DNA from: Neoroseomonas lacus
GTDB taxonomy: Bacteria; Pseudomonadota; Alphaproteobacteria; Acetobacterales; Acetobacteraceae
Length of the DNA stretch: 64,000 bases
Direction of reading: 5' to 3'
Assembly: GCF_014644535.1 (NCBI RefSeq)
Contig: NZ_BMKW01000006.1
Span: 186,001-250,000, forward strand
Shown: in pieces, positions 1-64,000 of the stretch
Layout of the letters: each line of letters starts with the position of its first letter
Position numbering within the stretch: position 1 is the stretch's first letter
Notes under the pieces: generated by a model
The model's database searches: none
Seen by the model: the letters and a program-made list of their open reading frames with translations, nothing else
What the model was told of the DNA's origin: nothing
Translations under genes and position numbers: made by a program

Positions 1-1185
1 CAGGGCGCCCATGCCGCCGCTGCCGGTCATGGTGGTGCGGAAATTGACGCCGAAGCGCGGCGGGCTGTGGCGGGCGCCGCTGACCGTCACGTTCCACAGC
101 GTGGCCGAGCCTTCCGCCGGCACCCGGTCCGGCACCGCCTGACGCAGGCAGCCGAACACCAGGTCGGGCATCAGCTGGCCGATGATGTGGCGTGACCAGA
201 CGGCGGCCGGCTTCATCGCATTGACGATGGCATTCTCCGGCGCCGCGATCGTCAGCGGCTCCAACGAGCCGTAGTTGTTCGGGATGTCCTTGGCGACGAT
301 GCAGCCCAGCCCGTAGGCCGTGTAGGCGAGCGTATAGCAGAGCGGCACGTTGATGCCGCGGGGCACGATCGGGTCAGTGCCGGTGAAATCCACATGGATG
401 CCGGCATCCGAGATCGTCAGCGCCGCCTGCAGGGTAATCGGCTTGCCGTAGCCATCGGTCACCAGCGTGTTGTGCCAGGTGCCGCGTGGCAGCTTGGCGA
501 TCTCCGAGAGGACCGCGGCGCGAGAATGGGCGATGATATGCTCGGCGAGTTCGTCCAGGCTGGCCAGGGCGAACTCGTCCATCATCTCGACGAGGCGGCG
601 GCAGCCGACGTCGTTGCAGGCGATCAGCGAATAGGTGTCGCCTTCGGTGTCGATCGGCGTGCGCGTATTGGCTCGGATCATCGCCATCAGCGTCTCATTC
701 ACCGCGCCCCGGTCGACAATCTTCAGCATGGGGATGTAGAGCCCCTCCATGAAGACGTCGGTCGTCTCCGTCGAGGCGTTCATGCCGCCGATATCGATCA
801 GATGGCTGGTGCAGGAGAACAGGCCGATCATCCGGCCCTTATGGAAGCAGGGCGTGGTGACGACGAAATCGCTGGTATGGCCGGTTCCCATCCAGGGGTC
901 GTTGGTGATGTAGGCGTCGCCTTCCTTCATCGTCTCGGCGGGGAAGTGGCGCAGCACGTGGCCGACGGTGAGGGCCATGGAATTGATGTGGCCGGGCGTG
1001 CCAGTGACCGCCTGCGCCAGCATGCGCCCCTGCATGTCGAAGACGCCGGCCGACAGGTCGCCGGCCTCGCGCACGATCGGGCTGAAGGCGGTGCGTTGCA
1101 GGACCTGCGCCTGTTCCTCGACCACGGCGATCAGCCGGTTCCACATGATCTGCAGGTCAATGAGGCTGCTCTGGACGGCGGTCAT
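1..1185 (-). CDS. hyuB: Hydantoinase/oxoprolinase B-subunit family protein (HyuB), C-terminus cut by window edge
   Basis: The reading frame is open from an ATG at 1185 to the window start, giving about 394 residues without a stop. The translation carries typical HyuB blocks: an early REAGDLSAG region, then NDPWMGTGH and HTSDFVVTTPCF, a GGMN segment, and DFTGTDP further on. HyuB proteins (PF02538) work with HyuA to hydrolyse cyclic amides such as hydantoins or 5-oxoproline, usually with ATP. The start overlaps the hyuA stop as ATGA, so the two are translationally coupled. The substrate cannot be read from sequence. The missing end lies outside the window. Confidence 0.9.
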   Translation of the reverse strand, partial: MTAVQSSLIDLQIMWNRLIAVVEEQAQVLQRTAFSPIVREAGDLSAGVFDMQGRMLAQAVTGTPGHINSMALTVGHVLRHFPAETMKEGDAYITNDPWMGTGHTSDFVVTTPCFHKGRMIGLFSCTSHLIDIGGMNASTETTDVFMEGLYIPMLKIVDRGAVNETLMAMIRANTRTPIDTEGDTYSLIACNDVGCRRLVEMMDEFALASLDELAEHIIAHSRAAVLSEIAKLPRGTWHNTLVTDGYGKPITLQAALTISDAGIHVDFTGTDPIVPRGINVPLCYTLAYTAYGLGCIVAKDIPNNYGSLEPLTIAAPENAIVNAMKPAAVWSRHIIGQLMPDLVFGCLRQAVPDRVPAEGSATLWNVTVSGARHSPPRFGVNFRTTMTGSGGMGAL

Positions 1186-3281
1186 GCCGTGGGCTCCCGT
1201 GATTTGCGCTGCATCACGATGCATCCGGTGACATCGACCCAGGCATCGTAGCTTGCGGTGACGAAGGTCGATGTCTCGTCCTCGACGATCACCGCCGGGC
1301 CGGCGATGCGCGCGCCGTTGGCCAACTGCGCCCGGCGGTAGCGCGGAACGGGAACGAAGGCGCCGGCGCGACCGTCGAAGAAGTTGGCATGACCATCCGG
1401 CGATGGCGTCGGGCCGGCCGGTGGCGATTGGCTGATGGTCGCTGGCAATTCGGTCTTCGTGGCGATGGTGACGGACCAGGCGAGGATCTCGATCGGCGAG
1501 TTCGGGATGAAGCGCCGGAACATATCCGCGTAGGTCGCCTCATAGGCCGCGCGCAGCGCCGCGCCCGCATCGGGCGGTAGGGGGCCGTCCGGTAATTGCA
1601 CCGTGATCTCGTGGCCCTGGCCGACATAGCGCATGAACACCATGCGCTTCTCGAACAACGCTGCGCCATGTGCGGCCGGCTCGACCCAGGCGCGGATCTC
1701 GCGGGCCATGGCGTCGAGCAGCGTGGTTGCGACCGCGGCGTCGAAGACGTCGAGGCGCATGTATTCACTACGCACCAATTCGAAGGAAATCGGCGCCGCC
1801 AGGAAGCCGACTGCCGAACCGACGCCGGCATTGGGTGGCACTACCACGCGCGCGGCGCCGATCTTCTCGGCGACCCGACCGACATGCAGTGGCGCGGCGC
1901 CACCGAAGGCGATGACGGTGTGTTGGCTCGCTGTCGCGCCGCGTTCAACGGCATGGACCCGCGCCGCGCTTGCCATGTTCTCGCACACCATCTCATAGAC
2001 GGCATAGGCGGCCATCTCCGGTGGCATGCCGAGCGCGTCGCCGATCTCCGCCTGCAAGGCCCGGCGAGACATTTCAGGCACCAGGCGGATGGTGCCACCG
2101 GCAAAGGCTGCAGGGTCGAGCAACCCGAGCACCAGATCAGCATCGGTGACCGTCGGCCGCGTGCCGCCACGGCCATAGCAGGCGGGACCTGGCACCGAGG
2201 AGGCGCTTTCCGGCCCCACCGTGACCCGCTTCAGCGTGTCGAGATGCGCGATGGATCCACCGCCGGCACCGATCTCCACCATTTCGATCACCGGGATGCG
2301 CACCGGCAGGCCGCTGCCCTTCAGGAAGCGCGCCGCGCGGTCCACTTCGAAAAGCCGTGCCGATTGCGCCGCGAAGTCCTCGATCAGCGTGATCTTGGCG
2401 GTGGTGCCTCCCATGTCGAAGGCGATGACCTCGGTCTCGCCGAGCAAGGCGGCGATCTGCGTGGCGAAGATGGCACCACCGGCCGGGCCGGATTCAACGA
2501 GACGCACGGGAAAGCGCCGTGCCGTCTCGATCGAGGTCAGTCCACCACCCGAGGTCATCAGCCCGATCGTGCCGCGGAAGCCTTCCTCGGCCAGCCGCGC
2601 CTGCATGCGGGACAGATAGCTGTCCATCAAGGGCTGCACATAGGCGTTCACCGTGGTGGTGGAGGTCCGTTCGTATTCACGGATTTCCGGGCACACCTCG
2701 CAGGACAGCGACAGGCTGACATCTGGCATGGCCGCGCGCAGGACGGCGGCGGCCCGGCGCTCGTGGTCCGGATTGGCGTAGCTGTGCAGGAAGGCGATGG
2801 CCACGGCCTCGACCTTCGCGGCGCGCAGCGCGGGTACCAGTGCAGCAACAGCATCCTCGTCCAGCGCCAACCGCACACCGCCCGCGGCATCGATGCGTTC
2901 CGGCACCGTGAAGCGCAGCTCGCGTCCCGCCAGCGGCTTCGGTCGTACAAGCGCCAGCTCGTATTGGTCGTAGCGACTCTCGGTGGCGATATCGAGCACG
3001 TCGCGGAACCCTTCGGTCGCCAGCAGGGCGATGCGCGCGCCGCGGCGTTCGATCACTGCGTTGGTGGCGAGCGTCGTGCCATGGACGAAGTCCAAGACAT
3101 CGGCAAGCCGCCGGTCGCTGATGCGCATGATCTCGTGAATGCCGCCGAGCACACCTTCCTCCGGCCGCGCCGGCGTGGTCAACACCTTGCAGGTCCACCG
3201 CCTGCCGCCCTCGTCGAGAACGATGTCGGTGAAAGTGCCGCCAACATCGGCGGCAAGGCGCAGCTTTGGAGCAGCATTCAC
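1182..3281 (-). CDS. hyuA: Hydantoinase/oxoprolinase A-subunit family protein (HyuA)
   Basis: Predicted ATP-dependent cyclic-amide hydrolase subunit of 699 residues. The N-terminal ASKHA-type nucleotide site is visible as ADVGGTFTDIVL, and a central IAFDMGGTTAK matches the hydantoinase A core (PF01968). The length is normal for the family. I chose the GTG at 3281 because it follows GGAAGGAG by a short spacer and lets the protein begin just before the conserved block; the ATG 48 bases upstream has no comparable ribosome site. It is the first gene of an operon with hyuB and diverges from the isomerase and ABC genes. A second hyuA lies at 20084-22093, so the window holds two separate systems. 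Confidence 0.9.
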   Translation of the reverse strand: MNAAPKLRLAADVGGTFTDIVLDEGGRRWTCKVLTTPARPEEGVLGGIHEIMRISDRRLADVLDFVHGTTLATNAVIERRGARIALLATEGFRDVLDIATESRYDQYELALVRPKPLAGRELRFTVPERIDAAGGVRLALDEDAVAALVPALRAAKVEAVAIAFLHSYANPDHERRAAAVLRAAMPDVSLSLSCEVCPEIREYERTSTTTVNAYVQPLMDSYLSRMQARLAEEGFRGTIGLMTSGGGLTSIETARRFPVRLVESGPAGGAIFATQIAALLGETEVIAFDMGGTTAKITLIEDFAAQSARLFEVDRAARFLKGSGLPVRIPVIEMVEIGAGGGSIAHLDTLKRVTVGPESASSVPGPACYGRGGTRPTVTDADLVLGLLDPAAFAGGTIRLVPEMSRRALQAEIGDALGMPPEMAAYAVYEMVCENMASAARVHAVERGATASQHTVIAFGGAAPLHVGRVAEKIGAARVVVPPNAGVGSAVGFLAAPISFELVRSEYMRLDVFDAAVATTLLDAMAREIRAWVEPAAHGAALFEKRMVFMRYVGQGHEITVQLPDGPLPPDAGAALRAAYEATYADMFRRFIPNSPIEILAWSVTIATKTELPATISQSPPAGPTPSPDGHANFFDGRAGAFVPVPRYRRAQLANGARIAGPAVIVEDETSTFVTASYDAWVDVTGCIVMQRKSREPTA

Positions 3282-3332
3282 GCGTAGGCTCTCCTTCCTG
3301 TTGGCGCGAGTATGGCACCGGCCCGTCAAGAA

Positions 3333-3492
3333 TGAACAGGTTCAGTTTCTCGATTTGATGCGCAGCCGATCGACGATTGCACGCGAAGCGTTCATGCGCG
3401 CTGCGATCAGGAGCAAATCCGTGCAATCGCTCCGCCGCGACGCACCATTTGGCGCAGGGTCGTGGTTGACCCGATCAAAATGAACGCGTTCA
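3333..3492. promoter_or_regulatory. Divergent control region with two TGAAC-N2-GTTCA dyads
   Basis: The gap between hyuA and the isomerase gene holds TGAACAGGTTCA at 3333-3344 and TGAACGCGTTCA at 3481-3492. Both fit TGAAC-N2-GTTCA. The first is about 50 bases upstream of the hyuA start and the second 28 bases upstream of the isomerase ATG, so each divergent gene has one copy. A TTGACC box at 3466-3471 places the second dyad around the expected -10. The regulator is not encoded beside the site. Operator function is inferred. Confidence 0.5.
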
Positions 3493-3520
3493 CTCTAACT
3501 ATGACGCAGGGAGCCGCGCC

Positions 3521-4129
3521 ATGCCGAAGACCATCGAGTACTACTTCAGTGTCTCTTCGCCCTGGGCCTATCTCGGCACGCCGCGACTGCTGGCGCTCGC
3601 CGCGCGCCATGGCGCCGTCATCGATTCCGTGCCGATCGCATTGATCGGCGAGAATGGCGGGATCTCCGTCCGCAACCGACCGGAGGCCCGGCGTGCCTAT
3701 TGGTTTCGCGACCTCGCACGCTGCGCCGCACATCTCGGCATGCCGTTGTTGATGGAGGGGCGCCCGCCACTGCAGGACGCCGGACTCGCCTCGCCGATGC
3801 TGGTCGCTGCGCAACGGGCCGGGCTCGACGTGATCGCGCTCGGCTTCGCGTTGCAGCGAGGCTATTGGGCGCAGGGGCGCGACATCGGCGATGCCGCCAC
3901 CCGTGCCGCCATCGCCACCGAGGCCGGCTTTGACGGCGCGGCGCTGCTGGCTGCCGAAAGTGCGCCCGAAGCAGCCGTGCAATGGGAGGCGAACCTTGCC
4001 CGGGCAACCGCGGCCGGGGTCTTTGGCGTGCCGACGTATCGCCTGGCTGGCGAGTTGTTCTGGGGTCAGGACAGGCTGGATTATCTCGAGCGCCACCTGA
4101 GCGGCATCGCTGCCATGGTCACCGCATGA
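3521..4129 (+). CDS. 2-hydroxychromene-2-carboxylate isomerase family protein (DsbA-like fold)
   Basis: A 202-residue protein of the HCCA isomerase / kappa-class GST-like family. It starts with the YYFSVSSPWAYLG block, whose Ser-Pro replaces the CxxC of DsbA and holds the glutathione-activating serine. The C-terminal GVFGVPTY with a cis-proline and the following LFWGQDRLDYL are hallmarks of the family. Members isomerise ring-cleavage products of naphthalene-type aromatics or act as glutathione-dependent isomerases; the substrate here is unknown. Its stop overlaps the start of the next gene (ATGA), so it leads an operon with a Dpp-type ABC importer and may act on an imported compound. Confidence 0.85.
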   Translation: MPKTIEYYFSVSSPWAYLGTPRLLALAARHGAVIDSVPIALIGENGGISVRNRPEARRAYWFRDLARCAAHLGMPLLMEGRPPLQDAGLASPMLVAAQRAGLDVIALGFALQRGYWAQGRDIGDAATRAAIATEAGFDGAALLAAESAPEAAVQWEANLARATAAGVFGVPTYRLAGELFWGQDRLDYLERHLSGIAAMVTA

Positions 4130-5112
4130 CGGGCCTCGGCCGCGCCGGGCGTACCCTGCGCCGCACCGCGTGGCAGGCGTTGCCGACGATGATCGGCATC
4201 ATCATCCTATGCTTCTTCCTGCTGAAGCTCGTGCCCGGCGATGCGGCCGACGTGATCGCCGCCGAGGCCGGGTCCGCCACCGCCGAGACCATGGCGGCGC
4301 TGCGCGCCCGCTTCGGTCTGGACCAGCCGCTGCTGATGCAACTGCTCGCCTATCTCGACAATCTCGCCCATCTGCGGCTCGGCTTTTCAGCGCGCTTCAA
4401 CATGCCGGTGTCGGAACTCATCATGGCGCGATTGCCGAATACGCTGATGCTGATGCTCGCGGCCATGAGCATGGCGCTGGTGGTTGGCATCCTGGCGGGC
4501 TGGGTCATGGCGATCTTCGCCAATCGGTGGCCGGACCGGATGTTGCAGGTGGTGGTGCTGATCTTTTACTCGACGCCTGGCTTCTGGATCGGGCTGATGG
4601 CCATCGTGCTCTTCTCGGTGAAGCTGGGCTGGCTGCCGGCCAATGGCAACATGACGATTGGTGCCGACCTCACCGGGTTCGCCCTGATCGCGGATCGGGC
4701 GCGATACCTCGTGCTGCCATCTCTCGCCCTGGCCTCGTTCTTCATCGCTGTTTATGCCCGACTAACACGCGCCTCGATGCTGGACGTGCAGCGGCAGGAC
4801 TTCATGCGCACCGCCGCGGCCAAGGGTTTGCATCCTGTGACGATTCAGTTGCGGCATGCGCTGCGCAATGCGCTGATCCCGGTGACCACGATGGCCGGGC
4901 TGCATCTGGGCAACCTGCTCGGCGGCGCGGTCGTGGTCGAGACCGTGTATGGCTGGCCAGGCATGGGGCGGCTGGCGCTGGAAGCGGTTACCGGGCGCGA
5001 CTTCAACGTCCTGCTGGGCGTGCTGCTGTTCTCCTCGCTGCTGGTCATCGTGGCCAATGTCGCGATCGACCTGCTGCATGCGTGGCTCGACCCGCGCATC
5101 GAGGTGCACTGA
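4126..5112 (+). CDS. Dpp/Opp-type ABC transporter permease (DppB-like)
   Basis: A 328-residue inner-membrane permease with a first transmembrane segment at about residues 20-40 (IGIIILCFFLLKLVPGD) and the DppB signature LVPGDAA. The cytoplasmic EAA loop reads AAAKGLHPVTIQLRHALRNA, followed by a final TM near residue 300. The start at 4126 overlaps the upstream stop, which excludes the longer open frame upstream. With the next three genes it forms the core of an importer for peptides or other small solutes such as nickel chelates or opines. No binding protein is encoded in this operon. Confidence 0.92.
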   Translation: MTGLGRAGRTLRRTAWQALPTMIGIIILCFFLLKLVPGDAADVIAAEAGSATAETMAALRARFGLDQPLLMQLLAYLDNLAHLRLGFSARFNMPVSELIMARLPNTLMLMLAAMSMALVVGILAGWVMAIFANRWPDRMLQVVVLIFYSTPGFWIGLMAIVLFSVKLGWLPANGNMTIGADLTGFALIADRARYLVLPSLALASFFIAVYARLTRASMLDVQRQDFMRTAAAKGLHPVTIQLRHALRNALIPVTTMAGLHLGNLLGGAVVVETVYGWPGMGRLALEAVTGRDFNVLLGVLLFSSLLVIVANVAIDLLHAWLDPRIEVH

Positions 5113-5113
5113 G

Positions 5114-6031
5114 ATGTCCCGTGACGGCACTCTCGACGGCGCCATCGACATCGCCGCGCCGGCCGCGGCGGTGCTTCGCCCGGCACCCCGACGCCGTGGC
5201 GGACGCCTGCTGCGCGCCTGCGTCACGAATCCCGGATTCCTGATTGGCCTGTTGATACTGATGACGGTCTCCGGCATCGCGCTTCTCGCACCCTGGCTGT
5301 TCCCCGGGGACCCGCAGGACATGGTCGCGGCGCCCACACTCTGGCCCGGTGAGGATTGGGCCTATCCGCTCGGCACCGACAGCCTGGGGCGCGATGTCGC
5401 GTCGGGGCTCGCGCATGGTGCGCGGGTCTCGCTGATGGTGGGGCTGTCGGCGACGGCGATCGGGCTCGTCATCGGCACGCTGGTTGGCGCCAGCGCGGGC
5501 TATTTCGGCGGCCATGTCGACAACATCCTGTCGCGCCTGACCGAGGTGTTCCAGACCGTGCCGACCTTCCTGCTGGTCATTGTCATCGTCGCCATTGTGC
5601 AGCCGGCGGCATCGACCATCGCGCTGGCCATCGGCGTCGCCTCCTGGCCGACCGTGGCACGGCTGGTGCGCGCGCAGTTCCGCTCCCTGCGCGAGGCGGA
5701 TTTCGTCATGGCAGCGCGATCGCTGAGCTACTCGGCGCCGCGCATCATCGTCATGGAGATCCTGCCCAATGCGCTGCCGCCGATCATCGTGACCACCTCG
5801 GTGATGGTGGCGAATGCGATCCTGACCGAGGCCGGCCTCTCCTTCCTCGCCATGGGTGACCCCAACCTGGTCTCCTGGGGCAGCATGATCGGCGACGGGC
5901 GCGACCTGTTGCGGACCGATTGGTTCCTCACGGCCCTGCCTGGCGCGGCGATCGCGCTGACTGTGCTGTCGCTGAACCTCGTCGGCGATGGGCTGAACGA
6001 CATTCTCAATCCTCGCTCAGGCTTGGCATGA
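5114..6031 (+). CDS. Dpp/Opp-type ABC transporter permease (DppC-like)
   Basis: A 305-residue permease. A variable cytoplasmic N-terminus is followed by the first TM (PGFLIGLLILMTVSGIALL) and the DppC-specific LGTDSLGRDVASGLAHGARVS block. The EAA loop is AARSLSYSAPRIIVMEILPN. It follows DppB with one base between stop and start and overlaps the following ATPase gene. It pairs with the DppB-like subunit to form the membrane channel. Confidence 0.92.
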   Translation: MSRDGTLDGAIDIAAPAAAVLRPAPRRRGGRLLRACVTNPGFLIGLLILMTVSGIALLAPWLFPGDPQDMVAAPTLWPGEDWAYPLGTDSLGRDVASGLAHGARVSLMVGLSATAIGLVIGTLVGASAGYFGGHVDNILSRLTEVFQTVPTFLLVIVIVAIVQPAASTIALAIGVASWPTVARLVRAQFRSLREADFVMAARSLSYSAPRIIVMEILPNALPPIIVTTSVMVANAILTEAGLSFLAMGDPNLVSWGSMIGDGRDLLRTDWFLTALPGAAIALTVLSLNLVGDGLNDILNPRSGLA

Positions 6032-7017
6032 CCTATCCCCTGCTGCGGGTCGAGGACCTGACCATCGGCTTCCCCTACGGCACGGTGGTGCACGGGGTCA
6101 GCTTCGATGTGCACCCCGGCGAGACCATGGCGCTGGTCGGCGAGAGCGGCTGCGGCAAGTCGATCACCGCCTTCGCCCTGATGCGCCTGCTGCCGCCAGG
6201 CGCGCGCATCCAGGGCGGGCATGTGATCTTCGATGGCGTCGACCTCGCCGCCGCCGCACCGCACGCGCTTCGCGACATCCGTGGGCGCAGTCTTTCGCTC
6301 ATCCTGCAGGAACCGATGACGTCGCTGAACCCGGTGCTGCCGATTGGCATGCAGATCGCCGAGGTCATGCGTCGGCACGAGGGGATCGGCAAGGCGGCGG
6401 CTCGCCGTCGATCCGTCGAGCTGTTGGAGCTGGTCGGTGTGACTGATGCCGACCGCCGCTACGACGATTTCCCGCACCATTTTTCAGGCGGGATGCGGCA
6501 GCGCGTGATGATCGCCATGGCCGTCGCCTGCAAGCCCAGGCTGCTGATCGCCGATGAGCCGACGACGGCGCTCGACGTCACCATCCAGGCGCAGGTGCTC
6601 GAACTGCTTGATGATCTGCGGCGGCAGCTCGGCATGGCGGTGTTGTTGATCACCCACGATCTCGGCGTGGTGGCGCAATGGGCCGACCGGGTGACGGTGA
6701 TGTATGCCGGACGCGTCGTCGAGCAGGCGCCGGTTCGCCCGTTCTTCGCGACGCCGCAACATCCCTATGCGCGCGGCCTGCTGGATGCCTCGGTCGGGCA
6801 TGATGGGGAGGCGCATTACACCACGCGTCGGCTTAATGAGATTCCCGGCTCGATTGCCTCGGCCGCGGGCGAGGCCGGGTGCCCCTTTGCGCCGCGCTGT
6901 CCCGACCGCATCGCCGCCTGCCGCCGGGCGCCACCAGTGCTTACCGCGCTGGGGCCGGACCATAACGTTGCTTGCATCGTCGCCGCCGGGACCGATCATG
7001 TCGCTGTTGACCGTTGA
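6028..7017 (+). CDS. Dpp/Opp-type ABC transporter ATP-binding protein (DppD-like)
   Basis: A 329-residue ATPase with Walker A GESGCGKS near residue 38, the signature FSGGMRQR, and Walker [13 protein letters not shown]. The extended C-terminal oligopeptide-type domain ends in a cysteine cluster ([19 protein letters not shown]), typical of DppD/OppD. The start at 6028 overlaps the permease stop. It powers import together with the DppF-like partner. Confidence 0.92.
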
Positions 7018-7933
7018 GAATCTCCACACACGCTATGTCTCGCGCGGCCGCACGGTCACGGCCGTCGATGGCGTGTCGCTCACCGTGGCGGGCGGCGAGA
7101 CCGTCGGCCTGGTTGGTGAAAGCGGCTGTGGCAAGTCCACGCTGGGCAAGACCATCCTACGGCTGGTCGACCCGGCCGAGGGCAGCATCCGGATCGCCGG
7201 GGAGGAGATCGCGACGCTGCGCCAGGCGGCGCTCGCCCCCTTCCGTCGCCGCATGCAGATGGTCTTCCAGGACCCCTATGGCTCGCTGAACCCGCGCCAG
7301 ACGGTGGCCACGCTACTGGAGACGCCACTGAAGGTGCATGGCATAGGCGGCCGCGCGGAACGTCGGGCGCAGGTGCTGGACATGCTCGCCCGGGTCGGAC
7401 TGCCAGGCGATGCTGCGGAGCGCTACCCGCATGAATTCTCCGGCGGGCAGCGGCAGCGCATCGGCATCGCTCGTGCCCTGGTGCTGAAGCCGCAACTGGT
7501 GATCTGCGACGAGCCGGTCTCGGCGCTGGATCTGTCGATCCAGGCGCAGATCCTGAACCTGCTGGTCGGGCTGAAGCGCGACCTTGGCCTGTCGTATCTG
7601 TTCATCTCGCACGATCTTTCAGTCGTACGCTATTTCGCCGATCGCGTGATGGTCATGTACCTCGGTCGCATCGTCGAAAGCGCCGACCATGTCACGCTTT
7701 GGCGCAACCCCCAGCACCCCTATTCGCGGGCGCTGCTGTCGGCCGTGCCGGTCGCGGATCCCACCCGCGCCCGCGCACCGATGACGATGCGCGGAGAGCT
7801 GGGTTCAGCGCCCACCACCGGATGCCGCTTCCGATCGCGCTGCCCGGTCGCGATTGACCGCTGCAGCGTCGAGGACCCGGTGCTGAGGGATGTGGGTGCG
7901 CAGCACCGTGTGGCGTGCCACAGGCCGGGTTAG
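6998..7933 (+). CDS. Dpp/Opp-type ABC transporter ATP-binding protein (DppF-like)
   Basis: A 311-residue ATPase with Walker [13 protein letters not shown], the DppF-type phrase VFQDPYGSLNPR, signature FSGGQRQRIGIARAL and Walker B LVICDEPVSALD. The C-terminal cysteine motif CRFRSRCPVA is present. The start is internal to the end of the DppD-like gene (20-base overlap), as often seen in such operons. It is the last gene of the operon; a bidirectional hairpin follows at 7939-7968. A possible binding protein partner is the orphan at 24553-26142. Confidence 0.92.
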   Translation: MSLLTVENLHTRYVSRGRTVTAVDGVSLTVAGGETVGLVGESGCGKSTLGKTILRLVDPAEGSIRIAGEEIATLRQAALAPFRRRMQMVFQDPYGSLNPRQTVATLLETPLKVHGIGGRAERRAQVLDMLARVGLPGDAAERYPHEFSGGQRQRIGIARALVLKPQLVICDEPVSALDLSIQAQILNLLVGLKRDLGLSYLFISHDLSVVRYFADRVMVMYLGRIVESADHVTLWRNPQHPYSRALLSAVPVADPTRARAPMTMRGELGSAPTTGCRFRSRCPVAIDRCSVEDPVLRDVGAQHRVACHRPG

Positions 7934-7938
7934 CTGCC

Positions 7939-7968
7939 ATTGCCGAGGAGGACGTCCTCGACGGCAAT
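7939..7968. terminator. Bidirectional hairpin between convergent ABC and thiolase genes
   Basis: A 30-base near-palindrome: outer arms ATTGCCG and CGGCAAT plus inner GAGGAC and GTCCTC, with two mismatched pairs. It lies in the 58-base gap between the convergent DppF-like and thiolase genes, which suits a terminator for both. There is no strong T-run on either side, so this is a structural inference. Confidence 0.55.
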
Positions 7969-7991
7969 CGACATGGTTCTGCCGCTCATAG

Positions 7992-9185
7992 CTAATCTGC
8001 CGGTTCGGCTTCCAGCGCGAGTGCGATGCCTTGCCCGCCGCCGATGCACAGCGTCACCATGCCGCGGCGCAGCCCATCGCGCTTCATCCCATGCAGCAGG
8101 CGGGTGACCAGCACCGCGCCGGTCGCGCCGATCGGATGGCCATGCGCGATGGCGCCACCTTCCGGATTGACGATGTCCTCCGGCAGGCCGAGTTCCTGCG
8201 CGACGGCGAGTGGCACGGCGGCAAAGGCCTCGTTGATCTCGATGCGTTCGAGGTCGCCGATGCCCCACCCCGCGCGTTCCAGCGCCCGCCGTACCGCCGG
8301 CACCGGGCCCAGGCCGAACAGCCCGGGTTCCACTGCGGCGATGCCATAGGCGACAAGCCTGGCGCTGGGCTGCAGGCCGTGCGCCTCGGCGAAGGCGCGG
8401 CTGGCCACGACCATCGCCGCGGCGCCACTGTTCAGGCCCGGCGAGTTGCCCGCGGTGATACTGCCCTCTGGCCTGAAGGCCGGCCGCAGCCGTGACAGCA
8501 CCTCGACCGTCGTATCGGGCCGCGGCGCCTCGTCACGCGCGAACACTTCCTCGCCCTTGCGACCCTTGATGATGACCGGGACGATCTCGGCGTCGAAGTG
8601 CCCGGCCGCCTGCGCCGTGGTGAAGCGCTGCTGCGACCGCGCGGCGAAGCGGTCCTGCGCCTCGCGGGTCAGTTGTGCCTTGGTCACCAGGTCCTCGGTG
8701 TGCCAGCCGGAATGCCTGCCGGAAAAGGCATCGTCGAGCCCGTCTCGCAGCATGCTGTCGTGGATCTCGGCCGGGCCCATGCGATAGCCCCACCGACCGC
8801 CATCCATCAGGTAGGGCGCGCGGTCCATGTTCTCCATGCCACCGGCAACGGCGACGTCGTGCTGGCCGGCGCCGATCTCCTGCGCCGCGGTGACGATGGC
8901 CTGCGCACCGGAACCGCAGACGCGGTTCACCGTCATTGCCGGCACGCTGACCGGCATGCCGCCCCCGATCGAGGCCTGACGCGCCGGGTTCATCCTGTTG
9001 CCGGCCTGAATGACGTTGCCGAGAATGACGCTGCCGATCGTCTCAGGCGCCAGCCCGGCGCGCGACAGCGTCTCGCGCACCACCGTGGCGCCGAGTTCGG
9101 TCGCCGGCACGCCCTTCAGCGCCCCATTGTAGGCCCCGATCGCAGTGCGGACGGGATTGCAGAGCAGGATGTCGTGGCTGTTCAT
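7992..9185 (-). CDS. Thiolase family protein (acetyl-CoA C-acyltransferase)
   Basis: A 397-residue thiolase. The nucleophilic cysteine is in NRVCGSGAQA near residue 90, the catalytic His is in GGAIAHGHPIGATG, and the second Cys is in TLCIGGGQG. Thiolases cleave 3-ketoacyl-CoA or condense acetyl-CoA. I chose ATG 9185 because it follows GGAGG with a six-base spacer and starts at the conserved ILLCNPVRTAIG block; an upstream in-frame ATG would add 14 unrelated residues. It is the last gene of the minus-strand operon that begins with a PanE-like reductase and faces a TetR gene. Biosynthetic and degradative thiolases cannot be separated here. Confidence 0.93.
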   Translation of the reverse strand: MNSHDILLCNPVRTAIGAYNGALKGVPATELGATVVRETLSRAGLAPETIGSVILGNVIQAGNRMNPARQASIGGGMPVSVPAMTVNRVCGSGAQAIVTAAQEIGAGQHDVAVAGGMENMDRAPYLMDGGRWGYRMGPAEIHDSMLRDGLDDAFSGRHSGWHTEDLVTKAQLTREAQDRFAARSQQRFTTAQAAGHFDAEIVPVIIKGRKGEEVFARDEAPRPDTTVEVLSRLRPAFRPEGSITAGNSPGLNSGAAAMVVASRAFAEAHGLQPSARLVAYGIAAVEPGLFGLGPVPAVRRALERAGWGIGDLERIEINEAFAAVPLAVAQELGLPEDIVNPEGGAIAHGHPIGATGAVLVTRLLHGMKRDGLRRGMVTLCIGGGQGIALALEAEPAD

Positions 9186-9207
9186 GCTGACCTCCGGGAG
9201 GATGTGT

Positions 9208-9312
9208 TCAGAGCGGGCCCAGGGCATCCGCCTTGCGCAGCGCGACCGCGACGACGCGAGCGGGCAGCGCCCGGGTCGTGGCGACGATGGCCCGGGCGGG
9301 CGAGCCGGTCAT
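9208..9312 (-). CDS. Possible short coupled ORF of 34 residues
   Basis: An ATG at 9312 overlaps the stop of the SDR gene as ATGA and opens a 34-residue frame (starts MTGSPARAIVA, ends ADALGPL) that stops 22 bases before the thiolase start. Its amino-acid content is alanine- and arginine-rich and matches nothing I recognise. It may be a real small coupled protein, a remnant of a lost gene, or chance. Confidence 0.25.
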   Translation of the reverse strand: MTGSPARAIVATTRALPARVVAVALRKADALGPL

Positions 9313-10133
9313 GTGCTGGCCGGAACCGGCAGGTCGACGCTCAGGTAACGCTCAGCGGGGTACCTGCGCGACAGATTGGGGCCGAGCGCGAGGCGTGCTG
9401 CGTCAAGCCTCTCCCAATCGGCGACGTCAGGCAGCGAGGGGATGGTGACGAGTTCGCCGGCATCCAGGCCGGCCAAGGCGGCTTCCACCATCTCCTCCGC
9501 CCCCATCACCATCTCCGGCGGCAGGCTGTCCACGTCCACGCCCGCGGCCTCCCACAGGGCGGTCCTGGTGGCGCCGGGTAGCACGGCCTGAACGCGCACG
9601 CCGGCGCCGCGCAGTTCCGCGTCCAGCGCCTGCGTCAGCGCCAGGACGAAAGCCTTGCTGCCCGCGTAGACGCCGTTGAAGCGTTCCGGCGCCAGCGCCA
9701 GGACGGAGGCGATGTTCACCAGCGTGCCGCCGCCGCGCGCCTTGAAGCCGGCCACCGCCGCGACCGCGAGACGCATGGCCGCCAGGATGTTCAACTGGAT
9801 CATCGCCTCCAGCCGCGCCGGGTCGGCATCGGTGACCGGGCCTGCCAGGGCGATACCGGCATTGTTGACCAGCATGCCGATGCGATGGTCGTCCCGCAGC
9901 CGCTGTTCGACGAGCAGCAACTCGGCAGTCTGCTGCAGGTCCGCGGGCAAGATCTCGATGGTGCGGCCGGCCTGGCTGCGCAGGCGGGCGGCAAGATCCT
10001 CCAGCCGCGCGACATTGCGCGCGACGAGGATCAGATCATGGCCGCGCCGCGCCAGGTGTTCGGCATAGACGGCGCCGATGCCGGAGGAAGCGCCGGTGAC
10101 CATGGCGGTGCCGGCGGTGATGGATGACGACAT
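9309..10133 (-). CDS. Short-chain dehydrogenase/reductase (SDR)
   Basis: A 274-residue classical SDR. The NAD(P) site is TGASSGIG (about residues 13-20), NNAG follows near residue 90, and the catalytic Ser and YAGSK motif lies around residue 157. The YAGSKAFV context and a C-terminal extension resemble the DltE / ketoreductase-like SDRs that act on acyl or hydroxy-keto substrates. The ATG at 10133 gives a normal N-terminus; the longer open frame upstream is an artefact. It sits between the PanE-like reductase and the thiolase on the minus strand. Confidence 0.9.
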   Translation of the reverse strand: MSSSITAGTAMVTGASSGIGAVYAEHLARRGHDLILVARNVARLEDLAARLRSQAGRTIEILPADLQQTAELLLVEQRLRDDHRIGMLVNNAGIALAGPVTDADPARLEAMIQLNILAAMRLAVAAVAGFKARGGGTLVNIASVLALAPERFNGVYAGSKAFVLALTQALDAELRGAGVRVQAVLPGATRTALWEAAGVDVDSLPPEMVMGAEEMVEAALAGLDAGELVTIPSLPDVADWERLDAARLALGPNLSRRYPAERYLSVDLPVPAST

Positions 10134-10156
10134 GGGGGTCTCCGTTCGGGTGGGGT

Positions 10157-11083
10157 TCAGGCGTTGGCCGCGCGCGCGGCGTAGACCTGCAGGTTGCAAT
10201 GAGCGGCAGTGAGCAGCGGCGCGGCAATGCCGGCAGCGGTGCCGCGACGGATGAGGTCGCCGAGGATCGCGTCCGCTTCGAGCCGTGGCAGGCCGGCATC
10301 GATGTCGCGCATCATCGAGGCCGCCCAGCGCGAGGCGGGGTCGGTCAGCATGCGATGCGTCTGGGTGGCGGAGGGCGGTCGCGGCGCGTGGCCATGGGCG
10401 TCGGCGATCGCCCGGCATTCCGAGATAAGCGCGTCGGCGATGCCGGGGCCGGCGTCGGTCGCCATGATCTCGCCGACCGTGCCGCGCATCAGGCAGGTTA
10501 GGGCGGCGCCCGCCGCCAACATGCACCACTTCTCCCACAGATCCTGCAGGATCGTCGTCGATGAACGGGCGGTGATGGGCGTCGCGGCGAACAGCGTGGT
10601 GAGCGTCTCGACCTGCCAGGGGGCGGCGGCGGCGCGCGGGCCGAACAGGATGAGGTCGCCGGGGCTGGCATGATGGATGGTGCCGTCCGGCGTGAGGGTG
10701 ACGGCAATGTAGCAGGCGCCGCCCAGAATCCGGCCGGCGCCGAAGCGGGCATCAAGCGCATCGAAATGTGCGAGCCCATTCAGCAGCGGCAGCACGATCG
10801 TCTCCGGCCCGACTGCCGGCGCGATCGCATCGAGCGCTCCATCGAGGTCGTAGGCCTTGCAGGTGAGGAGGACGAGATCGGCGGGCGCCTCGATCCGTCC
10901 GGCCTGAACATGGCGCACGGGGCGGCGCAACTCCTGCCCGCGGCTCGCCACCACCAGCCCGTCGCGTGCGAGCTGCGCCGCTCGCCGGTCGCGCACCAGG
11001 AAACTGACGTCGGCGCCGGCCTCCGCCAGATGCAGACCGTAGTAGCCGCCGATGGCACCGGCACCGAGGACGAGAATGCGCAT
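10157..11083 (-). CDS. 2-dehydropantoate 2-reductase family protein (PanE/ApbA-like)
   Basis: A 308-residue NADP-dependent ketopantoate-reductase-like enzyme. The N-terminal nucleotide motif is GAGAIGGYYG (residues 7-16), and the family's conserved Lys lies in LWEKWCMLAAG. The ATG at 11083 puts the glycine motif at the usual place; the upstream frame is in the control region. PanE makes pantoate for coenzyme A, but the operon with an SDR and a thiolase suggests a paralogue reducing another 2-keto acid. The TetR gene diverges from it. Confidence 0.87.
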   Translation of the reverse strand: MRILVLGAGAIGGYYGLHLAEAGADVSFLVRDRRAAQLARDGLVVASRGQELRRPVRHVQAGRIEAPADLVLLTCKAYDLDGALDAIAPAVGPETIVLPLLNGLAHFDALDARFGAGRILGGACYIAVTLTPDGTIHHASPGDLILFGPRAAAAPWQVETLTTLFAATPITARSSTTILQDLWEKWCMLAAGAALTCLMRGTVGEIMATDAGPGIADALISECRAIADAHGHAPRPPSATQTHRMLTDPASRWAASMMRDIDAGLPRLEADAILGDLIRRGTAAGIAAPLLTAAHCNLQVYAARAANA

Positions 11084-11117
11084 GTGGCGGGAGCTTTCGG
11101 AGGAGGGATCTGTTTGA

Positions 11118-11161
11118 TAGCGATCGCAATCTTTGACATAAATTGCGAGCGCTACTAAAAT
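11118..11161 (+). promoter_or_regulatory. TetR promoter embedded in a 13-bp-arm inverted repeat
   Basis: TAGCGATCGCAAT (11118-11130) and ATTGCGAGCGCTA (11142-11154) are inverted repeats matching at 12 of 13 positions, with an 11-base spacer. A consensus -35 TTGACA (11133-11138) lies in the spacer, and a -10 TAAAAT (11156-11161) follows after exactly 17 bases. Both TetR and the divergent PanE operon start close by. The layout is that of an autorepressor operator, and binding would block polymerase in both directions. Binding itself is inferred. Confidence 0.75.
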
Positions 11162-11201
11162 AGTCAAGCGGCAAATCAGAGATTTTCGAAGGGAGGCGAA
11201 G

Positions 11202-11777
11202 GTGCGGGTATCGAAGGAGACGGCGGCGGCGAACCGGGCGCGAATCCTGGCCGAGGCGGCGCGCCTGTTCCGCGAGCGTGGGCTGTCGGGCGTCGGCGTC
11301 GATGCCCTCGGCGAAGCCGCGGGGCTGACCCATGGCAGCCTCTACAGTCAGTTCGGCTCGAAGGAGCGGCTCGCGGCCGAAGCGGTCGCACAGGCGATCT
11401 CCGGCAGCGCCCTCGCGCGCATCCCCGAGGATAGCGGGCCCGAGGTGTTGCCTGGGATCATCGCGGGCTACCTCTCCGCCCGGCACCGCGATGCACCGGG
11501 CCAGGGCTGCACCTTCGCCGCATTGGGCGGCGAGATGCCCCGCCAGGGACCGGCCCTGCGCCAGATCTTCACCGAGGGGTTGCGATCGCGCATGACGCGT
11601 CTCGCCGCGATGCTGCCGGGCCGGCGCCGCGCGGCGCGCGAGGACCGGGCGCTGGCGCTGCTGGCGAGCATGGTTGGTGCCCTGGTCCTCGCCCGTGCCG
11701 TCGACGATCCGGTGCTGTCGGACCGGCTGCTGGAGGCGACCGCGGCGGAACTGCGCTCGCGTTTGGATCAGGCCTGA
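11202..11777 (+). CDS. TetR-family transcriptional regulator
   Basis: A 191-residue regulator. The helix-turn-helix is within residues 8-52 (ARILAEAARLFRERG ... LTHGSLYSQFGSKERL). The C-terminal part, with GCTFAALGGEM, resembles the NemR/YxaF-type ligand-binding domain. The GTG start at 11202 follows GGGAGG. It is transcribed away from the PanE-SDR-thiolase operon and has a near-perfect inverted repeat over its own promoter, so it probably represses itself and that operon until an effector, possibly a reactive carbonyl or acyl compound, binds. Confidence 0.92.
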   Translation: MRVSKETAAANRARILAEAARLFRERGLSGVGVDALGEAAGLTHGSLYSQFGSKERLAAEAVAQAISGSALARIPEDSGPEVLPGIIAGYLSARHRDAPGQGCTFAALGGEMPRQGPALRQIFTEGLRSRMTRLAAMLPGRRRAAREDRALALLASMVGALVLARAVDDPVLSDRLLEATAAELRSRLDQA

Positions 11778-11792
11778 CAGCAGCGCGACGCA

Positions 11793-11930
11793 TCAGCGCA
11801 GGGAGCGCGGGACCTCGGTGGCGACGTCCCGAACACGGAACAGGAGGGCCTGGCCGGCATCGGGATCGAGCACCGGCGTGGTGTCAGGCGCTTCCTGCGG
11901 CGGCGCATGGAACCGACAGGCCGGGATCAT
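11793..11930 (-). CDS. Possible 45-residue ORF at the end of the long minus-strand operon
   Basis: An ATG at 11930 opens a frame of 45 residues (begins MIPACRFHAPP, ends VATEVPRSLR) with acidic and proline-rich content unlike a random G+C-rich frame. A 27-residue frame at 11927-12010 overlaps its start as ATGA. Both lie downstream of the SDR in the same direction. They could be the degraded end of a further operon gene or a tiny protein. Nothing is recognised, and the rest of the 11778-12033 gap is featureless. Confidence 0.25.
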   Translation of the reverse strand: MIPACRFHAPPQEAPDTTPVLDPDAGQALLFRVRDVATEVPRSLR

Positions 11931-12033
11931 CGCGGCGTCATTCTCCGGGCCAGATACCCGATCTCCGCGACGACGACGGCCGCGGCGGCCCGATGGCGCA
12001 GCCGACCCATTGTCCGGCGTCAGGCAGGGTTGG

Positions 12034-12807
12034 TCAGGTTCCCGAACGCGCCGGCGGAGGTGGATGCCTGCCAGTCATCCAACCGCCGTCGACCGCGATA
12101 ACCTCGCCGGAAACAAAGGACGCATCGGCCGACGCCAGGAAGGCGATCACGGCCGCGACCTCGTCCGGTTGCCCGGCGCGCCGCAGCGGCGTCGGGTCCA
12201 GCATCGCGCTCTGGTAGTAGCGGTCGTGATGCAGGCGGTCGCGTGTCATCGCCGTCTCGATGAGTCCGGGGGCGACACCGTTGACCAGGATGCCCTCTGG
12301 CGCGAGATCGGCTGCGAGCTGCCGCGTCAGCTGCGCAACGCCCGCCTTCGCAACCGCGTAGGGCGTTGAACCCGGGTAGCCCACCAAGCCGAAGACGGAG
12401 GCCACATTCACGATCCGTCCGCCTGGCCGTGTCAGATGCGGCATCGCGGCGCGGGTCATCTTCAGGACCGCCATCAGGTTCGTGCCAATAATGCGCTCAA
12501 GCAGCGCGTCGTCGCATTCGGCGAGCGGCCGCGACCCGCTGATGCCCGCATTGTTGACCAGGATGTCCAGGCGCCCGAAGCGTTCGCGTGCCGCCTCGAC
12601 CACGCGTTCCGCCGCGCCCGGTGTCGCCAGGTCGAGCTGAAGCGCCGTCGCGCCGAGGTCCTGCGCCCTTGCCGTCACCTCCTCCGCCACATCCACGAGC
12701 AGCACGGCGGCACCCTCCCGCGAGAGCCGCGCCGCGGTCGCCGCGCCGATGCCCCGTGCCGCGCCCGTCACGATCGCCACCTGTCCGGCGAAGCGGTCCG
12801 CGTTCAT
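12034..12807 (-). CDS. Short-chain dehydrogenase/reductase (SDR, FabG-like)
   Basis: A 257-residue SDR with TGAARGIG at residues 14-21, NNAGISG near 90, and a catalytic Ser and YAVAK near 155. The C-terminus extends into a proline-rich tail (RHPPPPARSGT) beyond the usual SDR end. Its start overlaps the LivF stop (ATGA), so it is the last clear gene of the long operon that begins with hyuA at 22093. It probably oxidises or reduces an intermediate of the imported compound. Confidence 0.9.
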   Translation of the reverse strand: MNADRFAGQVAIVTGAARGIGAATAARLSREGAAVLLVDVAEEVTARAQDLGATALQLDLATPGAAERVVEAARERFGRLDILVNNAGISGSRPLAECDDALLERIIGTNLMAVLKMTRAAMPHLTRPGGRIVNVASVFGLVGYPGSTPYAVAKAGVAQLTRQLAADLAPEGILVNGVAPGLIETAMTRDRLHHDRYYQSAMLDPTPLRRAGQPDEVAAVIAFLASADASFVSGEVIAVDGGWMTGRHPPPPARSGT

Positions 12808-13511
12808 GCATCCTCCAAGGTCAGGTGGCGGCGGACGACGTCGGTGGCCGCGCCGAGCGCCGCCGTGTCGCCGGCCCAGACGATGTGGCCTTCGTCGATC
12901 ATGACATGGCGATCGGCTACGGCGCGGCAGACCTCGAGGCTCTGTTCGACCAGCAGCATCGGCAGACCATGCGCCTTCAGCTCCTTCAACAGCACCACGA
13001 GCCGCTCGACGATGACCGGCGCCAGGCCTTCCGTCGGCTCGTCGAGCAACAGCAGCCTCGGCCCCGGCATCAGCGCCCGGGCGATGGCGAGCATCTGCTG
13101 CTCGCCACCCGAGAGTTTGCCGCCCGGCGTGCGGCGTCGCGCGGCGAGGGCCGGGAACATCGTCATCGCCGAGTCGAAGGTCCAGGCCGAGCCGCGCCGG
13201 ACGGCGAGCCGCAGGTTCTCTTCAACGGTCAGCGCTGCAAAGACCCCGCGATGCTCCGGCACCAGCGACAGGCCGAGCCGCGCCACCGCATGCGATGGCA
13301 TGCCCCGCAGGTCGCGCCCGTCAAAGGCGATGCGGCCCGCGGTGGGCGGCAACAATCCCATGATACAGCGCATGGTGGTGGTCTTGCCGGCGCCATTGCG
13401 GCCGAGCAATGCGACGGTCTCGCCGGCAGCGACCGACAAGGTGACCCCGTGTAGCACGCGACTCTTGCCATAGCCGGCTTCGATGGCGTCGAGTTCCAGC
13501 AGCGCGCTCAC
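12804..13511 (-). CDS. livF: Branched-chain-amino-acid-type ABC transporter ATP-binding protein (LivF-like)
   Basis: A 235-residue ATPase with Walker A GRNGAGKTTTMR, the LivF phrase LVPEHRGVFAALTVEENL, signature LSGGEQQMLAIARAL and Walker B LLLLDEPTEGLAP. It overlaps both neighbours by four bases. LivF pairs with LivG to drive LivHM permeases. In this operon the cargo is probably the hydantoinase substrate rather than leucine, because such importers also carry amides, urea and aromatic acids. Confidence 0.93.
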   Translation of the reverse strand: MSALLELDAIEAGYGKSRVLHGVTLSVAAGETVALLGRNGAGKTTTMRCIMGLLPPTAGRIAFDGRDLRGMPSHAVARLGLSLVPEHRGVFAALTVEENLRLAVRRGSAWTFDSAMTMFPALAARRRTPGGKLSGGEQQMLAIARALMPGPRLLLLDEPTEGLAPVIVERLVVLLKELKAHGLPMLLVEQSLEVCRAVADRHVMIDEGHIVWAGDTAALGAATDVVRRHLTLEDA

Positions 13512-14251
13512 AGCCCCGATCCCAGATAGGCTTCGCGCACGGCGGCGTCACTTCGGATCATCGCGGGCGTCCCTTCGGCGATCGGCCTTCCCTGTGCCAA
13601 CACGGTGATGCGATCCGAGATGTCCAGCACGACGCGCATGTTGTGTTCGATCAGCACCACCGTGCGTGCGGGTACCAGGCGGTGAATCAGTTCCTTGGTG
13701 CGATGGACATCATCGATGCCCATGCCGGCGAGCGGCTCATCGAGGAAGATGATGCGCGGATCGGCGGCGAGGGCCATGCCGATCTCGAGTGCTCGCTGCG
13801 CCCCATGCGACAGGTCGCCGGCACGCCGGGTCGCGCGCGCCGCAAGGCCGACTTGCTCCAACAGGGCCTCCACCGTCTCGCGCATCGGTCGATGCGCGCG
13901 CCAGAACACCCACGGCTCACCGCCTGCGACAGCCTGGGCTGCCATCCGCAGATTCTCGGTGACCGTGAGGTCGGCGAAGATGTTGGTAACCTGGAAAGAG
14001 CGCGCCATGCCGAGATGCACGCGACGATGAGCCGGCATTTGCGTCACATCATGTCCGGCCAGCACGATGCGTCCCTCGCTAGGCCGCAGCCGACCGGTCA
14101 GCACGTTGAACAGAGTGGTCTTGCCTGCACCGTTGGGGCCGATCACGGTATGCAGCGAGCCGGCCGCGACGGCGAGCGTCACTTCGGACAAGGCGCGGAA
14201 ATCACCGAAGCGAACGCCAATGCCACGCGCGTCGAGCAGCGCCTCAGCCAT
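13508..14251 (-). CDS. livG: Branched-chain-amino-acid-type ABC transporter ATP-binding protein (LivG-like)
   Basis: A 247-residue ATPase with Walker A GPNGAGKTTLFNVLTG, the LivG phrase GMARSFQVTNIFADLTV, a slightly altered signature LSHGAQRALEIGMALA, and Walker B IIFLDEPLAGM. The signature reads SHGAQ, the variant common in LivG proteins. The ATG at 14251 overlaps the LivM end and gives the usual length; the upstream extension is out of family. Confidence 0.93.
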   Translation of the reverse strand: MAEALLDARGIGVRFGDFRALSEVTLAVAAGSLHTVIGPNGAGKTTLFNVLTGRLRPSEGRIVLAGHDVTQMPAHRRVHLGMARSFQVTNIFADLTVTENLRMAAQAVAGGEPWVFWRAHRPMRETVEALLEQVGLAARATRRAGDLSHGAQRALEIGMALAADPRIIFLDEPLAGMGIDDVHRTKELIHRLVPARTVVLIEHNMRVVLDISDRITVLAQGRPIAEGTPAMIRSDAAVREAYLGSGL

Positions 14252-15209
14252 GTCGCCGATCCCGTGCCCAGCGCAGCGCCGCCGCAATGCCGCCCCACAG
14301 GCCACCACGCAGGAACAGGACGATCGCGATCAGCAGGAAACCGATCAGCATCAGCCAGCGTGGCCAGAGCGCCGAGAGCACATCCGCCATCACGATGTAG
14401 AAGCCGGCCCCGAAAAAAGCGGCAACCGGCGCACCTGTTCCGCCGATGATCGCCATGATCACCAGTCGCTCGCTCATCTCGAGTTCGATGACGTTGGGCG
14501 GTGCGAAACCGAGGAAAATGGTGTGCATGCCGCCCGCCAATCCCGCCAACAGCCCGGCCAGGGCGAAGGCCGCGGTCTTGAAGCGCCGGATGTCGTAACC
14601 CAGCGCCTCGGCTCGCGCTTCGTTCTGCCGGATGGCGCGCAGCACTGAGCCGAAGGGCGAATCCGCCACGCGCCGAACGAACAGATAGGCGAGGAAGGCC
14701 AGGGTGGCGAGCAGCGCGTAGACCGCGCCGGAATTGGCCAGGGCGCCGAAACCGGCGATCAGCGGCGGCCGCGGCACGCCGGTGAGCCCGTTCTCGCCGC
14801 CGGTCACATCCCGCAGGGCGAGCATCGCGAAATAGCCCATCTGCGCAAAGGCCAGCGTCAGCATGACGAAATAGACACCCTGTCGCCGCACCGCCAGCAG
14901 GCCGAGCAGTGCCGCGCCGAGACAGGCGACGACCGACCCGGCCGCGATCGCGGGCAGCGTGCCGACCCCGTGCTCCTTCAGCAGCACGGCCGAGACATAG
15001 GCGCCGATGCCGAAGAACAGGCCCTGGCCGAAGGACAGCAGACCGACCTGCCCGAGCAGGAAGATGCAGGACAGCGCGGCCACGGAAAACACCACCACTT
15101 CGGAGGCCAGCGTCACCGATGGCAGGATGACGGGCAGCGCGACGAGGGCGATGACCACGCCGATCGCCCCGATGCCGAGCGGGCGGACGCCCTCGGTCTC
15201 GACGCTCAT
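14244..15209 (-). CDS. livM: Branched-chain-amino-acid-type ABC transporter permease (LivM-like)
   Basis: A 321-residue polytopic membrane protein with about eight to ten hydrophobic segments. The LivM signatures GQVGLLSFGQGLFFGIGAY and RAIRQNEARAEALGYD (cytoplasmic loop) are present. It overlaps LivH upstream and LivG downstream. With LivH it forms the transport channel. Confidence 0.93.
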   Translation of the reverse strand: MSVETEGVRPLGIGAIGVVIALVALPVILPSVTLASEVVVFSVAALSCIFLLGQVGLLSFGQGLFFGIGAYVSAVLLKEHGVGTLPAIAAGSVVACLGAALLGLLAVRRQGVYFVMLTLAFAQMGYFAMLALRDVTGGENGLTGVPRPPLIAGFGALANSGAVYALLATLAFLAYLFVRRVADSPFGSVLRAIRQNEARAEALGYDIRRFKTAAFALAGLLAGLAGGMHTIFLGFAPPNVIELEMSERLVIMAIIGGTGAPVAAFFGAGFYIVMADVLSALWPRWLMLIGFLLIAIVLFLRGGLWGGIAAALRWARDRRHG

Positions 15210-16069
15210 GCCCGCCCCATCAGGCCGGTCGGGCGCACCAGCAGCACCAGCGCCATGGCGCCGTAGATCATCAGTCGCGCGCCTTCCGGCCAGAGGCTGC
15301 TCATCACGCTCTGCACCACGCCGATCAACAGGCCGCCGAGAAGTGCGCCGGTGAAGGAGCCGATGCCACCGACCACAACGACGACGAAGGCGATGCCGAG
15401 CGCCTCCAGCCCCATGAAGGGTTCAACGCCGCGCAACGGCGCCGCGAGCGCGCCGGCAAGCCCGGCCAGCGCACCGCCGAGTGCGAAGGCGGCGAGAAAG
15501 ACGCGCTGCACATTGATGCCGAGCAGGCCGACCATCTCGGCACTCTCCGAGCCGGCGCGCAGGATCGCGCCGAACCGTGTCCGTTCCAACGCGACCCACA
15601 GCAACAGCGCGACCAGCGCCGAGACGGCGACGACCGCCAGCCGATAGGCCGGATAGACGAAGGGGCCGAGAAAGACGATGCCGCCGAGGAAGTCGGGCAC
15701 CGGCACGTTCTTGGCGAGGGGATCGAAGAGCAGGATCACACTCTCCTGCACGATCAGCGCGACGGCGAAGGTGATGAGGATCTGCGCCTCATGCGCCATG
15801 GCATAGGTGTGCCGCAGCAGCAGCCGCTCGGCGACGACGGCGAGCGCCGCCGCCACCAGCGGGCCGAACAGCAGGGCCCAAAGCATCGAGCCCGTCAGCA
15901 CGCTCACCACATAGGCCGTATAGGCCGCCACGAGATAGAGCGCGCCATGGGCGAAGTTCACGAAGCGCATCAGGCCGAAGATCATCGACAACCCGACCGA
16001 CAGCAGGAAGTAGATCATCCCGATGCCGATGCCGTTGAGCAACTGGAAGACGAGGACCTGGCCTGACAT
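15206..16069 (-). CDS. livH: Branched-chain-amino-acid-type ABC transporter permease (LivH-like)
   Basis: A 287-residue membrane protein starting with LLNGIGIGMIYFLLSVGLS and FGLMRFVNFAHGALYLVAAY, the LivH hallmark. The cytoplasmic loop is RAGSESAEMVGLLGINVQRV. It lies 15 bases after the binding protein gene and overlaps LivM by four bases. Confidence 0.93.
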   Translation of the reverse strand: MSGQVLVFQLLNGIGIGMIYFLLSVGLSMIFGLMRFVNFAHGALYLVAAYTAYVVSVLTGSMLWALLFGPLVAAALAVVAERLLLRHTYAMAHEAQILITFAVALIVQESVILLFDPLAKNVPVPDFLGGIVFLGPFVYPAYRLAVVAVSALVALLLWVALERTRFGAILRAGSESAEMVGLLGINVQRVFLAAFALGGALAGLAGALAAPLRGVEPFMGLEALGIAFVVVVVGGIGSFTGALLGGLLIGVVQSVMSSLWPEGARLMIYGAMALVLLVRPTGLMGRA

Positions 16070-16084
16070 CGACGTGCTCCGTCG

Positions 16085-17272
16085 TCAGCTCATCCGGCAG
16101 CCGGCCTGTTCCGGTGTCTGGAACGCCTTCGTGCCGGCGAGAACCTCGGCGAAGTCGGCCGGGTCGCGCATCGCGCTGCGCGCCTTGCCGAGCATCAGGT
16201 AGTAGTCCTTGATCACCTGGTGGTCGCCGGCGCGGATCACTTCGGTGCCGGTCGGCCCCTGATAGGACAGGCCTTCGAGCGCGCCGATCACCGCCGGCAC
16301 ATCAGCGGTGCCGGCCTTGTTCAGCCCTTCCACCATCATCTGCGCGACCGCCCAGCCGCAGGCCTGCAGGTAGTTGGTCTGTGCATTCGTCTTGGCGCGC
16401 ACGACCTCCTGCAGCACGCGATTGCCCGGGGCGTCGACGCCATGCCAGTAGTTCGCGCCGAAATAGACACCCTCGCAGATGTCCGGCCCCCAGGCCTGGA
16501 ACTGGTCGAGCCCGGTCGACCACGGCACCACGATCTTCACATTGCGCTTCATGCCGAAGGAGACGGCCTGGCGCACCACGTCGAGCGTCTGGTTGCCGAA
16601 GTTGCAGACCGCGAGCACGTCGGGCTGCGCCGCGATGGCGGCGGTGATGTAGCCTGAATACTCGCGCTCGCTCAGCGCGTGATAGGAATTGCCGACATGC
16701 TGCCTGCCGGTCTCCTGCAGCACGGTCTTGAGGTTGGACAGCAGGCTGTCACCGAAGACGTACTGGCCGGTGATGGTGTACCAGCGCTTGGCATTGGGGT
16801 TGCGCTCGATGAAGGGACGCAGCGTCGCATTCACCGCGGTGTAGCTCGCACCCGGCCAGCGGAAGGAGGCGCGGTTGCATTCCGAGCCTGTCGCCTCGTC
16901 GGCGCCGGCCATGTGGATGTAGACGCCGCCGCGGGCGTGCACTTCCTTCGCCACCGGCAGGGCGATGGAGGACAGCGTGCAGCCGACGATATGCTTGACG
17001 CCCTGGCCCATGGCTTCCTGCACGCGGCGCACCGCGCGACCCGGGTCGCCCTGGTCATCCAACAGCGTGTAGTTGATGCGCTTGCCGGCGCCGGTGCCGT
17101 AATGCTCGAAGGCCCATTGCGTGCCCTTGTTGAGCAGGTCGCCCACATTGGCGAAGGTCCCCGACAGCGAATAGACGCCGGCAATCTGAATCTGATCACC
17201 TTGTGCGCGGGCGAGGGACGGCGCTGCCAGAAGCCCGGCGCCCGCCCCGAACAATGTCCTGCGTTGCAGCAT
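16085..17272 (-). CDS. livK: Periplasmic binding protein of a branched-chain-type ABC transporter (LivK-like)
   Basis: A 395-residue type I periplasmic-binding-fold protein (ANF/PBP1 receptor family). The signal peptide RRTLFGAGAGLLAAPSLARA has an RR start and an A-x-A cut near residue 23. The mature part opens with IQIAGVYSLSGTFANVGD and contains INYTLLDDQGDPGRAVRRVQ. The ATG at 17272 follows GGGAG. It captures the substrate for LivHMGF and stands between the permeases and the flavin oxidoreductase. Confidence 0.92.
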   Translation of the reverse strand: MLQRRTLFGAGAGLLAAPSLARAQGDQIQIAGVYSLSGTFANVGDLLNKGTQWAFEHYGTGAGKRINYTLLDDQGDPGRAVRRVQEAMGQGVKHIVGCTLSSIALPVAKEVHARGGVYIHMAGADEATGSECNRASFRWPGASYTAVNATLRPFIERNPNAKRWYTITGQYVFGDSLLSNLKTVLQETGRQHVGNSYHALSEREYSGYITAAIAAQPDVLAVCNFGNQTLDVVRQAVSFGMKRNVKIVVPWSTGLDQFQAWGPDICEGVYFGANYWHGVDAPGNRVLQEVVRAKTNAQTNYLQACGWAVAQMMVEGLNKAGTADVPAVIGALEGLSYQGPTGTEVIRAGDHQVIKDYYLMLGKARSAMRDPADFAEVLAGTKAFQTPEQAGCRMS

Positions 17273-17288
17273 CGATGCACTCTCCCTG

Positions 17289-18437
17289 TTATGTCGCGGG
17301 GGCGCGCGCTGCGCGGGCCCGCTTTTCCAGCCACCAGCCCCAGGATGGCGGCCATCCGTCGAACCCCGGATCAGCGCCGAGCGCCTGCGCCGCATGCAGC
17401 ACCCAGTGCGGATTGAACAGCGCCTCGCGTCCGATGGCGATCAGGTCGGCGCGGCCCTCGCGAATCACGGCCTCGGCATAGTCCGGCGTGCGGATCAGGC
17501 CGACCGCGATGGTCGGCATGCCGGCCTCGCGCCGGATGCGTTCCGCGAAGGGCACCTGGTAGCCTTCCTGGCGGCGGATCATTCTTGTCGTCGTGCGTTC
17601 GCCAAGACCACCCGAGGAGCAGTCGACCAGGTCGACACCGCGCGCCTTCAAGGCGATGGCGGCGGCGACGCTGTCCTCGATCGTCCAGCCGCCCGGTTGG
17701 TCGTCGATGCATGACAGGCGCACCGAGAGTGGCAGATCCGACGGCCAGCCGGCCCGCACCGCTTCCGTCACGGCCAGGAGGAAACGCTGGCGACCGTCGA
17801 GATCGCCGCCCCAGCGATCCTCGCGCCTGTTGGCGATGGGTGAGAGGAAAGAATGGATCAGATAGCCGTGCGCGGCATGGATCTCGAGAAAGCGGAAGCC
17901 CGCCCGCGCGGCCCGCAGCGTCGCGCCGTGATAGGCGTCGATCGTGCGCGCGATCGCGTCCTCGTCCATCGCCAGGGGTTCGTGCCAGCCCGGATTGGCC
18001 GGCAGCGCGCTGGCCGCGAGCGTTGTCCATGGTGGTGTGCCGCGGGCGGCATCCGTGGCGGTGAGTGGATCATAGCCTTCCCATGGACGCCCGACGCTGC
18101 CTTTGCGGCCGGCATGGATGAGCTGCGTCGCCGGCACGGCGCCAGCGGCCTCGACCATCGCGGCGATGGGGCGCAGCGCGTCCTGCTGGGCGTCGTTCCA
18201 CAGGCCGAGATCATGCCATGTCACCCGGCCTTCCGGTGAGACCGCGAGCGCCTCGGTCATCACCGTGCCGGCGCCGCCAATGGCCTGGCGGCCGTAATGC
18301 TGGTCATGGAAGGCGGTGGGCAGGCCATCGGCCCCCGCCATGTACTGCTGCATCGGCGAGATCATGACGCGGTTGCGCATCGTCACCCCACGGAGGGTGA
18401 GCGGGCTGAACAGCACACTGTCCGGGGTGCCGGTCAT
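17289..18437 (-). CDS. Old yellow enzyme family NADH:flavin oxidoreductase
   Basis: A 382-residue FMN-dependent TIM-barrel reductase of the YqjM/NamA branch. The substrate-binding pair of histidines is in EIHAAHGYLIHSFLSP (near residue 184), and the phosphate-binding end is present (IAIGREALFNPHW). The cysteine that tunes the flavin in YqjM-type enzymes (SPMCMY) is replaced here by glutamine (SPMQQY, about residue 30), which should shift redox behaviour. These enzymes reduce activated C=C bonds, for example of maleimide-like or enone compounds. It is placed three bases after hyuB, suggesting it acts in the same pathway. Confidence 0.92.
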   Translation of the reverse strand: MTGTPDSVLFSPLTLRGVTMRNRVMISPMQQYMAGADGLPTAFHDQHYGRQAIGGAGTVMTEALAVSPEGRVTWHDLGLWNDAQQDALRPIAAMVEAAGAVPATQLIHAGRKGSVGRPWEGYDPLTATDAARGTPPWTTLAASALPANPGWHEPLAMDEDAIARTIDAYHGATLRAARAGFRFLEIHAAHGYLIHSFLSPIANRREDRWGGDLDGRQRFLLAVTEAVRAGWPSDLPLSVRLSCIDDQPGGWTIEDSVAAAIALKARGVDLVDCSSGGLGERTTTRMIRRQEGYQVPFAERIRREAGMPTIAVGLIRTPDYAEAVIREGRADLIAIGREALFNPHWVLHAAQALGADPGFDGWPPSWGWWLEKRARAARAPAT

Positions 18438-18440
18438 CGT

Positions 18441-20084
18441 TCAGCCCGCGCCGGCCGGTACTGTCACCAGGCCATCCTCGATGTCGCGCGCGAGGGCGGC
18501 CGGATCGCGCCGCGCGGCCTCGCCATATCCAGCGCCACCGCCGAGCGCCAGGGTTACGATATCGCCCTTGCGCAGTTCCATCTGATCCTTCGAGCGGGTC
18601 GGAATCCGCTGACCGTCGCGCTCGATCTCGCACCAGCCGGTTGCGCCCGTACCGCCGCCGAACAACCCTTCGGGGGCGCGGCGGAAGCGGTCGGAATAGA
18701 GTGCTAGCCTTGTGCCGTCCTCCAGGATCTCGATGCGGCGGATGAAGCCGGCACCGCCGCGATGCTGTCCGACGCCGGCGCTGTCCGGCCGCAGCGCGTA
18801 GTCGGTCACGCGAAAGAAGGAGAAATCCTGGTCCATTGCCTCCACCGGCGTGTTCGAGCAGTTGGAGAGTGGATTGTCGACGCCATCGCAGCCATCGCTC
18901 TCCGCCGTGGCGCCGAATCCGCCACCATAGACCTCGAGGTAGACCGACCAGCCCTGCGACCGGAGATGGGAGAGGCAAAATGAAGTGGTGGTGTCGAAGC
19001 CGCAGGCGATGACGCGTTCCGGCACCGCCTGCGCGAGCGCCTTCATCACCGCGTTCCAGGCGCGCGAACAGGCCTCCATGCGGGCGCGCACCGGCGCGGG
19101 ATGGCGCGGATTGAGCAGGGAGCCCAGCGGTGCCTCGACGTCGATCGGGCGCATCGCGCCGTCATTGAACGGGATGTCGGGGCTCGTCAGCGCCGCCTTG
19201 ATGGCCGAGACCGTCGCCGAGACGGTGGAGGCGAAGGGCGCATTGAGGTTGGTGCGTACCTGCGGCGACGTGCCGCTGAAATCGACCGAGATGCTCTCGC
19301 CCCTGACCGTGACGGTGGCGCGGACCGGCAACGGCGCATCGCTGATGCCGTCGTCATCCACTGCATCCTCGCCGACATAGACGCCGTCGGGGACGGCTGC
19401 GATGGCCGTGCGCATCCGTGTCTCGGAATAATCCTGCAGCGCGGCCATGGTTGCGCGCAGCTTGGCTACCCCGTAGCGCTTCGCCAATTCCTGCATGCGC
19501 AGCACGCCGACGGCATTGGCCGCCATCTGCGCGTCGAAGTCGCCCATCGTCTGTTGCGGCACGCGGACATTGGCGCGCAGCAGTCGCTCGAAGCCGCCAC
19601 CGTGCCAGTCCCGCTCAAGGTCGATCTTCATCGGCGGGATGATCAGCCCTTCGGAATAGACGTCCACCGCGGCCGGATTGAGCCCGGGGCTGCCGCCACC
19701 CAGGTCGAGGTGATGCGCAACCGAGGCAGCGAAGCCGATCACCTCCCCATCGACATGGACCGGGTGGAAGATGAAGACGTCCTGTAGGTGCTGGCCGCCT
19801 GAATAAGGGTCGTTGATGAACAACACCTCGCCCGGCTTCAGCGTCTGCGGCGGGAACATCGCGGCGCAGGGGCCGAAGATGCGCCCGATGGTGCCGAGCT
19901 GCATCGGGATCAGCTCGGCCTGCGCGACCGTCTGGCCGCGGGCGTCGAGCAGCGCCGCCGAGCCGTCGCGCGCCTCGCGCAGGATGGTGGAATAGGCCGA
20001 GCGGATCAGCTTCGCGCCCATCTCCCGCGCGGCGGCGATCAGCGACTGGCTGAGGATGGCGTATTCGACGGGATCAAGCTGCAT
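18441..20084 (-). CDS. hyuB: Hydantoinase/oxoprolinase B-subunit family protein (HyuB), second copy
   Basis: A full 547-residue HyuB. Visible blocks are LREARDGSAALLD, FINDPYSGGQHLQDVFIF, VAHHLDLGGGSPGLN, VDFSGTSPQVRTNLNAPFA and a C-terminal glycine-rich GDIVTLALGGGAGYG. The ATG at 20084 abuts the hyuA stop; a GTG three bases upstream is an equally possible start. A GGAGG site precedes both. It forms the second subunit of a cyclic-amide hydrolase with the gene upstream. Compared with the first copy it belongs to a distinct transport operon (Liv-type instead of Dpp-type). Confidence 0.93.
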   Translation of the reverse strand: MQLDPVEYAILSQSLIAAAREMGAKLIRSAYSTILREARDGSAALLDARGQTVAQAELIPMQLGTIGRIFGPCAAMFPPQTLKPGEVLFINDPYSGGQHLQDVFIFHPVHVDGEVIGFAASVAHHLDLGGGSPGLNPAAVDVYSEGLIIPPMKIDLERDWHGGGFERLLRANVRVPQQTMGDFDAQMAANAVGVLRMQELAKRYGVAKLRATMAALQDYSETRMRTAIAAVPDGVYVGEDAVDDDGISDAPLPVRATVTVRGESISVDFSGTSPQVRTNLNAPFASTVSATVSAIKAALTSPDIPFNDGAMRPIDVEAPLGSLLNPRHPAPVRARMEACSRAWNAVMKALAQAVPERVIACGFDTTTSFCLSHLRSQGWSVYLEVYGGGFGATAESDGCDGVDNPLSNCSNTPVEAMDQDFSFFRVTDYALRPDSAGVGQHRGGAGFIRRIEILEDGTRLALYSDRFRRAPEGLFGGGTGATGWCEIERDGQRIPTRSKDQMELRKGDIVTLALGGGAGYGEAARRDPAALARDIEDGLVTVPAGAG

Positions 20085-22093
20085 CACGCATCCCTCCGCA
20101 GGATCAGGTTACCTGCCTCGTCGCGTCTGGCAATCCAGCCTTCCGGCACCCAGGCCGTGGAGGAATAGCCCTCGATCAGCGCCGGGCCGGTGACGGCATC
20201 GGAAAAGCGCGCAGCGGGCACCAACCGTGCCTCGAGCGTGCGGCCATCGGCGGCGCGGATCGGCGCCGTGCCGGTGCGATCCGCGCCATCGCGTTCCTTC
20301 ACCTCTGGCAGCGTGTCGAGCCGCCGCCGCACGCTGTAGCGGAGCGAGACGATCTCCGACTTGCGGCCCGGTTCACCACCATGGAGATAGACCCGGCGAT
20401 GCGCCGCGGTGAAGCGTTCAGCCAGGGCGCCTTCGGTAAGGCCTTTCAGCGCGGCTTCCTCAATCGCCACCGGGATCTCGAATGCCTGGCCGACGAAACG
20501 CATATCGGCCTCGAGGCCATATTCCAGCGCGCCGTCGAGGCCGAGGCCACGGAATTCATCCGACGCCGTGGCCCGCAGCCTGGCCTCGGCGGCGCGCAAC
20601 GCATCGGGCGCGGCATCGTCGAGCGCCATGCGCCGCGTGACGCCATAGACCTTCACGTAATCCGCCGAGAGCAGGCCGAGCGCGGAAATCACGCCCGGAT
20701 TGGGCGGCACCAGGATCTCGGCGATCCCGAGCTCCTCGGCGATCTCGGCGGCGAGCAGTGGGCCCGCGCCGCCGAAGGGCACCAGTGCATAGTCGCGCGG
20801 ATCGCGCCCGCGTTCGGTAGAGACCAGCTGGATGGCGCGAACGATGTTCGCCACCGCAAGGCGGATCGCCGCCGCGGCCGCCCCGCGCACATCAGTGCCG
20901 AGCCGCGCCGCGACTTCCTCGAAGGCGCGATGCGCGGCATCGGCATCGAGGCTCATGGTGCCGCCGAGGAAGCTCTCGGGCCGGATGGTGCCGCGCACGA
21001 CATGGGCATCGGTGACCGTCGGCAGCGTGCCGCCACGGCGGTAGCAGGCCGGGCCGGGGTCGGCGCCGGCGCTGCGCGGGCCAACCCGGAGCATGCCGCC
21101 TTCGTCGATCCACACCAGGCTGCCGCCGCCCGCTCCGACCGAGACGATGTCGAGCACCGGCGTGCGGATCGGTAGCCCGTCCACTTCGGTCTCTGGTGCT
21201 AGCGCGGCCTCGCCCTTCTGCACCAGCGAGACGTCCGTGGAGGTGCCGCCCATGTCGAAGGTGATGAGGTCGCCACGACCCGAACGACCGGCCTGCCGGA
21301 TGGCGCCGACCACGCCGGCGGCCGGGCCGCTGAACAGCGCCGTGATGGCGTTGCGCCGCATGGCGACAGCCGGCAGGCGTCCGCCATTGGACTGCATGAC
21401 GCTGAACCGCCCCGTGAAGCCCGCCTGCGCGAGCCGCTCCCCGAAACGGTCGAGATAGCCATCGATGACCGGCTGCACATAGGCCGAGAGCACCGCGGTC
21501 GAGGCGCGCTCGTACTCGCGGAACTCCGGTGCGATGGCGTGGCTCGGCGCGATGCGGATATCGGGCAGCGCCGCGCCGATCAATTCGGCCAGCCGCATTT
21601 CGTGCAGCGGCGATGCGTAGGAGGACAGCAGGCAGATCGCCACGGCCGCGTAACCGCCGGCGGCGAGGGCGGGGATCAGCATCCGCGCGACCTCGGCCTC
21701 ATCGAGCGGCAGCACGATGTTGCCGCGCGCGTCGAGGCGCTCCGTCACCTCGAAGCAATCGCGTCGGCGCACCGGGGGCTCCGGCTTGGCGTAACGCAGG
21801 TCGTAGATGCTGCGGCGATCGTGGCGCTGCATGAAGAGGATGTCGCGAAAGCCGCGGGTGGTGACGAAGGCCACCTTCGCGCCGCGGCGTTCGAGAATGG
21901 CGTTGGTCGCGACGGTCGATCCATGCACCAGGTCGGTGACCGCGCCAGATGGGACGTTGCCGGCGATGAGCGCGTTGAACGCACCGATGTCGGGGCTGCG
22001 CGGCGTGCTCGGCACTTTCGCGACGACGGCGCGTCCGCCATCCAGCGCGACCAGATCGGTGAAGGTTCCGCCTACCTCGATGCCGACCCGCAT
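20084..22093 (-). CDS. hyuA: Hydantoinase/oxoprolinase A-subunit family protein (HyuA), second copy
   Basis: A 669-residue HyuA with the N-terminal GIEVGGTFTDLVALDGG block and the central ITFDMGGTSTDVSLVQ. The family phrase SVGAGGGSLVW is also present. The ATG at 22093 follows GGAAGGA. It opens a minus-strand operon of about ten kilobases (hyuA, hyuB, OYE, LivKHMGF, SDR). The leader contains a TGATTTTCA element (22113-22121) shared with the divergent XRE-cupin gene, which likely controls it. Confidence 0.93.
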   Translation of the reverse strand: MRVGIEVGGTFTDLVALDGGRAVVAKVPSTPRSPDIGAFNALIAGNVPSGAVTDLVHGSTVATNAILERRGAKVAFVTTRGFRDILFMQRHDRRSIYDLRYAKPEPPVRRRDCFEVTERLDARGNIVLPLDEAEVARMLIPALAAGGYAAVAICLLSSYASPLHEMRLAELIGAALPDIRIAPSHAIAPEFREYERASTAVLSAYVQPVIDGYLDRFGERLAQAGFTGRFSVMQSNGGRLPAVAMRRNAITALFSGPAAGVVGAIRQAGRSGRGDLITFDMGGTSTDVSLVQKGEAALAPETEVDGLPIRTPVLDIVSVGAGGGSLVWIDEGGMLRVGPRSAGADPGPACYRRGGTLPTVTDAHVVRGTIRPESFLGGTMSLDADAAHRAFEEVAARLGTDVRGAAAAAIRLAVANIVRAIQLVSTERGRDPRDYALVPFGGAGPLLAAEIAEELGIAEILVPPNPGVISALGLLSADYVKVYGVTRRMALDDAAPDALRAAEARLRATASDEFRGLGLDGALEYGLEADMRFVGQAFEIPVAIEEAALKGLTEGALAERFTAAHRRVYLHGGEPGRKSEIVSLRYSVRRRLDTLPEVKERDGADRTGTAPIRAADGRTLEARLVPAARFSDAVTGPALIEGYSSTAWVPEGWIARRDEAGNLILRRDA

Positions 22094-22112
22094 GGTTTTC
22101 CTTCCGTGCCCT

Positions 22113-22185
22113 TGATTTTCAGCTTTATGGTAGTCACACCCGTCGCATCGGAGGCAATAGTGAAAATCAGAGGTCTGATTTTTCA
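22113..22185. promoter_or_regulatory. TGAAAATCA-type dyads between hyuA and the XRE-cupin gene
   Basis: TGATTTTCA lies at 22113-22121, TGAAAATCAGA at 22161-22171, and TCTGATTTTTCA at 22174-22185. The last two form an 11-bp inverted repeat with one bulged base and a GG centre, ending directly at the XRE-cupin ATG. The first copy is 20 bases from the hyuA start. The window's only XRE gene is adjacent. This arrangement suggests an operator controlling both arms, and the RNA hairpin would also hide the AGAGG ribosome site. Confidence 0.6.
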
Positions 22186-22785
22186 ATGAGCGAGTTGGCG
22201 CCGACCGATCCAGCCGAGGATTCCGGGCCGTTGGCCCATATGGGCCAACGGCTGCGCGACTTGAGGCGCCGGCGGGCGCTGACGCTGCAGGCGCTGTCCG
22301 ATGAGAGCGGCGTGTCGATCGGTATGCTCAGCCAGATGGAGCGTGGTGTCTCGACGCCATCCATCCGCACGCTGCAGCGCGTGGCCGAGGCACTGAAGGT
22401 GCCGATCAATTGGTTCTTTTCCGACGGCACGTCGCCCACGGGCGCACCGCCCTGGGTCCTGCGCCGCGCGCATCGCCGCACCCTGTCGCTCGGTACCAAT
22501 GGCGTGACGAAGGAACTGCTCGCTCCGGCGGGCGATGGGGCGATCGAGTTGCTCTACGTCACCATCGAACCCGGCGGCTCGTCGGGGCCGTCGCCCTATA
22601 GTCATGTCGGCGAGGATGCGGGCATGGTGATCGAAGGCAGCATGAGGCTCGAGGTCAATGGCGAGACGTGCCTGCTCGGTGCGGGCGACGCCTTTCGCTT
22701 CAAGAGCACGCTGCCGCATCGCTTCGAGAACCCGGGCGAGGCGCGCGCAGTCGTGTTGTGGGCCGTGACGCCGCCCTTCTACTGA
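22186..22785 (+). CDS. XRE-family regulator with C-terminal cupin domain
   Basis: A 199-residue regulator. The helix-turn-helix spans about residues 19-75 (LRDLRRRRALTLQALSDESG ... SQMERGVSTPS). The C-terminal cupin is at about 115-195 (SHVGEDAGMVIEGSMRLEV ... PHRFENPGE). This class (SutR/PuuR-like) senses a small ligand in the cupin barrel and often controls neighbouring catabolic genes. The start at 22186 lies at the edge of an inverted repeat; an internal ATG at 22240, just before the HTH, is an alternative start. It diverges from the hyu operon and probably controls both arms. Confidence 0.92.
   Translation: MSELAPTDPAEDSGPLAHMGQRLRDLRRRRALTLQALSDESGVSIGMLSQMERGVSTPSIRTLQRVAEALKVPINWFFSDGTSPTGAPPWVLRRAHRRTLSLGTNGVTKELLAPAGDGAIELLYVTIEPGGSSGPSPYSHVGEDAGMVIEGSMRLEVNGETCLLGAGDAFRFKSTLPHRFENPGEARAVVLWAVTPPFY
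22228..22251. repeat. Perfect 24-base palindrome inside the XRE-cupin coding region
   Basis: The half-site CCGTTGGCCCAT at 22228-22239 is followed directly by its exact reverse complement at 22240-22251, with no mismatch. It encodes residues 15-22 just before the helix-turn-helix and is centred on a CATATG that contains the alternative start codon. It may be an internal operator or an RNA stem; no function is proven. Confidence 0.8.
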
Positions 22786-22900
22786 CGAGGGAGTCTGCTT
22801 TGACAGCGCTCCGGAACGCGCCGTACCGTCCTGGAGCGGCCTTGGCGCAAGAGCGAGGCGTTCACGGAGGACTGCCGGAAGATTGTCGGGAGGCAAGGCC

Positions 22901-23674
22901 ATGTCTACTCGGATGGACGATCGATCGCAATTCGCCGGGCGCGTCGGCCTTGTGACCGGTGCTGCATCGGGCCTGGGCCGCAGCGTTGCGGTGGCGCTTG
23001 CCGACGCCGGCGCGCGTCTCGTCCTTTTCGATCGTGATGCTGACGGATTGCACGCGACGGCGACGCAGTGTCCGGGGTCTGTCGCCGTCGCCGGGGACGT
23101 CTCGCAGGGCAGTGACATGGCACGCGCGGCGGAGGCGCTTGATGCGCTCGGGCCGGTTTCCCTGCTGGTCACGGCCGCCGGCATTCTCGGGCCGACGGCG
23201 CCCCTGGCCGATGTCACCGAACAGGCGTGGGACCGGCTGTTCGCCGTCAACGTCAAGGGAAGCTGGTTGGCGCTGAAGCACGTCCTGCCGCGCATGATTG
23301 CGGCAGGTGGGGGCTCCGTGGTGACGCTGGCGTCGGGAGCGGGACTTGCCGGCAATGCCACCTTTCCCGCCTATTCCGCCAGCAAGGGAGCCGTGGTGTT
23401 GATGACGCGCAGCGTCGCCGCCAGCCATACCGCGCAGGGCATCCGGGCCAACACCGTCTGTCCCGGGCCGATCGAGACGCCGATGCTGCGCGAGACCTTT
23501 GCTGCCGCCGGCGAGGGTGCCGCGGAGCGCGAGGTCATCTTCCGCACGCGCAATCCGATGGGCCGCTTCGGCACGCCCGACGAAGTCACTGCCGCGGTGC
23601 TGTTCCTGCTCAGCGATGCGGCATCCTACATCAACGGCGTCGCGCTGCCCGTGGATGGCGGGCGCCTCGCATGA
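22901..23674 (+). CDS. Short-chain dehydrogenase/reductase (SDR, FabG-like)
   Basis: A 257-residue SDR with TGAASGLG near residue 23, TAAGILG near 95 in place of the usual NNAG, and YSASK near 160. The C-terminus VALPVDGGRLA is standard. I chose the ATG at 22901, which follows GGGAGG, over an in-frame ATG 18 bases upstream. It lies 115 bases after the XRE gene and 31 bases before the CE4 hydrolase, in the plus-strand arm of the cluster. The cofactor preference is not clear. Confidence 0.9.
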   Translation: MSTRMDDRSQFAGRVGLVTGAASGLGRSVAVALADAGARLVLFDRDADGLHATATQCPGSVAVAGDVSQGSDMARAAEALDALGPVSLLVTAAGILGPTAPLADVTEQAWDRLFAVNVKGSWLALKHVLPRMIAAGGGSVVTLASGAGLAGNATFPAYSASKGAVVLMTRSVAASHTAQGIRANTVCPGPIETPMLRETFAAAGEGAAEREVIFRTRNPMGRFGTPDEVTAAVLFLLSDAASYINGVALPVDGGRLA

Positions 23675-23705
23675 CACTTCCGCCGCCTGCGAAGGGGACC
23701 CATGA

Positions 23706-24527
23706 ATGACCGGATCAAGCGTGAACTGGCCCGGCGGTGCGCGCATCGCCGTCACCCTGACCTTCGACTTCGACGCCGAGACGCTGTGGCTGTCGCGCGA
23801 TCCGGCGAATGCGCAGCGCCCGGGCACGCTTAGCCAGGGCGTCTATGGCGCACGGATCGGCGTGCCGAAGATCCTCGAGACCCTGAAGGAAGCCGGCGTG
23901 CCGGCCACGTTCTTCATCCCCGGATGGACCGTTGAGAACCATGCCGATCGGGCGGAGATGGTGCTCAAGGCCGGTCATGAGATCGGCCACCATTCCTACT
24001 CCCATGCCTGGATCGACCCCGCCTTTCCGGAGCAGGAGGTGGAGGAGATGGAGCGCGGTCTCGACGCGCTGAAGCGCGTGCTGGGCGTGGTGCCGAAGGG
24101 CTACCGTTCGCCGGCCGGCGAGACCAGCGACAACACCATCCGGCTGCTGGCCAAGCACGGCTTCCTCTACGACAGCTCGATGATGGCGGAGATCAATCCG
24201 TATCGCATCACGGCGCCGGACGGCTCCTCGATCATCGAACTGCCCTGGCATTGGAGCCTCGACGACGCGCCGTTCCTGCTCTTCTCGATCAAGACGCCGC
24301 GGCCGATCTTCACCAACAGCCACATCCGCGAGGTCTGGCAGGACGAGTTCCGCGAGATCCATCGCTGGGGCGGGTACTACAACCTGGTGATGCATCCGCA
24401 GTTCACCGGACGTCCGAGCCGCATCGCCCTGCTGCGCGAGATGATCGCCTTCATGCGTGGCTTCGAGGGTGTGTGGTTCGCCACCTGCAGCCAGGTCGCC
24501 GAGGCCTGGGCCACGTCGCAGTCCTGA
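23706..24527 (+). CDS. CE4/NodB-fold hydrolase, possibly a cyclic imidase rather than a polysaccharide deacetylase
   Basis: A 273-residue NodB-homology protein. The metal and catalytic residues are visible: TFDFD at residues 19-23 and H96-x3-H100 in GHHSYSH, followed by YRSPAGE near 138 and a C-terminal VMHPQFTG. There is no signal peptide or transmembrane segment, so it is predicted to be cytoplasmic, which argues against a cell-wall role. The PgdA/PuuE-like branch of this superfamily includes allantoinase and cyclic imide hydrolases. The neighbouring hyuAB genes make cyclic imide, ureide or amide hydrolysis the most likely role. Exact substrate unknown. Confidence 0.85.
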   Translation: MTGSSVNWPGGARIAVTLTFDFDAETLWLSRDPANAQRPGTLSQGVYGARIGVPKILETLKEAGVPATFFIPGWTVENHADRAEMVLKAGHEIGHHSYSHAWIDPAFPEQEVEEMERGLDALKRVLGVVPKGYRSPAGETSDNTIRLLAKHGFLYDSSMMAEINPYRITAPDGSSIIELPWHWSLDDAPFLLFSIKTPRPIFTNSHIREVWQDEFREIHRWGGYYNLVMHPQFTGRPSRIALLREMIAFMRGFEGVWFATCSQVAEAWATSQS

Positions 24528-24552
24528 CCGATCCAGAAGGAGAGCACCGCCG

Positions 24553-26142
24553 ATGCTGACCCGCAGACAAGGCCTCGCCGCCGCCGGCGCCGCGATGGCG
24601 CTGCCCCGGCTCGCCCTCGCGCAGTCGCGTGAGCGGCCGTTCCGCTTCGTGGTCAATGTGGGGCTGCAGAATCTCGATCCGATCAGCAGCCCTTCCTTCA
24701 TCACGCGCAACTTCGCCTATCTGGTCTTCGACACGCTGGTCTCGATGGACAGCCGCGGCGAGTACCGACCGCAGATGCTGCAAGGATGGGAGACCAGCGC
24801 CGACGGCCTGACCTGGACATTCCGGTTGAGGCCAGGTCTTGCGTTCCACGACGGGGCGCCGGTCACCGCCGAGGATGTGGTGGCCTCGCTGCGCCGCTGG
24901 GGCAACCGCGATTCCATCGGCCGGCGCCTGATGGCCGCGACGGCCGAATTGACGACGTCTGGCACCGATGGCTTCGTCCTGAAGCTGTCGCGCCCGTATG
25001 GCGGCGTCATCGACGCCTTGGGCAAGCCATCGGTCCATGTTCCCTTCATCATGCCGGCACGCATCGCGTCGGCAACGCCGCCGGCGCAGCAGGTGCGCGA
25101 GATCGTCGGCTCCGGCCCCTTCGTCTTCCTGCGCGACGAATGGCTGCCGGGGGACCGCACGTTCTTTCGCCGCAACCAGCATTACGTGCCGCGCGACGAA
25201 CCGGCCGATGGGCTCGCCGGCGGCAAGGTGGCGAAGGTCGATCGCGTCGAGATGATCACGATGCCCGACATCGCGCTGCGCGCCGCATCGTTGCAGCAGG
25301 GCGAAGTGGACTATCTGGAATATGCGCCGGTCGACAACCTGCCGCGCATGCGCGGCGACCGAAACATCGTCATCTCGCAGGCAAGTGGCCGGGCGGAGAT
25401 GATGTACGCCGTTAGCATCAACCATGACCTGCCGCCCTTCAACAATGTGTTGATGCGTCGTGCCTTGCAGCAATGCCTTGACCGCAACGAGATCCTGGCC
25501 GGTACCGGCTTCGGCGAACTCGGCCGGCCCGATTGCACGGCGATGTTCATGTGCGGCACGACCTACACGAGCGAACTTGGCAGCGACGCGATCAAGCAGC
25601 CGAGCCTCGATCGGGCGAAAGCGCTGCTGCGGGAGGCCGGTTACAACAACGAGCGTGTCGTGCTGATGCATCCGCTCGATTCGGCGCTGCTGAACCCCTT
25701 CGGCCTGGTGTTGATCGACCGCATGAAGCGGGCGGGGTTCAATCTGGATATTCAGGGTTCGGACTGGTCCTCGATCGCGCAGCGCTGGGTGCAGCGCCAG
25801 CCGCTCGACCGCGGCGGCTGGAACGTGGTTCCCGTTGTCTACACCGGCTTCGACATGGCCGATCCGCTGTCGAATCTCGGCGTCGGCTTCAACTGCACCG
25901 GCAACCAGCCCTGGGGCTACTGCGAAGCGGAGATGACGCCGGTCATCGAACGCTTCGAGGCGGAAGGCGATCCCGCCAAGCGGCGCGAGCTCGCGGCGCA
26001 GCTGAATCGGCTGGCCATCGAGCGCGCGACCTTCCCGATTGCCGGACAGTTCCGGGCACCGGCCGCCTGGCGCAAGGAATTGCGTGGCGTGATCGACTTC
26101 GGCTTCCCGGTTGTCTGGAACATCGAGCGGGGTGGGAACTGA
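24553..26142 (+). CDS. Family 5 extracellular solute-binding protein (DppA/OppA-like), without its own permease
   Basis: A 529-residue SBP_bac_5 protein. The signal peptide MLTRRQGLAAAGAAMALPRL ends near A-L-A-Q (residue 24). The mature part has NLDPISSPSF, LAFHDGAPVTAEDVV (the family signature) and VGSGPFVF. The ATG at 24553 follows AAGGAGAG. It is the last gene of the plus-strand arm; a dihydroxyacetone kinase gene converges on it. No Dpp-type permease is adjacent, while a Dpp core without binding protein sits at 4126-7933, so the two may work together. Confidence 0.92.
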   Translation: MLTRRQGLAAAGAAMALPRLALAQSRERPFRFVVNVGLQNLDPISSPSFITRNFAYLVFDTLVSMDSRGEYRPQMLQGWETSADGLTWTFRLRPGLAFHDGAPVTAEDVVASLRRWGNRDSIGRRLMAATAELTTSGTDGFVLKLSRPYGGVIDALGKPSVHVPFIMPARIASATPPAQQVREIVGSGPFVFLRDEWLPGDRTFFRRNQHYVPRDEPADGLAGGKVAKVDRVEMITMPDIALRAASLQQGEVDYLEYAPVDNLPRMRGDRNIVISQASGRAEMMYAVSINHDLPPFNNVLMRRALQQCLDRNEILAGTGFGELGRPDCTAMFMCGTTYTSELGSDAIKQPSLDRAKALLREAGYNNERVVLMHPLDSALLNPFGLVLIDRMKRAGFNLDIQGSDWSSIAQRWVQRQPLDRGGWNVVPVVYTGFDMADPLSNLGVGFNCTGNQPWGYCEAEMTPVIERFEAEGDPAKRRELAAQLNRLAIERATFPIAGQFRAPAAWRKELRGVIDFGFPVVWNIERGGN

Positions 26143-26226
26143 CCCGGCACCCGCCTCCACGACGGCGGCCGAACCGCGCGGCTCGTGATCGGTAGCGCAC
26201 GGTGCTGCAATTCGGGCCAGTCCATG

Positions 26227-26252
26227 CCCGGCGCCGCTCCGGCGGCGCCGGG
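26227..26252. terminator. Perfect 10-bp hairpin between convergent genes
   Basis: CCCGGCGCCG (26227-26236), loop of six bases, then CGGCGCCGGG (26243-26252). It lies between the convergent binding-protein and dihydroxyacetone-kinase genes, six bases past the kinase stop. No T-run follows on either strand. Its strength and position make a bidirectional terminator plausible. Confidence 0.5.
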
Positions 26253-26257
26253 GCGGT

Positions 26258-27946
26258 TCATCCAGCGCCAGCCAGTGCCCGCATCCAGACGACGACGGCG
26301 CTTGCCCCGGCATCAGCAGCACCGAGCGCGCGGTCGCCGAGATAGGCCGCCCGGCCCAGGCGCGGTCGCATGGAGGCCGTTGCCAAGCAGCCCTGCTCCG
26401 CGGCGAGTGACGCGCCGCGCCAAGCCTCCGCCAGGGGCACGCCTTGCCGGACCTGCTCGGCCAGCGTCTGCGCGGCGGGTGCGAGCGCATCGAGCATGGT
26501 GCGGTCGCCCGGCTTGGCGCCGCCCAACGCGCCGATCGATGCCACGGCGTCGGTGAAGGCCCTCGCCCAGTCCTCCGCACCGGGCGCCTCAGCGTCCAGG
26601 TGTCGCGCCGCGCGAATCAACGCCGTTGCGTAGAATGGCCCGGAGCTGCCGGCGATCGCGCGGCGCAGCGCATGGCCCATCGCCGCAAGCGCGATGGCCG
26701 GCGTGTCCCAGGCGTCATCTGGCAGGCTGCGGATCGCGGCGGCGCCGCGCGCCATGCTGATCCCCAGATCCCCGTCGCCTGCGCGGCTGTCCAATGCGGT
26801 CAGTTCATCCTGCGCCGCATCGAGCGCATCGGCCACGAGATGCGCCGCCCCACGCAGTTGCGCCGGGAGCGGCCCTGCTCCGCGGCCGCGCCGAACCGTT
26901 GCGGGCTCACTCGGCGCGGGCAGCGGCAGGCGCGAGCCGACCTGCCCGCGACCAGGCCAGGCGGATGCTCCGGTCGGGGCGTCCAGTCGCGCCAGCATGG
27001 CGTCGTTGACGCGCAACAGTGTCAGCGAGCAGCCTGGCATCTCGAGCGCGGTCATGAAGTTCCCGCACCAAGCGCGTTCGATCCGGATCTCCCGCTCACG
27101 CAGGACATCCATGGCGCGACGGCTGACGATGGCAAGTTCCATCGGTGGCGTCCCGCCCAACCCGTTCACGAGGAGGGCGACACGGTCGCCCGGCGCGCCG
27201 GACAGATCGTCGAGCACCGTCGCGAGGATGCTGTCCACGATGGCATCGGCCGGCTGCAGGGAAAGGCGCCGAACGCCTTGCTCGCCATGGATGCCGAGGC
27301 CGAGCTCCATCTCGTCATCGCCAATGGAAAATCCGGGCCGGCCGGCGGCGGGCACCGTGCAGGCGCCCAGTGCAACGCCCATCGATGCCAGGCCGGCGCC
27401 GACACGCGTGGCTTCGTCGACAACGGCATCAAGCGGCAAGCCGGCAGCGGCGGCCGCGCCGGCGACCTTGTGGACGAGCACCGTGCCGGCAATGCCCCGC
27501 CGATGGCCACGTTCCACCGTGTCGCGCAAGGCGGCGTCATCGGCGACGATCACCATGCGGGTCGGGATTCCCGCGGCCGTTGCCATCTCGGCGGCCAGGC
27601 CGAAATTCAGCCGGTCGCCAGTGTAGTTCTTGACCACCAGCACGGCGCCGCGCGGCCCCGCCGTGGCGTGTATCGCCGCCAGCACCGCATCGACGCTGGG
27701 TGAAGTGAACACGTCGCCCGCCACGGCGGCCGCGAGCATGCCGTCCCCGACATAGCCGGCATGGGCCGGCTCGTGCCCGCTGCCGCCACCGGAGATGACG
27801 GCGACGGGACGCTCCGCCGGCGGCGCGATGGGCAGCCTGACCACTACATCCTCGCGATCCAGCAGGGCCAGTGCCGGGTTCAGCTCGACCAAGCCCTCCA
27901 GCATCTGACGGACGACGGCACGAGGGTCGTTGACGAGCTTCTTCAT
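26258..27946 (-). CDS. Single-chain dihydroxyacetone kinase (DhaK-DhaL fusion)
   Basis: A 562-residue fusion. The DhaK domain (residues 1 to about 325) has GGGSGHEPAHAGYVG, the catalytic Asp in NYTGDRLNFG (D111) and the covalent substrate His in GLGIHGEQG (H220). The DhaL domain (from about 360) has the metal-binding DSRAGDGDLG. This is the ATP-dependent layout that phosphorylates dihydroxyacetone or related short ketoses, not the PTS form. The ATG at 27946 follows CGGAGGA. It is monocistronic, faces the binding-protein gene, and is preceded by a decayed region with part of a GntR-type regulator. Confidence 0.92.
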   Translation of the reverse strand: MKKLVNDPRAVVRQMLEGLVELNPALALLDREDVVVRLPIAPPAERPVAVISGGGSGHEPAHAGYVGDGMLAAAVAGDVFTSPSVDAVLAAIHATAGPRGAVLVVKNYTGDRLNFGLAAEMATAAGIPTRMVIVADDAALRDTVERGHRRGIAGTVLVHKVAGAAAAAGLPLDAVVDEATRVGAGLASMGVALGACTVPAAGRPGFSIGDDEMELGLGIHGEQGVRRLSLQPADAIVDSILATVLDDLSGAPGDRVALLVNGLGGTPPMELAIVSRRAMDVLREREIRIERAWCGNFMTALEMPGCSLTLLRVNDAMLARLDAPTGASAWPGRGQVGSRLPLPAPSEPATVRRGRGAGPLPAQLRGAAHLVADALDAAQDELTALDSRAGDGDLGISMARGAAAIRSLPDDAWDTPAIALAAMGHALRRAIAGSSGPFYATALIRAARHLDAEAPGAEDWARAFTDAVASIGALGGAKPGDRTMLDALAPAAQTLAEQVRQGVPLAEAWRGASLAAEQGCLATASMRPRLGRAAYLGDRALGAADAGASAVVVWMRALAGAG

Positions 27947-28140
27947 GGGCGTCCTCCGGTCCGTTGCGCGATGGCCAGCGGCAGGCCAATGAAGGCGAAT
28001 TCCGCCTTGGAGGGAAGTCCAACGCTGGCGTCGAGCGTGCCATCCCGTTCGCGCGGTCCCGGGGCGGCAGGATGGCTGGCGGCACGAGCACGACGTAGTG
28101 ATGCAGCGCGGGTTGCGGTGGAAGGCTTCTCACTGCCGTC
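27947..28140. other. Upstream region of the dihydroxyacetone kinase, no gene seen
   Basis: No frame here has a recognisable product on either strand. It presumably holds the kinase promoter, but no convincing -35/-10 pair was seen. Together with the two gene fragments that follow (28141-28561) it forms a stretch of about 870 bases without an intact gene. Confidence 0.4.
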
Positions 28141-28392
28141 GTGGCGCGAGCTCCATGGATGGGCGGGCTGTCGGCGCTGATCGGTATCGGCGGGACCGCC
28201 ACGCCGAAACACGGCGAATTCAAGCTGTTCCGAGACCTGCTCGGCGTTTCGGTGCTGGTGGACATGGTGAACCTGCCGGCGGGCGTGACAAACGGATCGC
28301 GCCCCGGTCCCTACCAGCGGGGCCATCCGCCTGACCGGGCCGGCGTCACGGCCCGGATGGGCTCGTCCGGCGCTCGGGCCGTAGCGCCATGA
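28141..28392 (+). pseudogene. Fragment of an intradiol ring-cleavage dioxygenase (catechol/hydroxyquinol 1,2-dioxygenase type)
   Basis: The frame reads GIGGTATPKHGEFKLFRDLL then GVSVLVDMVN and later PAGVTNGSRPGPY. This follows the N-terminal pattern of intradiol dioxygenases, in which an EF-x-LLSD-x-LG-x-S-x-LVD-x-IN helix is followed by a GATE-type segment and GPF(Y/F). After about 50 residues the likeness fades and a stop comes at 28390, well before the Fe-binding Tyr and His residues. In-frame stops lie just upstream (28096-28101). I read it as a truncated relic, from memory of the family only. Confidence 0.55.
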
Positions 28393-28561
28393 TGCAGCGA
28401 AAGCCCGGGCCGAGGTACGGCGTGCTGCCGAGTTCGACGAGCCGGCCGCTCTGCGTGAACTGGCTGTGGGTGATGCGCAGCGTGGGCGCGCTGCGTCTGG
28501 CGACGACCGGGCGCCGTCCACCGATACCGCAGTGACCCGAGCGGTTGGCCATTCTTCGCAC
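28346..28561 (-). pseudogene. C-terminal remnant of a GntR-family (UTRA domain) regulator
   Basis: The last 48 codons (28346-28492) read LRITHSQFTQSGRLVELG, then TPYLGPGFRCIMALRPERR. This resembles the final strands of a UTRA ligand domain, where (L)RI-x-x-dG-x-pVE is followed by a short Y-x-G-x-x-x-(F/R) strand. No helix-turn-helix is found upstream; a neighbouring frame at 28562-28700 (SGAEVRLWSQAPTSTG) may be the earlier part of the same gene after a frameshift. Its end overlaps the dioxygenase fragment on the other strand. It may once have controlled the kinase gene. Confidence 0.45.
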
Positions 28562-28819
28562 TCACGCACAATCCGGTGAGTCGCAGCCGGTGCTGGTCGG
28601 CGCCTGCGACCAGAGTCGCACCTCGGCGCCACTTGGCACGACCGATGCGGATCGCATCATGCGGAAGACGGCGACGAAATTGCAGTGCGCATGCCCGGCG
28701 TCCGCCCCCGTCGCGAGCGCTCTGTCTGAAACCGCCCGTTGCCATTCGAAACTGGCGGTATGGCCTTCCCGGGGCCACATAGGAGCCAAGGGGAGTGCCC
28801 ATGGTTATATCACCGCTTG

Positions 28820-30283
28820 ATGTCTCGCTTCGCCAAACCCGTCCCATCAACGCGGCATCTCGGCCGATGCCGCGGTGCGCTTGCCCTGAGCATGGCCCTG
28901 TCCGCCTGCGCGCTGCCGATCGAACCGGCTGACCCCGGCTTGCCGGCGCCAGAGCGCTTCGTCAGCGCCGCCATCGCGCCGGCGCCGGCGCCCGACCCGA
29001 GCTGGTGGCAGGCCTTCGCCTCGCCCGAGCTGGACCGCATCATGGCGGCGGCGATGGCAGGCAATCTCGACCTCGCCGCAGCAGTGGCACGGTTGCGCCA
29101 GGCCGATGAAGCGCTGCGTATCGCTGGCGCCGAGCTGCTGCCGCTGGTCACCGGCGGTGTCTCGGTGGGGCGCGCCCGCGGCACCTCAGCGACGCCCGGG
29201 ACGCCGGCCAATGCCGGCCGGCAATATGGCGGCTCCCTGCAAGCCAGCTACCAGATCGACTTCTGGGGCGGCTTGCGGGCGCAGGAACAGGCGGCGCGCG
29301 ACAGTGTCTCGGCCGCAGAATTCGGCATCGGTACAGTCACGCTCAGCACACAGGCGGCGGTCGCGAGCACCTTGTTCGACCTGCTCGGCGCACAGGAGCA
29401 ACTCGCCAACCAGCAGGACAATCTGCGCATCGCCGAACGCACCCTCGGCATCCTGCGCCAGCGCCTGGCGGTCGGCACGGCGACCGGCCTCGATGTCGCC
29501 CAGCAGGAGACCGTGGTTGCCCAGCAGCGGGCCCAGGTCCCGCCGCTGCAACAGATCGTCGAGGCGGATACCTTCGCCCTGGCGACGCTTGCCGGGCTGC
29601 GGCCAACGGAGATCGCCGTGGCCGGGCAGCGCCTCGCCAGTATCCGCGTGCCCGACATCGCGCCGGGCTTGCCCTCCGCCGTGCTGGTCCGGCGCCCCGA
29701 TGTGCGCCTGGCAGAGGCGAATCTCGCCGCCGGCAGCGCCGATGTCACCGCCGCGCGCGCCGCGCTGTTCCCCACCATTTCGCTGACCGCCGAGGGCGGC
29801 TTGCAGAGCATCGCGCTGCAGACCCTGCTGCGCCCGGGGGCGACGATCTACAGCATTGCCATCGGCCTCACGCAAACCCTGTTCGACGGCGGCGCGCTGC
29901 GTGCCCAGCTGGCGCAGACCCGCGCGCGGCGGGAAGAACTGCTGTCCAATTACCGCAAGGCGATCCTGGCCGCCTTGCAGGATACGGAGACCAGCCTCTC
30001 CGCGCTGGCGCGCAACCGCGAGTTGGTCGACCTGCAAATGGCCCGCGTGGAGGCCGCGCAACGCGCCTATACTATCGCTGACGCTCAATTCCGCGTGGGG
30101 ACGATCGATTTGCTCACGGTTCTCACCACCCAGACGACGCTGTTCAATGCGCGGCTGGTCCTGACGCAGGCGCGCACGGCACGGCTGCAGGCGGCGGCGG
30201 CGCTGTTCACCGCGCTTGGCGGCGGCTGGTCGGTGGAGGACCTGCGCGCCGCACAGCGCGCTGCCGCTGGAACCGCGCCATGA
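28820..30283 (+). CDS. RND efflux outer-membrane factor lipoprotein (NodT/OprM family)
   Basis: A 487-residue TolC-like channel. A lipobox is visible as LALSMALSAC (Cys at about residue 33), followed by WWQAFASPELDRI, the usual OMF opening. Two OEP repeats follow, with ALRIAGAELLPLVTGGVSVG and the later RRPDVRLAEANLAAGSADV signature. The start is uncertain: ATG 28820 gives a good lipoprotein signal but lacks a ribosome site, while an AAGGGGAG site serves another ATG at 28801 in a different frame (43 codons, overlapping). It leads the RND operon and overlaps the next gene by ATGA. Confidence 0.9.
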   Translation: MSRFAKPVPSTRHLGRCRGALALSMALSACALPIEPADPGLPAPERFVSAAIAPAPAPDPSWWQAFASPELDRIMAAAMAGNLDLAAAVARLRQADEALRIAGAELLPLVTGGVSVGRARGTSATPGTPANAGRQYGGSLQASYQIDFWGGLRAQEQAARDSVSAAEFGIGTVTLSTQAAVASTLFDLLGAQEQLANQQDNLRIAERTLGILRQRLAVGTATGLDVAQQETVVAQQRAQVPPLQQIVEADTFALATLAGLRPTEIAVAGQRLASIRVPDIAPGLPSAVLVRRPDVRLAEANLAAGSADVTAARAALFPTISLTAEGGLQSIALQTLLRPGATIYSIAIGLTQTLFDGGALRAQLAQTRARREELLSNYRKAILAALQDTETSLSALARNRELVDLQMARVEAAQRAYTIADAQFRVGTIDLLTVLTTQTTLFNARLVLTQARTARLQAAAALFTALGGGWSVEDLRAAQRAAAGTAP

Positions 30284-31632
30284 ATGAGCTGCCGCGCCCG
30301 CCGGTGCCCGTGACGCCGACCCGCCTGGAGACGACAGCCACGCCGCGGCGTCGCCGCGTGTGGCGCTGGCTGTTGCTGCTGGCGCTGCTCGGCGGTGGCG
30401 GCTGGTATGCCTGGCGACAAGGCTGGCTGCCCTTCCTGCCGCCGCCGCAGCCTGCCGCGACGACGGCGGCGCCTGCCGGGTTCGGGCCGAATGGCGGGCC
30501 CCGCGGCCGCATCGCCGTGCCGGTCAGTACCGCAGAGGCGAGCGTGACCGATGTGCCGATCATGCTCGACGCGCTCGGCACGGTGCAGGCCTTCAACACC
30601 ATCACCATCGTGCCGCAGGTGACCGGCCGCATCACAGAGATCGCCTTCACCGAAGGGCAGGAGGTGAAGGCCGGCGACGTGCTGGTCCGGCTTGATCCAC
30701 GCGCCTATCAGGCGGCGCTCGACCAGGCGGTGGCGACCAAGGCGCAACGCGAGGCGCAACTCGCCAATGCAAGGCTCGACCTGCAACGCTATGCGACGCT
30801 GGTACGCGGGCAGGGCACGTCCCAGCAGACGCTCGACACGCAGCGCGCGGCCGTCGCGCAGCTCGAAGCCCAGGTGCAGTACGACCAGGCGACCATCGAC
30901 AATGCGCAGGTGCAGCTCGACTACACCGTGATCCGCTCGCCGGTGGATGGCCGCGTCGGGTTGCGCCAGGTCGATATCGGCAATCTGGTGCAGAGCAGTT
31001 CGAGCGGCATCGTCACCGTCACGCAGATTCGCCCGATCAGCGTCACCTTTACCCTGCCGCAGCAATCGTTGCCGACGGTGATGCAGGCGATCGGCGCCGG
31101 CCCCGTGCAGGTGGAAGCGCGGCTGCCCGACCCGGCGATCCCGCGCGCCGACGGCGTGGCGCCGCCGGCCAATCCGGTGGGCAGCCTGGTGACGCTCGAC
31201 AACCAGGTGGACCAGGCCACCGGCACCATCCGGCTGAAGGCGACCTTCGCCAATGACGACGAACGGCTGTGGCCCGGCGCCTTCGTCAATATCCGGCTGC
31301 AGGTGGCGCTGCTGAGCGACGTCACCGCGATTCCGCTGGTGGCGGTGCAGCGCGGGCCGGAGGGGCCTTACGCCTTCGTCGTGCAGGCGGACAACACTGT
31401 GGAGCAGCGGCCGCTCGTGCTTGGCGTCATCGCCGGCACGCAGGCGGTGGTGCAGCGCGGGCTGCGACCTGGCGAGCGCGTGGTGACCTCGGGCGCGCTG
31501 CGGCTGACCGCCGGTGCGGCCGTGCAGGTGGCCGAACCGGTGCGCCCACCCGCCGTGACACCGCAGCAGCGGCGGCGCCGCCCGCAGCAGCAGCCGGGTG
31601 GTGCTGCGCCGAGCCCGCCACCGCGCCCATGA
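30280..31632 (+). CDS. mdtA: RND efflux membrane fusion protein (MdtA-like, HlyD family)
   Basis: A 450-residue periplasmic adaptor with an N-terminal anchor (WRWLLLLALLGGGGWYAWRQ, about residues 28-47). The lipoyl halves appear as TEGQEVKAGDVLVRLDPRAY and VIRSPVDGRVG around a coiled-coil hairpin (residues about 145-210). A proline- and glutamine-rich C-terminal tail follows. It couples the two RND pumps to the outer-membrane factor. ATGA overlaps on both sides show a tight operon. Confidence 0.92.
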   Translation: MNELPRPPVPVTPTRLETTATPRRRRVWRWLLLLALLGGGGWYAWRQGWLPFLPPPQPAATTAAPAGFGPNGGPRGRIAVPVSTAEASVTDVPIMLDALGTVQAFNTITIVPQVTGRITEIAFTEGQEVKAGDVLVRLDPRAYQAALDQAVATKAQREAQLANARLDLQRYATLVRGQGTSQQTLDTQRAAVAQLEAQVQYDQATIDNAQVQLDYTVIRSPVDGRVGLRQVDIGNLVQSSSSGIVTVTQIRPISVTFTLPQQSLPTVMQAIGAGPVQVEARLPDPAIPRADGVAPPANPVGSLVTLDNQVDQATGTIRLKATFANDDERLWPGAFVNIRLQVALLSDVTAIPLVAVQRGPEGPYAFVVQADNTVEQRPLVLGVIAGTQAVVQRGLRPGERVVTSGALRLTAGAAVQVAEPVRPPAVTPQQRRRRPQQQPGGAAPSPPPRP

Positions 31633-34600
31633 ACATCTCGGCCCCGTTCATCGCGCGGCCGATCGCCACCTCACTATTGGCGATCGCTTTGTTGCTGGCT
31701 GGTATCTATGGCTATCTGCGCCTGCCGGTCTCTTCGCTCCCGGAGGTCGATTTCCCGACCATACAGGTGACCACGCAATTGCCCGGCGCCTCGCCCGACA
31801 CCATCGCGGTGCTGGTGACCGCCTCGTTGGAGCGGCAATTGGCGCAGATTTCGGGTCTCAGCGAGATCGTCTCGGTGAGCGGCCCGGGCGTCAGCCGCAT
31901 CACGCTGCAATTCAATCTCGGCCGCGACATCGACGACGCCGCGCAGGATGTGCAGTCGGCGATCAACGCGGCGCGCGGCACGCTGCCATCGAGCCTCCCC
32001 TACCCGCCGACCTACGCGAAGGTGAACCCGGCCGACCCGCCGATCCTGACACTGGCGCTGACCTCGGACACGCTGCCGGTCGCGCGGCTGTCGGATGCGG
32101 TGGACACCTTGCTGGCGCAGCGCCTCGCGCAGGTGGGCGGCGTCGGTCGCGTCGCCGTGCAGGGCAACATGCGCCCGGCGGTGCGGCTGCAGGTCGATCC
32201 GCGGCGGCTCGCTTCCTACAATCTAGGGCTGGAGGATGTGCGGACCGCGGTCGTCGCCGCAAATGTCGCCGGGCCGAAAGGCTCGGTGGATGGGCCGCAG
32301 CAGGCTTCCGCCGTCATGGCGAATGACCAGCTGACCACGCCGGCCGCCTTCGCCAATCTGATCATCGCCTGGCGCGGCGGGGCGCCGGTCCGGCTCAGCG
32401 ATGTCGGCACCGCGGTCGAGGGGCTGGAAAACACGCTGACCGGCGCCTGGTACAATGGCCGCCCGGCCGTGCTGGTGGATGTGCAGCGCCAGCCGGGGGC
32501 GAATATCGTGGCGACCGTCGCCGCGCTGCGCGCGCAGTTGCAGAGCCTCGAACGCGCCCTGCCGGCCGGCACCCAGCTTTCCATCGTCGCTGACCGCACG
32601 GAGATGATCCGCGCTTCGGTCGCGGAAGTGCAGATGACGCTGGTCATCGCCGTGGTGCTGGTGGTGCTGGTGATCTTCCTGTTCCTGCGCACCGCGCGTG
32701 CCACCATCGTGCCGGGCGTCGCCCTGCCGCTGTCGATCGTCGGCACCTTCGGGGTGATGGCGCTGCTCGGCTACACCATCGACAACCTCTCGCTGATGGC
32801 GCTCGTCATCGCCACCGGTTTCATCGTCGACGATGCCATCGTGATGATCGAGAACGTGGTCCGCCTGGTGGAGAAGGGCCTGCCGCCCCTGCAGGCGGCC
32901 TTCGAGGGCGCGCGGCAGATCGGCTTCACCATCGTCTCGCTGACCGTTTCGCTGATCGCGGTGTTCATCCCGCTGCTGTTCATGGAAGGCGTAGTGGGGC
33001 GGCTGTTCCGTGAATTCGCCGTCGTGCTGGCGATCTCGGTGCTGGTGTCGATGGTGGTCTCGCTGACGCTGACACCGATGATGTGCGGCTACCTGCTGCG
33101 CCCGGCCTCCGAGGAGCGTCCCGGCCTCATCAACCGCACCTTCGAGGCGGCGTTCGAGGCCCTGCGCCGAGCCTATGCGCGCAGCCTGGGCTGGGCGCTG
33201 CGGCGGGAGGGGCTGATGCTCGTCATCGCGACGCTGACGTTGGGCGGGACGGTGTGGCTCTACATCGCCATGCCGAAGGGATTCCTGCCCTTGCAGGACA
33301 CCGGCATCATCGCCATCACCACCGAGGCGCCGCAGGACGTCTCCTTCCAGCGCATGTCCGCCTTGCAGCGCGGCCTCGCCGAGATTGTCGGGCGCGACCC
33401 GGCTGTCGCCGCGGTGACCTCGGTCGTCGGCGCCGGCACCATCAACCAGGCGCAGAATGCCGGACGCTTGACCGTGGTGCTGCGTCCGCGTGGTGAACGA
33501 CAGGACGACACGCAGGCCGTGCTCGACAGGCTGGCGCCACAACTCGCCACGCTGCCAGGCCTCGTCGCCTACCCACAGCCGGTGCAGGACATCCAGATCG
33601 GCACCCGCGCCTCCAGCACGCAATACCAATACACGGTGATGGATTCTTCGACGACCGAGCTCGCCACCTGGGCGCCGCGACTGCTCGACGCGCTGCGCGC
33701 CCTGCCGGAACTGCGCGACGTCGGGACCGACCAGCGAGAGGACGGGCTGCGCCTGGCGCTCGATATCGACCGCGGTCGCGCCGCGCGGCTCGGCGTGACG
33801 ATGCAGTCGATCGATGACGCGTTGTACAGCGCCTTCGGCCAACGCCAGATCAGCACCATCTACGGGCAATCCAACCAGTATCGCGTCGTGCTGGAGATCG
33901 ACCCGGCCATCGCCAATGACCCTGCCGCGATCGGCCAGCTGCGCGTGCCGGGCAGCACCGCCGTCACCACCAATGGCACCACGACCACCACCAGCGCCCA
34001 AGTGCCGCTGGCCGAGCTCGCCACCATCACCCGCGTGCCCGGGCCGCTGACCGTGACGCGGCAAGACCAGTTCCCGGCGGTGACGCTCAGCTTCAACCTC
34101 GCCCCTGGCGTCGCGCTGGGCGAGGCCGTCGCCGCGATCGCCCGCGCCCAACAGCAACTCGGCTTGCCCGAGACGATCGTCGGCAGCTATGGCGGCGATG
34201 CGGCGGAATTCATGCGCTCGCTAGCCGGCCAGGGATGGCTGATCCTCGCCGCCATCATCGTCATCTACATCGTGCTCGGTGTGCTCTACGAGAGCGTGAT
34301 CCACCCGATCACCATCCTCTCGACGCTGCCATCGGCGGGCATCGGCGCGCTGCTCGCGCTCGAGATGTTCGGGCTCGACCTCAACGTGGTCGGGCTGATC
34401 GGCATCGTGCTGTTGATGGGCATCGTTAAGAAGAACGCCATCATGATGATCGACTTTGCCATCGAGGCGCAGCGCGAACACGGCATGACGCCGCGCGAGG
34501 CGATCACCGAAGCCTCCATCCTGCGCTTCCGCCCGATTATGATGACGACGATGGCCGCATTGCTCGGCGCCGTGCCGCTGGTGATCGGCCGTGGCGCCGG

Positions 34601-34763
34601 CAGCGAGCTGCGCTTGCCGCTCGGCATTTCGGTGATCGGCGGACTGCTGCTCAGCCAAGTCATCACGCTCTACACCACGCCAGTCATCTACCTGGCGATG
34701 GAGGACCTGCGCGCCCGCGTGGCGGCGCTGGTGCACCGACCGCGCGCGCAGCCGGCCGAATAG
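31629..34763 (+). CDS. mdtB: RND multidrug efflux pump subunit (MdtB-like)
   Basis: A 1044-residue RND transporter with 12 predicted TM segments and two large periplasmic loops. It starts with the typical MNISAPFIARPIATSLLAI. TM4 carries the proton-relay pair in FIVDDAIVMIEN, and TM10 has MGIVKKNAIMMIDFA with its conserved Lys. Having two different RND proteins in tandem is characteristic of MdtBC heteromultimers. The ATG at 31629 overlaps the stop of the adaptor gene; the longer open frame upstream is not coding. Confidence 0.93.
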   Translation: MNISAPFIARPIATSLLAIALLLAGIYGYLRLPVSSLPEVDFPTIQVTTQLPGASPDTIAVLVTASLERQLAQISGLSEIVSVSGPGVSRITLQFNLGRDIDDAAQDVQSAINAARGTLPSSLPYPPTYAKVNPADPPILTLALTSDTLPVARLSDAVDTLLAQRLAQVGGVGRVAVQGNMRPAVRLQVDPRRLASYNLGLEDVRTAVVAANVAGPKGSVDGPQQASAVMANDQLTTPAAFANLIIAWRGGAPVRLSDVGTAVEGLENTLTGAWYNGRPAVLVDVQRQPGANIVATVAALRAQLQSLERALPAGTQLSIVADRTEMIRASVAEVQMTLVIAVVLVVLVIFLFLRTARATIVPGVALPLSIVGTFGVMALLGYTIDNLSLMALVIATGFIVDDAIVMIENVVRLVEKGLPPLQAAFEGARQIGFTIVSLTVSLIAVFIPLLFMEGVVGRLFREFAVVLAISVLVSMVVSLTLTPMMCGYLLRPASEERPGLINRTFEAAFEALRRAYARSLGWALRREGLMLVIATLTLGGTVWLYIAMPKGFLPLQDTGIIAITTEAPQDVSFQRMSALQRGLAEIVGRDPAVAAVTSVVGAGTINQAQNAGRLTVVLRPRGERQDDTQAVLDRLAPQLATLPGLVAYPQPVQDIQIGTRASSTQYQYTVMDSSTTELATWAPRLLDALRALPELRDVGTDQREDGLRLALDIDRGRAARLGVTMQSIDDALYSAFGQRQISTIYGQSNQYRVVLEIDPAIANDPAAIGQLRVPGSTAVTTNGTTTTTSAQVPLAELATITRVPGPLTVTRQDQFPAVTLSFNLAPGVALGEAVAAIARAQQQLGLPETIVGSYGGDAAEFMRSLAGQGWLILAAIIVIYIVLGVLYESVIHPITILSTLPSAGIGALLALEMFGLDLNVVGLIGIVLLMGIVKKNAIMMIDFAIEAQREHGMTPREAITEASILRFRPIMMTTMAALLGAVPLVIGRGAGSELRLPLGISVIGGLLLSQVITLYTTPVIYLAMEDLRARVAALVHRPRAQPAE

Positions 34764-34767
34764 CGGC

Positions 34768-37700
34768 ATGGCGATCTCCGCCCCCTTCATCGCGCGGCCG
34801 ATCGGTACGTCGCTTCTCGCCATCGGCCTCGCCTTGGCGGGGTTCGTTGCCTATTTCAACCTGCCGGTCGCGCCGTTGCCGAAGGTCGATTTCCCGACCA
34901 TTGCCGTCAGCGCCAGCCAGCCCGGTGCCGACCCGATCATCATGGCGGCCTCCGTCGCCGCACCGTTGGAGCGCCGGCTCGGCGAGATCCCGGGTGTCAC
35001 GGAACTCACCTCCCGATCGAGCCTCGGCTCCTCCACCATCATCGTGCAGTTCGACCTGTCGCGATCCATCGCCTCGGCGGCGCGGGACGTGCAGGCGGCG
35101 ATCAATGCGGCGGGGCCGGACTTGCCCGCCGGGCTGACCTCGCCACCCTCCTTCCGCAAATTGAACCCGGCCGATGCGCCGGTGCTGATCCTGGCGTTGA
35201 CCTCGAACACCGTGTCGCCAGGGGCAATCTACGACGCCGCCGACAGCATTCTCGGCCCGCGCATCGCCCAGGTCCCCGGCACCGCGCAGGTCAGCCTCTC
35301 GGGTGCGGAACAGCCGGCGATCCGCGTCTCGGTGGATCCGGCGGCGGCCAATGCGGCGGGCGTGTCGCTCGACCAGATCCGCAGCGCGATCACCGGCGCC
35401 AACGTCACCCAGGCGACCGGCTTCATCGATGGTGCCGAGCAGGCCGCAACGATTTCGGTCAATGACCGTCTGACCACGCCGGAGGAATTCGCCGGCATCA
35501 TCGTGCGCCGCGCCGGCGACGCGATGGTCCGGCTCGATGGCGTCGCCACGGTGGAACAGGGCCCGCGCGACCGCCGCCAGGCTGGCCTGTACAACGGCCG
35601 GCCGGCGGTGATTGTCACGGTGTACAAACAGTCCGACGCCAACGTGTTGGAAGTGGTGGACGGCATCCGTGCCCTGTTGCCCAACTTGCAACGTTGGATG
35701 CCCGCCGGCATCGACGTCGCCATCATGCGCGACCGCTCGCAGACCATCCGCGCCAGCGTGAAGGAGGTGGAGCACGCGCTGCTCATCAGCATCGCGCTGG
35801 TCGTGCTGGTCGTCGCCGCCTTCCTGCGGCGGAAATCGGCGATCTTCGCTGCCGGCATTGCGGTGCCGCTGTCGCTGCTCGGCACGCTTGGCTGCATGTG
35901 GCTGGCGGGCTTCTCGCTGAACAACTTCACGCTGATGGCCCTGACCATCTCGGTCGGCTTCGTCGTCGATGATGCCATCGTCATGATCGAGAACATGGCG
36001 CGCTTCACTGAACGCGGCATGAAGCCGATGCAAGCAGCACTCGAAGGCGCGAGGCAGATCGGCTTCACCGTGGTCTCGATCAGCCTGTCATTGATCGCGG
36101 TGTTCATTCCGCTGCTGTTCATGGGCGGGATCGTCGGGCGGATGTTTCGCGAATTCGCGGCGACGCTGTCGATCGCCGTCGCTATTTCGGCGCTGATCTC
36201 GCTGACCGTGACGCCAATGCTGGCGGCGCATCTGGCCAGCGCCGCGCCGCGCCCACCAGGCTGGTTCGGCCGGCATTTCGAGGCGGCGATGGACCGCCTG
36301 GTCGGGAGCTACATGCGTAGCCTCGCCGTCGCCCTGCGTTGGCGGCGCTCGATGCTGGCGCTCACTGTCGGTCTCGTCGCGCTGACGGTCTGGCTCTACA
36401 CCGTCGTGCCACGCGGATTCTTTCCCGACCAGGATAGCGGCCTGATCTTCGGCTTCGTCCAGGCACAGCCCGACACCTCCTTCCAGCAAATGACCGTCTA
36501 CCAGCAGCGCGTGATGGATGTGATCCGCGCCGATCCGGCGGTGGAGAATGTCTCGGCCGCGGTCGGTGGCGGTGGCTTCTTTGGCTCCGGCGCATCGGTG
36601 CGCCTGCAACTGACGCTGGTGCCGCAGAACCAGCGGCCGGGAGTGAAGGCGAATGACGTCATCAACCGGCTGCGCCGGCCACTGGCGACGGTAACGGGTG
36701 TGCAGACCTTCATGCGGCCGGTCTCCGACATCATCGTCGGTGGACGCCAAGGCAATGCGTCCTATCAGTACGTCCTGCTGACACCGGACATCGACGAGCT
36801 GTTCACTTGGAGCGAAGCGCTGGTCCGCCAACTACGCACGGTCCCGCAGGTCGAAGACGTGTCGAGCGATCAGCAGCGCACTGGCCTCGTCGCGCGCCTG
36901 TTGATCGACCGCGAGGCGGCGGCGCGGCTCGGCATCTCGGTGCAGGCACTCGATGCGACGCTGAACAACGCCTTCGCGCAGCGGCAGGTCTCGACCATCT
37001 ATCGCACGCGCAACCAGTATCGCGTGGTGCTGGAGATCGACCCGCTGTTGACCGAAGCACCGGAGAACCTGGACCGGATCTTCCTGCCCGGCCGCAGCGG
37101 GCCCGTGCCGCTGGGCGCCGTAGCCAGGCTCGAACGCGGCATCTCGCCCAGCACCATCACGCATCAGGGGATGTTCCCGGCGGCGACCATCACCTTCAAC
37201 CTGGCCGATGGCGTCTCGCTCGGCGAGGCCGCCGCGGTGATTGAGCAGGCCGCGCTTGCCATCCAGATGCCGGCCTCGATCCGCGGTGAATTCGCCGGCA
37301 ATGCGCGCGCCTTCCAGAGCTTCCAATCCGGCCTGCCGCTGCTGATACTGGCCGCCGTCATCGCAATCTACATCGTGCTCGGCGTGCTCTACGAAAGCCT
37401 GATCCATCCACTGACGATCATCTCTACATTGCCGACGGCAGGCATCGGCGCCCTGCTGGCGCTGCTGGCGACCGGCCTCTCCTTCACGGTGATCGCGCTG
37501 ATCGGCGTCATCCTGCTGATGGGCATCGTCAAGAAGAACGCCATCATGATGGTGGACTTCGCTCTGGAACATGAACGCGCCGGGGGCGAGGGCGGCATGC
37601 AGGCGATCCTCGAAGCCTGTCGCGAGCGATTCCGACCGATCCTGATGACCACGCTGGCGGCATTGTTCGGCGCCATTCCGCTGGCCCTGGCAACAGGTCC

Positions 37701-37884
37701 CGGTGCCGAACTCCGCTCGCCGCTCGGCATCACGATCATCGGCGGGATGATGCTGTCGCAGGTGCTGACGCTCTACACGACGCCGGTGGTCTACCTGGCC
37801 CTGGAGCGTCTGGCGACCGCTCGCCGCGGGCCCCTGCGCCAGCTCGAGCTTGGCCCGGCGGGAGCGCCGCACGCGCCGTCCTAA
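34768..37884 (+). CDS. mdtC: RND multidrug efflux pump subunit (MdtC-like)
   Basis: A 1038-residue RND transporter related to the preceding one. It has MAISAPFIARPIGTSLLAIG at the start, FVVDDAIVMIENMARF in TM4 and MGIVKKNAIMMVDFALEHER in TM10. It lies four bases after the MdtB-like gene and closes the four-gene operon. The complex likely exports bile-salt-like or amphiphilic compounds. The adjacent monooxygenase could be a separate unit: 64 bases and its own ribosome site separate them. Confidence 0.93.
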   Translation: MAISAPFIARPIGTSLLAIGLALAGFVAYFNLPVAPLPKVDFPTIAVSASQPGADPIIMAASVAAPLERRLGEIPGVTELTSRSSLGSSTIIVQFDLSRSIASAARDVQAAINAAGPDLPAGLTSPPSFRKLNPADAPVLILALTSNTVSPGAIYDAADSILGPRIAQVPGTAQVSLSGAEQPAIRVSVDPAAANAAGVSLDQIRSAITGANVTQATGFIDGAEQAATISVNDRLTTPEEFAGIIVRRAGDAMVRLDGVATVEQGPRDRRQAGLYNGRPAVIVTVYKQSDANVLEVVDGIRALLPNLQRWMPAGIDVAIMRDRSQTIRASVKEVEHALLISIALVVLVVAAFLRRKSAIFAAGIAVPLSLLGTLGCMWLAGFSLNNFTLMALTISVGFVVDDAIVMIENMARFTERGMKPMQAALEGARQIGFTVVSISLSLIAVFIPLLFMGGIVGRMFREFAATLSIAVAISALISLTVTPMLAAHLASAAPRPPGWFGRHFEAAMDRLVGSYMRSLAVALRWRRSMLALTVGLVALTVWLYTVVPRGFFPDQDSGLIFGFVQAQPDTSFQQMTVYQQRVMDVIRADPAVENVSAAVGGGGFFGSGASVRLQLTLVPQNQRPGVKANDVINRLRRPLATVTGVQTFMRPVSDIIVGGRQGNASYQYVLLTPDIDELFTWSEALVRQLRTVPQVEDVSSDQQRTGLVARLLIDREAAARLGISVQALDATLNNAFAQRQVSTIYRTRNQYRVVLEIDPLLTEAPENLDRIFLPGRSGPVPLGAVARLERGISPSTITHQGMFPAATITFNLADGVSLGEAAAVIEQAALAIQMPASIRGEFAGNARAFQSFQSGLPLLILAAVIAIYIVLGVLYESLIHPLTIISTLPTAGIGALLALLATGLSFTVIALIGVILLMGIVKKNAIMMVDFALEHERAGGEGGMQAILEACRERFRPILMTTLAALFGAIPLALATGPGAELRSPLGITIIGGMMLSQVLTLYTTPVVYLALERLATARRGPLRQLELGPAGAPHAPS

Positions 37885-37948
37885 GACCAGCCACTGGCGC
37901 CGGGCAGGGCTTCATGCTGACCTTGTCTATGCGAATAGGAGAGACGTG

Positions 37949-39322
37949 ATGACGGACCGCAAGATCGCCCTTGCATTGCTGGTGCATGCGACCGGCTATC
38001 ATGGCGCCTCCTGGCTGCACCCCAGCACAGACCCGGCTTCCTCGACCAGCATCGAGTGGTATCGGGACACGGCGCTGCTGGCCGAACGCGGATTGTTCGA
38101 CCTGTTCTTCATCGCCGACACGCCTGCGGCGCGGACAACGCAGTTGGAAGCCTATAGCCGCTTCCCGATGTTCATGAATGTGTTCGAGCCGATCACCCTG
38201 CTCTCGACCCTGGCCGGGCTGACCACGCGCATCGGCCTCGGCGGCACGGCGAGCACGAGCTTTTCCGAACCCTACAACATCGCCCGGCAATTCGCCTCGC
38301 TCGACCATCTCAGCCACGGTCGGGCGGCATGGAACGTGGTGACGTCGGCGAATGATTTCGCCGCGCGCAATTTCGGCCAGGACCGGCTCGCCGCGCATGG
38401 CGACCGCTACGAACGCGCGCGGGAATTCATCGAGGTGGTGCAGAAGCTCTGGGACACATGGGAAGACGATGCCTGGATCCGCGACCGCGCGCGCGGCCAG
38501 ATCTTCGACCCGACGAAGCAGCACCCGGTCGATCACGACGGCAAGCACTTCAAGGTTCATGGTGCGCTGAACATCGAGCGCACGCCGCAGGGCCAGCCGG
38601 TGATTATCCAGGCCGGTGCCTCGGATACCGGGCGCGAACTCGCCGCCGAGACCGCGGAGGTGGTCTTCGCCTCCGACAGCACGATCGAGAGCGCGCGTCG
38701 CTCCTATGCCGATCTGAAGGGCCGCATGCCGCGCCATGGCCGCGATCCCGACAGCCTGAAGGTGCTGGCGGGCAAGCCCACCATCCTCGCCGACAGCGCG
38801 CAGGAAGCCGAGGACATGTATCAGACGCTGCAGGAGATGATCCACCCGATCGTCGGCAAGATGCGCCTCGGTATGGACCTCGAAACCGACCTTTCCGACC
38901 TGTCGATCGACGAGCCGATCCCCGAGGATCGCATCCCGAGGAATGCCAATCTCCACAAGGCCTATTTCGACCATATCGTCGGCATGATCCGCGAGGGCCT
39001 GACGCTGCGGCAGCTCTATCTGCGCTATGAGCGCGGCCACAAGACCTTCCGCGGCACGCCAGCGCAGATGGCCGACCATCTGGAGGAATGGTTCACCGAG
39101 GAGGCCTGCGACGGCTTCATGATGACCTTCAGCCTGATGCCCGGTGGCCTCGCCGCTTTCGTTGACGGTGTGGTGCCGCTGCTGCAGCAGCGCGGCCTGT
39201 TCCGCAGCGCCTACCAGGGCACCACGCTGCGCGAGCATCTCGGTCTGCGGCGCCCGCCGAACCGCCACGTCTCAACGGCAGGCGGGGCCTTGGCGGCGGC
39301 GTCAAGCGCCGGCGTCGCGTAG
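37949..39322 (+). CDS. LLM-class flavin-dependent monooxygenase (NtaA/SnaA/DszA family)
   Basis: A 457-residue bacterial-luciferase-like protein. It has LALLVHATGYHGASWLHP at the start, LFDLFFIADTPA, and ARQFASLDHLSHGRAAWNVV, which mark the nitrilotriacetate/pristinamycin/DszA monooxygenase group. The conserved GDRYERAREFIEVVQKLW follows. Such enzymes use FMNH2 from a separate reductase to oxidise C-N or C-S compounds. The ATG at 37949 follows AGGAGAG. No flavin reductase is next to it. It converges on, and overlaps by 21 bases, the molybdenum-hydroxylase subunit gene. Confidence 0.93.
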   Translation: MTDRKIALALLVHATGYHGASWLHPSTDPASSTSIEWYRDTALLAERGLFDLFFIADTPAARTTQLEAYSRFPMFMNVFEPITLLSTLAGLTTRIGLGGTASTSFSEPYNIARQFASLDHLSHGRAAWNVVTSANDFAARNFGQDRLAAHGDRYERAREFIEVVQKLWDTWEDDAWIRDRARGQIFDPTKQHPVDHDGKHFKVHGALNIERTPQGQPVIIQAGASDTGRELAAETAEVVFASDSTIESARRSYADLKGRMPRHGRDPDSLKVLAGKPTILADSAQEAEDMYQTLQEMIHPIVGKMRLGMDLETDLSDLSIDEPIPEDRIPRNANLHKAYFDHIVGMIREGLTLRQLYLRYERGHKTFRGTPAQMADHLEEWFTEEACDGFMMTFSLMPGGLAAFVDGVVPLLQQRGLFRSAYQGTTLREHLGLRRPPNRHVSTAGGALAAASSAGVA

Positions 39323-41602
39323 CGCCTGCCATATCTTCGCCGGCGTCGCGGGCATGTCGATCGCCGCGATGCCGAACGGCGCGAGCGCGTCGAGCACCGC
39401 GTTCATCACCGTCTGTGGCGCACCGATGCACCCGGCCTGCCCTGAACCCTTTACGCCGAGACGGTTCGACGCCGTCGGCACCTCGATGCAGGTGACCTCG
39501 AGCGGCGGCAGATCCTCCGCGCGTGGCAGGCAGTAATCCATCAGCGATGCCGTCAACATCTGTCCGGAGGCGGCGTCATAGGCCACCTCCTCGAACAATG
39601 CCTGACCGATGCCCTGGGCGAGCCCGCCCTGCACCTGGCCGATCGTCAGCATCGGGTTGATTAGCCGACCGTAATCGTCGATCGCCACATAGCGTTCGAG
39701 CCGCACCACGCCGGTGTCCGGGTCGATCTCGACTTCGGCGACCTGGCAACCATTGGGGAAGGTGACGAGGTCAAGATCGCTGTCCACCTCGGCATCGATC
39801 GAGGCGCCGGCGTCACGCGCCGCCTGGGCCAGCTCGATCAACCCGATGCCACGGCCCGCCGCATCGTCGACGACGTTGAAGCGACCATCAGCGAAGTCGA
39901 GTGACGCCTCCGCGCATTGCAGCAACTGCGCCGCGAGGGAGCGGCCCTTCGCCAGCACCGCGTCCATGGCGCGAACCAGCGCCTCGCCGCCCATATGCAG
40001 CGACCGGGCGCCACCATGCCCGTTGCCGCGCGCGACATGCCGCGTATCGGCCTGCACCAGGCGGAAATGCTCCACCGGCAGGCCGAGGCGATCCGCGGCG
40101 ATCTGCGGGAAACTCGTCTCGTGCCCCTGGCCGTTGGATTGCGTGCCGATGGCGAGCGCGACGCGACCGTCCGCCTCGAAGCGCACCGCCGCCCATTCGC
40201 CAGGCGCGCCGCGCGACGTCTCGAGGAAGCAGGCAACACCCATGCCGCGCAGCTTGCCGCTCCGCTGCGCCGCGGCACGCCGTGTGGCGAAGCCGGCCGC
40301 GTCCGCCGCCGCCATCGCGCGGTCGAGATTGGCCGTGAAGCCGCCGCAATCGATCGTCATCCCCATGGCCGTCCGATGCGGGAAGTCGGCGATCAGGTTG
40401 CGCCGGCGCAACTCGGTCGCCGCGATGCCGGTGCGCTGCGCGGCAAGGTCGATCAGCCGTTCGATGACGTAGTTTGCTTCAGGCTTCCCGGCGCCGCGAT
40501 AGGCATCGATCGGCACCGTGTTGGTGAAGGCGCCGCGCACATCCATGTGGATCGCGGGAATGTCGTACAAGCCGCCCATCGCAGTGCCCGGTGCATTGGT
40601 GGAACTTCCCGGCCCGCTGGTCGACAGGTAGGCACCGAGATTCGCCACGGTCTCAACCCGCAGGCCGAGGAATCGGCCCTCGGCGTTGAGCGCGATCCGT
40701 GCCCGCGTGCGATTGTCGCGGCCCTGCGCGGTGGAGAGAAAATCCTCCATCCGTTCCGACACCCAGCGCACCGGACGGCCAAGCCGGCGCGCCGCGAACA
40801 GCAGCAACACATATTCCGGGAATAGAAAATTCTTGGCGCCGAAGCCGCCGCCGACATCGGGCGCGACCACCTGTACCTTATCGCGCGGCAGGTGGAAGAC
40901 GTCATTGGCAAGCTGATCGCGGATCGAATGCACGCCCTGGCCGCTGACCTCCAGCAGGAAGCCGCCGGTCGTCGCATCGAAGCTGCCAATCGCCGTGCGC
41001 GTCTCCATCGGTGCCGCGGTAACGCGGTTGTTCACCAGATCCAGTTCGACGATGGTCGTGGCATCCGCGAAGGCGGTGTCCACCGCCGCGGCGTCGCCCT
41101 TGTGGAAGCGGAAGGCGAGGTTGCCCGGCGCCTCGGGCCAGAGCTGAGGCGCATCGGCACCGAGCGCCGCCGCGCCATCCGTCACGGCGGGCAACGTGTC
41201 GTAGTCGACGACGATCGCTTCGACTGCGTCGCGCGCCTGGTTCGGCGTCTCGGCGACGACGAAGGAGACCGGGTCGCCGACATGGCGGACGATGCCGTCG
41301 GCCAGCGCCGGCCTCGCCGGGATGATGAGCGGCGCGACCGTCGCCACCTTGGCGATGCAGGGCAGCGGACCGATACCGTCGGCCAGGAGGTCCGCCACAG
41401 TATAGATCGCCCGCACGCCGGGCATCGTGGCGGCGGCTGTCGTGTCGATCGCGACGATCCGCGCATGGGCGTGCGGCGAGCGCAGCACGATGGCATGCAG
41501 TGCGCCCGCCACGACGATGTCATCCACGAAGCGCCCAGCGCCGCGCAGGAAGCGGTCATCCTCGATCCGGCGGCGGGATGTGCCGGTTTCTGCGTTCTGC
41601 AT
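39302..41602 (-). CDS. Molybdenum-hydroxylase (xanthine dehydrogenase/CO dehydrogenase family) large-subunit homologue with Gln at the catalytic Glu position
   Basis: A 766-residue CoxL/XdhB-type protein. It begins with the RFLRGAGRFVDDI fold, has DVGGGFGAKNFLFPEYVLLL (cofactor domain) and AYRGAGKPEANYVIERL. Near the C-terminus, where the family has GVGE(A/G), this reads KGSGQAGCIGAP (Q722). That residue is the general base in xanthine dehydrogenase. I chose ATG 41602, nine bases from GAGGA; two nearer ATGs at 41608 and 41611 overlap the ldh stop. No genes for the 2Fe-2S and FAD subunits are adjacent. Confidence 0.88.
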   Translation of the reverse strand: MQNAETGTSRRRIEDDRFLRGAGRFVDDIVVAGALHAIVLRSPHAHARIVAIDTTAAATMPGVRAIYTVADLLADGIGPLPCIAKVATVAPLIIPARPALADGIVRHVGDPVSFVVAETPNQARDAVEAIVVDYDTLPAVTDGAAALGADAPQLWPEAPGNLAFRFHKGDAAAVDTAFADATTIVELDLVNNRVTAAPMETRTAIGSFDATTGGFLLEVSGQGVHSIRDQLANDVFHLPRDKVQVVAPDVGGGFGAKNFLFPEYVLLLFAARRLGRPVRWVSERMEDFLSTAQGRDNRTRARIALNAEGRFLGLRVETVANLGAYLSTSGPGSSTNAPGTAMGGLYDIPAIHMDVRGAFTNTVPIDAYRGAGKPEANYVIERLIDLAAQRTGIAATELRRRNLIADFPHRTAMGMTIDCGGFTANLDRAMAAADAAGFATRRAAAQRSGKLRGMGVACFLETSRGAPGEWAAVRFEADGRVALAIGTQSNGQGHETSFPQIAADRLGLPVEHFRLVQADTRHVARGNGHGGARSLHMGGEALVRAMDAVLAKGRSLAAQLLQCAEASLDFADGRFNVVDDAAGRGIGLIELAQAARDAGASIDAEVDSDLDLVTFPNGCQVAEVEIDPDTGVVRLERYVAIDDYGRLINPMLTIGQVQGGLAQGIGQALFEEVAYDAASGQMLTASLMDYCLPRAEDLPPLEVTCIEVPTASNRLGVKGSGQAGCIGAPQTVMNAVLDALAPFGIAAIDMPATPAKIWQALRDAGA

Positions 41603-41607
41603 CGTCA

Positions 41608-42612
41608 TCATTCCTCGCCAGCCAAGGCCAGCAGCTTCGCATGGATCGCCGCCGGGATCGCGATACCGTCGCGCAAGGCCAGCGCGCGGCGATGGTGTCG
41701 CTCGTCGCCGGGCATGCGCTGCGCGCCGGCCTCGCGCAACACGCCGACCAGCGCGGCGATGCGGCCGGGAACATCGCCGCCCGGGCCACGCGCCGGGTCG
41801 ATCAGCAGCAGGAACTGCCCGGCGCGCGAGGTCTGCGCCCCGGGAAAGCTCGGGGAGTCATCCTGGAAGCCGAAGCGCCCGCCGGTCAACGCGGCGGCGA
41901 GCACCTCGACCATGAAGGCGATTCCTGCGCCCTTGTGGCCGCCGAAGGGCAGCAACGCGCCGCCATCTAGGATCGCGGCCGGGTCCGTGGTCGGTGCGCC
42001 GGCAGCGTCGAGGCCGATGCCCTCCGGCACGCTTCGGCCTTCCACGCGCGCCTTCAGCACCTCGCCCTGAGCGCGCAGGCTGGAGGCCTGGTCCCAGACC
42101 ACCGGCGGGCCGTCGCTGCGCGGGCAGGCAAAGGCCATCGGATTGGTGCCGAGTACCTTTCGCTTTCCGCCCCAGACCACGATGCGGCCACGCGCATTCA
42201 CCATCGTCAGGGCGATGAGGCCCTGTTCGGCGAAGGGCTCGATGTCGGGCCACAGCGCGGCGAAGTGGTGCGAGTCCGATACGCAGACCGCCGCGAGCCC
42301 CTGACTGCGTGCTGTTGCCGTCGCCTGGTCGCGCACCGCGGCGAGGGCGACCTGGGCGAAACCGTTGGCGGCATTGACGGCGAGGATCGACGGCGCCGGC
42401 TGCGTCACCACCGGCACCGCCCGTCCATCGACCCAGCCGCTGCGCAGCGTCGCGATGTAGCCGTCGAGGCGCAGCAGGCCATGGCTGGCCGCACCGTCAC
42501 GCTCGGCAGCGGCGACCACGGCGGCGACCAGCCCGGCGTTGGGCGCGCTCATACCGTGGCGCTCGAAGGCGCGCGCGATAAGGGCGGCGAGTGCCGATTC
42601 AGTCAAGGTCAT
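41608..42612 (-). CDS. Ldh2-family NAD(P)H-dependent oxidoreductase (malate/L-lactate dehydrogenase-like, possibly DpkA-type cyclic imine reductase)
   Basis: A 334-residue protein of the family that includes L-sulfolactate and malate dehydrogenases, ureidoglycolate dehydrogenase and Delta1-piperideine-2-carboxylate reductase. The catalytic His is in ASHGLLRLDGY, with KVLGTNPMAFACP and GHKGAGIAFMVEVLAAAL later. The ATG at 42612 follows GGGAG; an upstream in-frame extension of 60 residues has no family likeness. It overlaps the next gene by a few bases. With the amino-acid cluster diverging upstream, reduction of a cyclic imino acid is one option. Confidence 0.88.
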   Translation of the reverse strand: MTLTESALAALIARAFERHGMSAPNAGLVAAVVAAAERDGAASHGLLRLDGYIATLRSGWVDGRAVPVVTQPAPSILAVNAANGFAQVALAAVRDQATATARSQGLAAVCVSDSHHFAALWPDIEPFAEQGLIALTMVNARGRIVVWGGKRKVLGTNPMAFACPRSDGPPVVWDQASSLRAQGEVLKARVEGRSVPEGIGLDAAGAPTTDPAAILDGGALLPFGGHKGAGIAFMVEVLAAALTGGRFGFQDDSPSFPGAQTSRAGQFLLLIDPARGPGGDVPGRIAALVGVLREAGAQRMPGDERHHRRALALRDGIAIPAAIHAKLLALAGEE

Positions 42613-42986
42613 GGCTCGGTCTCCCGCGGTGCCGGTCTGGTCTCGACCAGCCTCCATGCCAGCATCGCGCGTTTGCGCGGGGCAGGCGATATCATTGGCA
42701 ACAGTGGTGGCGGTCAAGGCGAGCGCCGAGGTCGCGCCAACGAACGCATCCGAACGGTTGCGACGAAGGTTCGCGACCCGCCGCGGCGCCAAAGACGATG
42801 ATGCAATGCCCTGACCCGCAAATAGGGGATAGGCGACCTCACCAGCTTGTGGCTACCGTTCCCACCGGGAGACGATGCGGCTTCAATAGGGCGGGCGCCA
42901 GGCAGCACAAGATGGCTGTCTTCCTCCCGCTTGGTGACCGACGCCACGGCGCATGCCGCGAGGCGGGGATCAAGGAGGCTCGAACA
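42613..42986. other. Divergent intergenic region, no gene seen
   Basis: This 374-base gap separates the Ldh2 gene (minus) from the amino-acid importer operon (plus). Frames across it give arginine- and alanine-rich noise. A short imperfect dyad around CGAACGG...AGGTTCG (near 42750) is the only symmetry noticed. Promoters for both directions must lie here but no clear -35/-10 pair was identified. Confidence 0.4.
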
Positions 42987-43862
42987 ATGGAAGTGTCGAT
43001 CGCACGCCGGATGCTGCCGGCCCTGGCCGCCGCGGGTGGCGCGCTGCTCGGTTCGCGTGCAGCTCATGCCCAGGGGGCGGCATCCACCTGGGACCAGATC
43101 ATGCAGACCAGGCGTCTGCGCGTCGGCGCCGCGCTGACCGAACCCTGGTACTTCAAGGACACGGCCAACAGCAGCGCGCCCGGCGGCGTCAAGATCGGCG
43201 ACGTCACCTGGCGCGGCATCGGGCCGAGCCTCGGCGACGCCATCGCCAAGGCGATGAACGTGCAGCTCGAAATGGTGGAGGTCACCTGGGGCACCGCCGT
43301 CGCCGCGCTGCAGGCGAACCAGATCGACACCATGTTCATCCTCGACCCGACGCCCGAACGCGCGTTGGCGATCGACTTCGTCAACAACCCGATCCTCTGG
43401 TATCCGGTCGCGGCGCTCGCCAAGAACAATTTCGCGCCCACCACCTGGGCGGAGCTGAGCGATCCAGCCGCGCGGAGCGGCGTCGTGCTCGGTACCTCGA
43501 CCGACCAGACCCTGACGCGCCTGTCGCCGCGCGGCAGCATCCAGCGCTATCAGACGACGGGCGAGTTGCTCGCGGCGTGGCAGGCCAACCGGATCGACGC
43601 GGCCTTCATGACCGCACCCGGTTCCGACCTTGCCATCGCGCGGCTGCGCAGCGGCAAGACGCTGATCCCGCGCCCGGTCGTCGCCGTGCCGGCCGGTGCA
43701 GGTGTGCGCAAGGAAGCCGACACGCGTTGGGCGAACTACCTCTCGACCGTGGTGGCGTACTACTACAACGCCGGCATCACCCAACGCTTCTATGATGAGT
43801 ACATGGCCTTCCGTGGCCTTGAACCCGGCCGCGCCACCGCCATCCAGCGCGAGGCCTGGTAA
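42987..43862 (+). CDS. Polar amino-acid ABC transporter binding protein (SBP family 3)
   Basis: A 291-residue periplasmic protein. The signal peptide (residues 1-29) ends ...GSRAAHAQG. The mature part opens with TRRLRVGAALTEPWYFKD and includes ALQANQIDTMFILDPTPERA, the family 3 core. The ATG at 42987 follows AAGGAGG. It is the first gene of a seven-gene operon with two permeases, an ATPase, two flavoproteins and an aminotransferase homologue, so its ligand is probably an amino acid or cyclic imino acid degraded by these enzymes. Confidence 0.9.
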   Translation: MEVSIARRMLPALAAAGGALLGSRAAHAQGAASTWDQIMQTRRLRVGAALTEPWYFKDTANSSAPGGVKIGDVTWRGIGPSLGDAIAKAMNVQLEMVEVTWGTAVAALQANQIDTMFILDPTPERALAIDFVNNPILWYPVAALAKNNFAPTTWAELSDPAARSGVVLGTSTDQTLTRLSPRGSIQRYQTTGELLAAWQANRIDAAFMTAPGSDLAIARLRSGKTLIPRPVVAVPAGAGVRKEADTRWANYLSTVVAYYYNAGITQRFYDEYMAFRGLEPGRATAIQREAW

Positions 43863-43880
43863 CGGCGCGGGCGCGGCACG

Positions 43881-44546
43881 ATGGAGTATCAGTGGGATTT
43901 CGCCGCCGTCTTCCGGCACGGCGACCTGCTGATCGAAGGCGCCAAGGGCACCTTCGCCCTGGCCGGGATGGCGATCCTCATCGCCTTCCCGATCGGGCTG
44001 CTGGTGGCGCTGATGCGGCTGTCGCGCCTGCCCGTGATCGCCTGGTTCGCGGTAATCTACACGGACCTGTTCCGCGCCTCGCCGACCATCGTGCTGATCT
44101 ATTGGTTCTACTTTGCCTTCCCGCTGCTGGTCGGTGTCGACTTCAACACCTTCACCGCCGTGTCGCTGACGCTGGGCCTGCAGACCGGCGCCTATATGGC
44201 CGAGGTGTTCCGCGGCGGCATCCAGGGCGTGAAGGCCGGACAATGGCAGGCGGCCAAGGCGCTCGGCATGGGGCTGGGCCGGACGCTGCGCTACATTATC
44301 CTGCCCCAGGCGGTGCGCCGCATGGTGCCGATCTTCTTCACCCGGCTGACCGAGCTGTTCAAGACCACCTCGCTCGCCGCCGCCATCTCCTACACCGAGA
44401 TCGTGCAGATGGCGCAGCGCACGGCGTCGGACACCTTCCGCCCGATCGAGACCTTCACCGTCGTCGCGCTGTTCTTCTTCACCGTCATCTTCACGGCGAG
44501 CCAGTTCGTGCGCTTCGCCGAGCGCCGCTTCGCGGTGCCGGAGTAG
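43881..44546 (+). CDS. Polar amino-acid ABC transporter permease (HisQ/GlnP type)
   Basis: A 221-residue permease with a first TM near 25-45 (TFALAGMAILIAFPIGLLVA) and the EAA loop AKALGMGLGRTLRYIILPQA. The HisMQ-family phrase TGAYMAEVFRGGIQGVKAGQ is intact. It lies 18 bases after the binding-protein gene. It pairs with the next permease, forming a heterodimer. Confidence 0.92.
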   Translation: MEYQWDFAAVFRHGDLLIEGAKGTFALAGMAILIAFPIGLLVALMRLSRLPVIAWFAVIYTDLFRASPTIVLIYWFYFAFPLLVGVDFNTFTAVSLTLGLQTGAYMAEVFRGGIQGVKAGQWQAAKALGMGLGRTLRYIILPQAVRRMVPIFFTRLTELFKTTSLAAAISYTEIVQMAQRTASDTFRPIETFTVVALFFFTVIFTASQFVRFAERRFAVPE

Positions 44547-44552
44547 CCGAGG

Positions 44553-45218
44553 ATGGGGCATGAATGGGACTTCGCCTTCCTGCTCGGTCAGCGCGACTTC
44601 ATCCTGCGCGGTATCCTCGGCACCTTCGGCCTCGCCATCACCTGCGTGCTCGCCGGCATGGCGCTTGGCCTGGTGTTCGCTGCGGCACGGCTGTCGCGTT
44701 TCGCGGCGCTGCGGCTGCTCGGCACCTGCTATGTCGAGTTCTTCCGCAACATCCCCGTCTTGGTGCAGATCCTGTGGTGTTACTTCGCCATCCCGATCAT
44801 CACCGGCGCGCAGCCAGGCCCCTTCGCCGCCGCCGCGACGGCGGTGTCGCTCTATGCCGGCGCCTACATGACCGAGATTTTCCGCAGCGGCATCCAGTCG
44901 GTCGAGAAGGGCCAGTGGGAAGCCGCGCGCGCCATCGGCTTCGGCTATCTCGCGCAGATGCGCTACGTGGTGTTGCCGCAGGCCATGCGGTCCATCACGC
45001 CGCCGCTCACCAACCAGGTGATGGAAGTGGTCAAGACCACCGCCATCGCCTCCACCATCGCCTATGGCGAGGTGCTGTATTCGGCGAAGGTGCTGAGCGA
45101 CCAGGAATTCCGCCCGATCGAGAGCTACACCGCGGTCGGCGTCTTCTTCATCGTCGTGCTGGCGCTGGTCAGCGCGGCATCGTCCCTGCTGGAAAGGAGG
45201 CTGCGCCGGCATGGATGA
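44553..45218 (+). CDS. Polar amino-acid ABC transporter permease (HisM/GlnP type)
   Basis: A 221-residue permease similar to the previous one, with [20 protein letters not shown] and [20 protein letters not shown] as the EAA loop. It sits six bases after its partner and overlaps the ATPase gene by eight bases. Confidence 0.92.
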
Positions 45219-46017
45219 AGTGCTGCGTGTCGAAAATCTGCACAAGCGTTTCGGGTTGCTGCATGTCCTGCGCGGTATCGACCTGTCGGTCCATAAGGGC
45301 GAGACCATCGTCATCCTCGGCGCCAGCGGCTCGGGCAAGAGCACGCTGCTGCGCTGCCTGAACTTCCTGGAAATGCCGAGCGAAGGCCGCATCACCATCG
45401 AAGGCCGGCTGGTCGGCCGCGAGACAGGCACGCCCGGCGTGATGTCCTACGGCACGCGCGAACTCAACGCGCTGCGCGCCCGCGTCGGCATGGTGTTCCA
45501 GCAATTCAACCTGTTCCCGCACATGACGGTCGAAGGCAATGTCATGATCGGGCCGATGAAGCTGCGCGGCATGACCGAGGAGACCGCGCGCACCCTGGCG
45601 CACGACAACCTCCGCCGCGTCGGTATCCTGGAGAAGGCGCGCGAGTATCCGGCGCGCCTGTCGGGCGGCCAGCAGCAGCGCGTCGCCATCGCCCGTGCAC
45701 TCGCCATGGAACCGACGATGATGCTGTTCGATGAAGCTACCTCCGCGCTCGACCCCGAATTGGTCGGCGAGGTGCTGCTTTCCATGCGCCGCCTCAGCGA
45801 GGAAGGCATGACCATGCTCGTGGTCACCCATGAGCTTGGCTTCGCCTACAACGTTGCCGACCGCGTCATCTTCCTAGAAGGCGGCATGGTGCACGAGGAA
45901 GGCACGCCGCAGGAGGTCCTGCAGAACCCGAAGCAGGAACGCACGCGCGAATTCCTGCGCAGCCACACCCTCTTTCGCCTGCCGGACCCCGCCCCCGAAG
46001 CGGCCGGCCATTCCTGA
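45211..46017 (+). CDS. Polar amino-acid ABC transporter ATP-binding protein (GlnQ/HisP type)
   Basis: A 268-residue ATPase with Walker [16 protein letters not shown], the GlnQ phrase [16 protein letters not shown], signature [16 protein letters not shown] and Walker [16 protein letters not shown]. It overlaps the second permease gene and is followed by the first flavoprotein after 11 bases. Confidence 0.93.
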
Positions 46018-46028
46018 AGGACGCGAGC

Positions 46029-47192
46029 ATGCGCCGGATCGTCATCATCGGTGGCGGCATCATGGGTTCCGCCATCGCCTACAGCCTGGCGCGCGCCGGC
46101 GCGGCGGCGGATGTCATCGTGGTGGAGCCCGACCCCACCTATGAATTCGCCGCGACGCCGCGGGCGGTGGGCGGCGTGCGCCTGCAACACGCCATCCCCG
46201 AGAATGTGCAGATGTCGCTCTATGGCGACGAGGTCTATTCGGCCTTCGACCAGCACGTCACTGGCGGCAAGGTCACTTTCGACCCGGCCTTCCAGCGCCT
46301 CGGATATCTGTTCCTGGTGCAGGGGGCGGAAGCGCTCGCTTCGCTCGAAGCCAATGTCCGCATGCAGCAATCGCTCGGCGTCGAGGTCGACGTGCTGGAC
46401 GCCGCCGAATTGCGCCGGCGCTACCCCTCCTTCAGCTTCCACGGAGTCGATGCCGGCGCGCTGTCTCCCGGCGATGGCCAGATCGACCCCAACGCCGCGC
46501 TGATGGGCTATCGCCGCGCGGCGGAAGGCCTCGGCATCACCTACCTCAAGGACCGTGTCGTCGGGCTAGACGTCGTCGGCAACAAGGTCGTTGCCGCGCG
46601 GCTCGAATCCGGCGCGAGCCTGCCGGTCGACATCGCCGTCAACACCGCGAATTGCTGGGCCGCGGATGTCTGCGCCATGATTGGCATGTCGGTGCCGATC
46701 GAGCCCATGCGCCGGCAGCAATTCCATTTCCTGACGCAGGACCCGGTGGAACCCTTCCCCGCCATGCGCCACCTGGCCGGCCTGTCGGTGCGCCGGCATG
46801 CCGGCGTCTATCTGTGCGGGCACACCAACTTCAACGAAGCCGCCGGATTCAACTGGGAACTCCAGCACGAGGTCTTCGAGGAATCGCTCTGGCCGCAACT
46901 CGCCGAACAATGCACGGCCTTCGAGACAATCAAGCCGCGCGGCGGCTGGGTCGGCCATTACGACATGAACCGCCTCGACGGGAATCCGGTGATCGACTGG
47001 TACGACAAGGTGCCGAACTTCCTGCTCTGCGCGGGCTTCTCCGGCCATGGACTGCAACACGCCCCGGCGGTCGGCCGCGCGGTGAAGGAGATGATCCTCG
47101 ATGGCGGCTTCCGTTCCATCGACCTGTCGCGCTTTTCCTGGCAGCGCATCCTCGACGGCACCCCCATCCCGGATGACGGTCCGAAGGCATGA
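46029..47192 (+). CDS. FAD-dependent oxidoreductase of the DAO family (amino-acid oxidase/dehydrogenase-like)
   Basis: A 387-residue DAO-fold protein with the FAD site VIIGGGIMGSAIAYSLARAG at the N-terminus, SPGDGQIDPNA in the middle and the C-terminal GFSGHGLQHAPAVGRAVKEM that closes the flavin pocket. Members oxidise glycine, sarcosine, D-amino acids or cyclic imino acids. Co-transcription with an amino-acid importer and a second DAO protein (ATGA overlap) points to amino-acid catabolism. Confidence 0.9.
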   Translation: MRRIVIIGGGIMGSAIAYSLARAGAAADVIVVEPDPTYEFAATPRAVGGVRLQHAIPENVQMSLYGDEVYSAFDQHVTGGKVTFDPAFQRLGYLFLVQGAEALASLEANVRMQQSLGVEVDVLDAAELRRRYPSFSFHGVDAGALSPGDGQIDPNAALMGYRRAAEGLGITYLKDRVVGLDVVGNKVVAARLESGASLPVDIAVNTANCWAADVCAMIGMSVPIEPMRRQQFHFLTQDPVEPFPAMRHLAGLSVRRHAGVYLCGHTNFNEAAGFNWELQHEVFEESLWPQLAEQCTAFETIKPRGGWVGHYDMNRLDGNPVIDWYDKVPNFLLCAGFSGHGLQHAPAVGRAVKEMILDGGFRSIDLSRFSWQRILDGTPIPDDGPKA

Positions 47193-48448
47193 ACGCCCCG
47201 GTCGTCGTCATCGGCGGCGGCTTCATCGGGCTGTGCTCCGCGCTGCAGATGCAACGGCGCGGCCTCGCTGTCACGCTGGTCGATCCGGGCGAGGCGGAAC
47301 GCGCGGCCTCCTTCGGCAATGCCGGACAATTCGCTGTTGGCGAGGTCGTACCGCTGTCCGGGCCGGATACGCTGCGCAAGGTGCCTGGCTGGCTCGCCGA
47401 CCCGCTCGGGCCGCTGGCGATACGCTGGCGCCATCTGCCGCGCCTCACGCCCTGGCTGATCCGCTTCCTGCGCGCCGGCAGGCCGGATCGGGTGGCGGCG
47501 ATCTCGGCCGCCATGGCGGCGTTGTGCGACCGCATCCATCTCGACTACCAGCCATTGCTCGACGCCGCCGGCGCGCAGGCGCTGGTGCAGCCCGGGCCGC
47601 ATCTACGCCTCTATGGCTCACGCGCGGATTTCGAGGCGGAAGGCTGGCGCTGGCAGTTGCGGGTCAAGGCCGGGCTGCGCCACGAATTGCTCGACCGCGC
47701 CGCGCTGCACGCGCTGGAACCGACCCTTGGCGAGAGCATCACCTTCGCCGTCGCCTCGCCGGACCGTAGCTCGGTGATCGAACCGCTGCGCCTGATGCGC
47801 GCGCTGGACGCCTGTTTCCGCGCCGGTGGCGGCGAGGTCGTCACCGGCAGCGTCGCCGGCTTCCGCCGCGAGGCGAACCACGTCACCGGCGCCATCCTCG
47901 CCACTGGCGACGTTGTCGCCGCGAGCCAGGTGGTGATCGCCGCGGGGGCCTGGTCGAACCGGCTCACGGCGCTACTGGGCGACCGCGTGCCGCTGGAGAG
48001 TGAGCGTGGCTATCACGTCGTGCTGCCCCAGCCCGGCGTGATGCCGCGCCACAGCATGTCGCATGTCGCGCGCGGCTTCGCGCTGCTGCCGATGGGCGAG
48101 CGGCTGCGCCTCGCGGGTACGGTGGAACTCGCAAGCCTCGAAGCGCCACCCAACTGGGACCGCGCACGCCGGCTGATCGACACTGCCCGCACCTTTTTGC
48201 CAGGCTTGCAGACCGGGGGCGCCAGCTTCTGGATGGGCCATCGCCCGAGCCTGCCGGATTCCCTGCCGATCATCGATCGCGCCTCGCAGACCGCGAATGT
48301 CATCTACGCCTTCGGCCATGGCCATATGGGCCTGTCCTGGGCGGCGACGACCGGGCGGCTGGTGGCGGACCTCGCCACCGAGACACCGGGCAATCTCGAC
48401 ACCACGCCCTTCCGCCTGGCGCGCTTCGCTGGACCAGCCTGGGCATGA
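47189..48448 (+). CDS. FAD-dependent oxidoreductase, DadA-like (D-amino-acid dehydrogenase family)
   Basis: A 419-residue protein with VVIGGGFIGLCSALQMQRRG at the N-terminus and AASFGNAGQFAVGEVVPLSG, the DadA-type second motif. The C-terminus has MGHRPSLPDSLPIID and GHGHMGLSWAATTGRLVADL. DadA oxidises D-amino acids to keto acids and passes electrons to the respiratory chain. It overlaps the preceding DAO gene. The pair of DAO enzymes resembles D-hydroxyproline or D-amino-acid degradation operons. Confidence 0.9.
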   Translation: MNAPVVVIGGGFIGLCSALQMQRRGLAVTLVDPGEAERAASFGNAGQFAVGEVVPLSGPDTLRKVPGWLADPLGPLAIRWRHLPRLTPWLIRFLRAGRPDRVAAISAAMAALCDRIHLDYQPLLDAAGAQALVQPGPHLRLYGSRADFEAEGWRWQLRVKAGLRHELLDRAALHALEPTLGESITFAVASPDRSSVIEPLRLMRALDACFRAGGGEVVTGSVAGFRREANHVTGAILATGDVVAASQVVIAAGAWSNRLTALLGDRVPLESERGYHVVLPQPGVMPRHSMSHVARGFALLPMGERLRLAGTVELASLEAPPNWDRARRLIDTARTFLPGLQTGGASFWMGHRPSLPDSLPIIDRASQTANVIYAFGHGHMGLSWAATTGRLVADLATETPGNLDTTPFRLARFAGPAWA

Positions 48449-48467
48449 CAAGCACACCGGAGGTTCC

Positions 48468-49367
48468 ATGAAGGGCAGCCAGGATTTCGCCGCCGACCCG
48501 CGCAATGCGACGGTGAAGGTCTATGTCAGCGGCGCGCTGGTGCCGCGCGACGAGGCGCGCGTGTCGGTCTTCGATGCCGGCTTCGTGCTCGGCGACGGCG
48601 TGTGGGAAGGCATGCGGCTGCACAAGGGCCGGCTGGTCTTCCTCGATCTGCACCTCGACCGGTTGTTCGACGGCGCGCGGGCGATCGACCTCGACATCGG
48701 CATGACGCGCGAGGCATTGGTGGCGGCGTTGTGGGAGACGCTGCGCGCCAACGGCATGGAGGATGGCGTCCATATCCGCCTGATGGTGACACGCGGGTTG
48801 AAGAAGACGCCGAACCAGGACCCGCGCCAGACCATCGGCCGCGCGACGGTGGTGATCGTCGCCGAATGGAAGCTGCCGAGCCCGGCCATCGTGACGACCG
48901 GGCTGTCGCTGTTCACCTCCAGCATCCGTTGTTCGCCGGCGGACATGTTCGACATGCGGCTGAATTCGCACAGCCGGCTCAACCTCATCATCGCGCTGAA
49001 CCAGGCGATCAAGGCGGGCGCGGACGAGGCGCTGATGCTCGACCCGCACGGCTTTGTCTCCTCCTGCAATGCGACGAACTTCTTCTTCGTGCGCGGCGGC
49101 GAAGTGTGGACCTCGAGCGGTGACTATTGCTTCCGCGGCGTCACGCGCGGGCATGTCATCGCACTGTGCCGGGAGAACGGCATTCCGCTGCGGCAGGCGA
49201 ATTTCGCGCTGATGGACGTCTATGGCGCTGAGGAGGCTTTCGTCACCGGCACTTTCGGCGGGCTGACACCGGTGCGGGCGATCGACGGCCGCGTCCTTCC
49301 CGCCGCGCCACCCGGGCCGATGACGCTGCGGCTGCGGTCGCTCTATGAGGCGTTGAAGGACCGCTGA
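48468..49367 (+). CDS. Class IV aminotransferase homologue without the PLP-binding lysine
   Basis: A 299-residue fold type IV protein related to D-amino-acid and branched-chain aminotransferases (PF01063). It has VSVFDAGFVLGDGVWEGMRL at the start, AGADEALMLDPHGFVSSCNA and NFFFV later. The Schiff-base lysine normally stands 21 residues before the Glu of the ADEAL motif. Here that position is Asn166 (codon AAT, 48963-48965) in RLNSHSRLNL. Neighbouring Arg170 is the nearest basic residue. The fold is otherwise intact, and no frameshift is seen. It may have a non-transaminase role. The ATG at 48468 follows CGGAGG. Confidence 0.88.
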   Translation: MKGSQDFAADPRNATVKVYVSGALVPRDEARVSVFDAGFVLGDGVWEGMRLHKGRLVFLDLHLDRLFDGARAIDLDIGMTREALVAALWETLRANGMEDGVHIRLMVTRGLKKTPNQDPRQTIGRATVVIVAEWKLPSPAIVTTGLSLFTSSIRCSPADMFDMRLNSHSRLNLIIALNQAIKAGADEALMLDPHGFVSSCNATNFFFVRGGEVWTSSGDYCFRGVTRGHVIALCRENGIPLRQANFALMDVYGAEEAFVTGTFGGLTPVRAIDGRVLPAAPPGPMTLRLRSLYEALKDR

Positions 49368-49380
49368 GCGGGCCGCGCCG

Positions 49381-49956
49381 TTACGTGCGGCGCTTCCATT
49401 GAGCGCGGACGGCACGGATGCGGGCGACCAGGCCGGGGCCGTCGCCGAAGATCCAGCGCCGTGCTGTCGCGGCGAGGTCGCGCGCCGCCAACTTGGCCCG
49501 CTGCACCGTCCGGCGCGCCGCCTGCCAACTGGGTGAGGCGTCGAGATAGGCGTGGGCGCGTGCCAGCAGGGCAACCACGACGTTCCGCATCCGGGCGAAG
49601 ATGGCGATCTGCATCAGCTTCGGTTCCGCCACGGTATAGAGATGCGCCGACAGCGCGGTGCCGACGAACTTCGCCGAGAGCAGCAGCACCACGCCCTTGA
49701 TCGGGTGCCCGCCGCCGATCAGCCAGACCGCCGCGAGCTTCAGCGGGATCAGCCCGAGCAGCGGGATCAGGAACAGCAACAGGACGAGGCGCGGATCAAG
49801 CCGCAACACGAGCCGTTCCAGCCCGGCGAAGATTGGCAGCCGGGCGATCTGGGCGCCGAGCAGGCCGGCCCAGTGCCATATGGTTTCCTCCAGCACCACC
49901 CAGAGGAAGGCGAGCAGGAGCAGTGGCGCGCGCAGGATACGGCGGAGGTGGAGCAT
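49381..49956 (-). CDS. Membrane protein of unknown function
   Basis: A 191-residue protein not assigned to a family. It has hydrophobic segments at about residues 10-40 (LLLLAFLWVVLEETIWHWAG), 55-80 (LVLLLFLIPLLGLIPLKLAA) and 83-105. A basic C-terminal half rich in Arg and Ala (RRTVQRAKLAARDLAATARR) is probably cytoplasmic. The gene converges on the aminotransferase homologue and lies downstream of opgH on the same strand. The function is unknown. Confidence 0.75.
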   Translation of the reverse strand: MLHLRRILRAPLLLLAFLWVVLEETIWHWAGLLGAQIARLPIFAGLERLVLRLDPRLVLLLFLIPLLGLIPLKLAAVWLIGGGHPIKGVVLLLSAKFVGTALSAHLYTVAEPKLMQIAIFARMRNVVVALLARAHAYLDASPSWQAARRTVQRAKLAARDLAATARRWIFGDGPGLVARIRAVRAQWKRRT

Positions 49957-50050
49957 GACCGGCAGAATAGCAGGCTGGGCAATCGGCCGGTCTTCGATTT
50001 CGCAGGAATCGCCCGAAGGCGCAGTAACCTCCGCGTCCGCCGGGCTGCTC

Positions 50051-50067
50051 GAGGGGCAGCGCCCCTC
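50051..50067. terminator. GAGGGGC/GCCCCTC hairpin after opgH
   Basis: A perfect 7-bp stem, GAGGGGC (50051-50057) and GCCCCTC (50061-50067), with a three-base loop, lies seven bases past the opgH stop. The same GGGGC/GCCCC core recurs at 53282-53300, suggesting a dispersed terminator-like repeat family. Confidence 0.6.
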
Positions 50068-50073
50068 AACCTT

Positions 50074-51738
50074 CTACCGCCCGCCCAACCGTTCCTCCGG
50101 CATGGCGCAGATCTCCTCCCGCCGCAGCCAGGAGGAGAACCGGGCATCCGCGGTCACGACCGCGAAGGGGATCGCGAACAGCAGCGACACCAGCACTGGC
50201 AACGCCAGCAGCAGCGCCAATGGCGAGGCCACCGCGAAGGCCAGGCCCAGCACCAGGCCGGCCAGCGTCGGCGGCCAGAATTGCCGCGCCGCATCGGCCC
50301 AGGAGACGCCGCGATCGGCGCGGTTCTGCGGCACCCAGCCGACCTTGAGGCCGAACGGCAAGGCGAGCAGAAACAGCGCCTGCGCCATCAGCCGGGCCGG
50401 TTCCATCAGCGTGGTGAAGCCGATCTCGGCGGCGGCGCCGCGCAGCACGTCGTCGCGGCCGCCATAGGCTTCGGCGAGGGTGGGCTTGAGCAGCAACTCG
50501 GCATAGCCGGCGAGCTTCGGCGCGTAATGGCATACCCAGCCGACGAACAGCAGCAACAGCAGCCAGCCGGTCGGCGTGGCGCCGCCGCCGGTCAGCGCGT
50601 TCAGCGCTGCGAAGACCAGGATGGCGCACCACAGCGGCGCGCCGATGAACAGCAGCATGGCCTGCAGCAATTGCCAGCGCGCCATCGGCGTCTGGCCGGG
50701 CAGGCGCAGCAGCGCGAGGTACTGCATGTTGCCGCCGGCCCATCGCAGGTCGCGGGTGACGAAATCGCCGAAGGTCGGCGGATTGCCCTCACGGCTGCCG
50801 GTGTCGTCGGGCAGCACGCGCACCTTCCATCCCGCCGCGGTCAGGCGGGTGGCCTCGACCTGGTCGTGGGACAGGATGCGCGACCCGTCCGGCAGCGGGG
50901 CGAGCCGGCCATGCTCGCGAAACAGCGCGATGCGGATGACCGCGTTGTGACCCCAATAGGGGCCCTCATCGCCCTGCCACCAGGCCTGGCCGATCGCCCA
51001 TGTGCGCATGCCCTGGCGCATGCCGAACTGGAACAGGCGCGGGAAGGCGGCGGTGGCCGGCCGGCCATGGATGAGTTGCTGGACGATGGCGAGTTTCGGG
51101 TCGGCTTCGAGGATGGCGACGAGGCGAAGGACCGCCTCCGGCGTCATCTCGGAATCGGCGTCGAGACAGAGGAAATGGTCGAGCCCCTCGGCATGATGGT
51201 CGAGGAAATCCATCACATTGCCGGCCTTGAAGCCGTCATTGGCGGCGCGGCGGCGGTAGTTCGTGTCGGTGCGGCCCTCGACGAAGGCGCGGATGGCGGC
51301 TTCCTCGGCCTCGGCGGCCGGGCCGGCCGGGGTGTCGGAGAGCACCCATAGGGCGAAGCGGCCGGCCATGCCGCGCGCGGCCAGCCCATCCATCAGCCGC
51401 GCCAGGGGCGGCAGGACGGTGGCCATGTCCTCGTTGCGGATACAGATGGCGATGGCGGTGCGGCCCTGCGGCGGGCCTTGGCGGGCGGCGCGGGCCTGCG
51501 GCAGCACGGCGGCGACAGGGTCCTTCGCAACGAGCAGAATGGCCAGGCCGACCAGGGCGTTGGCCGCCGACAGCGCGCTCCAGGGCATGGTGCCGAGGAA
51601 GCAGAGCAGGATCAGCGCTTCCCAGACCGTCCAGCCGCCCGGCGCCAGCACGGCGACGGCCAAGCGCAGCAGCCCGGCCATGAGGGCCAGGGCCAGTAGC
51701 ACGAACAGGATGCGGCGGTGCAGGATCGGTTCAGTCAC
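50074..51738 (-). CDS. opgH: Glucans biosynthesis glucosyltransferase (OpgH/MdoH-like)
   Basis: A 554-residue membrane GT2 enzyme that makes the beta-glucan backbone of osmoregulated periplasmic glucans from UDP-glucose. It shows AIAICIRNEDMATVLPPLA, DADSEMTP (the DxD motif), GPYWGHNAVIR, LSHDQVEATRL and the product-binding RDLRWAGGN. TM helices occur near residues 10-60 and from about 345 to 520. It is shorter than E. coli OpgH, lacking most of the N-terminal cytoplasmic extension. The start is a GTG at 51738. No opgG is next to it. Confidence 0.92.
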   Translation of the reverse strand: MTEPILHRRILFVLLALALMAGLLRLAVAVLAPGGWTVWEALILLCFLGTMPWSALSAANALVGLAILLVAKDPVAAVLPQARAARQGPPQGRTAIAICIRNEDMATVLPPLARLMDGLAARGMAGRFALWVLSDTPAGPAAEAEEAAIRAFVEGRTDTNYRRRAANDGFKAGNVMDFLDHHAEGLDHFLCLDADSEMTPEAVLRLVAILEADPKLAIVQQLIHGRPATAAFPRLFQFGMRQGMRTWAIGQAWWQGDEGPYWGHNAVIRIALFREHGRLAPLPDGSRILSHDQVEATRLTAAGWKVRVLPDDTGSREGNPPTFGDFVTRDLRWAGGNMQYLALLRLPGQTPMARWQLLQAMLLFIGAPLWCAILVFAALNALTGGGATPTGWLLLLLFVGWVCHYAPKLAGYAELLLKPTLAEAYGGRDDVLRGAAAEIGFTTLMEPARLMAQALFLLALPFGLKVGWVPQNRADRGVSWADAARQFWPPTLAGLVLGLAFAVASPLALLLALPVLVSLLFAIPFAVVTADARFSSWLRREEICAMPEERLGGR

Positions 51739-51794
51739 ACCGCCGGTCTATGCCCGGAGCGTGGCCGGAAGGCGAGGGCGCGCCGCCGCCCCGG

Positions 51795-52766
51795 TCAATC
51801 CACCTGCGCGCCGGATGCGCGGACCACCGGCGCCCATTTCGCCACCTCGTCGCGCATGAAGGCGTCGTAGGCGGTGGGGCCGAGCGGCCAGGGTTCCGCC
51901 CCGTAGTCGCGCAGACGCTGGGCGATGCCGGGGTCGTTGAGGGCGGCGACGATCTCCGCGCCGAGCCGGTGGCGAATCGCCACCGGAACGGCCGCCGGCA
52001 TGGCGATGCCGTACCAGGATGCCACATCGAAATCGGGTACGCCCTGTTCCTGCAGCGTCGGGACGTCGGGCATGGTGCTGGCGCGCTGCCCGGTGGAGAC
52101 GCCGAGCGCGCGCAGCATGCCGGCAAGCACCTGCTGGCGGGAGGCCGGCGCGTTGTCGATGTTGAACAGCACCTCCCCGTTCAGCACCGCGGCCATGGAG
52201 GGCGCGGTGCCGCGATAGGGCACGTGGGTCAGGTCCAGGCCCATGCGCATGCCGAACAAAAGCCCCCCCAGATGCGACGAGGTGCCCGAGCCGGCCGAGG
52301 AGAAATTCGCCCGCGCCGGATTGGCGCGGCAGAAGGCCACCAGTTCCTGCACCGATTTCACCGGGCCGTCGCCCTTGACGATCATGACGTTCGGCATCGC
52401 CGCGATGCGCGCCACGCCCGGCAGGTCCTTCAGCGGGTCGAAGGAGAGGCGGCGGTACAGGGTCGGCCCGATGCCGTGGGAGGCGACGTGGTTGACGTAG
52501 TAGCTGTAACCATCGGGCGCGGCGCGGGCGGTCACCTCGGCGCCGACCATGCCGCCGGCGCCTGGGCGCGGGTCGATGATGACGGGTTGGCCGAGCTTTT
52601 CGCGCAGGCGGTTCTCCATCATGCGCACGAAAATGTCCGACACGCCGCCGGCGGCACCGCCGATGACGAAGCGGATCGGCTTGTCGGGCCAGGGGGCCTG
52701 GGCGCGGACGGATGGGGCGGCGAGCAGGGCGACAGCAGCGCCGCTGAGGGCGCGACGGGTGAGCAT
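51795..52766 (-). CDS. Tripartite tricarboxylate-type substrate-binding protein (Bug/TctC family)
   Basis: A 323-residue periplasmic protein. The signal peptide MLTRRALSGAAVALLAAPSV ends near VRA-Q (residue 23). The mature part starts with WPDKPIRFVIGGAAGGVSD and contains VIIDPRPGAGGMVGAE, both hallmarks of Bug proteins. The ATG at 52766 follows CGGAGGA. No TctA/TctB membrane genes are adjacent; this family is often orphaned and amplified in proteobacteria. The ligand is likely a carboxylate. Confidence 0.92.
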   Translation of the reverse strand: MLTRRALSGAAVALLAAPSVRAQAPWPDKPIRFVIGGAAGGVSDIFVRMMENRLREKLGQPVIIDPRPGAGGMVGAEVTARAAPDGYSYYVNHVASHGIGPTLYRRLSFDPLKDLPGVARIAAMPNVMIVKGDGPVKSVQELVAFCRANPARANFSSAGSGTSSHLGGLLFGMRMGLDLTHVPYRGTAPSMAAVLNGEVLFNIDNAPASRQQVLAGMLRALGVSTGQRASTMPDVPTLQEQGVPDFDVASWYGIAMPAAVPVAIRHRLGAEIVAALNDPGIAQRLRDYGAEPWPLGPTAYDAFMRDEVAKWAPVVRASGAQVD

Positions 52767-53354
52767 GTGGGTTTCCTCCGGGCCTCAAGCGGGCCTTGGC
52801 GGGGAGCCTAAGGCAGGGCGAGGTGGGAACGGAATGGGTCGAGGCGTGGATTGCGCCCCGGTGGCGTGCCGCCATGGCGGCCGAACGCGGCTCCCCAACA
52901 GACGAAGCCGTTGATTTCACTTACTTTAAGATTTTAGGATTTTAGACTTTTAACGCCATTCGGCGTGAATTTCGCCGCAGACGCACTTCGCCCATTGATT
53001 GTTGAAACATAGCAAGAACAATGGCCAGAATCCAGCATTGCCTGCCGTGCCTGTGGGCATCGGTGCGGTCCTGTTGGATGACCTCGACGAAAGGTTGGAG
53101 GGGCACTGCCTCTCCAAACCGTCCCGCCAAATGACGGGGCATTTGGAAAGCTGGCTACTGGCGTTGGCTTGGCGTTCATCCTGCGCCCACGCAGCGCCAT
53201 TCGTATGCAAGGGCGGGTCTCGGCGCCCGGCGTCAAATCGAGGTGTCCAGAGGCCCTTAGGCCTTTGGTGGGGAGGGTCCGGGAGGGGCAAAGCCCCTCC
53301 TGGTTCCACCGGCCAACAAAAAGCGCCCGTGGGGCTGCAGAGAGCCGCGACGCC
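52767..53354. other. 588-base gap with an A+T-rich patch; no convincing gene
   Basis: No frame is recognisable on either strand. A patch at about 52915-52960 is strikingly A+T-rich (repeats of GATTTTAG / GACTTTTAA) against a G+C-rich background, followed by a small hairpin ACGCCATTCGGCGT at 52951-52964. A minus-strand frame ends here with a short KFTPNGVKSLKS tail. The patch may be the edge of a lost mobile or laterally acquired gene. Two hairpins, 53247-53268 and 53282-53300, close the region. Confidence 0.4.
53247..53300. terminator. Double hairpin downstream of the methyltransferase gene
   Basis: The first stem-loop is AGAGGCC-x4-GGCCTTT type at 53247-53268. The second is a perfect GGAGGGGC-AAA-GCCCCTCC at 53282-53300. 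They are 55 to 110 bases past the methyltransferase stop on the minus strand. The second shares its core with the hairpin at 50051-50067. Confidence 0.6.
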
Positions 53355-54596
53355 CTACCGAGCCGCGAGCAGCAGCCGGTTCACCCGCTCCATCGCCCGT
53401 GCCACGGCGGCGAAATCCTTCGCAAAGGCCTCCCGCGACACGCCCTTCTCAGCCAGCTCGTCGCCGATCGCGCCGATGCTGCGCTGCCCGTCCACCCGTG
53501 CGAGGATGGCCTGCGCCAAGCGTGGCAGGGCGACCGGCACGGTCAGCCCGTCGAAGGCGATGCGTAGCACGCCATCGGCCGGGATAGTCGCGGCGAGCTT
53601 CACCCCGTCAAGTTCCCGCAGCACCGGCACCGATTCCGGGTCGTCCCAGGCCGGCAGCGGCGCCGCCTGCCCGGCGCGCACGCAATAGGCGATGTGGATG
53701 CCCATATTGCCCGAGGTCGCCTCGGCCAGGGCGGCGCGCTGCACCGGGTCCAGCCCGGCGGTGCGTTCGCGCAGCCGCGGGTCGGTCAGGAAACTGTCCG
53801 GGTCGTAGCGGAAGGGTTCGACCAGGCAGCGGATCTCGAGCCCCGCGGCGGCGACCATCCCGGCCAGCTTCGGCACGGTGAAGGCGATGTCGCGCGGGTT
53901 CAGCAGCAGGTCGTAGATGCCGGCATCGCCGCCCTTCACATGGTCGGTGATCCAGGGGTTGCGGCGCAGCCAATTGGTGTCGGGCAATTGGCGCCACAGG
54001 CGCTTGGCGACCTCGACCCGCTCGCGCGGCGGCTGGCTGGCGGGCGCGAGCAGCCGCAGCGCATCCTGCACCATGTAGACGCCGGTGCGCCCATGCGGCG
54101 CATAGACCATCAGCCCGACGCCGCCGCCCGGTGCGAGCACCGAGACCAGCGCGCGCAGCCCGGCCAGCGGGTCCGGCAAATGGTGCAGCACGCCGCAGCA
54201 ATCGATGTAGTCGAACGGGCCGAGGCCGCTGGCCGGCAGGTCGAGGAGGGAGCCTTCCTCGAATATCACGTTATCGAGAGATCGGGCAGCGACGCGGGCG
54301 CCGGCCACCTTCCGCGCGGCGGCGGAACGGTCGAGCCAAGTGACGCTGCCCGCGCGCCCGGCCGTGGCCATCTGCTGGGCCAGCATCAGCGTCGCATCGC
54401 CGGAGCCGCCACCGGCGACCAGCGCCTTCAGTGGTTGGGTGGCGGGGCGGCGGGCGCCGAAGATCCAGTGGTCGACCTCCCGCAAATGGCTCGGGCTGCC
54501 GACGATCAGGCGCTTCGCCTCATCGCGCGGGTCGCGTTGGGGGTAGGGGTAGGATTCGTACTGGGCGGCCAGGGCGGCATCGGCGGCGTCGCTCAT
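53355..54596 (-). CDS. Class I SAM-dependent methyltransferase with a C-terminal extension
   Basis: A 413-residue protein. The N-terminal part (residues about 50-230) is a Rossmann-type methyltransferase: ALVAGGGSGDATLMLAQQ is motif I, followed by FDYIDCCGVLHHLPDPLAGL and LAPGGGVGLMVYA. The beginning QYESYPYPQRDPRDE resembles class I methyltransferases with a YPYP entry motif. The C-terminal 120 residues contain a helical segment (RDVDG-like ARVDGQRSIGAIGDELAEKG) that resembles a small winged-helix or PqqD-like part. The substrate is unknown. It diverges from the IalB-like gene. Confidence 0.88.
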   Translation of the reverse strand: MSDAADAALAAQYESYPYPQRDPRDEAKRLIVGSPSHLREVDHWIFGARRPATQPLKALVAGGGSGDATLMLAQQMATAGRAGSVTWLDRSAAARKVAGARVAARSLDNVIFEEGSLLDLPASGLGPFDYIDCCGVLHHLPDPLAGLRALVSVLAPGGGVGLMVYAPHGRTGVYMVQDALRLLAPASQPPRERVEVAKRLWRQLPDTNWLRRNPWITDHVKGGDAGIYDLLLNPRDIAFTVPKLAGMVAAAGLEIRCLVEPFRYDPDSFLTDPRLRERTAGLDPVQRAALAEATSGNMGIHIAYCVRAGQAAPLPAWDDPESVPVLRELDGVKLAATIPADGVLRIAFDGLTVPVALPRLAQAILARVDGQRSIGAIGDELAEKGVSREAFAKDFAAVARAMERVNRLLLAAR

Positions 54597-54682
54597 GCGC
54601 GGCGTGTTACGCCGGGACGCGCCGGAGGACCAGAAGGGTGCTTGCGGTTGCCCCGGGCGGCCGGGCTTCGTATCAAGGGGGC

Positions 54683-55198
54683 ATGCGCAAGTTCATTCTC
54701 GTTCCGGCCTTGATTGCCCTGGTGGTCGGGCCCGCCCTGGCGCAGCAGCGTGGCGCAGCGCCAGCCAATGCGCCGCGACGGCTGGGCGACTTCCAGGCCT
54801 GGACCGCGGCGGTCCACAGCGAGGGCGGGCAGAAGGTCTGCTACGCTTTTACGCGCGCCTCGCGCACCGACCCGTCGCGGGAAGGGGTGATCCTGACCGT
54901 GGCGCACCGTGCCACCGGGCGCGACCAGGTGGCGCTGTCGGCGGGCTATGCCTATCCGCGCAACGCGGCGGTCACCGTCGCGGTCGGCCAGACGCAGCTT
55001 GCCTTCTACACAGGCGGCAATTCGGCATTCGCACGGGATGGGCGGGCAGCGGTCGCCGCCTTCCGCGGCGGGTCGACGGCGGTCTCGCGCGGGCCACGCG
55101 CCGCCGGGCGCGGCGTCGCGACGGACACTTTCAGCCTGTCGGGCTTTTCCGCCGCCTATGACGCGATCAGCCAGGAATGCCCGGCGCCCCGGCGATGA
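54683..55198 (+). CDS. Invasion-associated locus B family protein (IalB-like)
   Basis: A 171-residue exported protein. The signal peptide [20 protein letters not shown] cleaves before QQ. The mature domain has [20 protein letters not shown] and two cysteines, fitting the IalB family (PF06776) that is common in alphaproteobacteria and of uncertain function. The stop overlaps the rlmN start (ATGA). This link to rlmN is probably a co-transcription of convenience. Confidence 0.82.
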
Positions 55199-56376
55199 GC
55201 ACCACCCTCACGACTGACGGGCTGGAAGAAGCGGAGCGCGCACGGATCCTGGCGAAGGCCGCGATCTTCGCGCCGCCGCCGGCCATGCTGCCCGATGGGC
55301 GGCGCGACCTGGTCGGGCTGTCGCGCGAGGAGTTGATCGCGGAGATGGCCGAGATCGGCGAGAAGCCGTTCCGCGCCAAGCAGCTCTGGCACTGGATCTA
55401 CCACCAGGGCGAGACCGATTTCGCCAGGATGACGACCATCGCCAAGCCCATGCAGGGCAAGCTGGCGGCACGGTTCGTGGTCGGCCGGCCCGGGGTGGCG
55501 ACACAGCAGGACAGCAGCGATTCCACCCGCAAATGGGTGTTCGCCTTCCGCGACGACCAGCGGGTCGAGACGGTCTACATCCCGTCGATGGATGAGGATC
55601 GCGGCGCGGTCTGCATCTCCACCCAGGTCGGCTGCACGCTGTCTTGCAAGTTCTGCCACACCGGCACGCAGAAGCTGGTGCGCAACCTCGGTGCGGCCGA
55701 GATCGTCGGCCAGTTCATGGCGGCGCGCGATTCCTATGGCGAATGGCCGTCCCCGAAGGATGGCACGGCGCGGCACCTGTCGAACATCGTCGTCATGGGA
55801 ATGGGCGAGCCGCTGTACAATTACGAGAACGTGGCCAAGGCGCTGCGCATCGTGATGGACCATGAGGGCATCGGCCTGTCGCGCCGGCGCATCACGCTGA
55901 GCACGTCCGGCGTGGTGCCGATGATGGACCGCTGCGGGGCGGAACTTGGCGTCGGCCTGGCGGTGTCGCTGCATGCGGTGACGGATGAATTGCGCGACGA
56001 GATCGTGCCGCTGAACCGCAAATACCCGATCGCCGAATTGCTCGCCGCCTGCCGGCGGTATCCGGGCGCGTCGAATGCGCGACGCATCACCTTCGAATAC
56101 GTCATGCTGCGCGGCGTGAACGACAGCGAGGCCGAGGCGCGTGAGCTGGTGCGGCTGATCCGCGGCATGCCGGCCAAGGTGAACCTGATCCCGTTCAACC
56201 CCTGGCCGGGCAGCGCGTACAAGACCTCGACCTCGGAGGCGATCCAGCGCTTTGCAGCCATCCTGAACGAGGCCGGCTATGCCAGCCCGATCCGACGGCC
56301 GCGCGGGCGGGACATCCTCGCCGCCTGCGGGCAGTTGAAGACCGAGAGCGAGCGGCGCGCCAAGGGCGCCGCCTGA
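55195..56376 (+). CDS. rlmN: Dual-specificity 23S rRNA A2503 / tRNA A37 C2-methyltransferase RlmN
   Basis: A 393-residue radical SAM enzyme. It has the 4Fe-4S motif CTLSCKFC (C147, C151, C154) in [20 protein letters not shown], and the methyl-carrying Cys378 in AACGQLKTE at the C-terminus. It methylates A2503 of 23S rRNA and A37 of some tRNAs, using two SAM molecules. The start at 55195 overlaps the IalB stop; the 18-base longer frame is disfavoured. Length and motifs are normal. Confidence 0.96.
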
Positions 56377-56392
56377 CCTCATCCCGGCGGCG

Positions 56393-59300
56393 TCAGGCCA
56401 GGATCAGGTCGGTCTCGACGAGGGGTGTGGCCACGGTCATGCGGATCAGTATCTCCACCGTGGCGAGGTTGCCGTCGGTATCGATCCGCAGCAGGCCGGC
56501 TTCGGCGTCCCAGGCGACCTGGTGGGCGGCGGCGAAGCTGCTGCCGGTGACGAAGGCCTCATCGGCCCAGCCACCGATATCCGTTCCGATCACCGAGAGG
56601 TCAATGCGGTCCTCGCCGCTGGCGAAGCCGAAGATCAGTTCGCGATTGGCGGGCGCGCTGTCGGAGGCCTGTTCGTAGAGGAAGACGTCGGCGCCGGCGC
56701 CGCCATTGAACTGGTCCAGCCCGGCGCCGCCGACCAGCGTATCCGCTCCGTCACCGCCGGCCAGCACGTCGTTGCCGGCGAGGCCGCGCAGCACATTGTC
56801 TCCAGCGCTGCCGATCAGGCGATTGTCCATCGCGTTGCCGGTGCCGTCGGTCGGGCCGGTGCCGACCAGACTCAGTGATTCGACGTTGTCCACCAGGGTA
56901 TGGTTGAGGCTGGCATAGACAAGGTCGTTGCCGTCATCCGTGGCCTCGACCACGGTGTCGTCGGCGGAGACCACGATATAGACGTCGTCGCCCACGCCGC
57001 CCACCAGGCGGTTAGCGCCGTTGCCGCCGGCGAGGCGGTCATTGCCCGACCCGCCTTCCAGCGTATCCGCCCCCGCCCCGCCATAGAGACTGTCGGCGCC
57101 GCTGCCGCCGACCAGGCTGTCATCGCCATTGCCGCCGATCACCGCCTCGAAGCCGGATAATGTGTCGCCCTGCGCATCGCCGCCGGTGCCATGGCCGGTG
57201 GCGAGGTCCACCGTGACGCCCGCGGTGGCGCCGGCATAGGTGAGCACATCGGCATTGCCGGGGCCGCCATCGAGGCTGTCCGCCCCGGCGCCGCCACGGA
57301 TCGTGTCCTGGCCATCGCCGCCGAGGATGGTGTCGTTGCCGCCTTCGCCGCGCAGCAGGTCGTTGCCGCCCATGCCGGAGACGTGGTCGTCGTCGCCGCC
57401 GCCGCGCAGCGTGTCGGTGCCGCCGCCGCCGGCGAAGTCGTCGTCATTGCCGATCGCGGCGAGCACCTGCGAGATGCCGAGCGATGCGCCGCGGGTCGGG
57501 CCCGAGAGCACCACGGCGAAGCCTTCACGCTGTTCGGCGAGGGTGTCGCCGGCGATCTGGATGGTGATGGTCTCGGTGGTTTCCCCGGCGGCGAAATACA
57601 CCGCGCCATTGGGCCGCCGGCCACCGATGAAATCCGATGCCGAGGCGGCCGCGCCGCCGCTGCCGTCGGGGCGCACGGCCCAGCGCACCGCCTGCGCGAC
57701 GCTGAGGTCGCCGCTGCGGGTGACGGTGAAGGTGAAGTCGGTGGTGCCGGAGTCGCCTTCGGCGAGCAGCGGCGTGGAGGTCGCGAGGTCGAAGGCGGAA
57801 TCGTCGTTGGGGATGAAGCCGAAGGCCGCGCCGTCGCCGATCGTGGCACCGCCGGCCGGGTTGGCGAGGGAAAGGCGGAAGAACTCGTTGCCTTCGACGA
57901 CCGCATCGGCGGTGATCGGCACCTCGATGACGCCGGTGCGCTGGTTGGCCAGGATGGTGAGCGTGCCGGATGTCGCCGTGTAGTCCAGGCCGGCCTTGGC
58001 GCTGCCGTCCTGGGTGGCGAAATTCACCGTGATGTCGGTGCCGACGGAGTAGGACAGGCCGACGGTGAAACGCATCACCGGGCCGCCATCGGTGCCCTCG
58101 GTGATGCGGGCATCCTGGATGTCCATCACCGGGGCGGTGCGGCTGTCGTCATTGGTGATGGTGACGGTGCCGCTGCGGTCGATGATCTGCGCGCCGACCG
58201 CATTGGCGAGCACGATGCGGAACGCCTCATTCGCTTCCCACAGGTCGTCCGAGGCGACGGTGATCTCGATGGTCTTGCTGGTCTCGCCGGGGGCGAAGGT
58301 GAGGCTGCCGGAGGCGGCGGTGAAGTCCGACCCGGCCTCTGCCGTGCCATTCACCGTCGCCCAGTCGACCGTGACGGGCGAGGCGCTGGCGGTGAGCGTG
58401 ACCGTGGCGGTGGCGGTCACGGTGCCGCCGCCATTGCCTTCGGTGATCGTCACATTGCCGATGGCGAGGCCGTCATCGTCGACGATGGTGGCGGTCGCGG
58501 TGGCACGCAGGATGCCACCGGCGGTCGGGTTGCTCAGGGTGACCGTGAAGGTCTCCTTCGATTCCGAATCGGTGTCGGTGGTGATCGGCACGCTGAAGGT
58601 GCGGCTGGTTTGCCCGGCGCTGAAGGTCAGGGTGCCCGAGGTGGCGGTGTAGTCGGCGCCGGCCAGCGCAGTACCGTCGGATGTGGCGTAGTCGATCGAC
58701 GCGCTCGCCGACATCGCCGAGGCGAGGCTGACCGTGAAGAGCAGGTTGAGGCTGCCGCCGCTGCCTTCCACGACGGACGCGTCGGTGATCGAGAAGCCGT
58801 CATCATCGATCAGCGTGACGGTGGCGAGGTCGTCGCGGATCGCCACGCCGCTGGCGTTGGACAGGCGGACGCCGAAGGTCTCGCCGCTCTCGACCACGGC
58901 ATCGCGGATGATCGGAATGGCGACGGTGGCCGAGCTCTGCCCCACCGCGATGGTCACGGTGCCGCTGCTCGGGACATAGTCGATCCCGCCGATCGCGGAC
59001 CCGTCCTCGGTCGCGTAGTCGACGGTGACCTCCTGCTCGGCCGGGCCGGCCAGGCTGATGGTGACGGTGGCGGTGCCGGCGCTGCTGTTGGTGCCTTCGA
59101 CCAGCGTGACGTCGCGGATGACCAGCCCGTCGTCGTCGACGATCGTGCCGGTGGCGCTGGAGCGTGCGATCGGTGCGCCGGAGGCGTTGGACAGGGTGAC
59201 CGACAGGGTCTCGTCGGCCTCGTTCGCCGTGTCGCCCACGAGGCTGACGGTGACGAATTTCTGCGTCTCCCCGGCGGCGAAGGTCAGGCTGCCGCTGGTC

Positions 59301-60484
59301 GCGGTGTAGTCGTCCCCGGCGGTCGCGCTGCCGTCGGCGGTGGCGTAGTCCACGGTGACCGCCTCGGTCGAGGCGGTCAGCAGCCGTACCTCGAAGACCA
59401 TGCTGCCGGGGGCGCCGGCATTGCCCTCCACGGTCGTGACATTGGCGACCGAGAGGCCGTCGTCATTGGTGATGGTTACGACGCTGAGGTCGTCGCGCAG
59501 CGCGGCGCCGCTCGCGGCGTAGAGCCGCACGGTGAAGGTCTCGTCGGCCTCGAGGCGCGTGTCGCCGAGGATCTCGATGAGGATGTCCTGCTGCGTGACG
59601 CCGGGGGCGAAGGTCAGGGCTCCGCGCTGGGCGACGAAATCCTCCGCCGCGCCAGCGGTGCCAGCGCCGGTGCGGTAGAACACGGTCACCGGTTCATCCG
59701 ACGGGGCGGACAGCGTGACCGGCACCGAGACGAAGCGCGGCGAGGTGCCGTCGCCTTCCAGCACCTGCGCGTCGCCGACGGCGAGCGTCGCGAGCACGGC
59801 GCCGTTGCGGATGGCGAACTCATAAGTGCCGGGCGTGCCGATGTTGCTGGCGGCTTCGAGGGCGAGGATCGCGGCCTGGTTGCCCGATTGCGGCAGCTCC
59901 AGGTAGTCGAGCCCATTGCCCGAGGAATAGCCCGCCCGCGCCACCGTGCCGCCGAGGCCGCCGCTGCCGCCGGAGAAGTCGCCCGTGGTCCAGTCGACGT
60001 TTTCGTAGCGGAAGGTGATGTTGAAGTCGCCGTCGTCGCCGACCTTGGCGAGTTCCAGCTGGAAGGCGTTGAGCTTGTCGGTCTTGCGGTTGAAGTAGCC
60101 GACATCGTCCCAGGTAACGGTGAAGGTGCCGGTGGCGGTGTCGAGGTCATACCAGACTTGGTTGCTGCCGGCGGAGGTGCCGCCGGCAGAGGGGGCGGCC
60201 GGCCCGCCGCGGGTATCCACATCGGCCCAGAAGGGCGTGATCAGCGGGTTCGCCGTGCTGCCGGTGATGGCGGTCGGCGTGAAGCTGCTCATGCTGCTGG
60301 CGAAGCTGACGGAGCCGTTGTTGTTCACCCACAGGCCGGTGAACAACTGGCCGAAGAAATTGAGGCCGCCCGGCAGGACCGTCGTCAGGTCGATGAAGGT
60401 GGAGGAGCCGTCATCGGTGCGGACGACCGCGTTTTCCCCAAATCCCGCCGCGCCGCCGAGACCGTTGACCAGAGTCGTTGCCAT
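56393..60484 (-). CDS. Large secreted RTX protein with NIDO and Calx-beta domains
   Basis: A 1363-residue protein without a Sec signal. Residues 1 to about 225 resemble a NIDO domain (LWVNNNGSVSFAS, PLITPFWADVD, FQLELAKVGDDGDFNITF). Seven Calx-beta repeats follow (about 232-1015), each ending in TI-x-(N/D)DD. Residues about 1017-1269 are RTX nonapeptides (GG-x-G-x-D). The C-terminus has a serralysin-like FGFASGEDRIDLS segment and an acidic end, as in type I secretion substrates. It is likely a calcium-dependent adhesin. No type I exporter gene is in the window. The ATG follows AAGGGGG. Confidence 0.9.
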   Translation of the reverse strand: MATTLVNGLGGAAGFGENAVVRTDDGSSTFIDLTTVLPGGLNFFGQLFTGLWVNNNGSVSFASSMSSFTPTAITGSTANPLITPFWADVDTRGGPAAPSAGGTSAGSNQVWYDLDTATGTFTVTWDDVGYFNRKTDKLNAFQLELAKVGDDGDFNITFRYENVDWTTGDFSGGSGGLGGTVARAGYSSGNGLDYLELPQSGNQAAILALEAASNIGTPGTYEFAIRNGAVLATLAVGDAQVLEGDGTSPRFVSVPVTLSAPSDEPVTVFYRTGAGTAGAAEDFVAQRGALTFAPGVTQQDILIEILGDTRLEADETFTVRLYAASGAALRDDLSVVTITNDDGLSVANVTTVEGNAGAPGSMVFEVRLLTASTEAVTVDYATADGSATAGDDYTATSGSLTFAAGETQKFVTVSLVGDTANEADETLSVTLSNASGAPIARSSATGTIVDDDGLVIRDVTLVEGTNSSAGTATVTISLAGPAEQEVTVDYATEDGSAIGGIDYVPSSGTVTIAVGQSSATVAIPIIRDAVVESGETFGVRLSNASGVAIRDDLATVTLIDDDGFSITDASVVEGSGGSLNLLFTVSLASAMSASASIDYATSDGTALAGADYTATSGTLTFSAGQTSRTFSVPITTDTDSESKETFTVTLSNPTAGGILRATATATIVDDDGLAIGNVTITEGNGGGTVTATATVTLTASASPVTVDWATVNGTAEAGSDFTAASGSLTFAPGETSKTIEITVASDDLWEANEAFRIVLANAVGAQIIDRSGTVTITNDDSRTAPVMDIQDARITEGTDGGPVMRFTVGLSYSVGTDITVNFATQDGSAKAGLDYTATSGTLTILANQRTGVIEVPITADAVVEGNEFFRLSLANPAGGATIGDGAAFGFIPNDDSAFDLATSTPLLAEGDSGTTDFTFTVTRSGDLSVAQAVRWAVRPDGSGGAAASASDFIGGRRPNGAVYFAAGETTETITIQIAGDTLAEQREGFAVVLSGPTRGASLGISQVLAAIGNDDDFAGGGGTDTLRGGGDDDHVSGMGGNDLLRGEGGNDTILGGDGQDTIRGGAGADSLDGGPGNADVLTYAGATAGVTVDLATGHGTGGDAQGDTLSGFEAVIGGNGDDSLVGGSGADSLYGGAGADTLEGGSGNDRLAGGNGANRLVGGVGDDVYIVVSADDTVVEATDDGNDLVYASLNHTLVDNVESLSLVGTGPTDGTGNAMDNRLIGSAGDNVLRGLAGNDVLAGGDGADTLVGGAGLDQFNGGAGADVFLYEQASDSAPANRELIFGFASGEDRIDLSVIGTDIGGWADEAFVTGSSFAAAHQVAWDAEAGLLRIDTDGNLATVEILIRMTVATPLVETDLILA
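56680..57435 (-). repeat. RTX nonapeptide calcium-binding repeats
   Basis: In-frame GGxGxDxLx repeats in three blocks: about 57256-57432 (GGNDLLRGEGGNDTILGGDG), 56985-57140 (GGNGDDSLVGGSGADSLYGG) and 56680-56830 (LAGNDVLAGGDGADTLVGG). They form parallel beta-rolls that fold on binding calcium outside the cell. Confidence 0.9.
57440..59790 (-). repeat. Seven tandem Calx-beta repeats
   Basis: Repeats of about 110 codons share V-x-EG...VTV(D/N)(Y/F)AT-x-(D/N)G(S/T)A-x-(A/G)G-x-DY-x-x-(T/S)SG-x-(L/V)T and end in TI-x-(D/N)DD. Repeats 2-6 are very alike, the first and last more diverged, suggesting internal duplication. The DNA-level similarity could promote recombination and changes in repeat number. 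Confidence 0.85.
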
Positions 60485-60677
60485 GAAAGGCCCCCTTGGG
60501 GCCCCGTCATGGATGAAGGGGCCGTGATGGGCCGATTAGGCAGCGATCCCGGCTAATGGCCGGTGAACGGCCGAGGGCTTCGTCCTCCGGTGTCGTTGAC
60601 CTTCCTGGCGCCAGCCGGCGCCGCGGCCGCTGACCTGACGCGCGATACGGCGCCGGGGTCGCAGCGGCCGTGGCGGA

Positions 60678-61058
60678 TCAGGCCTTCTCGACCTCGCCGC
60701 CGGCATCCACCCAGCCCTTGAAGCCACCGAGGTTGCGGACGTTCTGGTAGCCCATGTCGTGCAGCGTTTTCAGCACCAGCGCCGAACGCCCGCCCGAGGC
60801 GCAATAGGCGACGATCGTCTTGGCACGGTCGAAATTCGCGTCATGCAGCGGCGAGGCCGGGTCGGCACGGAATTCCACCAGGCCGCGCGGGATGGCGAGC
60901 GCGCCCGGCACCTTGCCCGATGCCGCGACCTCATTCGGTTCCCGCACATCGAGGAAGACCACGTCGGGGCTGCCGACCAGGCCCTTGGCTTCCTCCGCTG
61001 CGATGCGCGGCACCACGGCCTCGGCGGCGGCGAGCATCTGCTGGACGGTGACGGTCAT
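60678..61058 (-). CDS. Single-domain rhodanese-like sulfurtransferase
   Basis: A 126-residue rhodanese. The active-site loop is YCASGGRSA with catalytic Cys86. It begins with a helical cap (residues 1-28), then DVVFLDVREPNEVAASGKVPGALAIP, the usual entry. It could transfer sulfur to an acceptor or act in thiosulfate or persulfide metabolism. It stands alone in the 60.5-61.1 kb region, 193 bases after the RTX gene start on the same strand; that gap holds only small G/C hairpins (e.g. 60489-60503). Confidence 0.93.
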   Translation of the reverse strand: MTVTVQQMLAAAEAVVPRIAAEEAKGLVGSPDVVFLDVREPNEVAASGKVPGALAIPRGLVEFRADPASPLHDANFDRAKTIVAYCASGGRSALVLKTLHDMGYQNVRNLGGFKGWVDAGGEVEKA

Positions 61059-61137
61059 GTGGCATCTCCCTTGAGGCGTTCGGTGGCGGCAGCTTATGGC
61101 AGCGCGGCCGATGGCGCATCCCCGTCGTGTCGCCCGG

Positions 61138-61527
61138 TCACCAGCCGACCAACACCGCCACCAGCGCCGCCAGTGCGGCCACGGCGATGACCGAGAAGGT
61201 CGCCATCATGCCGCCGACGCGAAAGCGGTAATCCTCCGGCTGCCGCACGATGCCCCAGCCATGGGCGATGCGCCCGGCCAGCAGCGCCGCACCCAGCGGG
61301 TGGATGACCCAGCCCGGCGTGCCGCCCCCCTCGGCCAAGGCGAGCAGCACGAGCGCGAAGGGCACGTATTCGGCGAAATTGCCTTGCGCCCGGATGGCGC
61401 GTTCCAGCACCGGGTCGTCGCCCGCGCCGATGGCCACCCCCGCGTGCCGCCGCTCGCCAATGACGCGCAGCGAGAGCCACAGGCAGACCGGCGCCAGCAG
61501 CGCGGCCCAGAGCGTCGTGGCCTGCAT
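61138..61527 (-). CDS. MAPEG family membrane protein, first copy
   Basis: A 129-residue, four-TM protein. It has MQATTLWAALLAPVCLWLS, RAIRAQGNFAEYVPFALVLL (the MAPEG core with the conserved R-x-x-x-N-x-x-E pattern), and VRQPEDYRFRVGGMMATF. MAPEG proteins include membrane glutathione transferases. The start at 61527 touches the stop of the YbaK-like gene. A second MAPEG gene lies just beyond that gene. Confidence 0.88.
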   Translation of the reverse strand: MQATTLWAALLAPVCLWLSLRVIGERRHAGVAIGAGDDPVLERAIRAQGNFAEYVPFALVLLALAEGGGTPGWVIHPLGAALLAGRIAHGWGIVRQPEDYRFRVGGMMATFSVIAVAALAALVAVLVGW

Positions 61528-62009
61528 CAGCCATCCTCCCGGATGTCGGCAACGATTGCCGCGGTAATGCGGCACAGCTCGGCCGGCGTGGTCCGGAACA
61601 CATGCTGGGGCGAACCTGCCGCTGCCCAGACCGGGTCGAGCGCCATCAGCTCGGCGTCGAGCAGCAGGATCGGCGGTGCCAGATGCCCGACCGGGGAGAC
61701 GCCACCGATGGCGAAGCCAGTCGCATCGCGCACCCAATTGCCGTCGGCGCGCTTGACCGGCTGTCCGATGGCGGCGGCGACCTTGGCCATATCCACCCGG
61801 TTGGCGCCGGAGGCGATGACCAGCACGGCCCGCGTCCCGGCGCGGAAAACGATGGATTTGGCGATCTGCGCCACGGCGCAGCCGACCGCGGCGGCGGCAT
61901 CGGCAGCGCTGCGCGTGCCGTCGGGGAAGGTCTCGATGGTGTCGGGATGGCCGGCGGCGGCGAGCGCCGCGCGCACGCGGTCGACTGAGGAGGAGGAGGA
62001 TGCGCTCAT
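61527..62009 (-). CDS. YbaK/EbsC-type aminoacyl-tRNA deacylase
   Basis: A 160-residue YbaK-domain protein, probably clearing mischarged tRNA (for example Cys-tRNA-Pro or Ala-tRNA-Pro). It has VAQIAKSIVFRAGTRAVLVI with the conserved Lys, and GFAIGGVSPVGHL, the signature loop. A serine run follows the initiator (MSASSSSS). It is flanked on both sides by MAPEG genes, with one-base overlap on one side and ten bases on the other. Confidence 0.9.
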   Translation of the reverse strand: MSASSSSSVDRVRAALAAAGHPDTIETFPDGTRSAADAAAAVGCAVAQIAKSIVFRAGTRAVLVIASGANRVDMAKVAAAIGQPVKRADGNWVRDATGFAIGGVSPVGHLAPPILLLDAELMALDPVWAAAGSPQHVFRTTPAELCRITAAIVADIREDG

Positions 62010-62019
62010 ACGCCCGGCG

Positions 62020-62412
62020 CTACCACAGGTGCGCCGCGCCGCCGAGGGCAAGGAGCGCCGCGAGCGCCAGCCCCGACAGCGTCAGGATCATGCCGCCGCC
62101 GCGCAGCGGCACGATGTCAGGGTCGTGCGACATGCCGATGCTATGCGCGACGCGCCCGGCGAGCATCGCTACCCCGGCGGCGTGCAGCGCCACGGCGGGC
62201 GCGCCGCACAATTCGGCGGCGAGCAGCGTGACCAGGAAGACCGGGACATATTCGGCGCAATTGGCGTGCGCCCGCACCGTCCGTTCCAGCATCCGGTCAC
62301 CGCCGGTGCCGAGCACGACCTGCGCCTTGTAACGCCTCGCCAGGACCCGCGCGGTCAGCACCAGGAAGAGCAGGAGCAGCAGGCCGGCATAAAGGGCGGT
62401 GATGCGTGGCAT
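62020..62412 (-). CDS. MAPEG family membrane protein, second copy
   Basis: A 130-residue, four-TM protein similar to the first copy. It has RTVRAHANCAEYVPVFLVTL, AAGVAMLAGRVAHSIGMSHD, and RGGGMILTLSGLALAALLAL. Likeness to the other copy suggests duplication around the YbaK-like gene. The ATG at 62412 was chosen over one 48 bases upstream because it starts directly with the first TM helix. It diverges from hemW. Confidence 0.88.
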   Translation of the reverse strand: MPRITALYAGLLLLLFLVLTARVLARRYKAQVVLGTGGDRMLERTVRAHANCAEYVPVFLVTLLAAELCGAPAVALHAAGVAMLAGRVAHSIGMSHDPDIVPLRGGGMILTLSGLALAALLALGGAAHLW

Positions 62413-62463
62413 GATGGTCCCCCGGGTTCGACAGATCGCGCCTCGCACGCCATATGCCACCGC

Positions 62464-63618
62464 GTGACCGAACCCCTCGCCCTATACATCCACTGGCCGT
62501 TCTGCGCCGCCAAGTGCCCATATTGCGACTTCAATTCCCATGTGCGCGACCGGGTGGACCAGGCCCGTTTCGGCGACGCGCTGCGGCGGGAACTGGCGCA
62601 TGAGGCCGCGCGCGTCGGCCGCCGGCCGCTTGCCAGCATCTTTTTCGGCGGCGGCACACCCTCCCTGATGGACCCAGCGACCGTCGCCGCGCTGATCGAG
62701 GATGCGCGCGCGCTGTTCGATGCCGGCCCGGATATCGAGATCACGCTGGAAGCCAACCCGACCAGCGTCGAGATCGGCCGCCTCGCCGCCTTCCGCGATG
62801 CGGGGGTGAACCGAGCCAGCCTCGGCGTGCAGTCGCTCGATGAAGCCGCGCTGCGCTTCCTCGGCCGCAAGCACGACAGCGCTCAGGCGATCGCCGCGCT
62901 CGAAGCCGCCCGCAGCATCTTCCCGCGCCTGTCCTTCGACCTGATCTACGCCCGCCCCGGCCAGGACGAGGCCTCCTGGCGGGCCGAGCTGCGCCAGGCG
63001 CTGGCGCTGGCCGCCGACCACCTCTCGCTCTACCAACTGACCATCGAGCCAGGGACGCAATTTGCCACCCTGCATGGCCGCGGCGCCTTCACTCTGCCTG
63101 AGGGCGACGAGGCCGCCCGGCTGTATGTCGCCACCGCCGCGGAAGCCGGACGGTTCGGCCTGCTGCCTTACGAGGTCAGCAACTATGCGAAGCCCGGCGC
63201 GGAGAGCCGGCACAACCTGGCGTATTGGCGGTATGGCGATTACCTCGGTATCGGCGCCGGCGCGCATCAGCGGCTGTTGCTGGACGGGCGCATGCTCGCC
63301 ACCCGCCGCCACCGCGCGCCCGAGGAATGGGCGAACCGCGTCGAGCGCGACGGGCATGCGGTGGTGGAGGAAGAAGTGCTTTCAGAGGCCGACCGCGCCC
63401 GCGAGGCACTGCTGATGGGGTTGCGGCTGGCCGAGGGGATCGACCCGGCACGCATCACCGCCCGCTCGGGGCTGCCTTTCGAGCAGACCGTGGACCCGGC
63501 GATGCTCGCCGCGCTGCTGGATGAGGATTACCTGGCCTGGACAGCGGAGGGGCGGCTGCGCGCGACCGCCGAGGGGATCGTCAGGCTGGATGCGCTGTTG
63601 CCGGTGTTATTGCGGTAG
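62464..63618 (+). CDS. hemW: HemW-type radical SAM protein (heme chaperone, HemN-like)
   Basis: A 384-residue radical SAM protein. It starts with LALYIHWPFCAAKCPYCDFN, in which C14, C18 and C21 hold the 4Fe-4S cluster. GGGTPSLM and LSLYQLTIEPGTQF follow. The missing fourth N-terminal Cys and the short N-terminus mark it as HemW rather than the coproporphyrinogen oxidase HemN. HemW inserts heme into respiratory enzymes. The GTG at 62464 is the start; the long open frame upstream is antisense to other genes. A strong hairpin follows the stop. Confidence 0.94.
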   Translation: MTEPLALYIHWPFCAAKCPYCDFNSHVRDRVDQARFGDALRRELAHEAARVGRRPLASIFFGGGTPSLMDPATVAALIEDARALFDAGPDIEITLEANPTSVEIGRLAAFRDAGVNRASLGVQSLDEAALRFLGRKHDSAQAIAALEAARSIFPRLSFDLIYARPGQDEASWRAELRQALALAADHLSLYQLTIEPGTQFATLHGRGAFTLPEGDEAARLYVATAAEAGRFGLLPYEVSNYAKPGAESRHNLAYWRYGDYLGIGAGAHQRLLLDGRMLATRRHRAPEEWANRVERDGHAVVEEEVLSEADRAREALLMGLRLAEGIDPARITARSGLPFEQTVDPAMLAALLDEDYLAWTAEGRLRATAEGIVRLDALLPVLLR

Positions 63619-63623
63619 GAAGG

Positions 63624-63645
63624 TCGGGGGAGAGAACTCCCCCGA
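63624..63645 (+). terminator. Terminator-like hairpin after hemW
   Basis: TCGGGGGAG (63624-63632), loop AGAA, CTCCCCCGA (63637-63645): a perfect 9-bp stem six bases past the hemW stop, followed by a C/T-rich run (CTCCTTCTTCT). This fits an intrinsic terminator. Confidence 0.7.
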
Positions 63646-63809
63646 ACCCCCTCCTTCTTCTACCAATTGACGCTGGGTGTGGCTGTCGGTTCGTGGATGT
63701 TCGGGTTCGAGTGGGCGCGGATGGCTCCACATAAAGGGTGGCAGGCACGAATTGAGGAAGAGGCGGCGATGCTGCGGCTTGCCGAACGCGTAGTGGGGGC
63801 GCCGTCGGC

Positions 63810-64000
63810 ATGCTGCTCCGGGCGGGCGCCGCGTTCGTCGGTTTCATCGTGATTGTTGTTCGGGTTCTAGATGGATCTGCCTGCGAACCGGATGAAGCGG
63901 CGGGCTGCGGCGCTTCGGTGGTGTTTCTCGCCGCGTTTCTCGGGTTGCCCTTGGGTACCATATTCGGCGGAATCGCCGCGACCCGCCTCATCCAATGGCC
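63810..64000 (+). CDS. Small membrane protein, C-terminus cut by window edge
   Basis: From an ATG at 63810 the frame stays open to the window end for 63 codons. It begins MLLRAGAAFVGFIVIVVRVL, a clear TM helix, then a short loop with two cysteines (CEPDEAAGC), then VVFLAAFLGLPLGTIFGGIA, a second TM. An overlapping frame (63721-63852) reads MAPHKGWQARIEEEAAMLRL and could be the start of the same protein before a frameshift. No family is recognised. Confidence 0.5.
   Translation, partial: MLLRAGAAFVGFIVIVVRVLDGSACEPDEAAGCGASVVFLAAFLGLPLGTIFGGIAATRLIQW

Follow-up and report, generated by a model that had tools for sequence, protein, structure and literature searches.

Does the island at positions 12034–26142 of the window, the 64,000-nucleotide stretch of Neoroseomonas lacus DNA analysed here, encode one pathway, and for what kind of compound? 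A sequence-only reading had described a single bidirectional cluster for a cyclic amide or imide. The genes are all present, as open frames on the strands and in the two arms that this reading gave, and Pfam and NCBIfam matches bear out their identities:

12034–12807, minus strand: SDR1, short-chain dehydrogenase (Pfam/NCBIfam), terminal gene of the minus arm
12804–13511, minus strand: LivF, ABC ATPase
13508–14251, minus strand: LivG, ABC ATPase
14244–15209, minus strand: LivM, permease
15206–16069, minus strand: LivH, permease
16085–17272, minus strand: LivK, family 6 binding protein with 4MAA as its nearest solved relative
17289–18437, minus strand: OYE, a PMQQY-type FMN ene-reductase of the XenA/YqjM kind
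18441–20084, minus strand: HyuB, ATP-dependent lactamase family (Pfam, NCBIfam)
20084–22093, minus strand: HyuA, member of the ATP-dependent lactamase family with a Glu-bearing phosphate motif (ExGGTFTD)
22161–22185, no strand: operator-like inverted repeat in the gap between hyuA and the XRE-cupin gene
22186–22785, plus strand: XRE-cupin regulator, module A (best NCBIfam model PuuR, below cut-off)
about 22913–23674, plus strand: SDR2, short-chain dehydrogenase, module B core
23706–24527, plus strand: CE4/NodB hydrolase, candidate cyclic imide hydrolase
24553–26142, plus strand: SBP5, family 5 solute-binding protein, module B core in most Acetobacteraceae loci examined

The apparent long overlaps of OYE with LivK and of CE4 with SBP5 vanish when starts are picked by codon usage. 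By inspection, the N-termini of LivK and SBP5 are twin-arginine-like signals and that of CE4 carries no signal peptide, in agreement with the earlier description and out of keeping with a secreted polysaccharide deacetylase. No amide hydrolase besides HyuAB was found in the cluster. A promoter scan returned none, and terminators were no more numerous than in shuffles.

Comparison of genomes indicates that the cluster consists of two modules, here joined head to head and elsewhere usually apart. Module A is the minus arm, with HyuA–HyuB, OYE and the Liv importer, together with the XRE-cupin gene. Module B is SDR2–CE4–SBP5 here and elsewhere has an SDR–SDR–CE4 core adjoining SBP5 or Liv genes; in the window its second SDR is located at the distal end of the minus arm. 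Both arms occur together in two of the 38 family loci (the window, L031–L036 and L049–L079), namely the window and Neoroseomonas soli, and the other 36 have no minus arm in the stretch examined, mostly about 10 kb either side of CE4 and in several cases ending at a contig end. N. soli keeps nearly the same order but has an additional oxidase gene that separates HyuB from OYE. Since the plus-arm core is moreover found in dozens of loci, the arrangement is not a chance one. HyuAB relatives without module B are present in many Acetobacteraceae. The single bidirectional cluster thus stands for the window and N. soli but not as the usual state, and conservation of gene order, proposed earlier as a check, is near-identical in N. 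soli, with similar content in another family, but is limited to these two family loci.

The alternative that survives best is that two independent operons, one of HyuAB–OYE–Liv–XRE-cupin for a lactam or hydantoin and an unrelated one of SDR–CE4–SBP5, adjoin by chance in one Neoroseomonas lineage. The occurrence of each module alone in most loci examined, and the rarity of the join in the family, favour such an explanation, which we nevertheless consider rather doubtful in view of the relationships of HyuAB and SDR1.

HyuA and HyuB match the Pfam models Hydant_A_N, Hydantoinase_A and Hydantoinase_B almost from end to end, which places them in the ATP-dependent lactamase family. Their best NCBIfam models are CapA and CapB, with 426.5 and 248.2 bits against a cut-off of 1000 each. 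The accessible part of one account writes the phosphate motif of the family as DxGGTxTD (PMC8453981); window HyuA, with ExGGTFTD, retains five of the six fixed positions and has Glu in place of Asp. The Glu motif is found in 22 of the 24 module A loci scanned, the other two giving no match (L187 has a second HyuA copy with Asp besides its Glu-motif copy), and in all seven CE4-linked loci; Asp occupies the position at 10 of 17 own-genome HyuA paralogue loci, those matching the pattern. Window HyuB is 46–47% like five CE4-linked HyuBs and 30–38% like 17 own-genome paralogues. The HyuBs of module A and of the CE4-linked loci lie on a common branch, and the HyuAs share the motif change, which counts against two independent operons.

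Recurrence of the neighbours can be followed more widely; genes in unannotated loci were called with our own codon-score caller, and partners are labelled by their best BLAST hit, which does not prove orthology. The family searches took the best eight CE4 and four HyuB candidates per genome, and the class search the best three for HyuB. From 205 CE4 relatives 80 were kept, and 10 of 15 lower CE4 matches (45–48%) were examined, nine of them entering the control set. HyuB matches of at least 71% occur in 21 genomes, the window's included (loci were examined from all but genomes G328, G343 and G093), and at class level there are 31, again counting the window's own, for which 20 stretches were sought. 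Within 8 kb of CE4 orthologues (82 distinct loci), SDR1-type genes occur in 59 loci and SDR2-type genes in 59, against 3/19 and 4/19 at paralogue control loci, some of which are shorter than the orthologue loci. Amide hydrolases, HyuAB counted, are no commoner beside orthologues (36/82) than beside paralogues (8/19), and we rejected them as a distinctive feature because they are equally common at the control loci as a whole. HyuA lies near CE4 in 11 of the 82 loci, with 3.7 expected. Four of these (L035, L036, L063 and L065, with their named copies) were discarded as support because the HyuB tree puts them with ordinary paralogues; the remaining seven give no significant excess (p = 0.08, phylogeny ignored), a further point for independent operons.

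CE4 and HyuB orthologues share a genome in 10 cases (2.3 expected of 299) and a genus in seven (1.9 expected of 102 genera), phylogeny being ignored in both counts. A CE4 orthologue lies near HyuB in two of the 20 class-level HyuB loci examined (L210 and L211), and none was found in the wider flanks of G430, G412 and G382:C2. In a genome of another family (G506), some 16 kb with TRAP genes encode SDR1, HyuB, HyuA, XRE-cupin, OYE and CE4 with 55, 60, 58, 52, 58 and 63% identity, respectively, and CE4, both SDRs, Liv and HyuAB are joined both in G382 and on Agrobacterium plasmid pAt2. Such recurrence of CE4 with HyuAB in further lineages, where gene order and importers differ, is difficult to reconcile with chance adjacency.

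The history of SDR1 bears on the question from both sides. In a tree it clusters with SDRs encoded immediately ahead of CE4 at other loci, and in the genus it is present in six of 35 genomes, all among the seven with a CE4 orthologue (p = 4e-6, phylogeny ignored; the search covered at most the best 76 candidates per genome, and every candidate where CE4 is present). SDR1 therefore follows CE4 through the genus, yet the copies of the window and N. soli belong to the minus arm, contrary to expectation for unrelated operons. These two copies form a pair (support 1.0) that is sister to 50 others, outside the Neoroseomonas copies. This deep branch, which fits independent operons in giving no recent move within Neoroseomonas, led us to reject a simple move from between SDR2 and CE4, and it makes displacement and replacement indistinguishable. 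Neoroseomonas alba has SDR2–CE4–SBP5 but neither SDR1 nor the minus arm; the core's loss of SDR1 is therefore not coupled to that arm.

Control by the XRE-cupin protein, as suggested earlier, is consistent with the palindrome in the hyuA/XRE gap but does not extend visibly to the plus arm. The palindrome occurs once in the 6.4-Mb genome and in none of 100 window shuffles, and the repeat is visible in eight of ten HyuA/XRE gaps, the window counted. No operator-like site was found ahead of SDR2, and a search for an operator common to both arms found none; that the sole site lies between hyuA and XRE again suits independent operons. A divergent XRE-cupin gene accompanies HyuAB in 8/19 loci examined, and by this association the regulator belongs with HyuAB, in module A. 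It probably regulates hyuA and its own gene through the single palindrome, and SDR2–CE4–SBP5 may be transcribed by read-through from the XRE gene.

For the CE4 protein we used a predicted model (pLDDT 83; loops 24–32, 38–44 and 193–198 below 50). Its best fold matches are 3RXZ, HP0310, 3S6O and PuuE/1Z7A, with TM values of 0.82–0.90 (0.89 to 3RXZ, 0.83 to HP0310 and 0.82 to PuuE), against at most 0.65 for the other matches listed. The model therefore predicts a NodB fold of the small-molecule (HP0310/PuuE) type. Asp23, His96 and His100 are invariant in 23/23 aligned orthologues, in agreement with the Asp-His-His metal triad that we take them to form. By sequence and fold together the closest solved relatives are Helicobacter pylori HP0310 and Mycobacterium smegmatis 3RXZ. 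The earlier likening to PuuE and allantoinase holds for the fold; allantoinase identity was rejected, the protein scoring 96.7 bits against the PuuE equivalog TIGR03212 (cut-off 424.6), and PuuE, in the accessible part of the account, does not bind metal (PMC3084791), whereas the window protein retains the metal-site residues. We regard it as a candidate cyclic imide hydrolase on the strength of this predicted fold. HP0310, its nearest studied relative in the literature consulted, was inactive on allantoin (PMC3084791), a point against the imide reading. No measured activity for the clade was found in the literature searched, most subscription papers lying outside it.

CE4 enzymes are classically deacetylases, and we considered a de-N-acylase that removes formyl, acetyl or succinyl groups from an amine or amino acid, in an island degrading N-acyl amines with HyuAB taking a by-product that is a lactam or resembles pyroglutamate. 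The fold is shared by ArnD (TM 0.65), and the acylase, C45 and M20 proteins encoded beside some relatives act on N-acyl groups as well. Against this stand the clearly better fold matches above, the finding, in the consulted part of its account, that HP0310 was inactive on the compounds described there and was judged likelier to bind a small molecule (PMC3084791), and the opening of an imide by fungal HxnM, which has been likened to HP0310. We judge a de-N-acylase unlikely.

A canonical hydantoin-utilisation locus of the hyuABC/E type is highly improbable and was rejected: HyuA and HyuB would suit it, and on two plasmids, pAt2 and one from Aminobacter, M20 and Asp/Glu racemase family genes adjoin relatives, but neither an M20 carbamoylase nor a hydantoin racemase is among the cluster genes at 12034–26142, HyuA is of the Glu-motif type and we know of no role for OYE, SDRs and CE4 in the hydantoin route.

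We are thus left somewhat in favour of a catabolic island, brought about by joining two modules, that would break down N-heterocyclic lactams as well as cyclic imides. The cyclic amide or imide theme is upheld by the predicted small-molecule type of CE4, the SDRs and importers beside its orthologues, the lactamase family of HyuAB and the recurrence of the gene set in another family. It also agrees with some core loci being flanked by amidases, a C45 hydrolase or an acylase close to D-succinylase. The substrate would enter through the Liv and/or an SBP5-dependent importer. In module A, OYE would saturate a C=C bond adjoining the ring carbonyl and HyuAB would open the resulting lactam with ATP to give an amino acid, which in relatives an AmaA-like oxidase may process; no such gene is present in this cluster. 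In module B, an SDR, which we take from sequence rules to use NAD, would form a cyclic imide by oxidizing a ring hydroxylactam, CE4, probably metal-dependent, would hydrolyse one imide C–N bond, and an amide hydrolase encoded outside the cluster would then free ammonia or an amine. The window's OYE is of the module A type, PMQQY being present in 7/7, and PMCQY is found in 4/5 of the OYEs near CE4 elsewhere, so the order proposed earlier, reduction by OYE and then opening by CE4, is unsupported for this cluster. OYE lies near CE4 in four of 82 loci (1.2 expected), and two of the four represent one event.

The earlier statement that no such pathway has been described holds in that no matching bacterial cluster or pathway was found in the literature searched, which most subscription papers lay outside, but there is a close functional precedent in the lower half of the hxn nicotinate pathway of Aspergillus nidulans, with HxnT (OYE), HxnW (SDR), HxnM (cyclic imide hydrolase) and HxnN (amidase) (PMC9304392, PMC8478523). 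In the accessible parts of these accounts the enzyme kinds are those of the island, HxnM opens an imide formed by the SDR, and HxnM is likened to HP0310, itself a top fold match of window CE4. OYE, SDR and CE4 kinds are thus in the island and the amidase is absent; a Sulfitobacter plasmid (L209), with the row acylase, importer, SBP5, CE4, SDR, SDR, OYE, has all four if the acylase counts. The hxn system differs in being fungal, the island having instead an SDR pair, HyuAB, ABC importers and XRE-cupin, and HxnT is there compared with OYE1, while the island OYE is of the XenA/YqjM kind.

Two bacterial systems share HyuAB-like enzymes. Set beside CapAB caprolactamase and its family, as partly available (PMC8453981, PMC6061476), window HyuA and HyuB are full-length members but lie far below the equivalog cut-offs, carry Glu for Asp and have different neighbours. 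The nmpABCDEF cluster for N-methylpyrrolidone pairs hydantoinase-type genes with an amino acid oxidase, like module A of N. soli, and oxidation of lactam to imide ahead of ring opening is proposed; the accessible part of the account does not mention CE4, OYE, an SDR pair or Liv genes, in which the island differs (PMC12866759).

Tentatively, bacteria may own a widespread version of the OYE–SDR–CE4 imidase–amide hydrolase route, whose importer and last hydrolase have been swapped among unrelated families. In the window its SDR–CE4 core would then have fused with a Glu-motif HyuAB module, so as to open both lactam and imide ring forms. A 2022 fungal paper, as far as accessible, gives several hxn steps as without prokaryotic equivalent; the conserved bacterial set with the same enzyme kinds contrasts with that statement. 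The cultured carriers N. soli LMG 31231 and Sulfitobacter indolifex DSM 14862 make the substrates of the CE4 clade and of the Glu-motif HyuAB subfamily directly testable, and the automatic label 'polysaccharide deacetylase' on these CE4 genes in annotated records would be corrected. Among other neighbours, the P450s adjacent to CE4 are CYP199-like and the LLM genes RutA-like, no substrate being readable from either, and pAt2 additionally carries GabT and succinate-semialdehyde dehydrogenase.

Every gene named in the sequence-only reading is present and open by gene calls and family models, with starts judged by codon usage, and the chemical theme proposed there, a cyclic amide or imide, stands. 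The idea of a single cluster needs correcting: the window genuinely combines known kinds of enzyme in two modules, each conserved. Module A, the minus arm with the divergent XRE-cupin gene, consists of HyuA, HyuB, OYE and LivKHMGF; module B, the plus arm, consists of SDR2, CE4 and SBP5, and its second SDR, SDR1, closes the minus arm. No description of a cluster of this make-up was found in the literature searched, most subscription papers lying outside its scope.

Orthologues of CE4 occur in 33 of 299 Acetobacteraceae genomes at 69–100% identity, the next match down being 48% (at most the best eight candidates per genome), and in seven of 35 Neoroseomonas genomes. Relatives are also found in Rhizobiales, Bordetella and others (best 80 of 205 relatives). 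The surroundings of the orthologues share a core on one strand, SDR2-SDR1-CE4, which SBP5 adjoins in most Acetobacteraceae loci and Liv genes adjoin in many other loci. Neighbours were counted within 8 kb at 82 distinct orthologue loci and at 19 paralogue loci that served as a control.

Genes near CE4: orthologue loci; paralogue loci
SDR1-type: 59/82; 3/19
SDR2-type: 59/82; 4/19
SBP5-type: 45/82; 5/19
LivH: 19/82; 0/19
IclR: 39/82; 0/19
HyuA: 11/82; 0/19
OYE: 4/82; 0/19

In some core loci CE4 is adjoined by an amidase-signature protein, by a C45 hydrolase or M20 protein, or by a penicillin-acylase-type protein (six of the 82 orthologue loci, none of the 19 paralogue loci) whose best solved relative is a D-succinylase. 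Amide hydrolases pooled, HyuAB included, are not enriched beside the orthologues (36/82 versus 8/19 paralogue loci). Some other core loci hold LLM monooxygenases near RutA, or a CYP199-like P450 with a ferredoxin. The nearest solved relatives of CE4, both by sequence and by predicted fold, are 3RXZ and HP0310, and residues D23, H96 and H100 are invariant across 23 sequences. HP0310 is reported to have lacked activity on a set of compounds, allantoin among them, and was judged likelier to bind a small molecule (PMC3084791).

Three variants of the CE4 setting were also observed. On Bosea plasmid pNBC550 a relative (54%) lies beside a creatininase, an arginase, a flavin reductase, an LLM monooxygenase and an AtzE-type hydrolase; this too is a ring-nitrogen setting. 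In six loci of Belnapia-like genomes (L066–L069, L071 and L073) PdxA- and PdxJ-family genes follow the core, the families being named from L066. In L058, L059 and L079 the SDR pair is missing and the orthologue forms part of a Liv operon, where it is flanked by the binding-protein gene and LivH.

HyuB of module A has matches of at least 71% identity in 21 of 299 family genomes (at most the best four candidates per genome). We read 19 HyuB loci (L170–L188), one of them at 64% and several stopping at a contig edge; a divergent XRE-cupin gene (55–65%) adjoins HyuA in eight, a related oxidase is present in 11 and an SBP5-type gene in eight. Genome G108 has the order HyuB-oxidase-OYE-LivKHMGF, cut by a contig end at HyuB. 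In the N. soli copy, too, the oxidase gene separates HyuB from OYE; the window has none there. Among 20 HyuB loci read at class level, OYE occurs in four, XRE-cupin in three and a CE4 orthologue in two. The HyuAB proteins of the window are full-length family members and, by NCBIfam cut-offs, not equivalogs of CapAB. A second HyuB copy (G000:C6:185623-187161) spans the left edge of the window, beside Opp/Dpp-type permease and ATPase genes (3982-7933, plus strand), and contig C6 carries five of the 18 HyuB copies of the genome.

The placing of the XRE-cupin regulator had to be revised. An inverted repeat, TGAAAA-gap-TTTTCA, is visible in eight of ten HyuA/XRE gaps, the window counted (one is degenerate and one gap was called too short); it occurs once in the genome of the window and in none of 100 window shuffles. 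A repeat of this kind was sought ahead of SDR2 and not found; for XRE-cupin to control the plus arm, transcription would thus have to read through the intervening 120 bases or so. In the region 22161-22240 the operator-like repeat reaches the annotated XRE start codon, and a ribosome site has no space between them; the transcript may be leaderless, or translation may begin at the internal Met near 22240.

The likelier reading has the two modules acting jointly in a single pathway. SDR1, directly 5' of CE4 elsewhere, follows the Liv genes in the window and in N. soli (85%). It is found in six of 35 genus genomes, all six among the seven with CE4 (at most the best 76 candidates per genome, and all candidates in the seven CE4 genomes). 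In a tree of 154 SDR sequences, SDR1 of the window falls in a clade of 57, of which 53 are CE4-adjacent SDRs (support 0.979). Enzymes of both sets also meet elsewhere. Genome G506, from another family, holds within about 16 kb SDR1 (55%), M20, an oxidase (44%), HyuB (60%), HyuA (58%), TRAP genes, XRE-cupin (52%), OYE (58%) and CE4 (63%), with a second OYE about 2 kb further on and a Liv set beginning about 10 kb beyond CE4. In G382, SDR1-CE4-C45 is divergent from HyuA-HyuB-Liv-SDR2-oxidase. Agrobacterium pAt2 has SDR1-LivKHMGF-SDR2-amidase-CE4 and, past CE4, importer genes, a racemase, a TPP enzyme, HyuAB, M20, GabT and succinate-semialdehyde dehydrogenase; Sulfitobacter pDSM14862_b has an acylase, IclR, an importer, SBP5, CE4, two SDRs and OYE.

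HyuB of the window is 46–47% identical to five CE4-linked HyuBs versus 30–38% to 17 paralogues in its own genome. A Glu in the HyuA phosphate motif is common to the window and all seven CE4-linked loci; Asp is found in the ten of 17 own-genome paralogue loci that match the pattern. Orthologues of CE4 and HyuB share ten genomes (2.3 expected) and seven genera (1.9 expected) in a test that ignores phylogeny. Closeness to CE4, taken alone, is a weak link between the arms: HyuA is near it in 11 of 82 loci, where the 18 HyuB copies in the window's genome would lead one to expect 3.7, and OYE in four versus 1.2 expected. Four of the 11 HyuA lie beside ordinary paralogues, and the excess in the remaining seven is not significant (p 0.08, phylogeny ignored).

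The His pair of OYE, which we take to be the catalytic residues, is kept in all 13 sequences compared. The motif PMQQY is found in the window OYE and six others near module A HyuABs. Those near CE4 elsewhere mostly have PMCQY (L164, L167, L209 and the second OYE of G506), with PMAQY in L144. The step order first suggested, as far as it has OYE reduce a ring that CE4 then opens, therefore needs correcting. L167 carries its own HyuAB, and the PMQQY/PMCQY split thus goes with CE4 no more closely than with the HyuAB subfamily. A search of the nearest SDR structures gave no clue to substrate.

The A. nidulans hxn pathway acts on a nicotinate-derived ring with the OYE HxnT, the SDR HxnW, the imidase HxnM and the amidase HxnN (PMC9304392). 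The bacterial gene sets treated here comprise the same enzyme kinds, and we therefore propose that in module B an SDR would form an imide whose ring CE4 would open, and that in module A OYE would act and HyuAB would open a lactam in an ATP-driven step. A paper on N-methylpyrrolidone also proposes oxidation of a lactam to an imide, then opening by a hydantoinase-type pair (PMC12866759).

Further possible genes for nitrogen compounds lie at 37850-48448 of the window:
37850-39322, LLM monooxygenase
39302-41611, molybdenum hydroxylase large subunit
41608-42792, Ldh_2 dehydrogenase
43881-44546, ABC permease
46029-48448, two DAO-type oxidases
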